Below, in pieces: positions 1 through 64,000 of a stretch of 64,000 nt of DNA (position 1 is its first letter; every line of letters starts with the position of its first letter). The position numbers and the translations under genes were made by a program. Origin of the DNA: Physcia stellaris (Eukaryota > Ascomycota > Lecanoromycetes > Caliciales > Physciaceae). The stretch spans positions 248,001 to 312,000 of the forward strand of contig JABSSW010000021.1 of the NCBI GenBank assembly GCA_018902385.1, in the 5' to 3' direction. Under the pieces are notes generated by a model. It had not been told where the DNA came from. It did no database searches and saw only the letters and a list, made by a program, of their open reading frames with translations.

Positions 1-888
1 GCTGCAACGCTGTAAGTACCTTACTCACCCTTCCATATTGAGCATTTAGAACTAGTGATCACTAACCTTGGCTAGGTCATCTACTACTTCCCAATCCTCT
101 TTGAAAAAAGCATAGGCCAATCGCATAATATGTCGCTTCTACTAGGTGGGGTCAACATGGTCGTGTATTCGATATTCGCAACTGTTAGCTGGTTCATCAT
201 TGAGCGCGCTGGGCGACGGAATCTCTTCTTGTGGGGTACCGTCGGACAAGGGCTGAGCATGGTGCTGGTCTTCTCATGCCTGATCCCGGGTACGCCCACT
301 GCTGCAAAGGGCGCAGCTGTTGGACTCTTCACCTATATCGCTAGCTTCGGGGCAACTTGGCTGCCGCTACCATGGGTGGGTTACCCTTTCGACCTGAGAA
401 AATTGAAGCTCACAGTGGTCCAGCTATATCCTGCAGAAATATCTCCGATCAAGACCAGAGCGAAGGCAAATGCACTTTCTACTTGTTCGAACTGGCTATT
501 CAACTTTCGTAAGTTTGTTTTCGCAAATTTTGGTGATCAAACAGGAGAGTCGACCTGCTAATCAACGATAGTAATCGTTATGATTACTCCCATCATGATC
601 ACCAACATCGGATGGGGAACCTACTTGTTCTTCGCAATCGTCAACGCGTGTTTCCTTCCAATCATCTACTTCTTTTACCCCGAGACCAAGCAGCGCAGCT
701 TGGAAGAAATAGACATCATCTTCGCGAAAGGTTACTGTGAGAATATGAGCTACGTCCGGGCAGCTAGAGAGCTACCTTTCCTAAGCGATGAAGACATTGA
801 TCGCAAAGCTAAAGAGTATGGGCTTATCGAGGCGCAAGAGAAGGAGGAGTTGGAAGTTTTAGGGGTTGATTCGAAGATGCTTGGCTGA
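1..888 (+). CDS. MFS sugar transporter, 3' part (5' end outside window)
   Basis: C-terminal half of a major facilitator superfamily sugar permease, a 12-TM proton symporter or facilitator of the plasma membrane. Reading: exons 1-11, 76-375, 424-508 and 572-888. The first splice gives GCNAVIYYFPILF, typical of TM7 in fungal sugar porters. ERAGRR follows, then PWLYPAEI once a 48-nt intron (376-423) is removed, then RAKANALSTCSNWLFNF. The fourth exon carries the family signature PETKQRSLEEIDIIF before a cytosolic tail. The third intron has a good branch site (ctgctaatc). The 48-nt intron is a multiple of three with no stop, so intron retention would keep the frame but break the PWLYPAEI motif. 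The resemblance is to the lactose/quinate permease branch. The substrate cannot be told. Everything upstream of TM7 lies outside the window. Confidence 0.9.
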
Positions 889-1364
889 ATTGGAAGAGCG
901 TATTTGGCTATAGCCACCGAGATAGATGATGATGAATCTAAACCCAATAGAATCTGTTGAATGGCAATTATTGCTCGGTCAGACATTCTCTAGGACTCTA
1001 CTACTGCCATTGGATGCTTGCTTGGTCGCGAAAAGGGGTCACTCCTTTTGAGTTTGAGATCAGGCTTAGGGTTGAGCGAATAATGCCATGACCTCATCGG
1101 CACGGAAATGTCGACATTGATCATTCTCCAAGCTGGCCCGCGTTTTTTCTCATCCCACTTCATATCAAATCCCAAAGCAAAAATGGTAGTACAAGGCCCC
1201 CAAAGGTACATCCAGTCCGCACGCGCAAATATTCGTCGCTGACCATTGGCAACAGTCATCTCCACCCCCACCACGAACCCCTCCCCGCCTCCTTCCAAAC
1301 CACCGACAAAGGCCGCGCAGAAGCAGAAGCCTACCACTCCCAATCTCATTCCCAAGCCAGCACC

Positions 1365-2403
1365 ATGCATCCCCTCTCCCTCACCTCCACCATTACTCTC
1401 TCCAATAAACTCACCATGCCCCGCCTCGGCTTCGGCATCTACCTCTCAGACCGCTCGGTCTGCGTCGCCTCCTGCACGCACGCCCTCAAGACCGGCTACC
1501 GCCACATCGACTCCGCCCAATTCTACGCCAACGAAGCGGAGATGGGCGAGGCAGTCCGGAATTCAGGGCTGGCAAGAGAGGAAGTGTTTCTGACGACGAA
1601 GATACTGAGCGCGGGAGGCGGCGTGGAGCGGACGTTGGGGAAGTTGAGGGAGAGTGTTGGGAAAATCGATTCTGGGACTGGGGACAAGAAGGGATATGTG
1701 GATCTGTTTTTGATTCATAGTCCGAGTGGGGGGCCGGAGGCGAGGAAGGAGATGTGGCAGGCGCTGGAGAGGTTGGTGGATGAGGGCGGTGCGAGGAGTA
1801 TTGGGGTTAGTAACTTTGGGGTTGGACATATTGAGGAGATGAGGGAGTGGGCGAAGGTGTGGCCGCCGCATGTGAATCAGATTGAGGTGAGTGATGGATT
1901 ATTCGCAAGTTTTTCCTTTTTGATTTTGGTCCTCGTTGAGGTATTTCTTGTCTGTGCAAAAGTGTTATAACGACAAGATGAGGCTGCCAATGGTCGGAAG
2001 CTCAAGAACAACCCTTTTCAAGAGAGTCGTAACAACGCCCTCATTCGTCGTAATCTGACAGATATTCTAGCTTCACCCTTGGTGCCAACAACGCACAATA
2101 GTCGACTACTGCAACAAAAACAACATTGTCATTCAAGCCTACTCCCCCATCGTACGCAACCAAAAAGCCCACGACCCCACCGCCACTGAACTCGCCAAGA
2201 AGTACAGCAAGACCGTCTCGCAAGTCTTGATCAGGTATTGTCTGCAGAAGGGATGGGTACCACTGCCTAAGAGCGACACGCCTAGCAGGATAGAAGAGAA
2301 TGCCGATGTCTACGGTTTCGAGCTCAGTGATGAGGATATGGCAACCCTGGATGGGTTGGATCAGGGGCCGAAGGGGGCTATTGTGCAGGCTGTGAAGAAT
2401 TAG
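1365..2403 (+). CDS. Aldo/keto reductase, two exons
   Basis: NAD(P)H-dependent oxidoreductase of the AKR (TIM-barrel) family, 284 aa. Exons 1365-1886 and 2071-2403, with a 184-nt intron spliced in phase 0. The join restores NQIE|LHPWCQQ, the conserved AKR strand. The catalytic tetrad is visible: Asp49 and Tyr54 in GYRHIDSAQFY, Lys79 in LTTKIL and His118 in LFLIHSP. The cofactor-binding C-terminal segment is present (VPLPKSDTPSRIEENADVY). ATG 1365 is used because the barrel's first strand (TMPRLGFGIYLS) follows after 17 residues. The nearer ATG at 1416 is possible but would trim the N-terminal hairpin. The loop after LSAGGG is somewhat longer than usual. Cytosolic; substrate unknown. The gene is intact and follows the transporter on the same strand with about 0.5 kb between them. 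Confidence 0.93.
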
Positions 2404-3383
2404 AGAGTACCACGAAAAATGGGGAGGAGGGAGGTCGTTATGGTACGTGATCTGGTCTTCAAGGCTTTTACGGATGTTGTTCTTTCATTGCTCTATAGAA
2501 CGTTAAACGCAAGCTTTACAAACAACACCCTACGGTATATCGACTTCTTGTTCCTGATCCCTACAATTAGAATATCAACCGGTGCAAGAAGCAATCTTGA
2601 GTTTCACCTCGTTCGAAGACGGTGAACCCCGTGGAGTTAAGCGAGATTCGCTTAAATTGCCGTTTCGGGTGTTAGCGCCGCAGTCGTGGCATGTCCCTCG
2701 GTCACATGTAAAACCTGCTGCTTGTCTTCTCGGAGCACACATCTACTCTTCATATGATCAAGAAGTATTCACTATCAGTGTGCAAACTTAAAGTTTAACT
2801 ATGTGTGAATCACTTCCATGGGTCAATCGAATACGATCAAAAGTCATGAGTCTTGAGCTTTTCGATTGAAGATGTGACATTGGTTCAGGCCAATACCCTC
2901 ATTACTCGAGACGGTGTCCCAACTGATGGATATAAAATCTACGTCTTCCTATCCTCCGCTCAAAATTCTGGGCAGCACATTTTTCTCAAGCTGAAAGCTT
3001 ACCTCAACAGGCACTGATAGAGTCAGTGCTCGAGAGAGGCATGTTCACCCCTCCCTCTTACAATCTCGAGGGCAACGCTAAATGCAAAGTTCACTCATCC
3101 GCGGTTGCCAAAGAACCATTGATTCGACAACGCTCTATCAAAGACTACCGATTACATTGGGCAAGAGCTTGAATTTGTTGAGAACATGTTGGGGGTTGAT
3201 ATTGCCAACAAACGTGTCCTTCAATAGATCGTTCCCTAGTCAAGTAAGTTTCATCGCGTCACAAGAAGAAAAGAACTTTTCATTAACATATCATGATATA
3301 GAGTTGCATCGACCCGGTTCGTTGCGAACAATGCCATGCTTTGGATAGACTCAGAGATGGAAAGGATTTTCTGAATACGTGCA

Positions 3384-3508
3384 TGTGCCTGGCTATCACG
3401 GAGGCGCTTGCGACAATTGCAAACATCCGATGGAGACGAAGACAACGTCTCACATCTTTGGTCACTTAGCCTGCAACTCATACGGACTGGGTGGCACATA
3501 CAGCTGAC
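3384..3508 (+). pseudogene. Cys/His-rich fragment, unrecognised
   Basis: One frame reads YVHVPGYHGGACDNC then KHPMETKTTSHIFGHLAC before a TGA. The spacing of Cys and His (CxxC, with later H and C) suggests a small metal-binding knuckle that was once part of a protein. The flanks are closed in all frames within about 100 nt, so this is at most a relic. The match is weak and no family is named. Confidence 0.25.
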
Positions 3509-6409
3509 ACAAAGAAACTGACTCGCCTTTTCACTCGTCAACAAGGAGTCTAGCATTTTGGCGCCACAGCAAGAGGAGCAAAGAGAACAAGCCTAAGAGT
3601 CTGACAGCGAGAGCGCATGAGCGTCAAATGATGCTATTTAGATGCGTCGTACCGTTCTCCCCAGGCCTGAGATCCTCACTGGTCAACAGCTATCAATTGG
3701 TTTTCCGATCGTCGGGCTTAATCTCATGCTAGCTTACTCTACCGTCTTTACTATGACATTCCTTCAGATTTTAACTCGGAATATTCAGCTATGAGTCCGT
3801 ATTCGTATTGCCAAAAAACATGCCAACGAGAGCAGAGATTTACTTCACATCAACGCTGGAGTAAGCCTTCATTTTCTCCACCCCATCTCTTGTGATTTGG
3901 ATTTTTCATGAAAGGTCAAGTCCAACCCCTCTTCGTCAACTACGAATACACATATTATCTCTTTCAAAGCTCCGGTGGGTTATCCCTCTTACAAATGGGG
4001 TACTTATGCGGCAGAGTCAATATCTAAGATCAGTTTTACGTTCAAACCTAGCACCAACGATGGTTTGTTGTACTCCCTGACTCCCAACTAGAATCTATCT
4101 ATTGGGCAGCGATATCTCTTGACAATGAAATGTCACAATCAGATAACAGCACGGCCACGTGTACTATATATTCTAATATGGTATACATTTCACCTGACTC
4201 TCTAATCTCATCTTCTCGCAAGAACTTGTCTAGCATCTCTTACGATAGGAATAACCTATTTAGTATCTGCGAGTTTATTAAAATTACCTCTTCTTACTAT
4301 CTGATCGGTATTTTGTTCTTGGCTTGGCTCATACAGGTATCTTTTGGACTAGACTTCTCCGCCATTAAGAAGGTGAATTTAGACAGACAAGATGCAGACG
4401 TGCTTTATCTACTGAACAGCTATCGATCCACTTTCGCAACAATCGAGCTCGGCAAAGAATCAATTGCAGCGTGCACGTTTGAAATGAGTAGCCCAATGAG
4501 TCGACTACGGGTCTTTCACCGCAGCTCTTGTGGCTACTTCGTTCCAATGCAGTCCTCAAATTGGAGACAGCACGTAGCATACAATGCCGCCCTTGCATTC
4601 GACGCCAGCGAGGCCAACGATACGACAGGATGCACGGCCCACGTACGCAATCAGCTCTACTGTCATTTTCGCCATCGCTGGGAAGGCACCAGAGCTCATC
4701 TAGTCCGTAGAGCACCATCAGAGGACCCGGCAGGGCTTTTCAGCCCTCCGGTCTCTGATGGGGGCCAAAAAAGACAACGTGATAGAGGTAAGTTTTATGT
4801 TGTTCTCACATCTTGAGCTTCAATGCAGTGAACCTATGCTGTTCGAGCCAATGCTGACCTGAAGGTAGGAGTCTAACAATGCGATTACGACGCAATAGTA
4901 TCTCACAGCGACTCAGCTGTGGTTCAAACTACTGGAATATGAACACAAGAATAAATCTGCCTTGAAAACAAGTACATAGTGCCCCCATCAGTCATCCGTG
5001 AATATGTCACACTCGAAAGTTACACTTCGCTTGATGGGAGCGCAAGCTCGGTAGGGGACAGCAGTATTATCACAATCCATGTTCTGTATTTTCATCGTCC
5101 TGTTGGGTCTTCTCAGCGAGAAGAGTCTTGTGCCATTGCAAGATATCTTAGCATCTCGATGAATGTTGTTGGTCTTTCAATACTGACTTTAGTCCAAGGT
5201 CTCCTCCTGAATCCATCAGGACTACATATCTTCCCGCTCATCTTCGTGATTTCATCTATTGTATCCGTCCATAATCAGTTGAATACACAATTCATTCTCA
5301 TCTAAATTACCACATAAGATGAGTTCATCGCCTCAAATTTACACTGCCGGTGCCGCAAACCTCTTCAGCTTCCAACTTTCACCCAGTGCCTTTCGCTACC
5401 TTGTATGGATATCCTTTCTCTCTGACTATTCTTGATTGCTTTCGCAATCTTCAACCATCACCACTACACAGTAGTCGCATCCGGTGGCTTTAATTCCCAA
5501 TCAGCGGAAAGTCGTCTGCCCTTTGTATCCGCAAGAGTAGGAAGTACATCGGTTACGTACTCGACAATACACTCCTTTAGGAATCCGTCACGCCTAGACT
5601 ATCCGTAGCTCCTCTTCGGTCGCTCACTCCGATTCTTACAATATTGGATTTGGAGATATTGATTTGAGTAATGTTTGTAACAACGAAGCAAATACTCCAT
5701 TATCATAAACTCATGACTCGACTGCTACTCTGCCTCCTACAGGAGATCCTATCATAAAGGTGGTCAAAATTAGCGTTATCGCAGTAAAGCAGCATGGCTA
5801 TCAATCTCTCGACGAAATTTCCCGCTTTATTCAAAGTATTCAGAAGCGATTAAAATCCGAGTCATATGGGAATTGCCGCCTTGAAAACCCGCCGTCGACT
5901 TGTGACTCTTGCCAAATTGTGGTGAACTTAAATTTCCAATCTTTCTTGCTTTCTTGCTCTGTCATTTTCATCTCAAACTCTTTTAGCTAAAAAAGAAATT
6001 CCAGGTCTGAAATAATGTCGATGGTTTATCATGTGTCAATGGATACCTTTCAGTAGCTACCGTTTCGGATACCATTCACCCTTAGGAACAATGCCAGCAA
6101 GCCGAACTCTTGGACCAGTGAACTTCTGCAATTCTCCTTTCACAGTTGCAGCTTCTCATGACACTTGCGTCGACAGCACGGAACCCCTTTTCACATTCGA
6201 TTAAAGAGTACCCAATCGTGGAACACCGCAACATACCGGAACTTCGCAAGGGTCAAACAGCTCGACCATTGTTTGGCAAACTTCAGCCACCTTTCCCAAC
6301 GCCCGCAAGAACATGATCCCGTCCTTTTCTTTGCTATCGTCAAGTGTCTAGAAACTAAGCAGTTTTCATGAGAAGCAACCACAGACGATCAATTCATCGC
6401 CAGTTCATC

Positions 6410-6628
6410 GCCAGCTTTCGGATGCCCCCAACCCAGAGCAGCGTCAATACTTTCAGAAGTCTCGTGATCTTTCAATGGGATACATGTACTTCCAAGGTCC
6501 TCCTGGCACAGGGAAAAACGCACACCTCAGTGCAAACGATAGAGGGAAAGCTGCGTTGTGACGGAAAGCTTGAGCAGAATGGTCAGCTCAAGCAAATATT
6601 CGTCACCACACCAGCCATGCCAGTGTGA
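6410..6628 (+). pseudogene. Fragment of a P-loop helicase-like ATPase, frameshifted
   Basis: The frame around 6450-6510 reads YFQKSRDLSMGYMYFQGPPGTGK, where GPPGTGK is a Walker A loop. The next residues expected (T-H-T-S-V-Q-T-I) lie in the adjacent frame: a run of five A's follows GGG where four would keep GKTHTSVQTI open. The shifted frame continues to IFVTTPAMPV, resembling the motif Ia region of SF1 helicases (VTTPxN). The fragment is short, has no start, and is closed on both sides. I read it as a decayed piece of a UPF1/NFX1-type SF1 helicase. The class is inferred from motif order only. Confidence 0.45.
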
Positions 6629-7121
6629 ATAGTAGCGCCGCTGATTTCCAGCGACCATCGTCAATTCAGGGGGATGTTCATCAGACATTGACGAAGGAGT
6701 AGGCAGATTCGCAGCCACGAAACCTTACGAGCAGGCGCTTGGGCTTGACCCAAATCAAAATCCAAGACTCATTCGATATGGAGAACTTAACGGTGGCTGT
6801 GATGGATTTCGATTTATCTAAATTAACCATGACTGCCAAGGAGAGGTCAGCTTTGCTTTGAGAGTTGTCGAGAAACATAGAGTCATCAATTGACCTGGCA
6901 TCGGATGATATCACTCTGAGTCCCAGTCATTTCATAACTCTGTGCTCAGTTGGGGGTATGCAGATACGCAGATCCAAATTTACTCTATTTACAGTCAATC
7001 TTCATATCTCACAATGGCATTTACTGGAAGAATATTGTGCAGAATACATGAATGAAGGCTCGATGTTACTTGAAATTGAATCTAAATCTACGGTTTCGAT
7101 AGCAACGTTGGCCGGGTTGTT

Positions 7122-7250
7122 ATGTCTTTGCTCTCGTCTTCGCCCGACTCCGAATCTGGAGACGAATTCGACTTCGGAGCTTCGGACGACGAAGCATTGC
7201 TGGACTGTTCGCTGCTGCACAGCAGCAGCAGCATTACTATTGAACGTTAG
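7122..7250 (+). pseudogene. Short acidic ORF sharing its N-terminus with a second locus at 20447
   Basis: ATG at 7122 opens a 42-codon frame starting MSLLSSSPDSESGDEF, then DFGASDDEA, then a Ser run and a stop at 7248. A second copy of this beginning lies at 20447 (ISLLSSSPASDLGDDF), with the ATG changed to ATA. The similarity at both DNA and protein level shows both come from one gene family. This copy loses similarity after about 27 codons, so it is a truncated remnant or a small gene of its own. Function unknown. Confidence 0.4.
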
Positions 7251-9995
7251 TGAATCTTGAAGTTAGAGAAAAGCTTGTAGCTGTTTCTAAATGGACAGCG
7301 AGCGATCAGTGGAAGTAAACTGATAATGTTTCGTTTTAATTTTGGCATAATTGGAACCTACATTTGACATACAATAAAAGATTCTCGCTGAAACCTTTGC
7401 GACAAAAGTCATCAGATGCAGAAACTAAAAGACGATGTGGAGTTCTTTGGAGTTGACTTCAGCTCGGGTCAAACGTTGTGGAAGAAATGCACTAATTGAA
7501 ATAAGAAGATTCTGCCATTTGATACTCTTCTGTCATTACCGCCTGTCGCCTCGATCAGAATATGAATAGGCATTCAACAATTCCAAGCGCGAAATTATTA
7601 TAGGTGAAAGCAGAAGATGTGGCACCTTCACTGAACGAAAGACTGAGCTCGAGGCCGAAACGTTCGACTATCCTACGAAGAGTTGACTACTGACGGAGTC
7701 TATGGATGGGAGATCTACCGGTAGATACTCGATGAGGCTTCTCATTATAACCGTTTTTTTGCTAAACGCAATTCAGGCTTAGTTGCTGGGTGTTCAATAA
7801 CTTAGCTCCATCAAAGGGCAGAATTCCGTAATATTCGTGCCATGGCAAGGTAAGAATCCAGGAGTAAAGCCACTGATCAGGAGCGAAGATCACTCGGAAG
7901 TTTTCCCACTATCATTTTGTTCGGACTCGAAGTCATAAGTGGTGATAATCAAGCAAAGATCGATTCTGTCAATACAATGATCTTGACTCTTTGATGCATG
8001 TAGTCCCATGCATAATAGTGTCATGGGTAACACCAAGTCTTGCCATATGATGAGATTGCAGCTTCTGACATCTTGAAAGTGAACATCATTTTGCGCCTAG
8101 AACGTAACACATCATCACATGTCATAATGGGTTGCCTAGGCGAGCGTAGGAACAAGCGCTAGGTGATCACACGCTTAGCTCCATACTTCGGTATTTGGAA
8201 TTGTCTGGCTCCCCATCCTTCCCGCAAGCGACTGTAGATCTAGATTAGAGGGAACGAACTCTGAGCATCGCTAGCAGAGCCTGCATCCGCCCGTCTAAAG
8301 CTTGAATCTTGTAAGTAAAGAGGCCTGCACATCCTCCAAAAGAGTCTCTCGAGCGACCTACCGGATCTGTCAGAGGCTATCAGAACGTCGATCATATAAC
8401 CCGATGAGCTTTTTACTGCACGACGTCCCAAAAGGATTTCATTCCTTAAGCTCCTTTCGCCTATGTAGATCCTCGTGCTACAAAGAAGAGATGCATATTT
8501 GCAAGCCACAACATATGAGTAATGCACCTGCGGATGAGGGATTTATTATCATGGGCATCACCCGATAGTGCAGAGCTGTTAAAGTCGATTGATATCCAAT
8601 ATAATTCCCTGCATACGCCAAGCCTGATGCTTTCCGTAAAACTCATTTCGTCGCTTTTGTAGGCAGCCCTTTCAGGAATTTGTGGGATCATTCTCGTCCT
8701 GATACGTTAAAATGATGGTTGTCATGCCATAGCTAGCGGCGCCGATGGCCCCTAGGAATCTCATGCGAGGGATTCGATAGAGGACAGGCCTTGGCGATTG
8801 AGGGATATATCTCAGATCGAGACTCTTGTAGTCCTCAGGTAAGCGAAAAGCTACTCCGTAGCTTTGTGCTATTGACTGCTAGACGACTTCCTATCTGTTT
8901 TAGTTACCGTCAGCCACACTGCGGCCTTTGGTGTCAGAAGCGACATGCACCCTTCACATTCAGACCAGGCTAGATCCCCTATCGTATGTTCTACCATAGT
9001 GTAACTTAGGGAAAAAGAGCCGTTCATCGTGTCTCATAACGACCGGATAGGGGAATGTGCTAGAACTTTCACATTGGTTTCCAAACCCTTTCTTTTATTC
9101 CACCAATGGGAGAGCGAATTTTGCGATGTGCGTTAGAGACGAATAGAAGCATCTAGATGCTACTGAATTTCTACCTGGCTTGCTAGCGCACTGGATACGG
9201 ACTATTGTTATGGGGATAACAATGCACTTACCACAGTTTATAGCGAATATGGTGACACGATCTCTGTTATTGCATGGCTTGTACAACGTGTCACAAGGGA
9301 AAACTTAGTACTCGACGATAAGTACCGGTGATGGAGCACCCACACTGTCGGATCATTGTCTCAATCAAGTTTGGACAGTCTCGGCACTCAAGAAGTAAGC
9401 TTCTAATCTCCTAGAAAGGTTAGCCTGATCCTACAGCCACCTGTTACAATTTACCTTATTTGGTCCCGATAAGCATATGTCATCGTTTTGGTAATACTTG
9501 GTACGGACCTGCTTAAGCGAGCCACGCGATCGTCCCGGAGGCGGGAATCTGGCAGCTTGATTACCTCGACAGGGTGTCCGAGATCTAGCAAAAATTTTCC
9601 TCTGTGACCATCCCAATGTCAGCTATGAAGGCTACGTGGCCACGACCGTGGATCCGCAATCCACTCCATGGGGTAAGACGCCTCATGAAGCAGTTTGGAG
9701 CATTGGAGTAGACTACGTCTTTGCGGTTCGAGCCAGGTACCATACTAAAGATACGTACACTACGCAAAGGTTCTAGCTGTCAAAGGTAAGGAATCGACCT
9801 ATCGACCTATCAGAGTGATGGATGTAGCGAGGGAATAGTTGCTTTTTGACCTGAAAAAACCCTAACATCTGGGCCTGGAATCAAGATGAAATCGGCAAAG
9901 ACAGGGGGTACATGCTACAGGCCACACACACTCAGCCTTAGAGCGGATTCTTGATGGAGCTATTTCTGCTTGACTATTGCTTGCTATGTGTGTAG

Positions 9996-11391
9996 AGGAT
10001 TTACCCGCTGTGTCTGTTGACCGTGGCTCCTCCCCGTTTATATAAGTACAAGAGGAAATCAGTTGTAACAGATCACTTGGTGAACTCGACGTACCTCATC
10101 GTGCACTTCGCGTTGACAGCCTGGGCAGCTCTGCTCATAATCCGGGGTGTCGCTGCCAGTTACTCTGTTTATTCTCAAGAGCTTTGTCTGACCAAACTCG
10201 CGACTAAGTCCACCAAGCCGGTGCCATCCTCGACCAAGATTGTGTCTCTATATTTCACCCAAACTGTCAAATCTACGATCAATCCGGTTTCAACCATCAC
10301 TCCAGCACCGACCACAACCGTTCTAACAAGCACGACAACTTTGACGTCCAACACTACGCTTCCACAGCTCTCTGCTACCGTGACCACAACGTCGACTAGT
10401 GAGTCATTGTGCCATACGAAACAGATGCGTATTAACGCAGAAACAGATCTGATAACTTCCACATTGACGTTCACCGGAACTGAAACGGATACGGAAACTA
10501 GCACTTTTGTGACCACTTCAACTTCCACAAGTACCGTCCCCACGCCAGCCGGATTTACACCAATCACTCAGGAGCCGGGCTACGTGCCAAAGATCAAGGG
10601 TCGCGGTAGCAGCAAGCTTGACATAAGGAAAAAGAAAGGCATCGCACTGACATGCAAGCCTGGACCAAACCCGACGGTTTCACCAGTACTATACCCAAGC
10701 ATCGTGCTTTGCGAAGAATTTGTCGAATATGTCACGACGAAAACCATAAGCGTGACGGGCACCAAAACAAGTACAACTACCTTACCCCAACCAACTTCGA
10801 CGAGAACAACCACGGTCAGCACAACCGTCACTTCAACCATAATCCAGCCCCCTGCGATCTCCACGATCACCACAGTAACTACAAGCACGCTTCTAGCATC
10901 AACAACCACGACAACGACTACCACGACCACGACCACCAGTAAGTATAATCTCTTCAGACACTTCTCATACCTTTCCAAGTCTATCAGCTCCCAACCTCGT
11001 TCCTCCACCGCCTTTCTAACTAACACTACCAGCAACCTCCACCGCCGTCGTACCAGGTCCAACCACCTACGCCGCCTGTGCATCCAACAACATCATCACG
11101 CAGGCCAATGGCGGTATGGGAATCAATTTCTTCCAAGATGCTGAGGATCAGAACTATGTCACCACAGCTGCCGACACCGCCTATGATTGTTGTGTCACCT
11201 GCCAGCAGACCGATAACTGCGCAGGTACCGCTTTCATATCGGGCCAATGCTATTCAGTTGTGGGCGCTACGTGCAGTCAAAGCGACGGCGACCTGTTTCA
11301 GACCGGTGGCAGCCCAGATGTAGGGTTTACGGTCAGTAATGGGCCGTGTGGGTTGATTCTCGACGGTGGGAGCGGTCTTTGGACTGGATGA
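9996..11391 (+). CDS. Secreted Thr-rich protein with C-terminal Apple/PAN-like domain; start unresolved
   Basis: Two exons: open from 9996 to 10938, intron 10939-11032 (GTAAGT donor, ctaactaac branch), then 11033-11391. The order is a hydrophobic segment (IVHFALTAWAALLIIRGVAA, signal-peptide-like), a long Thr/Ser-rich mucin-like stalk (two blocks split by the PGYVPKIKGRGSSK region) and a Cys-rich module. In that module, CASNNIITQANGG and CCVTCQQTDNCAGTAF give the spacing of fungal Apple/PAN domains. Such proteins are secreted or wall-bound and may bind carbohydrate or protein. The frame opens after a TAG at 9993 and contains no ATG before 10426 (MRINAE). Either an upstream exon is missed or the start codon is lost. 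A TATATAA at 10038 lies inside the frame. The 3' half is clear; the 5' end is not. Confidence 0.72.
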
Positions 11392-13772
11392 GGGTTGTGA
11401 TTGGAAGTTGGATGGGTATGAATGTACATTTGTGATGAGAAGAATTGTTCTCCTGGTTTCAGAGGCAGGTTTGGAAGGTGTCGAGATCGAAGTAGGATAA
11501 AGGTTGTACATGTGCGGTCTATACAGTCGCGATACGATAGCATGAACAATCACGGCTTTCTTGGGAGATACGTGATCAAGTAATAGATAGCGGAAACTCT
11601 ATTTTGACTGTGAACTCGTTGATTTCATCTGCTCTATAAGGGGCAGATTCTTCAGGGTCACATATCCCTAACAGAATGCTCGCGGTTTTGATTCTGCAAC
11701 TGGGAGATTTTGTCTCATCACACCGCTTTTCCAAGCATGTCATTCTGACGCACACGTCTCATCCTGCTTCTTTTTGGCCAGCCAGACCCTGATCTAGGGT
11801 TTGAAAAGCATAATGAAGCGGTTCAATCTGCTCTTAGCGGATCCAATACTAGCAGTCTGATCAGGCCACGAGTGACTGAAAATCGTGTGCGATACTCACA
11901 GATACGGCCACAGCAGCACGGTGAATTGGGAAAGGACAAGTGTGACCATAGATGTACACGTCGCTGACGATGAGGACAAAATAACATAAGGGTGAGCTGC
12001 CACGTCAGATGAAAACAGACCCAGAGGTGGCAGTTCAACCCCCGGGAGCACACACTAGTATCACATGCGGGTAGTTCTTATGTGTTTGCCGGCGCCTTCC
12101 GTGTTGAATTATGAGTCAACCCAAATGAGTTCTTCTCCCCAACCACGAGTATTTCTTCTCTTCCATCCTCTACGAGAATCTGCCACTTTCTGACGACCAC
12201 GATACGATCAAGGTAGCCTTGAAGATCATCAAGTCGTTCTGCTTGTCATGGCTCTGTAGCTACCAGCCAGCTCTGAGTCTCGCTATCTCACCGATCCCAA
12301 CCCCTCATCTCACTGCCACTCACGAGCCAGCCAGCTACGACGTATCGGAGCTCTTCCTGTCTTCTCACCGGTTCCAGCTTCTCATATTCTTCGTCGACGA
12401 GAAACCTCTACTATCGCTTCTAGCCAGTCGTCAATACAACAATTCTTCATCGGCGTCGTCTCTACAGCCAGCCAGCATACCTTTACATCCGGGCCAGCAA
12501 TAACCAGAGAGTTGAGTACTACATCACGTTGGACCACTCCTCTTCTTTCACCCAGTCAGCTACACCGAAGTCACTATACTACGAGGCGCCCGCTGATTTC
12601 CCTACAAAAGGTAGACTACGTCCCTATCTCCACTCTTCAAATTGCTGTACTGACGCTGTCACCAGACTTTGATCGCAGGCACAGAGAAGATTAAGCCTTT
12701 GTATAAATATCGCGCTATCCCATGCTCTGGTGTGGTGCTACTTTTCTCTCTCATGCATCACCACTTACATGTTCAATGCGACAAGACATGTACAAATCCT
12801 TGGCACAAAGTTATTGAATATAAAATGAAGAAGACAACATCCTCAAAATCCACCCCAAGTCGGGCAAGCGCCGGTTTTTCGGCGGATATCATGGGAGAGA
12901 TATGTTCACAAAGATTAGCACCACTTAGTACGAGGCCATGGGATATTGTGATAGCCCAAAAGGGTGTCGAACTCACCTTGCAACCTCTTGCAATTTTCAA
13001 TCACTTACTACCAGCAAGCTGTATGCGCTGCTGATGGAGCTAATTTGCACCATCACTTTATAAGGCTACAAGGCGACGGAGTTTACTGTTTCCGACTAAG
13101 TATCCCATGGTCTGGTAATAAGTTGTGCATATTGTTAGGAACCACCGAGAGATCTACGATTACCCGGCTTCGGGCGGAATCAGAAGATGATGTTGTTTTC
13201 ATGTCACTTTCATATCGTCTTCAGATCATCTTCATATGCTTTGTGCGAAACACGGTTAAGCGTGTTATCATTTTGGGTGTATTGATGGCAATGCATTGGA
13301 GGCAAGATTGAGGACTGGCACCGTGCGTATAGACTGCTGCGGTCTTTCCTGGAGAGAGCGCTAATTTCGGTAATTCCAACTGAACAACAAAAAGGCTTTT
13401 CAACTACCGGGCTAGCGAGGGGATACTCGCTATAGACTTCGGGAAACCTCCAGCGAGGAGACGGAGAAGACGGAGGCCGAAGACGACTAGAGGAGGTTAC
13501 TCGCCATGGAGCTGCACTTAAAAGCTGCGCCGCTTAGGCAGTGGTGATCCCCCTGGGCACTACTCTCACCAAAGCCGAACAAACCGCAATCATTCCGGCT
13601 GGAATAATTTTTATTAGGTTCAACATGAGCGCTGCATGACTAAACGTGGAGGAGTCTTGGAAGTGACTCGCAACCTCCTTTCATTCTCGGCTTCTTCCAC
13701 GGGTCAAACGCATTACCCTCTTGTTCTAATTCATTCTCAACTAGTATTTCCTGCTATTTAGACGGATATCCA
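11392..13772. other. Intergenic, no supported gene
   Basis: About 2.4 kb. Several short frames exist (for example at 12219 and 12669), but none shows splice logic, a domain or a family match. Stretches rich in 'ccagccag' and a purine-rich patch near 13450-13500 are noticeable. They may be remnants of repeat DNA, but I could not pair them with another copy in the window. Confidence 0.5.
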
Positions 13773-14075
13773 ATGAACAGCTTACGCGAAATTAACTCGG
13801 GAATCCTGTTGTGCTCTCAAAATCGGAAGTCCAGACAATATCCAAACAATCCAAACTTCTTCGGGGATTTACGACATGATATCTGGAACATCATGGACAG
13901 GGGATTTGGATCACCCAAGAAGCGCGTCTTTGAGACGTTGAGGTGCCCACTGTATCATTATGGCATTGTCTTCCATACCCCTGACTACGAGAACTCAAAC
14001 ATCTCCAAACAGAAATTTAGGTTGGAAACTTTGGTCTTGTTCCAGATACAAGACTATGGCGACCTCACTGCTTGA
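13773..14075 (+). pseudogene. Open fragment, unrecognised
   Basis: A 100-codon frame with balanced composition (PNNPNFFGDLRHDIWNIMD and later FETLRCPLYHYGIVFHTPD). It starts with ATG, but upstream and downstream frames are closed, and the neighbouring fragments at 14760 and 15719 lie in other frames. It may be part of the same decayed gene as those pieces. No motif allows a name. Confidence 0.25.
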
Positions 14076-14759
14076 AAATCACTCCCACTTCTTCATCGGT
14101 CTCTACCATGGAGTGTTCCCTTCATCTACTTGTCCGACCACGATGCTCAAGGGCTGTCTTCTCCTTATACTCAAATACGGAGCCTGTGTCACTTCCAGAG
14201 CAGCAAATATTATGATTAAGACTGCAGTGGGTGAACTCACAGCAGTCCAGCTTCTCACCCATCCTGAAATCGCTCCCGCCAATGCCAGATCGTGGCTCGC
14301 AAGGTTTATCTCATTAATATTCGGACCTTCAAACAGTTTCACAAGGACAGACAAATAGCCACAGACACATATCAATTCGCTGGCGGTGCTCCAGTAAGAG
14401 TCCACAGTCAGCCAGGAGCTGGACCTGATAGCCGATGCTGCATAAGTGCAGTTGTTCTTTTTGATATTGCAAGGTCATTATCACCTCCTGGCTCTACCAA
14501 TTCACGCAGCATGTCCAGTATTGATGCAAATCACACTTCAATACATTAGTTTTACTCTCCCATTCACACCTTATGGTCCGACATTGCTTACATTATCATG
14601 GATAGAGCAGATCTGGTGCCCAATCACCCGCAAGTATTGGCCGCGTACGTCAATCACCGCCGGCCATCTCTTTCCGCACAGATCCGGTGAGGTGGCAATG
14701 GATGCCACTTTTGGCAATTCAAGAAATGAACAAGGGTCTCAGAACTGAACAAACCAGAA

Positions 14760-14879
14760 AACGGTATAATCCGGGTTACTGACGTGGCAGTTCGGTTCCC
14801 CAAAGGATATCTCGTTCTAGTCCCAGACGTGGCCGATTATGCGACATTGGAAGAGATCCAGGAATGGGATGTTCTGAAG
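14760..14879 (+). pseudogene. Coding-like fragment, unrecognised
   Basis: A 40-codon stretch reads NGIIRVTDVAVRFPKGYL then VLVPDVADYATLEEIQEW, well balanced and strand-helix-like. It ends at a possible donor (AAG|GTAAAG). The upstream frame carries stops, so this is a remnant exon at best. Confidence 0.25.
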
Positions 14880-15718
14880 GTAAAGACTACAGAACTCGAG
14901 TTCATTTTAAGGTTCTAACCAGACCCTCTCAGATTTCATTTAGCGAGATATTGTATATTGGTTCCGGCTTATGGACTTTACAGCTTTCAGCTAAGCCAGC
15001 AAATCTCGGATGACAAGGCATTTATCTTTTATATATCACTTACGCTCTTTCACCCATACGAGCACGCCATCTGACGTGATTCGTCATCAGCAACACATAG
15101 AAAATTGTTACACGATAAGGAGAATTCTAGGATTGCCACCCCAAATACTAGTTAAGCCGACAGCCATGACAATCGCGACAGATGTTGAGCTTGATCATAA
15201 GGCAATCTGGCTAACGTCAACAGTGTGAACACTTCTACGAGCAGGTCCGACATTCGATGAACTGTCTCAAATGTCATCGTTCACTCCTTCAATCTTCATG
15301 CAGAAATATCTGACAAAAGCAAGCATCAACAGCAGCAAGCTATCTCTTTTCACGAGCAAACAGGCGGAGTGCCTGTTGGTCATCACTCCTGTAACATTCT
15401 TTGGTATACCGTCTTCGTCCACGCCACTCTTCAAGGGGGAAAACACTTCCGCCTTGCTATGGGTAATGCTCAATCTCGGACAGCAAGTCAGATTGATGTG
15501 AATTCTCCTTCAAGAAGCAGATTCAAGCCAGTTGCAGCTCTTTCTTGAGTGCAAGAGGTTTCTTCTCTTTTTGTATTTAGTACTCAGAAAGAGGAGAACG
15601 GGAACAACATGACTTCTTACAAGATACGCTCTTGATTCTAGCTTCGTCCGACTTCTGAGAAATCTTTTCAAGCACTTACTTTTGGTCAAGTCAGCATCGA
15701 AGGGACTACAAACCCAAC

Positions 15719-15937
15719 TTAGCCCTAGCTGCAGCCCGTAGGACGACGGAAAACGCAAGGCCAGAATCCTGCAGCGTCACCAGCTCTGTCGCGTTTTTCG
15801 ATAAACTCGATAGCAGAAACCCTAAGAGAAGCTCAGACGAACTATGGACCGCAGGGGAAGCTCTAAAAACGGGAGATCGATCGAATTTTCCGAGTTTACG
15901 GAAAGATTTGGACAAGAGTCGTTCTCGACTCAAGTAG
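15719..15937 (+). pseudogene. Coding-like fragment, unrecognised
   Basis: A 72-codon open stretch to a TAG at 15935, rich in Ser/Arg/Lys, with FFDKLDSRNPKRSSDELW and EALKTGDRSNFPSLRKDL. It has no ATG in frame at its head and no domain I recognise. Together with the 14760 and 17182 pieces it suggests a large gene decayed in this region. Confidence 0.25.
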
Positions 15938-17181
15938 CTGTTGACACGCAAGTCACGCTTAATTCCGGCATGTCATTAGGGTCAGATCATTTTGCCCATC
16001 GGCTCTTGCTCTAATCAAAACTACGATGAAGTATTTCACGCCTCTGTCTCACCAAAAAAGCTTTGCATACAAAATCATACCTAAGAATGTCCCAGACACG
16101 ACTATGTAAGTCTAAAAAGCATCAGCACTGTTCTCTAGTGGAAGATTGACATCTCATTAGTTCTCGGGGCGGTTGTTTCATAGAGGGGAGACTGTGGGCG
16201 CTAATCGTCTAGAATCGGGTAAAACTTTTGTGGCATCTTTACTGTTACATCATAGCAAGGATTCTGCAAAGTCTTCCTTGTCTCATCAAAAGAAAGGCTC
16301 GGTGGAGGCATTGGTGGATTTGCAGCCACAAGGTGATGAGTCCCAATCTACATTATCTCGGATCGATGCATGCTGACAGCTGCTGTTCTCTAAAGAGATG
16401 AACACAACTCGAGAGCTTGACGAAGATCATTTCTACTACTCGCTTTACCATTCTCAACCTTGCTAGACTGAGCACTACACCTTGTACCCAATCAAATTAT
16501 CCTGACTACACCCACTCCGTCTGTCATTCGCACAACGTATGAGTTTCTCGACTTCACTGATACAGCTGTATTGAACGCATTCAAATCATAGACATGCGTC
16601 AAGCCGTCCGCACTCAAGAATACTGTGTATTTCGCTGTTGTTTGAGCTAGCCTCAGTCATACTTCGACAAATGAATTTATGGGATGAATATGGTGACGTC
16701 GAGGTTTTGCCTGATCGGAGGGAAAGGGATGGACGTTGTTCAAACCCGAGATGCAGAAGGATCAGCAAAGAGGAACAGAGTCACTAGCAGGGCCGATTTC
16801 AGAAAGGTTAAAGGGAACAACTTTCGAAAGATTTGAAGGCAGTGATCGTTCATATGGAGCTCTACTCGGCCATCGTCTGGCTTACTTCGTCTCAATTCAC
16901 TTCTCTAATTTAAAGTATAAGATTTACAGACATGAAAGCTTTTGTTTGGCTACCAAGACCAAGAAGAAGAAGGGTCGAATGGCAAACTTTATAATGTAAA
17001 TTTCTTGAATCATTACATACTTCAGCTACCTGCAAAGCAACTACTACAAGCTGCCATTCGTTGCACATGTATATTTTCTGCGCCATGCAGTGCGACCCAA
17101 AACTTCGCCCGCTGCGAAGTTTTGCACTTTGCGCCGCGCATACAGCCTCATTTGGCTACCAAGTATTCACTGAACCTGATA

Positions 17182-17475
17182 ATGACGCGGTTTAGTTCAG
17201 AGATGAGGCACAAAATGAACAAGAAGTGTTCCTTTGACTTTGGAGAAAGTAAAGCCTTGAAAAAGACCACGATATCTTTTGCCACGATTATCCAGAACCC
17301 AGCTAATCGCCTCAAAAGAGTTTCGCCAATCCTCTATGAATTCCATGCACGCAGCACCGTCGATATTCCAGAGTCGATAGACGATCCGGTGATTCTCACC
17401 TTGGACTATTTAGTCCAAGATCCGTTTTGCTTCACCGTGGATCCTGGTAGGTGTCTGGTTAACTTCATACTGTAA
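17182..17475 (+). pseudogene. Coding-like fragment, unrecognised
   Basis: Open frame with MRHKMNKKCSFDFGESKALK, then PANRLKRVSPILYEFHARS and DDPVILTLDYLVQDPFCF. It ends just beyond a possible donor after TVDPG. Composition is protein-like and clearly better than the flanks, but there is no start and no continuing exon. Confidence 0.25.
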
Positions 17476-18065
17476 GTGCAGTCCTCAAGCCTATAGGTGA
17501 TAACGAAAGGAGTCAGGGCGGGCAACTACAGAATCCCATGACAAATCGAGACTAAAGTCTTTATTTCGTCTTCTTTCATTGACGCCTTCAAAGAGCTTGA
17601 GGAGCAAGCCAAGACTCTGCTTGTGACGTTTACGCATGAGAACAGAGCGCGAAAAGATCTCACGGAAACCAAAATCAAGATTCCCAAAAAATGATCGAGC
17701 TCGCAACAAACTGATGACAGACCCGGGCCTGATCCAGCTTTCGTTTGCCCTCGACGGTGTGAAATAATGGTATCAAGTGAAGGGCATTTCAACACGGCAG
17801 GATTGGGCGGGTCCGGTGTTGGGGCTCTGTATTGGCTGACACTAACCCGTTGAGCAAAGGCGTATTCTGGAAAGCCAGCAATCTCTACGAAGTGCAACGA
17901 TGCCACAAAATCCCCAACTACCCACACAGTTCCATGATCCGTTCCACATTGCTTGCAGTATCCTTCTGTCGCTCCGCCCCCACTCGGTCACCTTAGCTTC
18001 GCTTTGCATGCAACACTTTCCATTCCGCTAGACACGCAGTTCTCTCCACGCAGTCGCCGTTCACC

Positions 18066-18609
18066 ATGTCAGGATTCACCGCCGCAAATACGCCCGGTGG
18101 TGGGTACGGGGATAATCCAAATCCCTTCAAAGTTCTGTGCTTACCAGCAAGCGACCTGATACTCAACTTCCGTGCAGTCCGTGCACATAAGAAGGTGGTT
18201 GTGTTTAAGCGGTCCCAAGGAGGAGCTCTCACGACTGGATACTGGGTGCCAACCTGGCAACAAGTCAATGTTGCCTGCGACTAATTGTCCAAGGACTTTA
18301 CTGAGCGATGGTCTTATATCGGAGAAATTTCCAACGGGACATGATTATGCAACAACAGAACTTCCAACAGACAATGAGCACGGCTCATCAGAACAACCTG
18401 ACCCATCAGAACAACTAAGTACCCAGTTCCATCTGGTTCTCCGGCAAGTGCTTGTCCAAAGCAAGATCAACAGTCACGTCATCAGCCAACACCGACTGAT
18501 GTATTGGCGCCACGCTACGGTTCCTCCGCTTCAAACATCAAACGCCGTGCGTCTCCTGCTCCGGCCGAAGAAGACAGCCAGAGACCCAGAGACTGGACCA
18601 GCCCAGTAA
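18066..18609 (+). pseudogene. Broken ORF in two frames, unrecognised
   Basis: ATG 18066 begins MSGFTAANTPGGGYGDNP and runs 72 codons to a stop at 18282. An overlapping frame then continues to 18609 with TELPTDNEHGSSEQPDPSEQ. The two pieces look like one gene split by a frameshift near 18260. A further piece at about 18720-18900 (DLAAFLRNGSTAQFAKSKSG) lies in yet another frame. No family recognised. Confidence 0.3.
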
Positions 18610-19600
18610 TTCAAATCAGAGATCAATTTGGCTGACATCCAACGGAGGCACCAACTCGTTCAAAACTATACACCTGTGAAGAAGCCTGAAGTTCGCGATC
18701 CGGAACCAAATACTGGCTTATTTGCGACCTTGCTGCCTTCTTGCGCAACGGTAGTACTGCCCAATTCGCGAAATCCAAGTCTGGAAAGTTCGGCAACGCA
18801 GTTTTTCAATCGAAGACATTATATTATTGGTCCCGACAACTCTAGCGAGCAGCAAGACGTTCCTAGGACGCAGTCGAAGCCTTTGGCGATACCATTTCTT
18901 TTTTCCTGTAAGTTGTGTTAAATTCAAGGTAATGATAGCTACCGTACTCACGAGTCATCAGTTTATACAGTATGCAGCCTTCCGGAGGCAAAATTGCATC
19001 AGGAGACCTTCAGATGAGCGTACAGGTCTGACGCGTATCTCGGTTGACCTCAACGGTCGTCACTTGAACACGGGTCGCAATCCGGTAGCACGATTCAGTC
19101 ACTAAATCAATGATAAGTTCACCCCTCCACAAACCGTCCCTCCAACCATACACGCGATTACCTGCAGACTCGGTAACTTGGAGTCTGAAACCGCGTAAGT
19201 GATGGCAAAAAGCCAAAAACATTCTGAATAGATTGCTAATATGCTGTATAGCCCAGAGCGGTATTTGAAGCTTACTTCGAAACTGTCCCGCATGACCCTT
19301 CCTCAAAGAAGATGTAAAGCTTTAGTTCCAGCAGGCTCCAGACGATTTCCTTGTTTCTCCGGGAATGGACATGCCCATATAAGATATCACCGAAAGCCAA
19401 AGTCCAGCGCTGTCTGAAAATTTGCTAGGGGCTCGAGAACCGGGACTACAACGCTTCCAAGCAAGGCGTCCTTTCCAGCGCAGTCGGAGTCTGAAGAAAG
19501 AAGCCAGGGAACTTTTTCTTTAGATGAAGAAGAAGTAACGCTGGACTTCTAGGGCCACCGGGTCCTCTACAGAACTCACGAAGGCGTGCCTTATCCTCAG

Positions 19601-20001
19601 GTTCCTGGATTATACCATCCTCATCAACATCAATACACTGGTGTTTCGAATTCTCCAGTTCCTGAATTATACCATCCTCATCAACATCAATACACTGGTG
19701 TTCCGGATCCTCCAGTTCCTGGATTATACCATCCTCATCAACATCAATACACTGGTGTTTCGGATCCTCCAGTTCCTGAATTATACCATCCTCATCAACA
19801 TCAATACATTGGTGTTCCGGATCCTCCAGTTCCTGGATTATATCATTCTCATCAACATTAATACACTGGTGTTCCGAATTCTTCAATTCCTGGATTATAT
19901 CATTCTCATCAACATCAATACACTGGTGTTTCGGATTCTTCAGTTCCTGGATGATACCATCCTCATCAACATCAATACACTGGTGTTCCGGATCCTCCAG
20001 T
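19601..20001. repeat. 57-bp minisatellite, about seven copies
   Basis: The landmark tcatcaacat recurs at 19621, 19678, 19735, 19792, 19849, 19906 and 19963, exactly 57 nt apart, with a few substitutions per copy. Because 57 is a multiple of three, frames stay aligned. The plus strand reads YHPHQHQYTGVPDPPVPGL per unit and runs on into a Pro-rich tail (YGIPPQHGSFLESP), but two copies carry nonsense changes (CAA to TAA near 19860; TTA to TGA near 19950). The minus strand reads EHQCIDVDEDGIIQEL per unit over 19446-19886, and a third frame is also open. I favour a decayed plus-strand repeat protein, with moderate doubt. Confidence 0.85.
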
Positions 20002-20446
20002 GTATGGTATACCTCCTCAACACGGGTCTTTCTTGGAAAGTCCCAACCCTGGAACCATTCCGAAAGTGCCCCATGTGCCGCTCTGCTAAGATCTTTGTAG
20101 AATCAAAGACGGACTGGATAGAGACTCGCGTGTTTCATTTCGGTGAGCTCGGTCGATGACACAAAGCCGTTGATAATGTGGATGATCACGCACAGCTATC
20201 TCCACAAGAATGACTCTGTTACTATCAAGCGGCTTGTCTGGAAATCTGAGTGCTATCTGCTGTCTCTCCTCGGCAGCGACTTTCGAACCCGAGAGCCAGC
20301 AGTAGGAACCTCGGCCAAAGACCTTCGTGAGTTTCATCAATCGGTTCCGGACAAGTTCAACGCCTTGCTACATTCTTAACGTTTATCCTTTTGCAACAGC
20401 CAACGCCATGCTCTACTAGACCAAGTAGCACGTCGAACGGATTGTC

Positions 20447-20901
20447 ATATCTTTACTTTCGTCGTCCCCCGCCTCCGATTTAGGAGACGATTTCTGTTTG
20501 GGGCTTCCGACGATGAAGATAGTGAAGAGAAAGAAGACATACTCAATCGGATGGATGAGGCTAAAGCCATCGTACAAAGAGACACGGAGAGCGGGGAAGA
20601 CCTTGCAAGATACAAGTTGGTGCAACCATTTGACGGCGATGGGTTTGAGATATTCCAATTCGACGACAATGGAAACCCGGTCGTGCAAATTCCAGACGAC
20701 GACGAAGATGACCATGACCATTATCATCATAATGAGGATTTCGATGGTAGGGAAGAAGGCGAGAGGAAAATTGGGCTGGAGATGGAGAAGGATACAACGG
20801 AGGATGAAAAGCCAGCTGAGGACGAGGATGAGCATTCACATAATCAATTAATATTGATCATCATTCGAGGGGGAGGAGGAGGAGGAGGTCGAAGAGGATA
20901 A
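20447..20901 (+). pseudogene. Acidic ORF, second copy of the 7122-type N-terminus, start lost and frameshifted
   Basis: Begins ISLLSSSPASDLGDDF (ATA where the other copy has ATG), then shifts frame near 20510. The continuing frame, from MDEAKAIVQRDTESGEDLAR at 20551, is open to 20901. It includes YKLVQPFDGDGFEIFQFDD, then a DDEDDHDHYHHNED acidic/His stretch, then a Gly run. The C-terminal part is strongly acidic and low-complexity. Pseudogene is the best reading because of the lost start and the frame change. It ends next to a gypsy integrase fragment, so a transposon insertion may have cut it. Confidence 0.45.
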
Positions 20902-20989
20902 TGGTTGTGCAGGACCAAACACGTCGCGCCATCGCGCAAAATACTATCCAAGGCCCTGGAGCCGCCAACGCTCCTTCTTTCCAATAACT

Positions 20990-21345
20990 AGATTGTCTCG
21001 CTCTGGAGCATGGACGAGTCAAACTGGACTTACCACCAGCCTGGCGCATACACCCAGTAGTGTCAGTGGGCCAATTGGAACCAGTCCCCGCCGGCACCGA
21101 TCCCTACGACCCCACTACCCTGACTCTATCGAAGTAGAGGGTGACACAGACGAGTATAGGTCCTATGAGGTTGAACGATTGGTCGGCAAGAGAACCAGAC
21201 GGTACAAAACAAGACTTGGTAACCCAGTATCTAGTCAGGTGGGTCGGATATGGGCCAGAATTCGACGAGTGGCGGAGTGTCTCCGGATTGCAAAACAGCT
21301 TGGACCTCGTGATGATGGCATCTGGCAAGATATGGTCGGGAATGG
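20990..21345 (+). mobile_element. Ty3/gypsy integrase C-terminus with chromodomain, truncated and frameshifted
   Basis: One frame reads LDLPPAWRIHPVVSVGQLEPVP, the usual end of a chromoviral integrase. A second frame continues VEGDTDEYRSYEVERLVGKR. A third gives QYLVRWVGYGPEFDEWRS, the aromatic-rich chromodomain core. At least two frameshifts separate the pieces. No reverse transcriptase, protease or LTR is recognisable nearby, so this is a stub of a chromovirus-type retrotransposon. The G+C looks normal, unlike the ruined elements beyond 54.4 kb. Confidence 0.75.
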
Positions 21346-21349
21346 GTAG

Positions 21350-21957
21350 CAGATGGGATTCGGCGAGGGCGCCCGATCTTTTCTTTTCGATTGGCATGTT
21401 GTTATGGGCCACAAGACATGATAGGTGGTATGGAATTGACATGGGTATTTTCGCATGGTTACTAGCAAGGGGGGCGCCACTGCCGCATAGAGATTGGGTG
21501 ATGACTTGGCGAACTAGTCGTCAAATATGTAGCATAAAGGGCATCTTCGGCTCCAGAACTTCTGGCACTTCAATCACCTTGTCACTCCTCAATCGCGGTG
21601 AAAGCGTACTACATTACAGCACGCAGAATCCTCTCCCATCAAGCGCTTCGCATTGCAAGAAGGCAAATCGTCTGACCCGGCTTCGATCGATTTTATCAGC
21701 CATCACCGTTTCCAATCGCTCGATGTACCAGTCATGATCTGTCCAAGAAAACCGACAGATTCAGTATATTAGGGAAATTTAATGTAGGATTAGGTCAAAC
21801 AATGTCTATATGTCAGAATAAACAACAATTCCTAACTCCCTCGCTGATGCAGATTAATCGTAGAACCATAAATCCCTCGCTGATGCCGGTGAACCAAGTA
21901 AACACAATTCCATTGTTAATGCAATTTTGATCATCCTGTTTCGGTGCAATCGTCCGA
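21350..21957. other. Intergenic, no supported gene
   Basis: About 600 nt between the integrase stub and the stop of the lysozyme-like gene. It should include that gene's 3' UTR (minus strand). The open frame to 21737 continues from the chromodomain but loses any family likeness. Confidence 0.4.
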
Positions 21958-22793
21958 CTATGCTGTGGGGGCAGTAGAGCCACCTGGAACAACATTCGCA
22001 TCCACGCAAGGAGTATCGCCCAAAAAGCCAATAAGTCTGTTGGCGATGTCCGAGCTATAGCATGGGGTAGCACCATTCGCCGCTAGATCTCCGGTGGGAT
22101 CTAGAGAACCAGAATTGTAGATACGGGCGGCTTTATAGATATCGATCGCTTGATCTCCGGAAAGGCCTTGCTTTAGCCCATCACCGGAGGAGGTACCTCC
22201 AGTGCCATCTTGAATCATCTGAGTGATTACGGAGTCCGGGCAAGGGGTTTGACCAATACAGTCGACGCCTTGGTGGGATTGCATGAGACCAGGATTGAGA
22301 TGATCCACCGCAGTCGAACCTACCCTGACGTCGCCGCGGGATTCTTGAATGATAACTGCGAGGATAAACTCCTTCTGGACACCGGTGGATGCTGATACAG
22401 AGCTGATGGAATCCTTGATCTTATTGACTTCGTCCTCGGAGTCGGAATTGAGCATGGTGGGTTTGTTGTTCGAAAACGCGGTTTCAAAGTCTATCCATGC
22501 GGTCTTGTCTGGCCAGCCAGCTCCTGTTGATCCGTCACCTTTGAAGTTTTGATAGCCTCCCGCACCTGTGGTTGTAGTGGTGGTGCTTCCAGTACCAGCG
22601 CTGCCAGCTGCAGTTGTAGTCGTTGCTGGTGTAGGCGCAGCGACCGTAAAGTTGTTCTGAGCAGCAGGAGCTTGAGGAGCCGGCATGCATGAGACACAGA
22701 TAGCCAGGGAGGCAGCAACAAGACACTGTTATCCGTTAGAACGGCTTAATCTCAAATGGATCGTGTAGAGCTTCTTACGGTTCTCGTATACAT
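21958..22793 (-). CDS. Secreted lysozyme-like / lytic transglycosylase-fold protein with 15-nt first coding exon
   Basis: Minus-strand gene, exons 22793-22779 and 22725-21958, 260 aa. The 53-nt intron (GTAAGA donor, ttctaac branch, acag acceptor) joins MYTRT to CLVAASLAICVSC, giving a clean signal peptide that the second exon alone lacks. A Thr/Gly/Ala-rich linker follows (about residues 40-65). The catalytic module is of the SLT/goose-lysozyme type: KEFILAVIIQESRG carries the candidate acid Glu133, and NPGLMQSHQG (149-158) is the usual GLMQ element. Cysteines pair plausibly near the C-terminus. Proteins of this class are secreted and may cleave bacterial peptidoglycan; activity here is inference. 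A TATA-like box sits upstream. The gene is intact and stands alone. Confidence 0.88.
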
Positions 22794-22832
22794 CTTGGGA
22801 AGCTGCGGACCGGCCGGAGTTAGATGCATGCG

Positions 22833-22838
22833 TATATA
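22833..22838 (-). promoter_or_regulatory. TATA-like box of the lysozyme-like gene
   Basis: On the minus strand attatatac lies about 45 nt upstream of the ATG at 22793. Distance and orientation fit a core promoter, with a short 5' UTR. Confidence 0.4.
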
Positions 22839-22839
22839 A

Positions 22840-25800
22840 TGTCCTTTGGCATCAAATGAAGAAGAGCTCTTGGTAAAATGAAAGCCTGTTCTAGCAAGAC
22901 TATATGGATGAATAACTTATGAGCTATGAGCGAAAGTCGGCTTCAGATAGAACGTTGTATATTGAAGAGGGGTGAAGATGAAAGATAGACTGATGTAGAA
23001 TTTTTGGGAACAGTAGGGATATGGACAATATATAGATCATCCAGCCTCGAACGTTGATGGTAAGGTGCATGACTGCTTAACCATCATGCTAATCATCAGT
23101 TTAAACAGAAAGCTGCTGTCGAGAAACAAAAAGATACCAGAAGCTTGGTCCAGGTCATTGGAGCCTGGATGAGCTCGAAATGCCGAGAGACTAAATCTAG
23201 ACCTAGAACATTGAGTTGGAAGGGTAGACATGTCCGTTGGGAACGCTATGGTATTAGCTGAATGCTTAATTCATCCTCACGACGCCTTGGTTCGGCATTC
23301 GGGTCAAAACGCTGTTCAAAAACCTGAGGCTCTTGTTCTCGAAAGTTGCTTGCAATGCGTTTCTTTTGATGTGAGTGTATCAGATGCCTTAAGCCCCTTG
23401 TATCATTGATGGCTGCAACTTGCTCTGAGCTTGTCACTTCGTACAGCGTCTCCGTGCCGATGGTCCAAAATAGTTCAAATATCGAGGGTCTTGGTATTGT
23501 AAAGGTGTAGAATACTAATGGTTCTGGTCTAGTTAAAACAGCTAGGTATCGAGGCCCTATTGCAAGTTCTCTATGGAGGCCTTTGAGCGAACTCCGAGGC
23601 TCATGCTATGCAATTGACCATAGCTGTAGTGGCCCCACATGTTCCAGGGAGGTTTGTTTGAAGGTTGGTTCCATCGTTCGTAGATCTGATGCCATGAGAT
23701 AGACTCCTAGCGCTGCAGAAGTCCCAAAAGCAGAGGTGCATGCTTACCACGGCAGGAAAGGCATTACACAACAGGCGGTCTCCTTAGAAACCGAGATCGT
23801 AAAGCCGTAAAGCACTGCCACTCTCCTTTTTCCTATCCGTGAGCAGAGCTTGGCCCGGCATTGATGGCATTCCACCGAGAGTTGGTCGCATGGCTGTTTC
23901 AGATTTGCGACAAGACTCGGCGCGTTGTTTCGTCACCACGGTAACCCCAAACCCAAGGCATTCTTTCTGGTTGCTGCATGCTTCGAGCTTACAATCAGGT
24001 AGGGGCGAGGTAGTAAGTCATGTAGAAATTTGGAAGTTGTTGTGTCCGAAGAATCCGCAGAAGACAATGGAAGAGCGGAAAATCTATGAAGGGAAAGTAT
24101 AGCCGAGGCCACATGATCGGCTAGCTTTGCCAAGCCGGAAGCACATTTCTCCGAAGAAAAAAACATTTTCGTCCGAGGGATCCGCCTTTGTCTCATCCCA
24201 TCGCATTTGGGCATTGAAATTGGCGTGTGGTCCTCGTTGATTGTCTCCACCGTGATCTTCGATGTGCTAGGCAAGATGATACTATAGAGACAGAGTCGTC
24301 ATCCACACTGGTTCAATGAATTTTGAGCACACGTCTGATCTAGGCATCTTTGCACTGCTCTTTTCATTCTGTGCTCTTTCTTTCCCATATCAGAACCAAA
24401 TACTTTGACAGTCCAAATGCCTCGAACATGTCTGAGAGTCTTCAATGGAGAATGAGCTGCTAGGAAACATTCCAGGAGTACATTCCACCAGTGCCGTCGG
24501 AGGCTCCAAGCGTACTTCCTGAATCGACGTCTCCAGAGTCTGGCATTACGGCTCATCTTCGGGTTTTGACAAGCTGTTATAGCTTTGCCACGCCATGGAC
24601 AAGCCGTCCTCTCCCACGAACTGGTACCTGTTGGTGCAATACAAGTTTGCTTTCCCAGTTCATGCCCGCGACCTTTTCCCCGATCCCTACTTCCCTCTCG
24701 TGCGTCCACCTTTTTCCCGCCACTTCCTTTCACTACTCTTCGTTATCGTCCGTTCTAAGTTTGGGGCTCCAGTTCTCAAGAATATGGCTCGTCCCAGGCT
24801 CTCGAATATGCCGGCCATTGACCGCGGTAATAAGCAGGCGTCCATAGAAATATCAAGCTCCGTTTGTGAACGGATAAAAGGGACAGCAGAGGGTGTTGTC
24901 GTTGATGGTGCCCGAATTCTCGGTGCAGCCGGGGCTGAGTTTGCCACATTGGGGAGAGCGGGCGCTTGGGTCTCTCCTTGAGCGGCCAAAATTTACGGGG
25001 AGGGGCCCGTACGAGCTGCTGAAATACTGGCATTGGCATTTTGCAGCGTCCTGCGGTTCCTGGTGCGCGGCAGAGGCACTTTGTTTGCCCTGAAATCGGC
25101 GCCTTGAGGATTGACGAAGGCGGGTGTAAAGCCTCGACTTGAGTTGTCGGCAATCGCTCCTCGATCCGTTGCCAGCTTGACCTATCAGTCATCACGGAGT
25201 CAGTGTTTTGATGTTCATGATAACATAAAAATACTCACGTTTTTCCTCTCGGTGTTTTTTGGCAGACCGGACCAGTTGCGGTGTCTTAGTCAATCCCATC
25301 ATGTGAGACACTCAGGAAGACGAGAACACCCCAAGACGAAAGATATCACCTGTTGTGCTCCAGATCAGCATCATTGTTCGATCCAGATTGAGGGATGGAT
25401 AGCTGTTTGAAATATAACCGTCCGAAAGCGAGAAGGCTTTATTATGGAGCTGCTCACACCTCCAGTGCCTACGACCCCTACGGCGTGCCTCGACTTTATT
25501 CCAGGTCAACTACATGCGCAGAGTGCTGGTTACAGACTTCCTATCATATTGGCTCACCTGGACGACTAATGCGCTTGCTTGCCGCTAGATAAAAAGGCTC
25601 CTGTTCCCAAGTATGCGTGATGAAAGAGTCCGTTAAAGTGAATGCTAGGTGCATTATGAGGAATCCAGTGCTAGGCTGTCGAGCGAGTTCAATGCTCTAA
25701 GTTTTTACAGAGCTGGTAATTGCGTCGAGGGAGGTGACGAGAGAGGTGGTAAAAACTTGTTCTAGAAAAAACTTCAGTGTTGTAGGTATCCTCAGCCATG

Positions 25801-26038
25801 GCATGACCACAATTTGACGTCAGTGGAACCGTAGACGTCCCAACCTGCTCGGTCATTGTTCACGGTCTATTATTGTTATGCAGCAAGATTACAAATGAAT
25901 ACCTCCTTTCAGATCTTGATCTCATTCAGCAAAGAAGATGAACAATTCAAGAAAAAAGAAGAGAAGTCAGGAGAGACGACAAGCAAAGAAGTATTAAGCT
26001 CATTAGATTTACACATTAGCACTACAAATGTTCTCAAT
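22840..26038. other. Intergenic, no supported gene
   Basis: 3.2 kb between the lysozyme-like gene and the stop of the first cluster gene. Frames of 60-145 codons exist (for example 23839-24102, 24299-24733 minus, 24595-24981) but overlap one another on both strands and show no motif, splice logic or signal peptide. I see no transposon motif. Confidence 0.5.
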
Positions 26039-29000
26039 CTACCATCTCCTGTCATACCCATCGACGACCACCCGCAGCGACGCTACCTCGTCAAGGAGCC
26101 TCTCAGATCCAGCCCGCAGATCCAAAACCATCTTTGCCACTCTATCAACTCGTCTGCCCAAAGGCTTACCTGATGGTTCGTCTTGGGGCTGTAAACTCGA
26201 AACTCTAGCTCCTAGCTCTATCACCTCTTCGACAAGAGTGTTCATGAAATTGCCACTCTGTACGGTGCTGGCCGAAGGCTTACCCGATGGTTGCTCCTGG
26301 AATGGCGAGCTGGAGGCCCTAGGTGCCTCTTCGACAAGAGTTCCCTTGGGATTGCCACACAGTGCGGGTTCGGCTGAAGGCTCACCAAATGATTGCTCAT
26401 GGGGCGTTAGACTTGACACTCTTGATCCTAGATCCATTGTTTCTTCAACCAGAATCTCCATGCAGCTGCCACTCTGTACAGTACTAGCGATAGGCGTGGA
26501 AGGAGCGACAGGCCTTCTATTTTTGCTGCCTGCTAATTCTTCCTTACTGCTGTTAGTATCACCTTTGTCAGAGTAGGCTGGTTGCGAAGAAACGTCGTCG
26601 AAATTAACTTGGTGCGTGTCGGTTTCGAAGAGATTAGCTTGGTGGGAATCAACCTCGGCGGGATTTACTTTGTCCGAATCCATCATGGCGACATCGTTGC
26701 TCAGTTCGCTCAGTCCGGCGAAAGGAAGGCCAATGGGTGTAAGATCTACATCAATGGCGTCCTCGGGCATGGCGAACGATGCACTCAGAGAAGCTTCGCT
26801 ACCAGGATCGATTGATCGTCCAGGCGCTGTTTCTTCAGAGGTTAGATCAACAGGCACGGTGCAGTCCTGTTTAGATCTTTTTGGCACCGGTCTGCTACCA
26901 ATGTTATCGCGCTTTTGGGCATTTTTTGTTGCAGGCTTACAGACATCGCATTCCGTGTCTGAGGTCAAGCGTCGACTTCTCTTTTTTGCCTTTATCGCCT
27001 CTAGGAAGCGTTCGTTCCTTGTAGCTGCCTGCTCAGCTTCCCGTTTAGCATTTATCGCCTCCAGAACGAATCTCCTTTCGGGTCTTTCGGGATGCTCGAA
27101 CTCTGAGCCACTTTCGGAGCCAGAAGATAACGGAGTTGATACTATGGTACGCTTGTTCACATTATTTGCCCTTTGCCGAAGGTTGTATCGTCGCCCTATT
27201 TCCTGCCCGCTCGATGTGCGCATGGAAGCATCTTGAAGTTGATCAATTTGCAGCTCTTTCACCTCCTGGCCAAGAGAGGTTTTAGCCCGCAATGGTTTTG
27301 AGCTTCCCGTCCTTTTACGCTTTCGTTCGCTGTTCGAAGCAGTTCTGAGACTCTCATTGAGCGGAGCTTCGGGTACCTGACGGACAGGCAGGGCGTAAAT
27401 GAGGTCTCTGAGCCCTTTTCCCTGCCAGGGTTTCTCGGTCCAAGGATTATATTCTGAATTGCTTGGGTCGATGCTTTGGGCGTTTTCCGGGAGGTCATTC
27501 TCGACCACCTGCTGAGAAGGCTTTAGACTCTCCGGTCTGGATGTAATCCCGATATTTTCTCGGGTCTTTTTAGCTCCACCACTTGTCGGAATTAGGTCTG
27601 GGTCGTAGTTTGGAGAATCTGAGCTCTTGCTCGAGGAAGAATCACTGATATCTTCGTAAGCTGATTCGGCGTTTTTCGCTTGTCTATCTAATCCTTCATG
27701 CGGAGTAGGCAATCCGAGAGGCTCATTCGATTCCGACTCTCCAGCACATTCGCTACTTTTCTCGGATGTGTCTGCTTCGTGAATCAACACATCGAGTTCA
27801 TTCAATTGCTGTTCGTCCGAAGGCCGTAGTACATCAATCCATGTGTCATCGTTGGAGGTGTCTGACAGTCTTTTCGCAAATTCAGTATCACTCTCCATGA
27901 CATGTTCGGAAGAACTTTGGCACTGATTCGAGGCCACGTCTTGTTCATCTCGCCGACTCTGCTCGGCTCTAGCTTCTTCGTGGATCAAGGTCTTAAGGTC
28001 CTTCCATGATATGGAGTATGTTTCACCAGTCTTTGTATGGGTAACCGTGTATTCAAGGTGGTTCGTTGTGCTGCTGTTACTGCCTGCATCGGAGTCAGAG
28101 AAATTCTCCTGTGAAATGCCATCCTCGTCCTCATCAGATGGCTCTGCGAAACAGAAAGGCTTAGACCTCCTAGGACGCCCGCATCCTTGTTCGAGCCCAG
28201 CCTGCTCTCGGATCATCTCATCGAGTACAACTAGCGCATCATCCTCTGAATCTTCGTCGTTCTCGGACTGGAGCGCCGAGACTGCCCCTTCATCCTCTGC
28301 CTGCGCATTCGCGTCATTGCTAACAGACATTGTACGGGAAGCAAGGCGAGATCTAGGTGGTGTTGCTATTTGGCCCAGCAAGCGCTCAGGGCGGACTTCG
28401 AATTGATCCACATCCATAGCTGAGTCCGAAAAGTCTGGACCCACAGACGGTTCCTTCTCTCTATCCTCTCGATTCTGTCGATGTTGCAATGACGGAGGCG
28501 ATGGCGTACGCTGCACCCGCTTCCCATTGGCTGGAGCGAGAACATATTTCCGTGCGACAGCACTCGGCCAGGTGGGCCAATGTATCAATCTTGGATCGGG
28601 CGCCTCCGGTCCCGATATGGGCGCTCTTATCATGATCGGCTGGGGAGACAGCGGCCCAACAATATTTCTTGGCCCCGGTAATGGTACACGATTACCCGGT
28701 ACATCGCCCTTCTTCGGATCGATGAGGCCAGGCGTAGTACCCCTCGTGCTATTCTTCTGGAGCTGCTCAAGACTCAGCTTCTCACAGAGCTTCTCTGCTA
28801 AGCGAGCAGCACTTCCCCTACCGTACCAATTGAGTACGCAGAACGTTTTTCGGTGGCGACTTATCTTCCTGGCCAGTCGATTGCTATCGATATCGCTACT
28901 GCACATGCGGATGCCTTGCTCCGGCATCTGTCGCATGGCGATATCTGCGAATGAGACTCGGGGGTCGAGGCGGCGCCAGGCTTCCATGCGCCACCATTTC

Positions 29001-29618
29001 TCCGTGGAGCAGATCTGTGACGATTCGTTTAGCTGCAAAAAACTAGGAAGGAGGACAAAGACCTCATACCTGATCGGGAAGAATAGGAATATTCCTTAAC
29101 GGCCGCGCGTTTTCTGCCTGGTTGTTGAGAGGCCATCGCTCCATCACCGGATCTCCATCAGCAGTGACTTTGTAAGGAAGAGGTGGTTGACTCTTGGCCC
29201 AGGGCTTTTGCTCCTCAGGCTGTACAAGCGTGTACAATATCTAATAACCGCTGTCAGCGTTTTTGGTTCCTCTGTTACCATGGCAGGCTGTGCGCTTACA
29301 TCTGGAAGATTCTCAAGAGACCATTCAGCCTGGCTATGTCCCGTCAGCCCTCAGGAATAAGATCTACCTCTTTCTCTTGTCACACACATACCCAACGATG
29401 AAAGTAGTAACGTCTTCAGCACAGTGGCCCTGGGCAACATCACCTGGATAACCTTAGTGTGCATCACGGCCAAGATTTCGAGACTTACAATATTCCGTGG
29501 GATCTCCTGTGCGTCTACCCCTACGAATAGCATCCAGGTAGTCTGGCGTCTTGTCGCAATGAGGTATTGGGGGTCGCGCTCCCCTGGCAAGCTGTTGCCT
29601 CACGCGTCTAAGGCCCAT
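26039..29618 (-). CDS. Cluster paralog 1: 1120-aa TRGxxPGL-module protein with long disordered tail
   Basis: Five exons on the minus strand: 29618-29489, 29443-29392, 29333-29300, 29240-29070 and 29014-26039. Splicing gives DYLDAIRRGRRTGDPTEY, then EDVTTFIVGQ, AEWSLENLPDILYTL, MERWP and PILPDQ|ICSTEKWW. The same order of motifs is found in four neighbouring genes. The shared module ends at residues 217-226 (NSTRGTTPGL). The rest (about 880 aa) is low-complexity and acidic/Ser-rich, with basic clusters (KRKR, KKRSRR, PKRSKQ) that look like nuclear localisation signals. Its end has imperfect repeats of about 40 aa and an amphipathic final helix (RRVDRVAKMVLDLRAGSERL). I do not recognise the family. 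The first acceptor could instead lie 9 nt earlier (intron 36 nt); 45 nt is the more normal length. Likely nuclear; role unknown. Confidence 0.82.
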
Positions 29619-30563
29619 TTCCTCGGTCAGATTCCACGGTTTCTTTTTTCGGGCTTTGAAGGCAACAGTGTCTGGGTATAGGTATAATAATAAAATTAAC
29701 AATAAATGCTCTATAAAGCTCTCGATTAGACTTTGACCAGAGTAGGTGTGGGGAGGAACAGACTCTTCAATAAATAGTACTTCCACAGACACGGCACAGT
29801 GACTTGTTACTCACACTCCGGCCCAGTCATAGCGTTTTCACAGGTAGTCTGTGACAAGGGTTTCAGGGAGCCTGTAAGAAAGTCAATGATGAATGCTTGT
29901 GGGAAAGTCTGGCCTGGAAAAATCATACTCGACTGCGGCTTGCTTGAAAAGTCTGCTTCCGTAACAGCAGGCTTGTTACTTCAGTTCCAACAGCTTCAGC
30001 AGGCTCATGAATACGTAGCGGGGCTTTCCGTTGAATCCGACGCGGCAAGTGGTCACGTATCTTGGCGGATCTGGAATTGCATCTTCCGTGGCATCTCAGC
30101 TTGATGAACCCACCACAACGCTGGTGTATAGGCTCTTGGTAAAAGATGATTTCCTGAATCCGAGACACTAGCGCCGGGTGTTGCTACTCTGGCTGGCTTT
30201 GATGTACAAAAAGTCCCAGCCAGTGTAACTCTTCTTTCGGGGGCAACTGGGGGAAATGGTCATACAGACTTCTCAAGTATGATGCACAGAGTTCAATTGA
30301 TAAGTTAAAGTGTCTTGCATGCTAATTCGAGCGAAGGAGAATCATTATCCTAAAACCACTGGCATCTCTGCAAACAACAAGCTCAGCAGCTACACCCCTT
30401 CCTTCTCGAAAACTATCTCACGAGCCCTTTCATCATTCATCAAATCTCAAAGGACCACGCTCTAACATCTCCGGATCAGGTGCGCCCCCCGTCAGTTCCG
30501 GAAAGCGATGCATAGGAGGATAAGTAACAGTCAACCGAAACTGCTCCTCCGTCAACTCCGGAT
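29619..30563. other. Intergenic between cluster paralogs 1 and 2
   Basis: Contains the presumed promoter of paralog 1 (minus strand) and the 3' flank of paralog 2. Bases 30433-30563 hold a minus-strand frame that may be the true end of paralog 2 (see that entry). Otherwise nothing is seen. Confidence 0.4.
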
Positions 30564-31743
30564 TCAGCCACGCATCCCTGACCCTCCTCTCCTCGTCCGT
30601 AACCCCATCCCGCAAAAATCCGCCCACGCAGCCCACATGCCATCGGGGATGGGCACAGGAGCACCAAAAGCCCCACGAAAGTTGAATTCAGGGGAGGGAT
30701 GCCGCACGATTCTCGAGGCCGCTAGCACTGTCGACTGGGAAGCTCGTTCGACTCCGATATACATGTCCACGTTCGATGGCCAGGGGATACGATTCCCAGC
30801 TATTTCTCCCCTCCAAGGGTTGATCAAGCCTGGTACATAGCCTCTGGTGGAATTCATGAGCTCGGCGGTGGTGGGTAGTTGGTCACGGATTATACGATGG
30901 CGCTCGTCTGCCCAGTAGGCGCCGCTGTCACGGCCGGCGCAGATGTTATGCCAAGAGATGAGAGAGAAGGGAAGGCTGAAGCAGCGGTAAATGCTTGCAT
31001 CGAAGGCGCCGAGGTCGGAGACACGGCCTGGGAGGGGCATGCGCATGTGGATGTCTGACCAGGTGATGGCAGGATCGAGGCGGCGCAGAGCGAGGAGGAG
31101 AAGGGGATGTTCTTGGGTGCCGATCTACTTCGGGTCAGTAACTACTACCTACTCTCCCGAAGAATCTAATTCAGGGTCTATCAATGGGACTAGGAAATGA
31201 ATGCGAAAAGAAAGCAGAAAAGACAGGACGGAGAAAGCACAAAAGACAAGAAGAAGGCAAAAAGAGAAAAGTTTGAGGGAAATTCAAGGGAAGGAGGGAG
31301 CAACTAACAGTATTCATCCCATGCAAAATCGGGAAATACCTCATTTTCCGCGGCGCCTGCCCAGGCACAGGCCACCGCTCAGTAACGACTTCCCCATCCG
31401 GCGTCTTCATGTAGGGCACCTGTCGCTGGCGGAACTCCTGCCACGCGGCGAACGGCGACGGCAGCAGCGTGTAGAGGACGTTGGGCAGCTGGTCGGGACT
31501 CCAAGTCCATTGCCCGGCCTTGAAGTCCGTGACGTCGGCTGGACTGTAGCCTACCTGGCGAGGCGGGTCTGCGGGAATTTGTTAGCGGCACGGGGGGAAA
31601 GAGATGGGGAGTGGGGGATTGGGCTTACCGTAGGCGGTCGGCATGCCGGGCCATTCGGTGCAGCAGGCGGCGATGTATTCTGGTAGGGTCTCCCAGTAAT
31701 AGACCTTACTCTTGTCTGCACGGAGAGGACCGGCACTGGTCAT
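30564..31743 (-). CDS. Cluster paralog 2: short TRGxxPGL-module protein
   Basis: Exons 31743-31629, 31568-31309 and 31124-30564 on the minus strand, 311 aa. Exon 1 ends in a split codon after Tyr, as in all the paralogs. Exon 2 reads YSPADVTDFKAGQWTWSPDQ, then LPNVLYTLLP, TERWP and YFPILHG. Exon 3 opens IGTQEHPLLLLALRRLDP, and NSTRGYVPGL lies at 216-225. Two introns present in paralogs 1, 4 and 5 are missing here, so exon 2 is fused. The tail is only about 85 residues and has no basic cluster. After residue 287 another frame (30636-30433: WLNPELTEEQFRLTVTYPP) looks more protein-like than the annotated end. A frameshift or missed splice near 30640 would extend the protein. Intron 2 (184 nt) is pyrimidine-rich on the coding strand. 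Confidence 0.78.
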
Positions 31744-34066
31744 CGTGATAGCGCGAGGGTTTTTGGATACTTGAAAGAGACAAGCAAGAGCTAAAGATGC
31801 TGGAGGATTGTGAAGGGATGGGTGTGTGAGAGTGGAAGGACTATCTATGGGGCTGTCTCGGAGGCCACTGGGATCTATGCTTTTAAGACCGCTAAAGTAG
31901 ATGGAACTGTCAAGACCTTAATAAAAACATGCTCAAGGGAGCAGCACATACGTCTTTCACGTTTGTGATCCTGGCGTGATGGCGCTGTCTATGCTCGGAT
32001 GATGCATACCACGTAAGTGATGCTTGATGATGGACAACAATGAAGACCTCGTGTCCTGCGGGTCGTGCATCACATAGACAGGGTGAAGGGATGAGGTTGG
32101 ATGAATGATGTGGCTTTGTCTGGTTTGCTCTTTCCTTGGGAGGATGTTGGGGGATAGCTAGGCTCTGGAGCCACGAAAATGCCAGAGGATTGTTACCTAG
32201 AAGTCTTCTTCCTGCGCTGTTCATTGTGGCTCTGAATCATAATACAAGGGGTGATCTTGGGATGACTACACTGGCAACCTCTGACTCTAATGAACCTGAG
32301 ATCCTCTATGATGAGTCTTCAAGACATTCATAATATGTCTCGGTCACAAAAACTACAGGACCAATGTACCAATCACCCACAAAGTGATCATCATAACGTG
32401 TGACTGGGCCCAAAGATCCTTGTTTCGTAGTCTTGCAAAGTGCTTGGATGTGGATAGGTGGTCAAACAGTCTGTTACACAAGGCTCTCCTACACCATGCG
32501 GGTGAGACATAAACCATACACCTGATGATGATGTCGGGTTCTTCTTGCCGCGTTCCATAGCAGTATCAATCCTACATTCCTGAAATGATACTGAATCTAG
32601 TGGACACTACGAAGCTTTGTTTCCTTCGTAGTACCACTATAGCACCAACCAGAAGTACTCTTTTTCTCATAGGCCTCGAACCCAAGTCCGAGACCGCGCA
32701 GCCAATCTTTGAGCTCGCCTGATTGTTGACCGGGTATCTCAGACTCCATGGTCTACTGATTATCCCCATCCAGCGCTACCTAGACGGACCAGTTTGTCGT
32801 CTTTCAAGCTCTCCTGGTCCCACTGCTTATGGTCCCTGCGACTTCTAGACCCACGGTTGTACGCAGCGGAAATCAGCCACACGAAAGCATTCGTCCTCCA
32901 GCTCTGATACCTTTCTAGGCTGTCTCTTTCGGGGTCATTCCATGGACAAGAAGCTGTACAGACTCTCCAGGAGAACTCGATGTCGTTGTCCGTTCTCAGC
33001 ACTCTTCAAGATTCTCGGTCTTGAGATCTATCTTAGGTCCGCGTAATCGCTGAATGATCTTATTCTTCTTCTATCTCCTGGAGTCTCTAAGCTAACTCTT
33101 GTGGTCTTGAACTTGGGGTGGACGTTTGACTTTGGCTTGTACAGCTTGGATTCCGCGAAATGATTGATGGAAGTATCGCTGCAGGTAGGTAGGTAGGTAG
33201 GTAGTACAAAGATAAGCTTCCTTGAATGTAGGAGAGAACCCGAGTACTATGCGCTTGAACAAGCCGGGCATGTAGAAAAGGTAAGGCTTCTTGGTATGTC
33301 AGTGACCGTCAGCTACTTCAGTCCGAACCTAGGTTGTTAGGTAAGAAAATTGCTCTTACTCAGACTCTTTATTGATTTGTTTCTTCGCTGGGGTTTGCTT
33401 CTCCTGTTCGGTTTTTGGATGTGTGTAGAGGTCTGAAAAGTCGACCGAGCCTGGATTGAGCCCGATCTTGAAAAATAGAGAGCATCATCCAACACTAATA
33501 CGCTTGAAATACGCTAGACTTTGGAAACATCCGACTTTGTAGACTTTCCTAGCTTTGATGGACCGGGAGATCCTTTTAGACCAGTCAAACGTTGATTAGA
33601 ATTATTTTTTTGTCTGCTATATACTAGATACCGAGGTGATTTTCTCTTCTGTCCCCTGTTCAATTGACCAGACGCGTGACATTTACCTGTAATGATTTCG
33701 ATTAGTGTGTCATACTATACCGCATAGAAGACACCATGGTGACCGGCCCGATTCTTGCCCTATCACCTCGTTGCTAACACGCAGGGCTCCCTCGTGAAGC
33801 ACCATAACATTGTCCTGACCTTGATTCTAAGCATACATAACAGCAGCAGCTGCTAGCTGGCAGACATTGTGCTTTAGTCTTATGCTTGGTTTCGACACCA
33901 GAGTACCTCTCAAAATTGTCAGTACATTGTTCTGAAACATCTTCCGGGCAAAACACCAGAAGCAGCTGTTACGACCTGGGAGACACCACCTTACATCTCT
34001 TGCTTGGCTTAGACCATAATACCAGCCATCCTATTGCGACAAGGAATTCGAGAGCTTATTACAACA
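31744..34066. other. Divergent intergenic region between paralogs 2 and 3
   Basis: 2.3 kb between the start of a minus-strand paralog and the start of a plus-strand paralog, so it should hold both promoters. A short (ggta)n run lies at 33183-33204. No open frame longer than about 100 codons with any likeness to a protein was found. Confidence 0.5.
33183..33204. repeat. Tetranucleotide microsatellite (ggta)n
   Basis: About five and a half tandem units of ggta in the divergent intergenic region. Simple repeat, likely polymorphic. Confidence 0.9.
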
Positions 34067-37024
34067 ATGGCCGCACAACAGCAAGACAACCTTTTTTGGG
34101 ATTGGGAGCGCAATCCTATTTATAGTGAGGCCTGCAGGACGCAAATTTTACCAGGAGGGTCTACTTCCTACCGTAAGTAGCCAGGAACAGCTACTTGTAT
34201 ATCAAACTAACGAGACGCGTAGATGCCTCGCGGAATGTCGGTGTTTCGCCGACCGATAGAACTACGTTCATCGCAGGGTATGTTTTCATGCTAATTCTGT
34301 CTTTCCTTTTGTGGACGTTTTCTATGAGCGTGAGGTCAAGAGGAGCAGCTCTCGGAGTTGACTAGCCCACTTATCTCTGTGGTCAAGTTTTGAATGAAAG
34401 AAAAGACGTCCTCTGAGAGGAGAGGGAACCTTGGCACTAGAGAAGTGGATTGACAATTCAAGTCCATTTAATTATTCCCGTACCAGCTAGCCTCTGTGCT
34501 TTGCATGGACATGATAACTTCGGAGAACGACAGACTGACAATTACTCAGCCAAGCAGATTGGGCTCCCATGAATCTGCCTGAGATACAATACATCCTCTT
34601 GGCCCCTGGAGATCGAGAATACTTCAAACGAAAGGCTCTCGAGGAGCTGAAGGATGCCAACGGTCAGACAGTCTATGAGCAGTGGCCACAGCAGGGCCAA
34701 GCAGCTCGACCGCTGTTAGACTTCCCTGTGCTCCCACGCCAAGTAAGTCACCATTTACCATGAGCGTGTTATCAGAAATTCCTAACAGAACACTTCAGGT
34801 TGGCTCCCAGGAGTACCCGTGGATCATCGACGCATGGAGGAAGCTTGATCCTCGAATCAAGGGAGAAGATATCCTCATGAGGATGGAGCCTGCCGGCCGT
34901 CCTGCAAAGTGGAATACCTTCCAGCAGCGACTTGTGCGACTGCGGCCCGATTTTAGCATTCTCTCCTGGCACCAAACCCGGAGCGACGGCGCCAACAATT
35001 CCCCGAGGGAAAACATTCTCGCCAATCTGACTCACGCACAAAAGGAAATGAACACAACGCGAGGGACCACTCCGGGTCTTGTAGTCCCTGAATACGGCGA
35101 GGACGGAGGCCGGATCCCGCTGCCCAATCACGACGATAGTCGTGGGTTTGGGCGCCAATTTCGAAATCGGCAAGGGCAGAACACTGCTGCTACCGTCAAC
35201 AACAACACTCCCGCCAACACTACCGCAAACACCATCACCGCGGCGACCTCTACCACCAACATGGCGAACGACTCAGTAAACGATCAGGCCAGTGGTTCCA
35301 TCGCTACCGCAAATACCATCACTAACACCGGCGCGACCTCTACTACCAACATGGCAAACGACTCAGTAAATGATCAGGCCAGTGGTTCCAACACTGCGGC
35401 TGCACCTAGTGCACCGCAAAAACGTCGTCGAAGGCCTGCAAAGAAGAGGTCCAAGCGCACTGCCAATCGTCACTCAGAGATCAATGAGGAAGGCGAGACA
35501 ACAGAAGAGAGCTCAGAGGACAAAGACGAGGACAGTCCTCCTCGCAAAGCTGTCCGAAGGTCTGGCGATACAACTACCTCGACAACCGCTTCAGTTCCAG
35601 CACCAGCAGCCCAAACAACAAACAGTAATCGTCGTCAAACCATCGGGCATGTTCAGCAGGTAAACACTCGGCGGAGTACCGGTCGTACCTTGGCTCCGAG
35701 ACCAACACCATTCGACGGAATGTCATACAACAATCACTCTCAAACTCCCGGGCAAGCCCAGCATATGAACATCCAGCACCCTACAGCTCGTACCGGGCCC
35801 CCGCAGCAGTCATTAGCGAGCGACTTTGTTGATCCACGCATTGCACCATACGCAGCACAACAAACTACAAGAGATCCATATTTTATGGATCGTCTTATGG
35901 GACGTAGATCTACGCTTTCGACCGGTGTGATCAACCGCAGCGGTCTCCGTTTCACCGACTCGCCCGCGGGATACCGTCCCTTCACTGCAATGGATGCCAG
36001 ACAGGAGCGGAGGGCACCCCCGGAATTCTATGCAGCTTTGGCAGCAGCCGAGGCTGAGATCGATGGGAGGAGCCATGCTGATCTTGCGAGAGCCCGGAAC
36101 AGTCTCAATCAGATGGGCGCTCCAAGTGGCTATGGACATAATGGTCAGCTAGGCAGCCATAACATTGGCGTTCAAAGTGGCTATGGCCATACTGGTCAGC
36201 TAGGCAGCCATGATATTGGCGGTAACCGAGCCCAGGGATTTGCACAAGCTCGCACCGCGCAAGCTCCTACGTCTCAGGTTCAACCACAGAACCAGGGACA
36301 GACTTCTAGCGCAGGTCGTCTTCCCAATGTTCAAATACAGCCCAATTTACAGCCTCGGCGTGCTCATCATACCGATACTACACAAGGAGCGCCAAATACT
36401 GGTTCTGATTTTGCGCGTCAGACTAGGTTTGTGCAACGTCCACAGAATGTTGCATACCCTGGCTTACTAACGCGATACCCTCAAGCAGGGCCGCTGGACG
36501 TGGCTCCGATGGTTCAAACCCAGCACCGCCCTCTTAGCGCGCATGCCGTTCGCGAGTTGCTCGCGCGGAGGATTATATATCCGGTTCACAGAAATCCACC
36601 AAGATCGAATATCGGTCGACTAATGGACGAAGGGTATGCCCAATACCTCCAGGACCAAGCGATCCGCGCGCGCATTCAGCGAGGTATTCCAACGGTATCC
36701 GAGGCTTATAATTTCATCCAAGGCTTGCCACAGCACTTTCCACCCCAAAACCGAGCTTCTGCTGCAGGTACTACTATTGCTTCTCCACCTGTCATCCCTG
36801 CTCAGCAGAGTAATTCTGTACAGGAGCCGCCTCAACGGCCTACCCCAGCCAGTACCCAAATTCCTATTTCTTCTCTAATTGATGTTCCTGCACCAGTCTT
36901 TCAGCAGGATGTTCCAGAGCCGGTCTTTCAGCAGGATGATTCTGCGCAGGAGGTAGTTCACCTTATCACTATTTCCAAAGAACAGAAAGATTCTGCAAAG
37001 CCTTGCCGAGCAAAGTCTGTCTGA
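34067..37024 (+). CDS. Cluster paralog 3: 859-aa TRGxxPGL-module protein with Gln/Asn/Thr-rich tail
   Basis: Exons 34067-34172, 34223-34277, 34550-34742 and 34799-37024. Splices give YHASRNVGVSPTDRTTF, then IAGQADWAPMNLPEIQYILL, YEQWP and FPVLPRQ|VGSQEYPWI. The intron found after LPN/LPD in paralogs 1, 4 and 5 is absent, while the intron before it is expanded to 272 nt. The module ends at 203-212 (NTTRGTTPGL). The tail is disordered. It holds a doubled block (TSTTNMANDSVNDQASGS twice), a basic cluster at about 322-338 (KRRRRPAKKRSKR) that should be a nuclear signal, an acidic patch, a doubled SGYGHxGQLGSHxIG unit and a Pro/Gln-rich end (PVFQQD twice). Family not recognised; nuclear localisation is inferred. 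Confidence 0.84.
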
Positions 37025-37820
37025 GGTCCACAAGGGGCATCGCAACACTTGCTCTCAGCTGAAAAGATCGCGGTTCAAGCTATCTCAACACTCCATGAGC
37101 AGCAGAAGATTCGAGACTACTTCTCGTCAACTTGGGTGGTGGTCTCTAATAATTGCTTGTTGCTTGGCTTGCCCCCTGAAGGCCTCTAGGAGGCTTTGAA
37201 AGAGAATATTGTGCAGGGACCTTTTATGTAATTTCTTTCATCTTATTTCTTCAATGGTTCCATCAATCTTTGCTCGGGAAGAATGGGCAAGACAGTACCA
37301 GAAGTGGCAGGATTGCAGCACAAACAACAAAACCCCTGTTGCAACTATGACAATGTACATTAGAAAATAGAAAGCGTGCAATTGACTCCTCTCAACAGCT
37401 TTTCGAGCCTTGCTTTGTTATTCAATGTGTACTGTGAACCCGTGATTGGAGTTGGTATTGATATTGTCCATAGACCCCGGAAATTGGCCAGTACCCCCTT
37501 TTTTCTGGAGGTGACAAATCGCAGAGTCCCCAAATCGTTCAACACAGTCGCCCCGCCCCGCCACCCTGGATTTTTGAAGCTATTCCCGATGAAAACCCTG
37601 GACAGAAATCTCGCTAGCGCGCACGACTTGGTCTTCCTGCCACCGGGCTCGCGACTCGATTCTCGCACACAAGTTCTTGCTCCACCAGAACCACAATCAC
37701 CATCAGTCTCGCTTGTACCTTCTGGCATCCTTTGAAAGCTCTTTATTTTGCTTGTATTCATTTACTCTGTGCTTTTATTGCGCTATACGCATAGCTGCTT
37801 CCGCTACCTGTCTTACTACC
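37025..37820. other. Intergenic between paralogs 3 and 4
   Basis: About 800 nt with the 3' UTR of paralog 3 and the promoter of paralog 4. A pyrimidine-rich stretch just before the ATG at 37821 is typical of fungal promoters and leaders. No gene seen. Confidence 0.5.
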
Positions 37821-39764
37821 ATGCCTCGCGCCCCTAAGATTCTGCCTAACGGAGATCGTGCACCAATTGACATGGCGGACCGCACTGAGTACGAAAATTC
37901 GCTCGACTTCCTTGAAGCAAGCGGTGCTCTCGCGCGACCTGGAGACCCGAATCGATATCGTAAGTAGTTGCTTCCGTCCTGGTACATAGCCGCGCATGTC
38001 CTAACTTGGCCTGCAGTTGTGCCCCGTGAAGTTGGCAGTTCGCCAACCGATGTTACTTCCTTCGTACCAGGGTAAGTCAGAGCTGTTGAGCTTTCAGCGC
38101 TTTTTGGAGTGGTACTAAACGTTGCGACAGACAGCAGTGGAGCTTGGACAATCTGCCGAACGTATGTCTTGTAAGAAATCTTGTCTTTTGATCCCTGACT
38201 TACACCCCATTAGATCCTCTACTACATCAAACCACCACCAGGATGGGCTGATTATAAGAAGAAAAGGATCTACGCTAAGAGGGACGCGTCTGGTCTCCCT
38301 GTCTTGGAGCGCTGGCCTCGCCCAGGGAAGCCACGTAAAGCATTGTTCGACTATCCTTGTCTTCCCGACCAGGTAAGAACCAAATACTCGTCCCATCGCT
38401 ATCAATAGTTGCTAACGAGAAACCTACAGATCGGCACAATGGAGCATCCCCTCATGCTACTGGCATGGCGAAGACTCGAGCCCTCGGCTACCTGGGACGA
38501 CTTCCTCGTCCGCATGGAAGATGGACCGAGCAAGCCTGCCAAAGGCAATGTACTCTCGATGCGCATCAGTCGCATGATGGACGACTTCTCCATCATCTCC
38601 ACCTGGCATGGAACCAAAGACTGGTCTCGCCCGAGCAAAGACCAACAGAGACGCTTGGCCAAGATATCCCTGGCAGCACAAGGGAACAACACAACCAGAG
38701 GCTTTACACCCGGTTTGGTTGATCCATCGCGAGGAGAAGCTGGAGGACGTGTTCCACTACCTAAGATGGCTGAGAAGTCGTGTGAAGGACGTGGTCACGC
38801 TTGGAGTTCACGGGTTTCGGGCCCTACGCCAGCCGCGCGGAAGGCGGCTGAAGCGGATGAAGAAAGCGACAGCGACAGCGACTTGTCGAGCCTTTCAACC
38901 ATTACAGATATCTCGTCTCCCAAATCCGAGTCGCATGGCTCATTGTACGAATCCCACGGCTCTGATTACGAGTTCCACGACTCTGAGTATCTTGAGTCTG
39001 TCAGTTCCGACCATCAGTCAAGTTCCGCTGGTCAATCATCCTCCCAGGATCGCGAAGCAACCCCAGTCCTACGAAGCTCCGATACACAGTCTTCTGCATT
39101 GTCCGACAATGATCATGAGCCTTATCCGGGAGTTCAGCCCGCTTTTGACTACTCTCACCCCAGTTACTGGCCAGGCTTCAGTATGAAGCATGAGCCAAAC
39201 TCGGAGCTACACTCATTCGAGTATTTCCAACGCCGAGTAGAAACAACGAGCTATTCATCCCCATCTGAACGCTATCCGCCCCAGCATCAGAACCGATTCT
39301 TGCCTCAGCAGCACGACCGTTTCTCGTATTCTCAAGGCGCACGTTACCAGCCATATCCAACCTCAGGCACAGCTTTCCAACGCCAGCAGCGCTTTCGTCC
39401 AGATCTAAGGCTCCAGATCCCAGATATCCAGCAAATTGCTCCCAGACTCGACTACCACGCTCAGACCTACAGGGCAAGTCCAAGCGCACAGTCCTTCTCC
39501 AATCGACCTGGACCCGTTTCCAGCTACAGCAGCATGGGCTACAACAACCAACCTCGTTATGCTGGGTTCCCTTCTAACTTCCAGCAGTCTTTCGACAATC
39601 GCGCATTTGCTGATCCTAGGACCTACCATCAGGCTCCATATTATGAGCCTCGACAGAATTATCAAGAATCTCATCAGGACTATCCAGCCATGGGCAATTT
39701 TGCGTATGCGGCATTCCCGACTGACTACCGCCAGAACGACTACTATTATCCATCACCGTCTTAA
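37821..39764 (+). CDS. Cluster paralog 4: 572-aa TRGxxPGL-module protein with Tyr/Gln-rich prion-like tail
   Basis: Exons 37821-37959, 38017-38071, 38131-38161, 38214-38372 and 38430-39764, the full ancestral five-exon pattern. Splices give ARPGDPNRYLVPREVGSS, then PTDVTSFVPGQQWSLDNLPN, ILYYIKPPPG, LERWPRPGKP and YPCLPDQ|IGTMEHPLML. The module ends at 215-224 (NTTRGFTPGL). A Ser/Asp/Glu-rich linker follows (SDSDSDLSSLSTI and later). The last 170 or so residues are rich in Tyr, Gln, Pro and Ser (YQPYPTSG, NYQESHQDYP, DYYYPSPS), the composition of prion-like, phase-separating domains. There is no classical nuclear signal of the kind seen in paralogs 1, 3 and 5. Family not recognised. Confidence 0.86.
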
Positions 39765-40055
39765 ATGGAGATTGGATATAATGGCTCAGCCTTTCGTCGG
39801 CGCTTTTTCGCCTGTACTTGGAATGTTTGCTCACCTTTGCTATCTCCGAAATATCTTCAGTATCCCATCACGCATCTCGACATGCAATTTTCCACCATCA
39901 CGCCTAGTGCCTCCAAAATATCCTCAGTATCAACTGAGGCATTTGGCGCAGATTTTTCCAAGATGGCACCTGTTACTATCTGGCCGCCGATGGCCGGCGG
40001 AAAGATGTTAACTTAACGACTTTTCAATTCCCTTGCTTGCTTGTTAACAGGCTTT

Positions 40056-40196
40056 CAGCTTATTTGCACATTTTCTGTGAGAGCTGATTTGCAGCTTTCC
40101 GGGGGGAGCTTATTTGAAGTTTTCCTGTGGGAGCTTCCCTGTGAGAGCTTACTTGCAGCTTTCCTGTGAGAGCTTATTTAGAGCTTTCCTCTGAGA
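40056..40196 (+). repeat. Degenerate tandem repeat of about 25 bp
   Basis: Six imperfect units built on 'agcttatttgcagctttcctgtgag' variants with spacing near 25 nt, one unit shortened. It lies between paralogs 4 and 5, 0.3 kb after the stop of paralog 4. Confidence 0.7.
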
Positions 40197-40309
40197 CAGA
40201 TCACCCATCTGTCATCCATCGCTCGACGCCAAAATTTGGTGTGCAGCGTGGCATGAAATGTTCTGTTTCTTTGCATGTACCACAACCTGTTCGCAGCATG
40301 TACACTCCT

Positions 40310-40550
40310 GCTCTACACTGAGTCATGAAGGGATATCTCGCTTGTCATCGAACGAGCAGGGAATCAGCCTTCCCAGAACCCATGTATCTTAGACATTAGC
40401 TTTAGCTTTTCAAACTCACCTCGAACACCAAATACCCCCCCAAAAGACTGCTCCCGTACGCTCTGCGCTCTGCATGGAGTCATAAGGGATATCTCGCATG
40501 TCATCAAACGAGCACCTTCAAACTCACCATCGATGCCAAATACCAAATCC
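40310..40550. repeat. Imperfect direct duplication, about 160 nt apart
   Basis: Shared blocks in the same order: gagtcat-aagggatatctcgc at 40321 and 40478, gtcatc-aacgagca after each, and tcaaactcacc with ccaaata further on (about 40410 and 40517). This looks like an old tandem duplication upstream of paralog 5. Confidence 0.7.
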
Positions 40551-40981
40551 CTCCCAAATTTCCCCTCTCCCTTTTCTTCCTAAATACAACTGTAGACTCA
40601 AATTCAGCCCTTTTCCAAAAATGGGGATTTCTTGTGTGGCTTTTTGGGGCACATGGGCAGTCTCCCCAGAAAAGTGTCACCCCCATGGAAACCCCAATCA
40701 CAGATTCATCCGCGCTCAACACCCAACACCTCTATGTTTAATTTGACGCGTATGACAACCGCCCCTCACCTGCCAATTTCGACTCTGTGCTTCATAGACC
40801 CACGACCGGCCGTGACCGGCAACATCCCTCCCCAAGCACCTATCTATCTTCTCCCATATACTCATATCCCAGTGCACCAGTATCCTAGTGTTTTACTATT
40901 GCTGCACGAGCTTAAATCCCAGAAAGCTGAAAGGTCGAGGGCGGAAAAGTCGAGAGTAAACATATAGCATAGGCAGGGAGA

Positions 40982-42938
40982 ATGACGAACACGACAGCAG
41001 TAGGATCCACCTCGGCCTGGTACTCTGATCCGGACTTCGTGGCCGCGAGGCAAAGCGCTGTGCCTGCTGGGGGGGTGGGGGATTATGGTATGTTTATGTT
41101 TATCCCTATACCTGTGATGCATTTCTGGTTTGGGGCTGTTGTTGTGGGGAGGGGGGAGCGGTGCCTGTATCCTAGTATCTGCCATTGAAAGAAGGTTGGA
41201 GTGAGAGGCAGAAAGGGAAAGAAATGGAAAAGGGAAGAAAAGGAGATGGAAGAGAAAGGGGAAATAAAAGAGGCTGACACAAACTCCAGTGGAAACGCCG
41301 CCGGTAGGTCGAGTCCAGGAGGACGTGACATCCTTTATCTATGGTATGTTCTCGCTGGATTGCCTTCCCTCCTCTAAACCCTCCAAGCCCAGATGGGAAA
41401 AGGGGATAAAGACAAGCTAGGGAGCTGCTGCTAACGATCCCCAGGCCAAGCAACGTGGTCGAATCGGCATTTGCCTAACGTAAGATCTGACCTCTATGGC
41501 TCTCTACTCCATTCTCCCTTCCTCCAAGGCTGAAACGGGAGCTGGAGAGCTTCTTTTCCCAATCACCGATTGCTGATGAATTCAAGATCCTATACCGTCT
41601 ACGCCCGAACGCAGACTGGGAATTTTTCAAAGCCGACGCGTTGCCCTACCAGAAAACGGATGGGCAGGGACGGCCGATGTACGAGCGGTGGCCGACAGAT
41701 CCAACAAACCCGAGGCCGCTTTTGGATTTTGAAGTTCTGCCTGATCGGGTATGTCTCCCTTATTCTTTTGCTCTCTGATGTTTCGTCGCTACTCTCTTTC
41801 TACCTTGGTTTGAGGTTTTTCCGTTCGGGCGCCCATCCTCATATTTATATCCACTACTACCCACAACCCTACAGCCAAGCCAAGAAAACCCAGCTGACTA
41901 TCCCCCTCCAGATCGGAACCCAAGAACACTGGTGGCGCTTCGAAGCCTGGCGTCGCCTCGACCCACGCATCCGCTGGTCCGACATTTCCATGCGCATTGG
42001 CCCGCTTCCGCACCGTCCCTCGGACACACTGCTCCGCTCCCGCGTCTCGAGGCCTCGGATCCAGTTTTCCATGCTGAGCTGGAATACGGGGTCGAGGCAG
42101 AAGGCGACCAATGATGCTATTTTGAGGGCGCTGTCGCCGGCGCAGGTGAGGGCGAATACGACTAGGGGGAGTACACCAGGGTTGATTGATCCGGTCCTGG
42201 GGAGGGCCGGCGGGAGAATTTATCGGGTTGGTGAGGATGAGAGCCATGATACTGAGTCTGAGCAGGAGCAAGGGGAGTCGGGGAGTGAGAGCGAGGATGA
42301 TATTGATGATCTCATAGTCAACGGCACTTGTGGGAAGGTTGACTCGTTGAATGCTGCGGATGGTGGTGATGGCGTTAAAGCAACGTCGCAAGAAGTGGAT
42401 GTCGATGGCGGGGAAGAAGAGATCAAAGATGACCTGGAGAAGGCGAAGGATACAGTTGAGGAGTACGAGCAAGCTGACGAAGACAAGGACGAACAGAAAG
42501 AGCACCGAGAAAAGGCACAAGAAAATGATAACTCCAACGACGAATGCCATGACGCATCGGAAGGTCCACCGCTCAAACGCCGTCGAACAGAATCGTCACA
42601 AGAAACTCCTTCCACCACAAGCGCCACGGCAGCAGATTCTACCGATGGCTTCGAAGAAGATCCTCCTCTATCGCGGTCCCCACTCGGCACCCCAATTTCC
42701 AGAACACCAAGCCCTGACTCTCACATCAAGCACGCTGGAGGCGCTCATGGTCCCCTTGGGGTAAGCACCAATTGAGCTCGAAATACTATTTATGTACCGT
42801 CAACTTATCTTCTCTCAGCTACCCGCCGACAGTAGGGATTTCGGTCCTGATGGCAAGTACCTTCCAGATAGCAATATTGGATGGCAGATCAATGAGACAG
42901 CGCGATATGGGAAGGAGAGAGACAGGGAGAATGAGTGA
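40982..42938 (+). CDS. Cluster paralog 5: 441-aa TRGxxPGL-module protein with acidic tail and extra 3' exon
   Basis: Exons 40982-41087, 41290-41343, 41445-41479, 41587-41748, 41912-42760 and 42819-42938. Splices give VQEDVTSFIYGQATWSNRHL, PNILYRLRP, YERWP and EVLPDR|IGTQEHWWRF. Intron 2 is in phase 1 here but phase 2 in the other paralogs, a one-base slide. The module ends at 201-210 (NTTRGSTPGL). The tail is highly acidic (EQEQGESGSESEDD, DDLEKAKDTVEEYEQ) with a basic PLKRRRTES near its end. The sixth exon is joined by a 58-nt intron with good sites and adds LPADSRDFGPDGKYLPDSN to a stop. Without it the protein would end at 42775. Introns 1 and 4 are long for this genome (202 and 163 nt). 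Family not recognised; probably nuclear. Confidence 0.84.
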
Positions 42939-43573
42939 AAGCGACGATGTCCGGATCCTCGTGGTCCCTACTGAGGTCATGTTGCGATATTGTCTATGGG
43001 TGGATGCCCGAAAGCTCATATGTTTAAGGACTCGCTATGTTGCATGCATACGTAATGTCTGAGGCGTTTACCAAAGGGAAGGTAGCACTAGATAGACTTT
43101 TCCGTTGTAAAAGAAGATCTTGCATGATCCTAGGAGGTATGATAATGTCTCTCCCACCGAAAAGCGCAGCGATTCTCAATTGGATTGCATTCGTAGACCA
43201 TTATAGCTGACATGTTATTCTTTCGACTTTTCTAAGTACTCCAGAATACCACGCAGAGTGGCATCAATCCCCGATGTTGGTTTACTCTCTGATGTGCAGC
43301 TTCAAACACACGTCACAAACCGAAGAGATGTGTCTAATTCTGCCTCTAGTGTTGATCTCATCGGTCATTATATTCCAGAATCTCTAGTGTGGTTGAAGTG
43401 ATTCCAGAATTTCGGAAAATGGCCGCAGTACAATCCCAACGTGACTCGGCTATTGCCCAACACCCTAGATCGTGCTTCACTAGAGGTGTTTGTGAGCCCC
43501 GTGCTGGGACAATAGCATCTTACACTTAGCGCCGAGAATCGGGTTCTTATTGTCGGTTACTGCACCCCATAAA
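42939..43573. other. Intergenic, no supported gene
   Basis: About 630 nt between paralog 5 and the next hypothetical gene on the same strand; presumed 3' UTR and promoter. Nothing else seen. Confidence 0.5.
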
Positions 43574-45142
43574 ATGCCTCTGGTCATTCCAAAACCTCTT
43601 CCCCAAATTTTCAGTATTCTTCAAATTTCGAACATTGTACTGAGCGCACCCATAACCAGAAATTCAGTCATGGGGCTTTTCTCGGCTCTTCTCGACCAGC
43701 TAGAATGGAACGATGTTAATCATGCTCCGCGCTCAAATCAAGTCTCGAAACCCTCTCAAGGCACTACGAACCCAAGTCTTACAAGCATATACCTTCACAA
43801 CAATGCGAAGCGCCCTTCCACATTTCAACCACCACGTGCTCAGCGTCAACAGATATTTACGCAAATCGAAGCTGGCAAATCCCGGGCAAAAGCTCGTCGT
43901 AAGCGAAAAGCAGCAGAAGCAGTAGATGGTGAGGAGAAGGTACCGAAGAAGAGAAAATTCCGAAAACCAGAACAGCATTCCAAATCAGATGCCACCCTGA
44001 GCCACACTGTAAACTCTCATAGTCCTGGACATCGAAGACAGAAAGATTGCGGAAAGGACAAGTCCAAGAAAATTTCGAAGCGCGGAGGCGTTGCTGGCTT
44101 GCTCGAATATCGAGAAGGGATGATATACAAGCCAGGTCTATCAGCGATACCAGACTTGATATCTATGACTTCTCGCCGGTCGAAGGTGTTCGGCTCTTCC
44201 GATCCCAAACACACTCCGTATGTGCCGCAGCCTCGGTCTACTAGCTTCGGTCCGGACACACAGGTTCAGAGGCTCAGCACGTACTCAGAGGCTGCAGCTT
44301 CGGATACCAATCAAGAGCTTAGTATTTATGATCTGATCATCGAGCGAGCAAACAGTAAGAAGACCAAAGCTGCCACGTCCGCCGAGATACTAGCTTCGAT
44401 GTTCGGGAAAGCTCGGAAAGTTGGCCCAGAAACACATCTTCCTTCTAAGACGAAACGACTCGTTGGCACAGACATCGCCCTCCTCCCTTGTACCCTCCTT
44501 GAGGAGTTGAAGACGCGCCAAAGGAGTCCTTTAATTGCGGGAGACGAACATGTTTATAACACAGCCTTGAAACAGGTAGAGTATGATAGAAACCCAATCG
44601 AGGAGCTGTGGCTTCATTATGCTGCCTCTGGTAGAAACCCGGAGCTACCTCCCGTGACAGCATCTGGGGTGATGCGGCGCATGAAGTTTATCAACGCTGA
44701 TAGAGTTTTGCCACCAATTCCCGACGTGGTGAAGTCTCATTATGCTCGGAGCACGGCGAATTGCCACCACAGAACGCACGAAATTCAAAACCGCAAGATT
44801 CGGAACGGGACTTCACGCGATGCTATTGGGAAGGGTTGTGAGTGCTTCAGGCCGTCACGAACCAACCAGTTTGATCAGCCTTCGCGTCAGGAAGAACTAG
44901 ATAAAGGCGCACAAGAACCACAAGAAGGCGGACAACTTCTCCATACGCCCTGCGTGCAAAAGCGAAAGCGCGAAGGTGAGGAACCAGATTTTGGTGATTG
45001 TGGCAATGGGGTTCTTGTGACACGGCAGGCCAAGAGGGTTCGCCGCAAGAGGCCCATATCACCACAGAACATCGCGGCGTTGGTCTCCTTAAGCCTTTCC
45101 AACTGGAAGACGGATACTATCGTATCAAGGCCAAAAGCCTAA
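43574..45142 (+). CDS. Hypothetical basic, probably nuclear protein
   Basis: Single open frame of 522 codons. The first in-frame ATG is 43574 (MPLVIPKPL); ATG 43670 (MGLFSALLDQLEW) is an equally good start and gives a cleaner N-terminus. I do not recognise the family. Visible features are a bipartite-looking basic region (KARRKRKAAEAVDGEE followed by KVPKKRKFRKP, residues about 105-132), a central part that seems folded (SIYDLIIERANSKKTKAAT, SAEILASMFGKARK, IEELWLHYAASGRNPELPP) and a second basic tail (QKRKREGEEP, AKRVRRKRP). All of this points to a nuclear protein. It follows the five-gene family on the same strand but lacks its TRGxxPGL module. An overlapping frame to 45252 could mean a missed 3' splice. 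Confidence 0.62.
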   Translation: MPLVIPKPLPQIFSILQISNIVLSAPITRNSVMGLFSALLDQLEWNDVNHAPRSNQVSKPSQGTTNPSLTSIYLHNNAKRPSTFQPPRAQRQQIFTQIEAGKSRAKARRKRKAAEAVDGEEKVPKKRKFRKPEQHSKSDATLSHTVNSHSPGHRRQKDCGKDKSKKISKRGGVAGLLEYREGMIYKPGLSAIPDLISMTSRRSKVFGSSDPKHTPYVPQPRSTSFGPDTQVQRLSTYSEAAASDTNQELSIYDLIIERANSKKTKAATSAEILASMFGKARKVGPETHLPSKTKRLVGTDIALLPCTLLEELKTRQRSPLIAGDEHVYNTALKQVEYDRNPIEELWLHYAASGRNPELPPVTASGVMRRMKFINADRVLPPIPDVVKSHYARSTANCHHRTHEIQNRKIRNGTSRDAIGKGCECFRPSRTNQFDQPSRQEELDKGAQEPQEGGQLLHTPCVQKRKREGEEPDFGDCGNGVLVTRQAKRVRRKRPISPQNIAALVSLSLSNWKTDTIVSRPKA

Positions 45143-46288
45143 GCACTGCCGTTCTTGATGACTTCACTTTCAGCGGAGACACAAGCAGAACGTATCTCCA
45201 GGCAGAGAGTCAATCTCCAGTTCATAGCATCTTCCACCAATCTTTCAATTGATGCTTCTGTTATGACGAGTCTCCAACTTTGGCCCCTAACCTGTCTTCG
45301 TGTCCTTACGGCGGTCTCCGCGTCTTGCTCTTAACAGCTCGCATTTCATGCGCGTTCCTGAGAAAGCACAAGCAGCGGTATATGACAACGATTGTCATAG
45401 CTTGGTATTCCTCCTCGTTGTAACCTCTACCCGTTCTGCGAAACTATCATCCGACATCTTTCCACACCACGCGACCCATCTCTGGCCGATGTTCAGAGGT
45501 CATCCCTAGCCACTAGGCATAGGATTGGGCTGCGGATACCCATCCGGTGCTGTGTGTATGTCCACCCGCAACCGCGACGCTGGGTCTTCTTCCATCTCTC
45601 CTCAAGTCATTTCATGCGGAATGCCAGTACTGTGCATGCTGTAACGGGAATACCTCCGAAGTGTGATCTTCTGACGCGAAGATTAGAGGCATGGAGGACA
45701 GGGGAAGATGGTGAAGTAGCGAGGTTTTGGGGTAGGAAGGCTGGTAAAATGGTAGCGAGGGTGATTTCTTCACACCTCGAGAACGGAAGTGATGGAGAAG
45801 CTATGACATAGTCACGCGGTGATGAAGCTTTTGCAAGTAATTGAGATGAAGATCCATTTGCACAGTAATTGCCAGCCACTTATGTCAGCGCCAAGACAGC
45901 GGGCCGGATAGCCGGCACATTGGGAAATGCACCGTCCGATGTCGAGTAACTTCAAGTGTGTATCCGTAAGGCACAATAATGTATGTCTCCGCGGAAACCT
46001 CGGATTCGCATAAGGCAGTTGGTCACAGACGAGACAGAATTTGGTGGAGAGGAGTATGCGATGACTATTCCCAACACGTCAGTTCAAGCGACGCTGGATT
46101 CGTAAGCAGATTGCACTAGTCAGACCTATTACGCATCCTTGCAGCTACCTATGGAAATGGCTCTCGCTTTCTCTACGTGATATATGAAGTGAAGCATTTA
46201 CATTTAATTGTATCCCAACCCCTTAAATACTGCGCATCTCACCCACAACGTGAAAAACCCACTCCAACAATCATTCAAAAACAAAGCA
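45143..46288. other. Intergenic, no supported gene
   Basis: 1.1 kb between two plus-strand genes. Short frames only. Presumed 3' UTR of the hypothetical gene and promoter of the oxidoreductase. Confidence 0.5.
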
Positions 46289-47570
46289 ATGGCAACCCAC
46301 CCAGCCGTCGTCACAGTAGCGGTCCATGCGCCCTTAGAAATAGCCCAAGTCCCTACAATCGCCCCAGAAGCGGGTGAAGTGCGTGTCCGTGTGGAATGGA
46401 CAGCATCCACGCCCTTGGATTTGCACCAAGCCGACGGCGGTCTCCTAGTCAAGCATCCCCAAGTGCTCGGTGACGGCATCGCAGGAAGTGTCGTCGAAGT
46501 CGGCCCCGAGGTAAAGACTTTGAAGCTCGGTGACAAGGTAATTTATAGAATTTTCGCGATGTCTAGTAAGACGCAAGCTGATGGGCACAGGTCTTTGGCT
46601 TTGGGTGGCGCGAGCAGAAGGAGAAGGCGTACCAGGAGTTCTCCACGCTCCCGGAGTTTCTCCTCGGCAAGGCGAGTCTTGCGTAGTGCTATTTAACTGA
46701 ATGCTAGACTAAGACGCGATATAGCTCCCTGCGGGCTTTACTCTGCAAGAGGCGGTCACGCTTCCCAACAACTTCGTCACTGTTTGTCATACCATCACCG
46801 CGGACCTTGGCTTGCCACTCCCCTGGCCAAAACCGGCCGAGTATGTCCCGCCCCGAGCTGATGATCGTATTTTGATCTGGGGCGGCGCGTCGTCTGTGGG
46901 ACATTACGCCATCCAAATCCTGACTTATTATGGCTATCGCAATATCCTTACCACGGCATCGCCAAAACACCACGACACTATGCGGTCTCTGGGTGCAGCC
47001 AAGGCATTCGATTATCGGAGTTCATCGGTAACGGATGAGATTCTAGAATCATGTTCGTCTGACTCAGCTTCACAGCCGGCTATTCCTCTTATCCTTGACT
47101 GCATTGGGTCTTTGAAGGGCACACTAGAACCGATCATGAAACTTGCCCAGAAAGGCACGAAAGTCGCGGTACTCTTGCCGATTATTGTCAAAGACTCCAC
47201 GGAGGAGACGATGCCAGAGTATGCCATGGATGTGGCGGCAGCTGTGTCCTGGACAGAAGGTGTTGAGGCAACGGGTGTTCGTACGCATTTTTATTTAGAC
47301 GTAAGCTGCTGGAAAGTCTCTTTGCTCGTTTTGGTTCTGCACTAGTTTAGTTCTGCTCTAACGCTGGGATGATGGTAGAACAAGTTCTTCCGTGATCACC
47401 TACAATCAAATATTATGCCCACTATGCTCGCCGAAGGTATCATCAAGCCTAACCCGCAGCGGATCATTGAAGGGAAGACATTGTTGGATAGGGCGCAGAA
47501 AGCAATGGATTTACTACGCCGACGAGAGGTCAGTGGCGAGCGTCTTGTTTGGAGGATCGCTGAAGACTAG
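46289..47570 (+). CDS. MDR-family (zinc-independent) oxidoreductase with a GC-AG intron
   Basis: Exons 46289-46537, 46591-46671, 46725-47300 and 47379-47570, 365 aa. Medium-chain dehydrogenase/reductase: an N-terminal GroES-like fold (STPLDLHQADGG, LGDGIAGSVVEVGPEV, KLGDKVFGFG) and a Rossmann fold with ILIWGGASSVGHYAIQIL. The cofactor is probably NADPH. Zinc-binding Cys residues of alcohol dehydrogenases are missing, so it belongs with the enoyl-reductase/quinone-reductase-like branch, often seen as trans-acting enoyl reductases or toxin-resistance enzymes. No polyketide synthase is in the window. Intron 2 starts with GC (AAG|GCGAGT) and ends atag. Using it keeps LLGK|LPAGFTLQEAVTLP open, while no GT donor does. 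ATG 46289 begins MATHPAVVTVAVH, the usual start region. Confidence 0.88.
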
Positions 47571-47806
47571 ATGCCTAACAGCGGTCGGAAAAGGTATGTG
47601 TCGTTGAATATAAAATCTCGAGATTTCGAGACACATAACCAAGATGTGGCTTTTTGGTTTGGCAGTAAGTCACGATTATGAGTGTTCATAGCAACATAGC
47701 AACAATACCCAAAAGGGTATTCGAGACTTGGCGTATCTATTCAAACTCTCCCTCTCTTTCATGATGCGAACAATGATTTTCGTGAATCATTTCTCGCGGA
47801 CGGAGG

Positions 47807-50545
47807 TTAGACTGGAAGATCATTACGATCCACGAAATCAATTATCACGATCTTCCCATCTGGACCGACAGCATAAAGTCTTGTTCCAGATCGATCAAAA
47901 CGTAGAGCGCTGGGACAGATCTGATAGTTTGTTTTGGGATCGCTCAACGAGAACTCGACTGTGGTTACCTCCTGATCTCCATCATAGATACCTCCTTGTG
48001 GATGGGCTTGAAGACCAATGAGCGATATTTTACCATTCTTTTCCAGAACAGCAAACAGATGGAGTACCGATGAGACGGCTCCGGACACTAGGATCGGTCT
48101 ATTCCTCAAGCTTTCTAGATTGTGGACGCTTGCGCCTGCAGCGTGTCCAGGTGGAAAAGTAATTGGCGAACAGTAGGGCCATTCGCCTTCGTTGCGGCAT
48201 CGTTCGCTTGATGCAGCCGTTGTACAAAGCAGATATTGTTTTCCACTTTGGGACGTATACGTCGATACAGACGTGACGCCCTGAATACCCGTCTCCTGTA
48301 TTCAGATAAGTCAGAAGAGAAACCATCAAAAAGAAGTCCTCGGGTTTCCCTTACCGGCGTGTAACCGCCTTTGCTAATTGAAATTGAGCGCTCATTTTCG
48401 CTGGGATGTGATGGCAGCTCCCGGACAAGGACGGAGTTACGCAACTCAGTACGACATAGAATCAATTTACCATTTCGACTAAAATCCACGTCTTTCGGAT
48501 GATCTCCTTGATCCAGATTGTACTCGAGAGGCTCACCAATCAATGGACGATTGTTATCTGCCTGTGTGACATTGAAGAGGAGTATCCGACCCTCAAATGA
48601 CAACTTACCTTGTCTGCATTGGCCGATTATTATCTTCAAGGCGTCTTCAGACTCATGTATACCTAAACCTCTGGGCCCCCATCCAGCATAAGATCGCCTG
48701 ACAGCCGTCGCTCTGTCGATCGTGTGATTTCTGATTTGAATCACTGTCAGATCCTGATCAGTGCAGATAACCATCCATGTACTTGACAGGGCTACTCTCT
48801 GAATGGTGTGTCCGGAACGTTCGCTATAATCGAAAACGTCCTTTAACGGATGTTTCACCCCTCTCTTGGTCGACTTGAGAGCCGTCAAAGTTGGATACAC
48901 TACTATTCTTTTGTGGTTATAATAGTAGAGTAGCCTAGAGTCTTCTGATATACCAGCGTTGGTGTAGCTTTTATCTATCTGGAGGTGGAACGTCCGGGAA
49001 ATACGTGGAGGAATTGCGGGCGCGATTGGGGGTTCTCTATGGAAATCTATATCGTTGCTTAGGGTGCTTTGGCGGGTAATGCTGGTAGAAGAGACTGGAG
49101 TTGAGCGAGATACTGCGCCACAGTCAGCAATTATTAAGTCTTGGAGACTAAGGAAGTAATAGATGGGTACGAGCAAATGTAATGCAGTATCAGTAGGGTA
49201 AAGTACAAGGAACGTGTCGTCTATTGTAGCTGGGATAGTATATCAAGGCTTGCAGAGCGAGCTAGTGGCGCCTACCTTCAGACGAAGAGCTCGTCGAGTC
49301 TTCTGGTTGACCAAGACTAGGCTCGTCAGCTTCCAAAGCTTCATATACTACTTCGAGCACATCCATGATCCGAGCTTTGACTGTTGAGGGGTAAAGTGAA
49401 GCTTCGTTTTCGATTCGAAAGCGCTGACGTTGGCGAGACGGCCTATAACTTAGGAAAAATTCAATCTATTCATTGCATTAGCTCACGATGCTCTACAACT
49501 CTTCAACTCAATCTCTGACTGACCGATGCCCAACGAATATCCCAATCCTTAGACTCGAAGGCCAGTCGCTGTACAGTCTGCTGCAGCTCTGAAGGAACCG
49601 TATCTGGGCCAGACTGGGAGCTGAGTTGGATTGCACAGTCCAGCAATCCCAGCGTGACAAAGCCGCGATTCAATCGCGGGGTCCGATGGACGAGTGTCAA
49701 TACCCAGTCCAAGCGGCTCTTAGAAAACACGGGTGCGTCATGAACCCGAGTCTCTAATGCCTCTCGAAGAAGAACCGAGGCTTCCAGGAGAACATCTCCA
49801 CTATCTCCTGAATCATGCCGTTTAAGTGCGGAAATCGAATTCCGCACTATCTCCTGGATTCCAGGAAGTGTAATTTTCCGTTGCTCCCTCTGAGGCATTG
49901 GAATTCCAGCGATAATTTGATCAAAATATACGAAAACATTTTGCAAATTATTATATTGACCGCTCGCCTATCAATTGTAAGCCTGTTTCTCTTGTAATGC
50001 TGGAGTTGGAAGATACTAACAATCGAAGCTCCGGTCAAGATCAATCCAAGGACCGGCTCAACGAGCGCCCCAGGCCTTGGGAGGCTGCGCTTGAAGAGGG
50101 AGAAGTATTGTGCGGCGAGCCTTGCGAGATAGAGAGCTCTGGCGCGGCGATTCTTCTCCACAGGCAATGACTGAGACCGTCGTCTACCTCGGGGTATGTC
50201 ACTGAATCGATTGGAAATGTTCAAGCGCAAGCGTGACCAGGGCTCAGCATGAAGCTCTTCAACACCTAGATGGTGGAGAAGAGCGAGGGCGGCGATCAAC
50301 GTCCTAAGCTGCAGAATGCGGAATCTCGAACTCAACGAATCTTCGACCTGGTTTAGAGGTCCTGATAGATAGACTGCGATCCGTTTGATGAGATCGCTGG
50401 TATAGTCTTCAGATGGGGAAGATGATGCTATACCCTCGGAGACTTGCCAACATTCGCCGTCAAGGGTTTCTTTTAATTGGATTAAGTCTTGGTAAGCTGG
50501 ACTTCCCGAATTGTGAAGTCGCTCAAACAGCGATCTCAATGACAT
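47807..50545 (-). CDS. Uncharacterised 840-aa protein with beta-propeller-like C-terminal half
   Basis: Five exons on the minus strand: 50545-50021, 49967-49524, 49465-49276, 49229-48355 and 48295-47807. All joins keep frame (GASI|ASGQYNN, IRWAS|IEFFLSYRP, YTP|ETGIQGVTS). The N-terminal half is alpha-helical (SLFERLHNSGSPAYQDLI, LIAALALLHHLGVEELHAEP) and matches nothing I know. The C-terminal half has WD40/YVTN-like blade repeats: SEDSRLLYYYNHKRIVVY, VALSSTWMVICTDQDLTVIQ, DVDFSRNGKLILCR and ALRFDRSGTRLYAVGPDGKI. The propeller suggests a scaffold or protein-interaction role. Convergent with the oxidoreductase (about 240 nt between stops) and divergent from the permease (about 470 nt between starts). 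Confidence 0.75.
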
Positions 50546-51018
50546 GATGATCGAAGTGCAGGAAGACAGGACGATGAGTGTTACTCGAAGAGGGGCGAAG
50601 AGCGTCTGTGGATAAGTGGATACCTGCAAGGCAGCTGGTGTGGCAGAAGACAGCCACAGAAGGATTCAGCTGGGGTCTGTTGGCACCTGCGAAGTCAGGT
50701 GACGTCGCGTCTAGACAACTTCCGAGCGAGGTTGGGCTGATCGGGATTGTCCTGATCGGGGAATAACAAAGGTAAAGAAAGCCCTGTGTTCGCCGAGCTC
50801 AGGTACTGTGCTTTTCATTGGTCGCGGAATCGAGAATCATGCACTGCGCCCCTGCGCAGACTTTGGCAATATTAACCGAATTTGGCCAGAAGCATTGCAC
50901 ACATCTGCAGCCTCGTCAACATGAGGGGCAGGCGACAAAGATAAGACCCAGTCTCCATCCTGCTGAGCTTTCGAGCAAGCAAAAGACCTCCTGCGGAGCC
51001 CAAGGGTTCGCTTTGGGG
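50546..51018. promoter_or_regulatory. Divergent promoter region between the propeller gene and the permease
   Basis: 470 nt between two start codons on opposite strands, so both promoters must lie here. I see no clear TATA box. Confidence 0.4.
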
Positions 51019-53407
51019 ATGGCATCAAGAAGAGATTCTACGCTCTTCAGGGGCTTGCGCCAGACTACTACCTCAGATTCTGGGGCACCTCTTGATGCCA
51101 ATGCACCCAATGAGAAGCCTGATAACAACTTGGTAGACTCATTGAGCGACAGGCTGTTCAAGAAGGACTACCTGGATCGCAAGCTCGAACGTCATCATAT
51201 AACTGGTATATACGTTCCCTCAAAGGCGAAGTCAAAGTTGCATCTGACCGTTTGACAGGTATCGCTTTCTCGGGTGCTGTAGGAATCGGCATCTACCAGA
51301 CTTCGGGGGAAATAATCGCTTTGGGCGGACCAGTAGGGGCGCTCATTGCATATGTGTTTGCCGGCCTGGTCATATTCTCTGTCATGCGATGTCTTGCCGA
51401 AATGGTGTCTGTTCGTCCGGTCAAAGGGCCCCTGATGGATTTTCCGCACACCTTCGTGGATGAGGCCCTCGGCTTTTCTGTTGGTATCATGTACTGGTAC
51501 GGAGTTTCTATTTCTCGAACGGAGTTCTGCTAAAGATTGCAGGGTAGCAAATTGTATGAGTACAGTCACGTTGACTATCGCAGCCGCCATGTTTACTCAA
51601 TACTGGGAGTCGAGTTTTAGCATGACATCGGCCGTCTTTGTGCTTCTGTTGGCTATTTTCTTCATGAATGCTTGCGGTGTCCTTGTACTTGGCCTCCCAT
51701 AACTTCAGACATTCTTACGGCTGACTGCTGATAGCTATACGGAAACATGGAGTGGGTCTTTAAATGGTTAAAGATACTACTTATTATTGCTCTTTGCTCG
51801 CTCATGATAGCTATCAAAGCCGGAGGTTAGTCCATAAACTTGCTTAACAACTCCAAAACTAAACATTGCTTAGCTGGAAGCGGGACGGTAGACTCAAGTA
51901 TGTCGGACTTACTCCAGAGATTGACGCTAGAATCCTGATGAGAAACACACAGATTATGAGATAAGCCCAGGCTATAATTCGACTGGCTTCTTTACCAGTG
52001 GCGATGAATCGTCCGTCGACAGGACCCAAGTCGCGATTGTAGGTACTGGAGGCCGCATCCTGAGCGTCTGGTATGTACTGCAAGCCACTGCACTCGCGTG
52101 TGACCAGCAATGACTCGCTATTCAGGACTTGCACTACGCTAGCCATGTTCCAATTCATGGGTGGGGAGATAGTACTTGCGACGGCTGGAGAGGCTAGGAA
52201 ACCTCGCCGAGACTTACCTACTGCAGCAAGATACATGTATCTGCTACCAGTAGGTTTCTACCTTGTTGCGATTCTCCTGGTCGGGCTGAATGTCAATTAC
52301 CTGGATCCAAGGATCTATCATTCTCACATCTCATGGTACTCACAAGATCGGCTCAAAGGTATCCAGACTGCAATTCGGTCTCCATTCGTGGTCGCCATCC
52401 AGAATGCTGGGGTGGAAAAGTTACCTGGCTTCTTAGATGCCTGTTTTATTTTCTCTGCATTAACGGCTGCGTGAGTTAACCCATCGGTTTTGACTACCCT
52501 TCAAAATTAAATCAAGTAGGAACTCAGCACTGTATGTATCAAGCCGTACATTATTCGTACTTGCGCAGCGAAGCGAGTATGACGTGATCAAACGCACACT
52601 TGGCCGGACGAATAATGGCCACACCCCTTTGGCGGCGATTTTTTTGAGCTTTCTTCCAGGGTTGCTTGCCTTTCTGGCGGTGAAGTCTACAGACATTTCT
52701 TTCCAAGAGGTAGGACCCATATCATTGAACTCGCCGTGGAAGCTTTGACTGATGAGGATACAGCCCATACATGTCTTCGGGCGCTTGTATACCGGGCCTA
52801 TGGTACATGCCTCCCCTCGAAGGCGAAGTCACATCTGACCGTTTGACAGCTCTGTATATATGGTAGCGAATGTGTCGCTTTTCTTCGATTTAAGACTGGG
52901 TGCGCTTGAAACTTGGGTCAGACTATAGCTGAAGCTAATGATAGTCCCAGAATGGCCTTTCATCACGTGATCATGAATCGAGATGGCAAGGCCTACAAAT
53001 CGAATCACTACAGAGCACACTGGCAGCCGCTCTGGGCTATTCTAGGACTTTTGCTTTGCAGCCTGCTGATGCTTTTCAGTGGCTGGTCTGCAGTATACGA
53101 CCTAGTTGCAAGATCCAAGGGTGTCGAGCGAAGTGATTCCATTGCCGATCTTGTCGCAGCTTATCTAGGAGTGAGTGTCTCCCGTGCTAGATTCAAGTCC
53201 GCATCACTGAACTTCTAATAGCCGGTTCTCTTCTTTTTGATATTCTTCTCATACAAATGGAGGTACGGAACTCGCTTTCGTGGTCTGAATGAAATGGCAA
53301 ACGTATGGTTCCCTGCAAATGTGCCGGACGAAGATGAAAACACTCTTGGCGTCGTACTCGGGAAGGAAAGAGGGCGATTCAAGGAGTTTGTTAGCTGGTT
53401 GAAATGA
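51019..53407 (+). CDS. Amino-acid permease (APC superfamily), 12 exons
   Basis: 611 aa. Exons 51019-51205, 51259-51496, 51543-51684, 51735-51825, 51874-51897, 51953-52070, 52126-52470, 52520-52709, 52764-52802, 52850-52899, 52945-53170 and 53222-53407. Hallmarks: RHHITGIAFSGAVGIGIYQT at TM1 (the substrate-binding GxG loop), then SVMRCLAEMVSVRP, FQFMGGEIVLATAGEARKP, ANSALYVSSRTLFVLAQR, SNHYRAHWQPLWAILGL, and a TM12 of LFFLIFFSYKWRYGTRF. It fits the yeast/fungal amino-acid permease group of plasma-membrane proton symporters; substrate unknown. All 11 introns are 45-55 nt. Introns 1 and 9 are near-identical in sequence (see findings). Intron 10 is 45 nt, a multiple of three, and holds an in-frame TGA. 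Confidence 0.87.
51206..51258 (+). repeat. Intron 1 of the permease, copy A of a duplicated intron
   Basis: 53-nt GT-AG intron. It shares aaggcgaagtca and catctgaccgtttgacag with intron 9 of the same gene. The only gap is a 6-nt stretch (aagttg) present here. Confidence 0.85.
52803..52849 (+). repeat. Intron 9 of the permease, copy B of a duplicated intron
   Basis: 47-nt GT-AG intron. From the shared aaggcgaagtca to the acceptor it is identical to copy A apart from the 6-nt gap. The first 20 nt differ at about five places. Confidence 0.85.
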
Positions 53408-53674
53408 ACAATTCCTCGCTGCCTACTTTACGCTGTTGGGCTGCCCAGGCCCTGATCAAGTCCGCATCTTCCCTTGTGTATTCATTGCTTTCCACTATGT
53501 CCGTCTGTGGGAGGCAGTTCCATAACTCGCGTGGTGTTTCACTCAGAAGGCTAGCATCCACATTGCAGCATAGGTGAAGTATATGATGAAGCTGTAGTTT
53601 CTGCTTGAGATTGGACAGCTGAAGACGCAGCAGCTAGCGATTTCCAGGCGACTTCCAAGGATAAAACAAAATTT

Positions 53675-53704
53675 TCAGAGGCGCGTGGCGCCCTAGGCCT
53701 CTGA
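53675..53704. repeat. Perfect 8-bp inverted repeat (hairpin)
   Basis: tcagaggc and gcctctga flank a 14-nt loop that itself contains the palindrome ggcgcc. About 270 nt after the permease stop; it could be a transcript-end hairpin or a terminal repeat of a small lost element. Confidence 0.6.
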
Positions 53705-53713
53705 GTCGTGACA

Positions 53714-53736
53714 TCTAACCCTACACTAACCCTAAG
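53714..53736. repeat. Two telomere-like units
   Basis: ctaaccctacactaaccctaa reads as two CCCTAA-type units with a 3-nt insertion. Ascomycete telomeres are (TTAGGG)n. Only two units, so this may be chance. Confidence 0.35.
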
Positions 53737-54153
53737 CAATAGCCGCCAGTGCAAAACCGAATTTTGACGCGAGAAAAGAGGATAATTTGCACATGGGCAG
53801 AAGGTCAGAATCGAGGCCCGATAGGTCTACAGTCGAGTGTAATGCTCCTGGTTGTAAGGTATGTGGATTATGACTATCTAGGAGGGTGCTACAGGCGATT
53901 TTGTAGAAGGCCTACTGCCAAGCATATAAGGCTAGTCACGTGCAGCTCGCTTAATGGGCCAATAGCCAGTTTCTTGTTCCTACCCTCCAACAACGCGATG
54001 CTCCATCGTGGTGTTCACCCTATGTTGCATCAAGATGCATTGCCATTTTGTTAATACCCATGTCTCCGTCTCCGTCCGATCGTCGTGCGTTTAGGTGCTA
54101 GTAGAACGGGTTTTCGTCGGACGTAGTCAAGCAACTCAGCTTTCCTCCTCCGT

Positions 54154-54277
54154 GCGCCTTGTTCACGCAAAGACCTTCCTTTGCCTACCTTATCTGGCAT
54201 TCGACTATCACGAATGCGCCTTGTTCACGCAAAGACCTTCCTTTGCCTACCTTATCTGGCATTCAACTATCACGAGA
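54154..54277 (+). repeat. Two tandem copies of a 62-bp unit
   Basis: gcgccttgttcacgcaaaga begins at 54154 and again at 54216, with near-perfect identity through ggcattc and actatcacga. It lies just outside the AT-rich block. Confidence 0.9.
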
Positions 54278-54429
54278 GCTGGAAGCCTTAGACAACGCCC
54301 TTATTGTTGGAGTAAACTCACCACCAAAGGCAATGCCAAGGCGTTATTCTATTATAGGCTAGCGTGCAAACTCTGTACAATAATTCACATTCATCACATG
54401 TACGGTAGATAGTATTATCATGAATATAA

Positions 54430-57400
54430 ACACGTTGCATTTTACATATTTGTAACAAATTATGAATTCGACAATGTTTGTCAAATATCATTCGAATCGA
54501 TTCATATTATTTTACAACGTTCAAACGTTGATTTCATGCATCGATCGAAAAATTTTTGATTGATTAAACAACGATCAAATTCGAAAACATCAAATTGAAT
54601 TCACAACGAATTTATCGTCATTTAGTATCGTCAATAGTATGCATATTGTTTTTTTAACGATCGTCATTTAGTTTTTCAAAGATTTCAAAAACGAATATCG
54701 ACGTCGATCGATCGAAACGTCATTCATCGTTTAAGCGAACGTCAAATTCGAACGCACGATCGATCATTCGATTTCGATAAAAACATTTTCAAGAAACACG
54801 AAATTTCACATACACGATTCAATGATTCAATAAATTCGTCATCGTTTCGAATCGATGTTTCGAATTCATTTGTTACGAAATGAAAAAAAATACGACATGA
54901 AATTCACACGTTTTATACGATTTCACGAATCACATACGTTTTTTTTTTTTTTTTCATTTATACGATTCAAGTTTTCAAATTCAAATATCACAAAGTTTAC
55001 GTCAAACATTATTCACAATTTTGTCGTTTTCATTTCAAAATCAAAACAATATTTCAATTGAAAAATCGACGTCAAAAACGATTTTCGAGTCAATCATGTT
55101 GAATAAACAATCAATTTATCAGTAAAATCAATGTTTATCGTCGAATTTTTACACAACAAAAATATCGATTGAAATTTCATCGATGCAAAAACGAAAATCA
55201 AATTCACGAATTTCATCATCGTCGTCGAAAAACACGAACGAAATTTGAATAAATTTTTTTTCATTTGTTCAATGCAATCGACGTCAATTATCGTTTTTTA
55301 TCATTGTTATAGCGAATTCAACATCATTGATTTATTGAACAAACATAACAAAACGTTTCAAAAAAAATATTTTCGTTTTTTCGTCGATATCATTTTCGAT
55401 TTCATTGATCGATTTGTTATTTTAACGAACGTCGAATTTTACATCAAAATCGTTCAATCATTACACAATCAATTGATTATCGAAAACGTTGATTCGAAAT
55501 TCATTGTCGACGTATTTTGTCAAAATATCTTGTTGTTCAAAATGCACAAATTAATTCATTTCAATTATTTCGTGATTCGTCAACGTGACGAATGAATTTT
55601 CGAAAACACAAATTTCATCGAAATCGAAATTTTTTTTTTTGAATTTCGTTAAAATCATTATCGATACGATAGCAAAATCAAATTCAATTGCATTGATCGT
55701 TAATCGTTTCGAAAAATCTAAACGTATTCGTTTTAATATATCAAGATTTGAATACATCGATTTCTTTTGCATCAATCAAAAATACATAAATAACGATTTC
55801 ATCAAACATGATTTTGAAAAATGTTATTATAATCATTCAAAAACGTTTTCAAAAAATGAATTGATAAAAACATGTTTGATCATTCATACGACAAAATTTT
55901 AAAAAAATTCAAAATTTACAATAACAATCAACGTCGTTAATTGAATTTTGAAAACAAATTTTGTTCATTAATTATTCAATCAACGATATATTGTGATACA
56001 CAAATTCGAACGTCAATATTCACGTGTGCAAAAATCGAAATTTCATACATTTTTTCATGTTTCACATCGAGCGTGTTGTAATTGCAAACAAAATTCGTTT
56101 CATTGTTGAAAAAAATCAAATTATTGTTCGTTTTTTTTTACAACAATGCAAATAATCAATTCATTGATTTGTCAATTTTTTACATGTCAAATTCGTCAAC
56201 AAATTTGTTGTCAATATCAACATTCGAAAAACAAAACGTTTATTGAAATATTGAAAATCACATTTTTAAATATCAAAACAAGTTAATCGAATATGTTTTT
56301 TTGCAAAACAACGAATTATACGTTTTGAAATTGCAATCACATTAAATGATTACATTGTCAACAACATTATCATTGTCGTTTATCGTATGATATCGAAATT
56401 TGAATCACATGAATTTTTTTATTACGTCAATATTTAAAAAATTGAATCATTTTTGTCAAAACGATTGCAAAAATAATCATTGCGATGTTTGCAAATGAAT
56501 CAAAACAAAAAAATGAAATAAAAAAAATATTCATCATGTTCAAAAAACGTTTCATATTATTCACATTGATTTAATATCAATAACGATCGAAAATTTTGAA
56601 AATGAACGTTATTACATCAATATCATCGATGACAAATTACGTTGAACGAAAATATACATCGTTAAAAACAAACACGAATGATTACAATGTTTTATCAAAT
56701 ACATCAATTGAATCAAACGTCAATTCAATGTTGACGTCAAAATCGTACGTACAAATTATAACAACGAATTTCGTAACACGCAATCAATCAATTATTTTGA
56801 CAATCAAAACATTGAATTCAATTCAATTTCAACAAATGTTCAAAACGTCAATGATGTAATCGAAACATATCAACGTATTTTCATCATCATCATGATCAAA
56901 ACAACGTTATTGACGAAAAACATATCGAATTTTTTGTAATTAAACATTACACATGCAATGACGTATATCAAAAATCGACGTTCAATTTCGTATTTGAAAA
57001 GTCAATTATCGTTCGAAAATATTTACGAACAATTTTCGAAATTGACGAACATGTATTTATTCGAATCAATCGTTTACGTCGTCATCAACAAAAAATCAAA
57101 AATCATTTGAAATCGAATGTCGAAAAAAAAATTTCATCGAATATAACGATGATATTATTTATCGAATTTACATATCGATTAATCAAAAAATCGAACGCAT
57201 CAAAAATTTCGATATTTATGATTACAAATCAATATCAAAAATTGACATCGAATTCGATAAAAATTTTATTGAATCAATTATTAATTCAACAATGATGAAT
57301 TTTTTTGTTATTCACATTGAATTTATTGCAAAAAAAACAAAAAATTCAATTTCAAATTTTTCAAAACATTGAAATTCGATCACATATTAAAATTAAATTT

Positions 57401-59340
57401 TCAAATATCATCATACAAAAATCAATGACGTCACAACAACAAAAATATTTTCAAAAAATTTTACAAAAGTACGTTACAATGCGCTCAAACAAAAAAACAA
57501 TTCGAATAAATTTTTTTATGAATTTTATCGTTTACAATGTCATAATTTTTGTCAATTTCACGATGTTTCATTTAGCAATGCGTAAATTGTTCGCAAATTG
57601 AAATTGAAATTCAAATGATTTAATTGTTTTGTTTGACAACATTGTTGATTTTCAATCAATTTCAATTACAAACGTTGAATTTGATACGATCAATTTCGTT
57701 TCATTGTTAATCGATTACGTCGAAAACATCGACGTTTTTCGTTTGAAAAATTCATAACAATGTTGACGATCGACGAGAAAAAATCAAATAATTATAACGA
57801 CGTCGCACGAAATTTTCATTTCTCACAATGACTAAAAACAATGAAAAAAGAATTCGATTTTTTATCGAAAAATCACATTTGAAATTTAATAAATTTCACG
57901 CTCGATGAAAAAAAATCGTTGAACGATAAATGAATTTACAAATTCAAACGCAATATCGATGACGTTGTAATACGATACAAAATTAAATGATGCGTCAAAA
58001 ATTTTTTACAACAATACGACATTGATTTTGATCAAATTTTTGTTTTCGTCGTCAAATCAATGATTTTTCGAATTTTATTCGTCGTTGTCGTTTTTTTGAA
58101 TTTGAAAATTGAACAAATGAACGTGAAAATTGCGTTTTTATACGAATTCATTGATTCAAATATTTACGTTAAATATTCGATTGAATGTAACAATGACAAA
58201 ATTATTTGCAAATTGAACAAAACATTGTATAATTTGAAACAATTATTCAGATTATGATATAAACGTTTGTTCGAATTTTTTTGCAAAAATTAATTTTCAA
58301 TTTTTTCGACGCGAATTAAAACATATTTGTCACGAATGTTGATTTCAAAAATTTCATCATTATTACATGAATCGATAATATCAAAATCATTGTTTTCAAT
58401 AAAATCATGATTAATAAAACAAAAACGAAATTCAATAACGTTTTCGATATGATTGATTTTAAATCAATAAATTTTTATTTTGATATGATCATTTTCAAAA
58501 ATCGCGAAATGCATATAATTCGTTTTAATCAAAAAGCATATATTCAACGCGTCGTTAAAAATTCGATTTACAAAATGCGAAATTAATTCGAACATTCATG
58601 AAAAAATTATTTGATTCAATTTTCAACGTTAATCAAATTATCGATCAAAATATCAAACAATATCAAACAATGATGAATTCAATCATGTTTGCAATAATAA
58701 AAATCAAATCAAATGTAACGAATGCGATTTTTATAATCAATCGATTTGTTCAAAATTTCAATTTTAATCATATCAAAACAATCAAACGTATTATAATTTA
58801 TCTCAATTTCACGATCAATTTTTGCATAATTTACGACGATAATTTCAACAAAAAATTAAATATCGAAACATATTGCGATGCAAATTGAATTCGTGACAAA
58901 ATTTTCAAAAAATTCATCGAAACATATTTGTTTCTATTAAACGACGATTCGATAAATTGAATGTCAAAATTTCAATTTATCGTGATCACGTTTATTTGCG
59001 TCGTCGAATATATAATCATATCATTCGTCGTCAAAAAAACTATTTGATTCAAACAATTATTCGTTGATTTACGAATTCAAAATCAATCGAACAACAAAAC
59101 AAACGCTTCGAAATTGCAACAACGTTTGATTTTAGAATTGAAATTATCGAATATCACAATTTTTGTCATTTTTATTCGTTTTGTCATCATCATCATCATC
59201 ATCGTTTTGTTGTATGAAACATCACATTGACAATTCACGATTATACGTTGAGACGTTGATGATTTTGCGTTCGAATATACACATAATTACGTTCAAATCG
59301 CAAAAATCGAACATTTATTCAAGCAATTGACAGTTGATTT
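54430..59340 (+). mobile_element. Ty1/copia retrotransposon relic
   Basis: The plus strand keeps the polyprotein order at its 3' end. Reverse transcriptase lies near 58060-58300 (LKIEQMNVKIAFLYEF, IDSNIYVKY, ICKLNKTLYNLKQLFRL, then TGA where Trp is expected). RNase H lies at about 58598-59080 (IKQYQTMMNSIMFAI, IINRFVQNFNFNHIKTIKR, IETYCDAN, with further Trp-to-TGA sites). Upstream, 55245-57600 contains weak gag/integrase-like pieces that I cannot place. LTRs are not resolved by eye, so the limits are approximate. The element is dead. Confidence 0.75.
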
Positions 59341-59354
59341 TTGATTGAATTTCA

Positions 59355-59412
59355 TTGTTGCAATTGCAATTGCAACATTGTTGCAATTTCTATTGCAATT
59401 GCAATTGCAATA
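59355..59412. repeat. (TTGCAA)n palindromic repeat
   Basis: Runs of ttgcaa/attgca repeat with self-complementary character, interrupted by tttcta. It lies just after the copia RNase H remnant. It could be a slipped microsatellite or part of an LTR. Confidence 0.7.
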
Positions 59413-59999
59413 TATATACAAAAATTTTTTTAGCGTGCATTTCACATTAACGTTGTTGAACACGTTAGCGTTGTTGAGCACGATTATGTTACGAACATGT
59501 CTGACAGATAAATCTGACAAATAAATAATTGATATGATAAATGATTAAACAAATATGTTTAAATCGAATTATGTTTTAATTTTTTGACGAAATTAACGTG
59601 ATTTGAAATTTGACGTTCGCACATTGTTTGCAATTTCATCATCGTGTATTTATTTGTTTTTGCAAACTTATTGTTTTCGTTTAATTAATCAATAATACGT
59701 CTATTCAAACACGATTCATGATATTACAATAAATTTTCATTTTTATCGCTCGTCGAGATACGCGAACGTTCAAAAATAAAATTTCAAATCGATCAAGTTT
59801 TTTGACGAAACAAACGACGAAAAATTTTGTTGATCAAACAAACGATTTGAAAATTCTTTTGACGAAATAACGACGAAATTTTCGACGATAAAAAACGATA
59901 AAACGAACAACAAACAATTTATTTATTTTATTTACAATCGTCAATTTTTTATTTCTCGTTATAATTCGAAATCATCATAATTTTTTTCATTTGAAATTT

Positions 60000-62590
60000 C
60001 GTCATTTGAAATTTTTCGTGTCGAAATCGATCGTTATTTGAAACAAATAGTCGACAACATCAACGAAAAAAAAATTGTTATTCAATTCAAACGTCGCAAA
60101 TTCGTTTTTTCGCGTATAAATGTATCGATGAAAAATGACGATATCATTTATTTTTTGAACGTTATCAACGTCAATCAATTGAAATAATAAATCGAAAATC
60201 ATGTCGTCATTTTTTTGCAAAAATTCGATGTTTTGCGTTCGAATCGAAACATTTATTTGAAAATTTTTAATCAATATCAGAAATTTGCGAATGAATTTCA
60301 AAACAACATCAACAAATTCGCAAAAATTAATTTCGAATTAACGAAAAAACGTTCATTGAAAATTCAAAACGATGCAATTTATAACATTTTTCAAAACAAA
60401 TACGACGCGTTGAAATTGAAATATCAAATTTTATCGATCAACGAAAAAAACGTGAAAACAACGATGACGACGATGCGTTTGTTTTCAACGTTTCAAAAAA
60501 ACGTTGTTTCGTCAAATATTTTGATTCATTCACGTTTATCGATGAAATGAATTTCATTTAACGTGTGTGAAAAACGAAAATGCATGATAAAATGACGATC
60601 AACAACGATCATTACAATACGAATTTGTTCGTCGTTATTTTTGTTATTGATTGAATTGTCGACGAAATTGACGATCACATTCAATCGATACGTAACATCG
60701 ATTTCAATCATTTCAAAAATTGATTTATGATGTTGAAATTTTTGTCAAACATTTACGATAATTTTGATTTCAAACGCAACATGCGTAATCAATTTCGAAC
60801 ATTGATCATGAACATTCAAGATTTTCAATCGTTTTATTTCATTTTTTTCGTTTCAATAATTCAACAAATTATAGCGAAATTATCAAGATTGAAAAATTAA
60901 TGAAAAAATTTTCTGAAATTTGAAAAAAACTATGAGCGTGTATTCTCGTGAATTTATCACTTTTGACGAAATCAAAATCATTTTTCAACAAATTTACAAT
61001 CGACAAACGAATTTCAAAAAGAAAAAACGACAACACGTCAACAACGTTTTGAATTATTTCAATTCAAATTCATTTTTGTCGTTTCGATTTCGATATCGTT
61101 CACGAAATTTGTTACATTCGTTTTTTTTGTGAAATCAACGATTTATTTTCATTTCAATGTGAAAATCAAATTTCGTGATTCGATGATTGACAAATTGATC
61201 GTCACGAACAAATGTTTCACATGTGACGAATTGAATCACGTTTGAAAAAAATGTTCGAACGTTCACAAACATCAAAAACGTCATTGACACAAAATGCAAA
61301 TATCGTACATGAATTTAATCGTCGAATCGAACGATTCTAATTCGAAAAATTAATAATTCACATCAAAAACGCGATTGATGAATGTTTAAAAAATTTTTCT
61401 ATTCACAACGATGATTTGTTTGATTTTTTCATCAAACGATTTTGAATCATCAATTGTACGTTATCATTCAACGATAATAAACATAAATTAGAAATTTTAA
61501 TAAATATTAATGCAATTGATTATGCATTCATTGATAAAAAAATCGCGCAATTTGTATGCAACATGTTGAACATGAAATTCGTATTTTTATTGAAATCGAA
61601 ATCATTGATTGAATTCGACGATCGTTAAATTTCATCAATAATTCATGTCATATATTTTAAATTAACAATAAAATTGCATTTCGAATTGATCGTTTTTCTG
61701 TTAATCATCGATTTGAATAATCATTCGATAATTTTAAAAAAATCGTGAATGAACAAACATGAAATCATATTGAACATGATTTACGATAAATTGATTTTCA
61801 AATCGTTTAAATGCAATTATCATGACAATATATTCAATCAAATTGTTCAAATTCGACGTTTGAAAATTTTCAAATCAAATCGACGATGAAATGTATTTAA
61901 TTGACGTCGTGATATTTTATTATCGCAAAAAAACAATTCGAAACATATAACGATAATAAAATTTCGATATATCATTTTGTTTCGTTTCAAAATCAAATTT
62001 TTGCTTTTTACAATTGAAAATGAATCAAATGTATTCGATTCGAAATGTTTCGAATGTTCAATTCATTCGAACGTCGATAACGATGACGAATCGTCAATCA
62101 TCGAATCAAATAATTCAAAAATTGATATCATAACAATTACGAAAACGACATTCATAAAAAAAAAAACTTGAAAAAACAACGCAACAAACGTTGAAAAATC
62201 AAAAAACAACAATTCGAAATTTTTTCATTATCGAGATTGAATTCAGACGATTCAATGAATATCGCGATGATTGATGCAATTTTCTTTTGTTTATTCGTCA
62301 ATTTCAAAGATAAAAAACAAAAAATGCAATGTTTTTTCATTACAATCAATCAAATCGATTTCGCGTTCAAAACATTGCGAACAAATTTTGAATCGTTAAA
62401 AATTGCTGTCATGATCAAAGAAATTTTGAAACATAAACAAGTCAAGTCGATTCTTGAACGTATAATGAAAAAAATATTCAAATATTTCAAACATTTGTCA
62501 AAAATATTCGATTTTCAAAAACATGTTGAAAATACAATTTTCGCAAATGTGTCGATCAAATGTTGCAATCAGAATTCAATTGTATAAATC
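60000..62590 (+). mobile_element. Ty3/gypsy retrotransposon relic (gag, zinc knuckle, protease, start of pol)
   Basis: A coiled-coil gag-like stretch at 60215-60550 (NEFQNNINKFAKINFELTKK) is followed near 61210 by a CCHC knuckle, CFTCDELNHV-stop-KKC. The stop replaces the usual Trp. A retropepsin-like region follows at about 61490-61790 (AIDYAFIDKKIAQFVC, then IDLNNHSIILKKSWMNKH). After it, 62237-62587 matches the linker before reverse transcriptase (NIAMIDAIFFC, then IFKYFKHLSKIFDF). The RT itself is missing, so the copy is truncated and inactive. Confidence 0.65.
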
Positions 62591-63423
62591 GATCAATTGA
62601 AATTAACGTTTTGATATTCGTATATTTTTTGTGTTTCATTTGCATATATGTTATTAAAATAACGAAATTCAAAACAATAAAATGACAATCATTCATACAT
62701 CTTTCAATAAATTATGAAATTCAAATTAGCAATTTTCGTTATATCATCAAGATCAATTACAGCATGAACGCACAGTAATATTTAATCGTCGAGCAATACA
62801 ACAATCGATTTGCAATATTTCAACAATAATCAATTTCATTGAAAATATTCAATCTTGTCAAATCAGAAATCGATTTAATTGCATTGACAACATTCAATAT
62901 TATTCAATATATTTTCAATTACGTCGATAACATTTATTTATTCATTTTACGAATTTTTCGCGAATTCGTTTATTTATCATTCAATCAAATTGACGATTTC
63001 AACATTTACATTCGATTTGACGATCATGTTATTTTCATCAAAATTATCAATTTTTTCGAGTTTTGTATCAAAAATTGTACGCAAAAATTCGAAAATTGCG
63101 TTTTTTTTGATTTTTGCGTTATCGTCACGAGTAGTCGAATTTATTTTTCGTCATCAAAATTTTCGTTTTTTTCGATTCGCATCAAATATCGTATGCAAAG
63201 ATTCAGAAAATGCATTCATTATTATTTTTATTTCGAAATTTGATTTTTTTTTTAATCATTTTTTTTATACATTTGTTTATTCGCGAATGATTCAAAAACG
63301 ACGCAAAATTTTCGATTGTTGTATTACGAACACACGAATTCAAATTTTATTAATGTTTTGAAATGCGATTGATATCAACAAGCAAAAAAAACACAAAAAA
63401 TTTATCATGTTCGAAAGCACGAA
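62591..63423. other. AT-rich tract, no assigned element
   Basis: Open but low-complexity frames (62839-63361). A motif reading about YQKLYAKIRKL near 63065 and HQISYAKIQKMH near 63180 resembles HQKLYANVQKIYY near 63725, so the tract may hold internal repeats of the next fragment. Confidence 0.35.
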
Positions 63424-63888
63424 TTGACAATGAAAAGCAAAATAAAACAAAAAACGAAAAAGTTGTTAAAACAACAAAAAAAAACTCGTTTGATCAAAAA
63501 ACGAATTGAAAAATATATTTGTCGACGTTGCAAAAACAATACGAAATTTGACAACAACATCAAATTTCACGAACATATTCGCATTCGACATGCAAAAAAG
63601 TCGAAATTTGTTTCGTCGCAATCAATTGTTTCATTTGTTTTCGAATCGAAATTTTTTACGTCGTTTCGATCGATAATTTTTCATCGTTCACGTCATCGAA
63701 ATTTATATTTTTTTCGATGTTCGCATCAGAAATTGTACGCGAACGTTCAGAAAATATATTATTTATTTCGTCGATTGCAACATCAAAAAAATCGATATTT
63801 TGAACAGAAATTGTCTCACGATCAGTCATTGCATCGAAATTTTCTCGTTTTTCGATTGCGACATTCAAATCGATGTGCAAATCGTTGA
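63424..63888 (+). pseudogene. C2H2 zinc-finger-containing fragment within the AT-rich block
   Basis: A 154-codon frame, strongly basic at first (KIKQKTKKLLKQQKKTRL). It then has one C2H2-type finger, CRRCKNNTKFDNNIKFHEHI-RIRH (C-x2-C, then H-x-H and a further H), followed by a Ser/Arg/His-rich stretch. The frame is mutated like its surroundings but by chance stays open. Probably a retroelement-associated or repeat-family gene fragment, not a working host gene. Confidence 0.4.
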
Positions 63889-64000
63889 AAAATGCAAACG
63901 TTGTTTGTTCGTCTATTTCGTTTCGTATTTTTATATCGAAATTTTATTTCATCGTGAACGATTTGTTTCATATGTTCGTTAAAAAGTCGAATTCATTTAA

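Follow-up and report, generated by a model that had tools for sequence, protein, structure and literature searches.

Five neighbouring paralogues of an undescribed fungal protein family and a tentative nuclear role for their common domain

Gene Models and Intron Structure

The window, i.e., the whole stretch of 64,000 nucleotides analysed here, carries a cluster of five genes at positions 26039-42938. Five gene models (A to E) were rebuilt from the DNA, two on the minus strand and three on the plus strand, and their outer ends are the coordinates given in an initial annotation. All of the models are in frame, start with ATG, and have GT-AG introns.

Gene A: Gene A (26039-29618, minus strand) consists of five exons (29489-29618, 29392-29443, 29300-29333, 29070-29240, and 26039-29014) and encodes 1120 residues. 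The conserved module comprises approximately residues 1-250, and the long tail contains four KR-rich stretches.

Gene B: Gene B (30564-31743, minus strand) has three exons (31629-31743, 31309-31568, and 30564-31124) and encodes 311 residues, with a short tail.

Gene C: Gene C (34067-37024, plus strand) has four exons (34067-34172, 34223-34277, 34550-34742, and 34799-37024) and encodes 859 residues. The segments 34550-34583 and 34584-34742 abut and read through as one exon. The tail contains the stretches KRRR and KKRSKR.

Gene D: Gene D (37821-39764, plus strand) encodes 572 residues in five exons (37821-37959, 38017-38071, 38131-38161, 38214-38372, and 38430-39764).

Gene E: Gene E (40982-42938, plus strand) encodes 441 residues in six exons (40982-41087, 41290-41343, 41445-41479, 41587-41748, 41912-42760, and 42819-42938), and its tail is acidic and includes KRRR. 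Confidence is lowest for the last intron, without which the frame stops at 42775.

The intron positions in the module are largely shared. The first intron is in phase 1 and follows the Tyr codon, and the last one is in phase 0, in all five genes. The second intron is in phase 2 in A, C, and D, in phase 1 in E, where it is shifted by one base, and absent in B. Genes A, D, and E have the third intron, in phase 0, whereas B and C lack it. The splicing is supported at the protein level by the separately annotated lichen proteins P0001, P0002, P0004, P0007, and P0008, which cover 83-88% of the spliced E module. With open frames in all models and matches between all module pairs, the claim of the initial annotation that five neighbouring genes share a common module is borne out.

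A relic of a sixth member adjoins gene A at 24996-25181 on the minus strand. It was found with profile A2 (E 3.9e-6) and profile A7 (E 3.1e-5) and is not among the matches listed for profile A5. Nothing of the module is still readable except its end, NSSRGFTPAFVNP ... VPLP.

Shared Module and Variable Tails

In BLASTP, the modules match each other in 10 of 10 pairs with 35-42% identity and E values from 5e-27 to 2e-52, while the best value among 500 shuffled modules is 0.005. The tails of A to E are unrelated to each other (best E 0.12). These values confirm the earlier view of a single family with a conserved N-terminus and free tails. The alignment of the five modules has 41 invariant columns.

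The motif list of the initial annotation stands in part. Only the Tyr at the end of exon 1 and N[ST]TRGxxPGL[IV] are literal in all five genes, and the other strings had to be corrected, most of them being consensus forms. Gene C has DRT for DVT, EQWP for ERWP, and LPRQ for LPD[QR], the last of which is lost in gene B, and GGR[IV]PLP is literal only in C and D. The ordered module, composed of N[ST]TRGxTPGL and the EAWxRLDxRI...DIxxR core, is present as a consensus in all five window genes, with gene B reading YVPGL, without the Thr before PGL.

Searches for Known Domains

The initial annotation could not match the module to a named family, and the searches agree with this. Pfam matched none of the five modules up to E 10. 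Among 112 relatives searched at E 0.01, 110 have no match, and the other two have one weak, unrelated match each. Two further sets of ten relatives and ten reading frames of distant members yielded nothing over the cut-off in Pfam. In the PDB, the first profile found eight sequences up to E 1, and the best of these (0.0075) was rejected because it spans profile positions 175-305, which are read as mostly tail. The second profile found no PDB sequence up to E 1, and the best PDB match of the third has an E of 0.098. No paper about the family was found among the open-access literature, judged by titles and the beginnings of abstracts, and four strings of the module do not occur in the open-access texts searched.

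Array in the Genome

The window sits on contig C21 (714 kb) of a genome of 44 Mb in 147 contigs, which was searched with the core of gene E, an Aspergillus-like composite, and a distant paralogue. Genes A to E lie at ~274-291 kb of C21. Eight further, more distant members are found near 96, 120, 124, 133, 162, 181, 216, and 220 kb of the same contig, ~54-178 kb away from the cluster. Two of these matches, both with the distant-paralogue query, are weak, the 133 kb locus (E 0.0017) and the 216 kb locus (E 0.43); they were kept because the ordered motifs are present in their translations. A locus on C26 (E 0.48, Aspergillus-like composite query), the translation of which is without the family motifs, was dropped. 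An initial motif scan of the genome gave nine places, compared with five in a reversed control. Genes B and E account for two of the nine, and the rest were dropped as chance.

Thus 13 of the 15 family loci are on C21. The two others are one locus on C50 and one partial, damaged copy of gene C on C46 (L014). The value of 6e-22 calculated for this concentration on one contig is descriptive only, as tandem copies are not independent. The window type and the distant type belong together according to a profile comparison, for which some rows were joined by eye, with a probability of 99.7 and an E of 2e-25. The five-gene cluster forms one end of an array that extends further along C21.

Spread in Other Fungi

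The profile of A to E matched 88 proteins, 21 of which have an organism name in their row: 15 are from lichen-forming fungi, and six are from Blastomyces, Ascosphaera, and Aspergillus. The lichen genera are Variospora, Lobaria, Seirophora, Dirinaria, Flavoplaca, Heterodermia, Villophora, Cladonia, Gallowayella, Ikaeria, Polycauliona, and Xanthomendoza. Heterodermia and Variospora were checked in the taxonomy to be Lecanoromycetes, and the other genera are placed according to their usual classification. A second profile, built from 11 proteins of the Aspergillus/Paecilomyces/Onygenales type, matched 154 proteins, and the 120 of them listed have E values of 1e-117 to 1e-59 against it. Every genus named among these 120 is one that we take to be a Eurotiomycete, and the names Penicillium and Talaromyces do not occur among them. 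Both searches scored the 8000 candidates sharing the most words, and together they comprise at least 202 distinct family proteins among the matches listed. A third search with the distant type yielded 13 proteins, none with an organism name. No row of the three protein lists has a precomputed Pfam domain, and in other fungi the family proteins bear database labels such as hypothetical, uncharacterized, or unnamed. Among the relatives with an organism name, a Heterodermia protein is nearest to gene E, with 68% identity over 68% of the query, which makes a lichen fungus close to Physciaceae a likely source of the window; P0012 and P0006 are relatives of gene E.

The Aspergillus/Paecilomyces/Onygenales proteins (e.g., P0121, P0122, P0035, and P0091) have the same domain and free C-terminal tails as A to E. 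The listed rows suggest one or two members per Eurotiomycete species, whereas 13 loci are present on one contig here. Neighbouring members, recognized by consecutive locus tags, are found in Dirinaria (Q9191_003578/003579) and in A. hancockii (BBP40_006313/006314), A. ambiguus (204659/204660), A. affinis (KD926_006544/006545), and A. hiratsukae (CNMCM5793_008656/008657). A family limited to one lineage is therefore rejected by its occurrence in both lichen fungi and Eurotiomycetes. A to E are paralogues, and their protein family, which is undescribed, occurs in both of these groups.

Age and Constraint

The 215 fetched proteins together with A to E gave 190 usable cores, and 76 of these, as hand-chosen rows, were used for a tree with a midpoint root. 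The lichen and Eurotiomycete members form separate clades (100/99 at the midpoint root), and A to E fall into different branches. Gene E groups with P0006 (Heterodermia), P0010, and P0012, and gene D with P0014, P0016, and P0023, of which P0014 and P0016 are close relatives. Gene B is on the longest end branch, beside the D group (99/92), and gene C is weakly placed beside the B/D group (83/49). The grouping of gene A with P0020 of Heterodermia is also weak (82/66). Since they lie in different branches, A to E look like old paralogues, and a recent tandem burst is rejected. The clustering is probably old as well, because of these separate branches and the neighbouring members in other genomes.

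Gene C and its C46 copy, which is damaged upstream of the compared part as seen in translation, were compared over 276 bases. There are 23 silent and four replacement codon changes, and the differences by codon position are 3/1/23. Given this excess of silent changes, purifying selection has probably acted on the module during most of the period after the two copies diverged. The tandem cluster described in the initial annotation stands, but a reading of it as a fresh burst of one lineage does not, in view of the tree and the spread, and the module is constrained in gene C, where this could be measured.

The damaged copy on C46, the relic beside gene A, and the freely diverging tails could also be read as debris of a selfish element family, the product of which was domesticated or kept. 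Such an origin is very improbable, as the members share a multi-intron structure, show codon constraint in the case of gene C, have neighbours with consecutive locus tags in both Aspergillus and lichen annotations, and contain no mobile-element domain in the members scanned.

The initial annotation saw a pattern typical of fast-evolving accessory families, and such proteins might be effector-like, acting outside the cell or in symbiosis. This reading is barely credible despite a paralogue array in a probable lichen fungus and the free tails. In a simple hydropathy scan, none of A to E has a strongly hydrophobic leader or a segment resembling a membrane span, and the top mean hydropathy in 11-residue windows starting in the first 25 residues, where a signal peptide-like leader was looked for, is 0.83 (gene B). 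In addition, the family is present in Aspergillus and Onygenales, which are not known to form lichens, and the module of gene C is constrained.

Predicted Structure and Conserved Residues

Structure prediction of the module, suggested in the initial annotation, was run on relatives. The AlphaFold2 model of Aspergillus P0195 is confident, with a pLDDT of ~95 over residues 1-160, and has predicted helices at 56-65, 71-75, 86-99, and 110-125. The predicted model of a lichen member has the same three core helices. Foldseek found no significant match of the P0195 model among the solved structures of the PDB, and the lichen-member model has no match above noise to PDB folds. Against a viral structure library, the best E of the P0195 model is 2.8, and its highest TM-score, 0.31 on a 71-residue target, is noise.

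Each protein is predicted to have a variable lead, an N-terminal globular domain of ~160 residues, and a fast-changing tail. The core of the domain would consist of three helices, with the patterns xEAWxRLDxRI, DIxxRM, and xLQxRxxRFRxxF, the last being the Arg-rich third helix. The core is predicted to be followed by a further helix and by an almost invariant strap, N[ST]TRGxTPGLIxP...GGR[IV]PxP.

At P0195 positions 64, 68, 77, 97, 136, and 153, no fewer than 97% of 111-112 rows have Arg, and at 58, 92, and 95, ~80% of the rows have Lys or Arg. Among these nine positions, 92, 95, and 97 are in the third helix and 136 and 153 are in the strap, and the remaining four may simply hold the fold. 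The acidic residues E60, D66, and D73, beside conserved Arg residues, are invariant or nearly so. The median charge over 126 cores is +7, and the modules of the window genes have charges of +8 (A), +7 (D), +2 (B), +1 (C), and -5 (E). Genes A, C, and E have KR-rich stretches in their tails, gene D has a single one within the module, and gene B has none.

Proposed Function

The Arg positions in the third helix and strap, the KR-rich tails, and the lack of a hydrophobic leader lead to the proposal that the family proteins are nuclear nucleic-acid-binding regulators. We hold this reading tentatively, at somewhat short of an even chance, and a scaffold role is its main rival. According to the proposal, the protein would act in the nucleus, with basic stretches resembling nuclear import signals in the tails of three of the five genes. 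Through its Arg-rich helix and its strap, the domain would contact nucleic acid, and different partners would be brought in by the divergent tails. The old paralogue array would then serve as a group of regulators that make the same type of contact but differ in their outputs.

Several observations count against nucleic-acid binding, including the low module charge of C, E, and B and the weak third-helix Arg pattern of B and D. Similarly, stretches resembling nuclear localization signals are common in disordered tails, which weakens the nuclear reading. The family has no likeness to DNA-binding families by sequence or by fold. The domain may instead be a protein-protein interaction or scaffold module, e.g., in a chromatin or RNA-processing complex, which makes no contact with nucleic acid and in which the conserved Arg and Trp residues serve to stabilize the fold or to bind a partner peptide. 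We consider this unlikely on balance, but it is to be taken seriously. It would account for both the low charges and the missing likeness to known nucleic-acid-binding folds, and E60, D66, and D73 could pair with the neighbouring conserved Arg residues. It is less readily reconciled with the many conserved Arg positions, the median charge of the 126 cores, and the Arg-rich third helix, which is kept in most rows of the near and distant groups.

The nuclear regulator proposal can be extended to a new nucleic-acid-binding domain with a fold unseen in solved structures. Eurotiomycetes would have retained a small pair of such regulators, and in lichen fungi they would have been multiplied to form a chromosomal array in which a single contact domain serves many outputs, perhaps in connection with lichen life. 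This wider version is doubtful, with perhaps a one-in-several chance of being correct.

The presence of the domain in lichen fungi and many species of Aspergillus, with a confident predicted fold and no significant solved match, marks a gap in fungal annotation. Hypothetical fungal proteins with this domain could be named and tested together. Lichen fungi are hard to manipulate, and Aspergillus is an easy model. If the domain binds DNA, it would add a class of regulators, and work in Aspergillus would give access to the control of genes in lichen fungi.

Comparison with Known Systems

Clr5: The Clr5 domain (PF14420) resembles the family domain in being fungal and having a short helical core with a conserved Trp, and the UniProt names of the Aspergillus members P0126, P0147, P0149, P0167, and P0186 include the label 'Clr5 domain-containing'. 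These names and the predicted three-helix core with a basic third helix would be explained if the family were a divergent Clr5, or another known helix-turn-helix domain, just missed by profile methods, which we regard as improbable. Pfam finds no Clr5 match in those five proteins up to E 1, in any of the five window modules up to E 10, or in any of the 112 relatives up to E 0.01. The family was also compared by hhalign with five Clr5 domains, which were taken from 13 Clr5 places in the same genome and the exons of which were joined by eye; the probabilities are 0.1, 0.3, and 0.4%. Membership in Clr5 is rejected on both counts. Moreover, the family maintains a unit of 160 residues in which conserved parts flank the helices on either side; its domain is approximately three times longer than Clr5 and has the TRGxTPGL strap.

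Myb/SANT and homeodomain-like helix-turn-helix: The predicted family core would resemble these domains in the order of its three helices, the third of which is basic. Neither Foldseek nor sequence searches in the PDB gave a significant match. In the family, helices 2 and 3 are separated by a loop of about ten residues, which is longer than that of a canonical helix-turn-helix and counts against such a domain. In contrast to Myb/SANT and homeodomain-like domains, the family domain has extended conserved flanks. A lineage-limited multi-gene family is a known kind of system, and the new part here is the domain alone.

Family members and related copies

Five Aspergillus members of the family that shares the N[ST]TRGxxPGL[IV] module (P0126, P0147, P0149, P0167, and P0186) carry the UniProt name 'Clr5 domain-containing'. 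A Pfam scan of these five proteins gave no support for the Clr5 domain (PF14420) in their names, which are possibly propagated automatic labels. Within the P. stellaris genome (G000), gene C, the plus-strand cluster member at window 34067–37024, has a partial copy, L014, on a different contig, C46, at about 136214–136411. It is 90% identical to gene C across 276 bases, with mostly silent changes, and is damaged in the part of the module preceding the matching region.

Other open frames in the window

Directly downstream of gene E (40982–42938), a 548-residue open frame on the plus strand (43496–45142) contains basic stretches and had no match in a Pfam search up to an E-value of 0.1. The open frame at 19446–20102 is built mainly from tandem copies of a unit of about 21 residues, HQCIDVDEDGIIQELEDPE and variants of it, and the overlapping opposite-strand frame is likewise repetitive.

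AT-rich block at the end of the window

Base and dinucleotide counts delimit an AT-rich stretch at 54451–64000, which reaches the end of the window and has a GC content of 22–31% in 500-base steps. CpC and GpG are entirely absent from its 9550 bases, the final one before it starting at 54404, and CpT (37) and ApG (68) are few, with CpA (786) and CpG (553) retained. Immediately ahead of the block, a stretch of about 60 bases is seen by eye to be present twice in tandem (54150–54277).

The AT-rich stretch looks like the product of a repeat-induced-type mutation process that changes C to T at CpC and CpT sites, not at the classical CpA sites. Such a pattern would escape the usual TpA/ApT index, which is 0.37–0.43 across 56001–64000. 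For other ascomycetes, two papers report a CpT signature in transposons (PMC4352252; PMC7882544).
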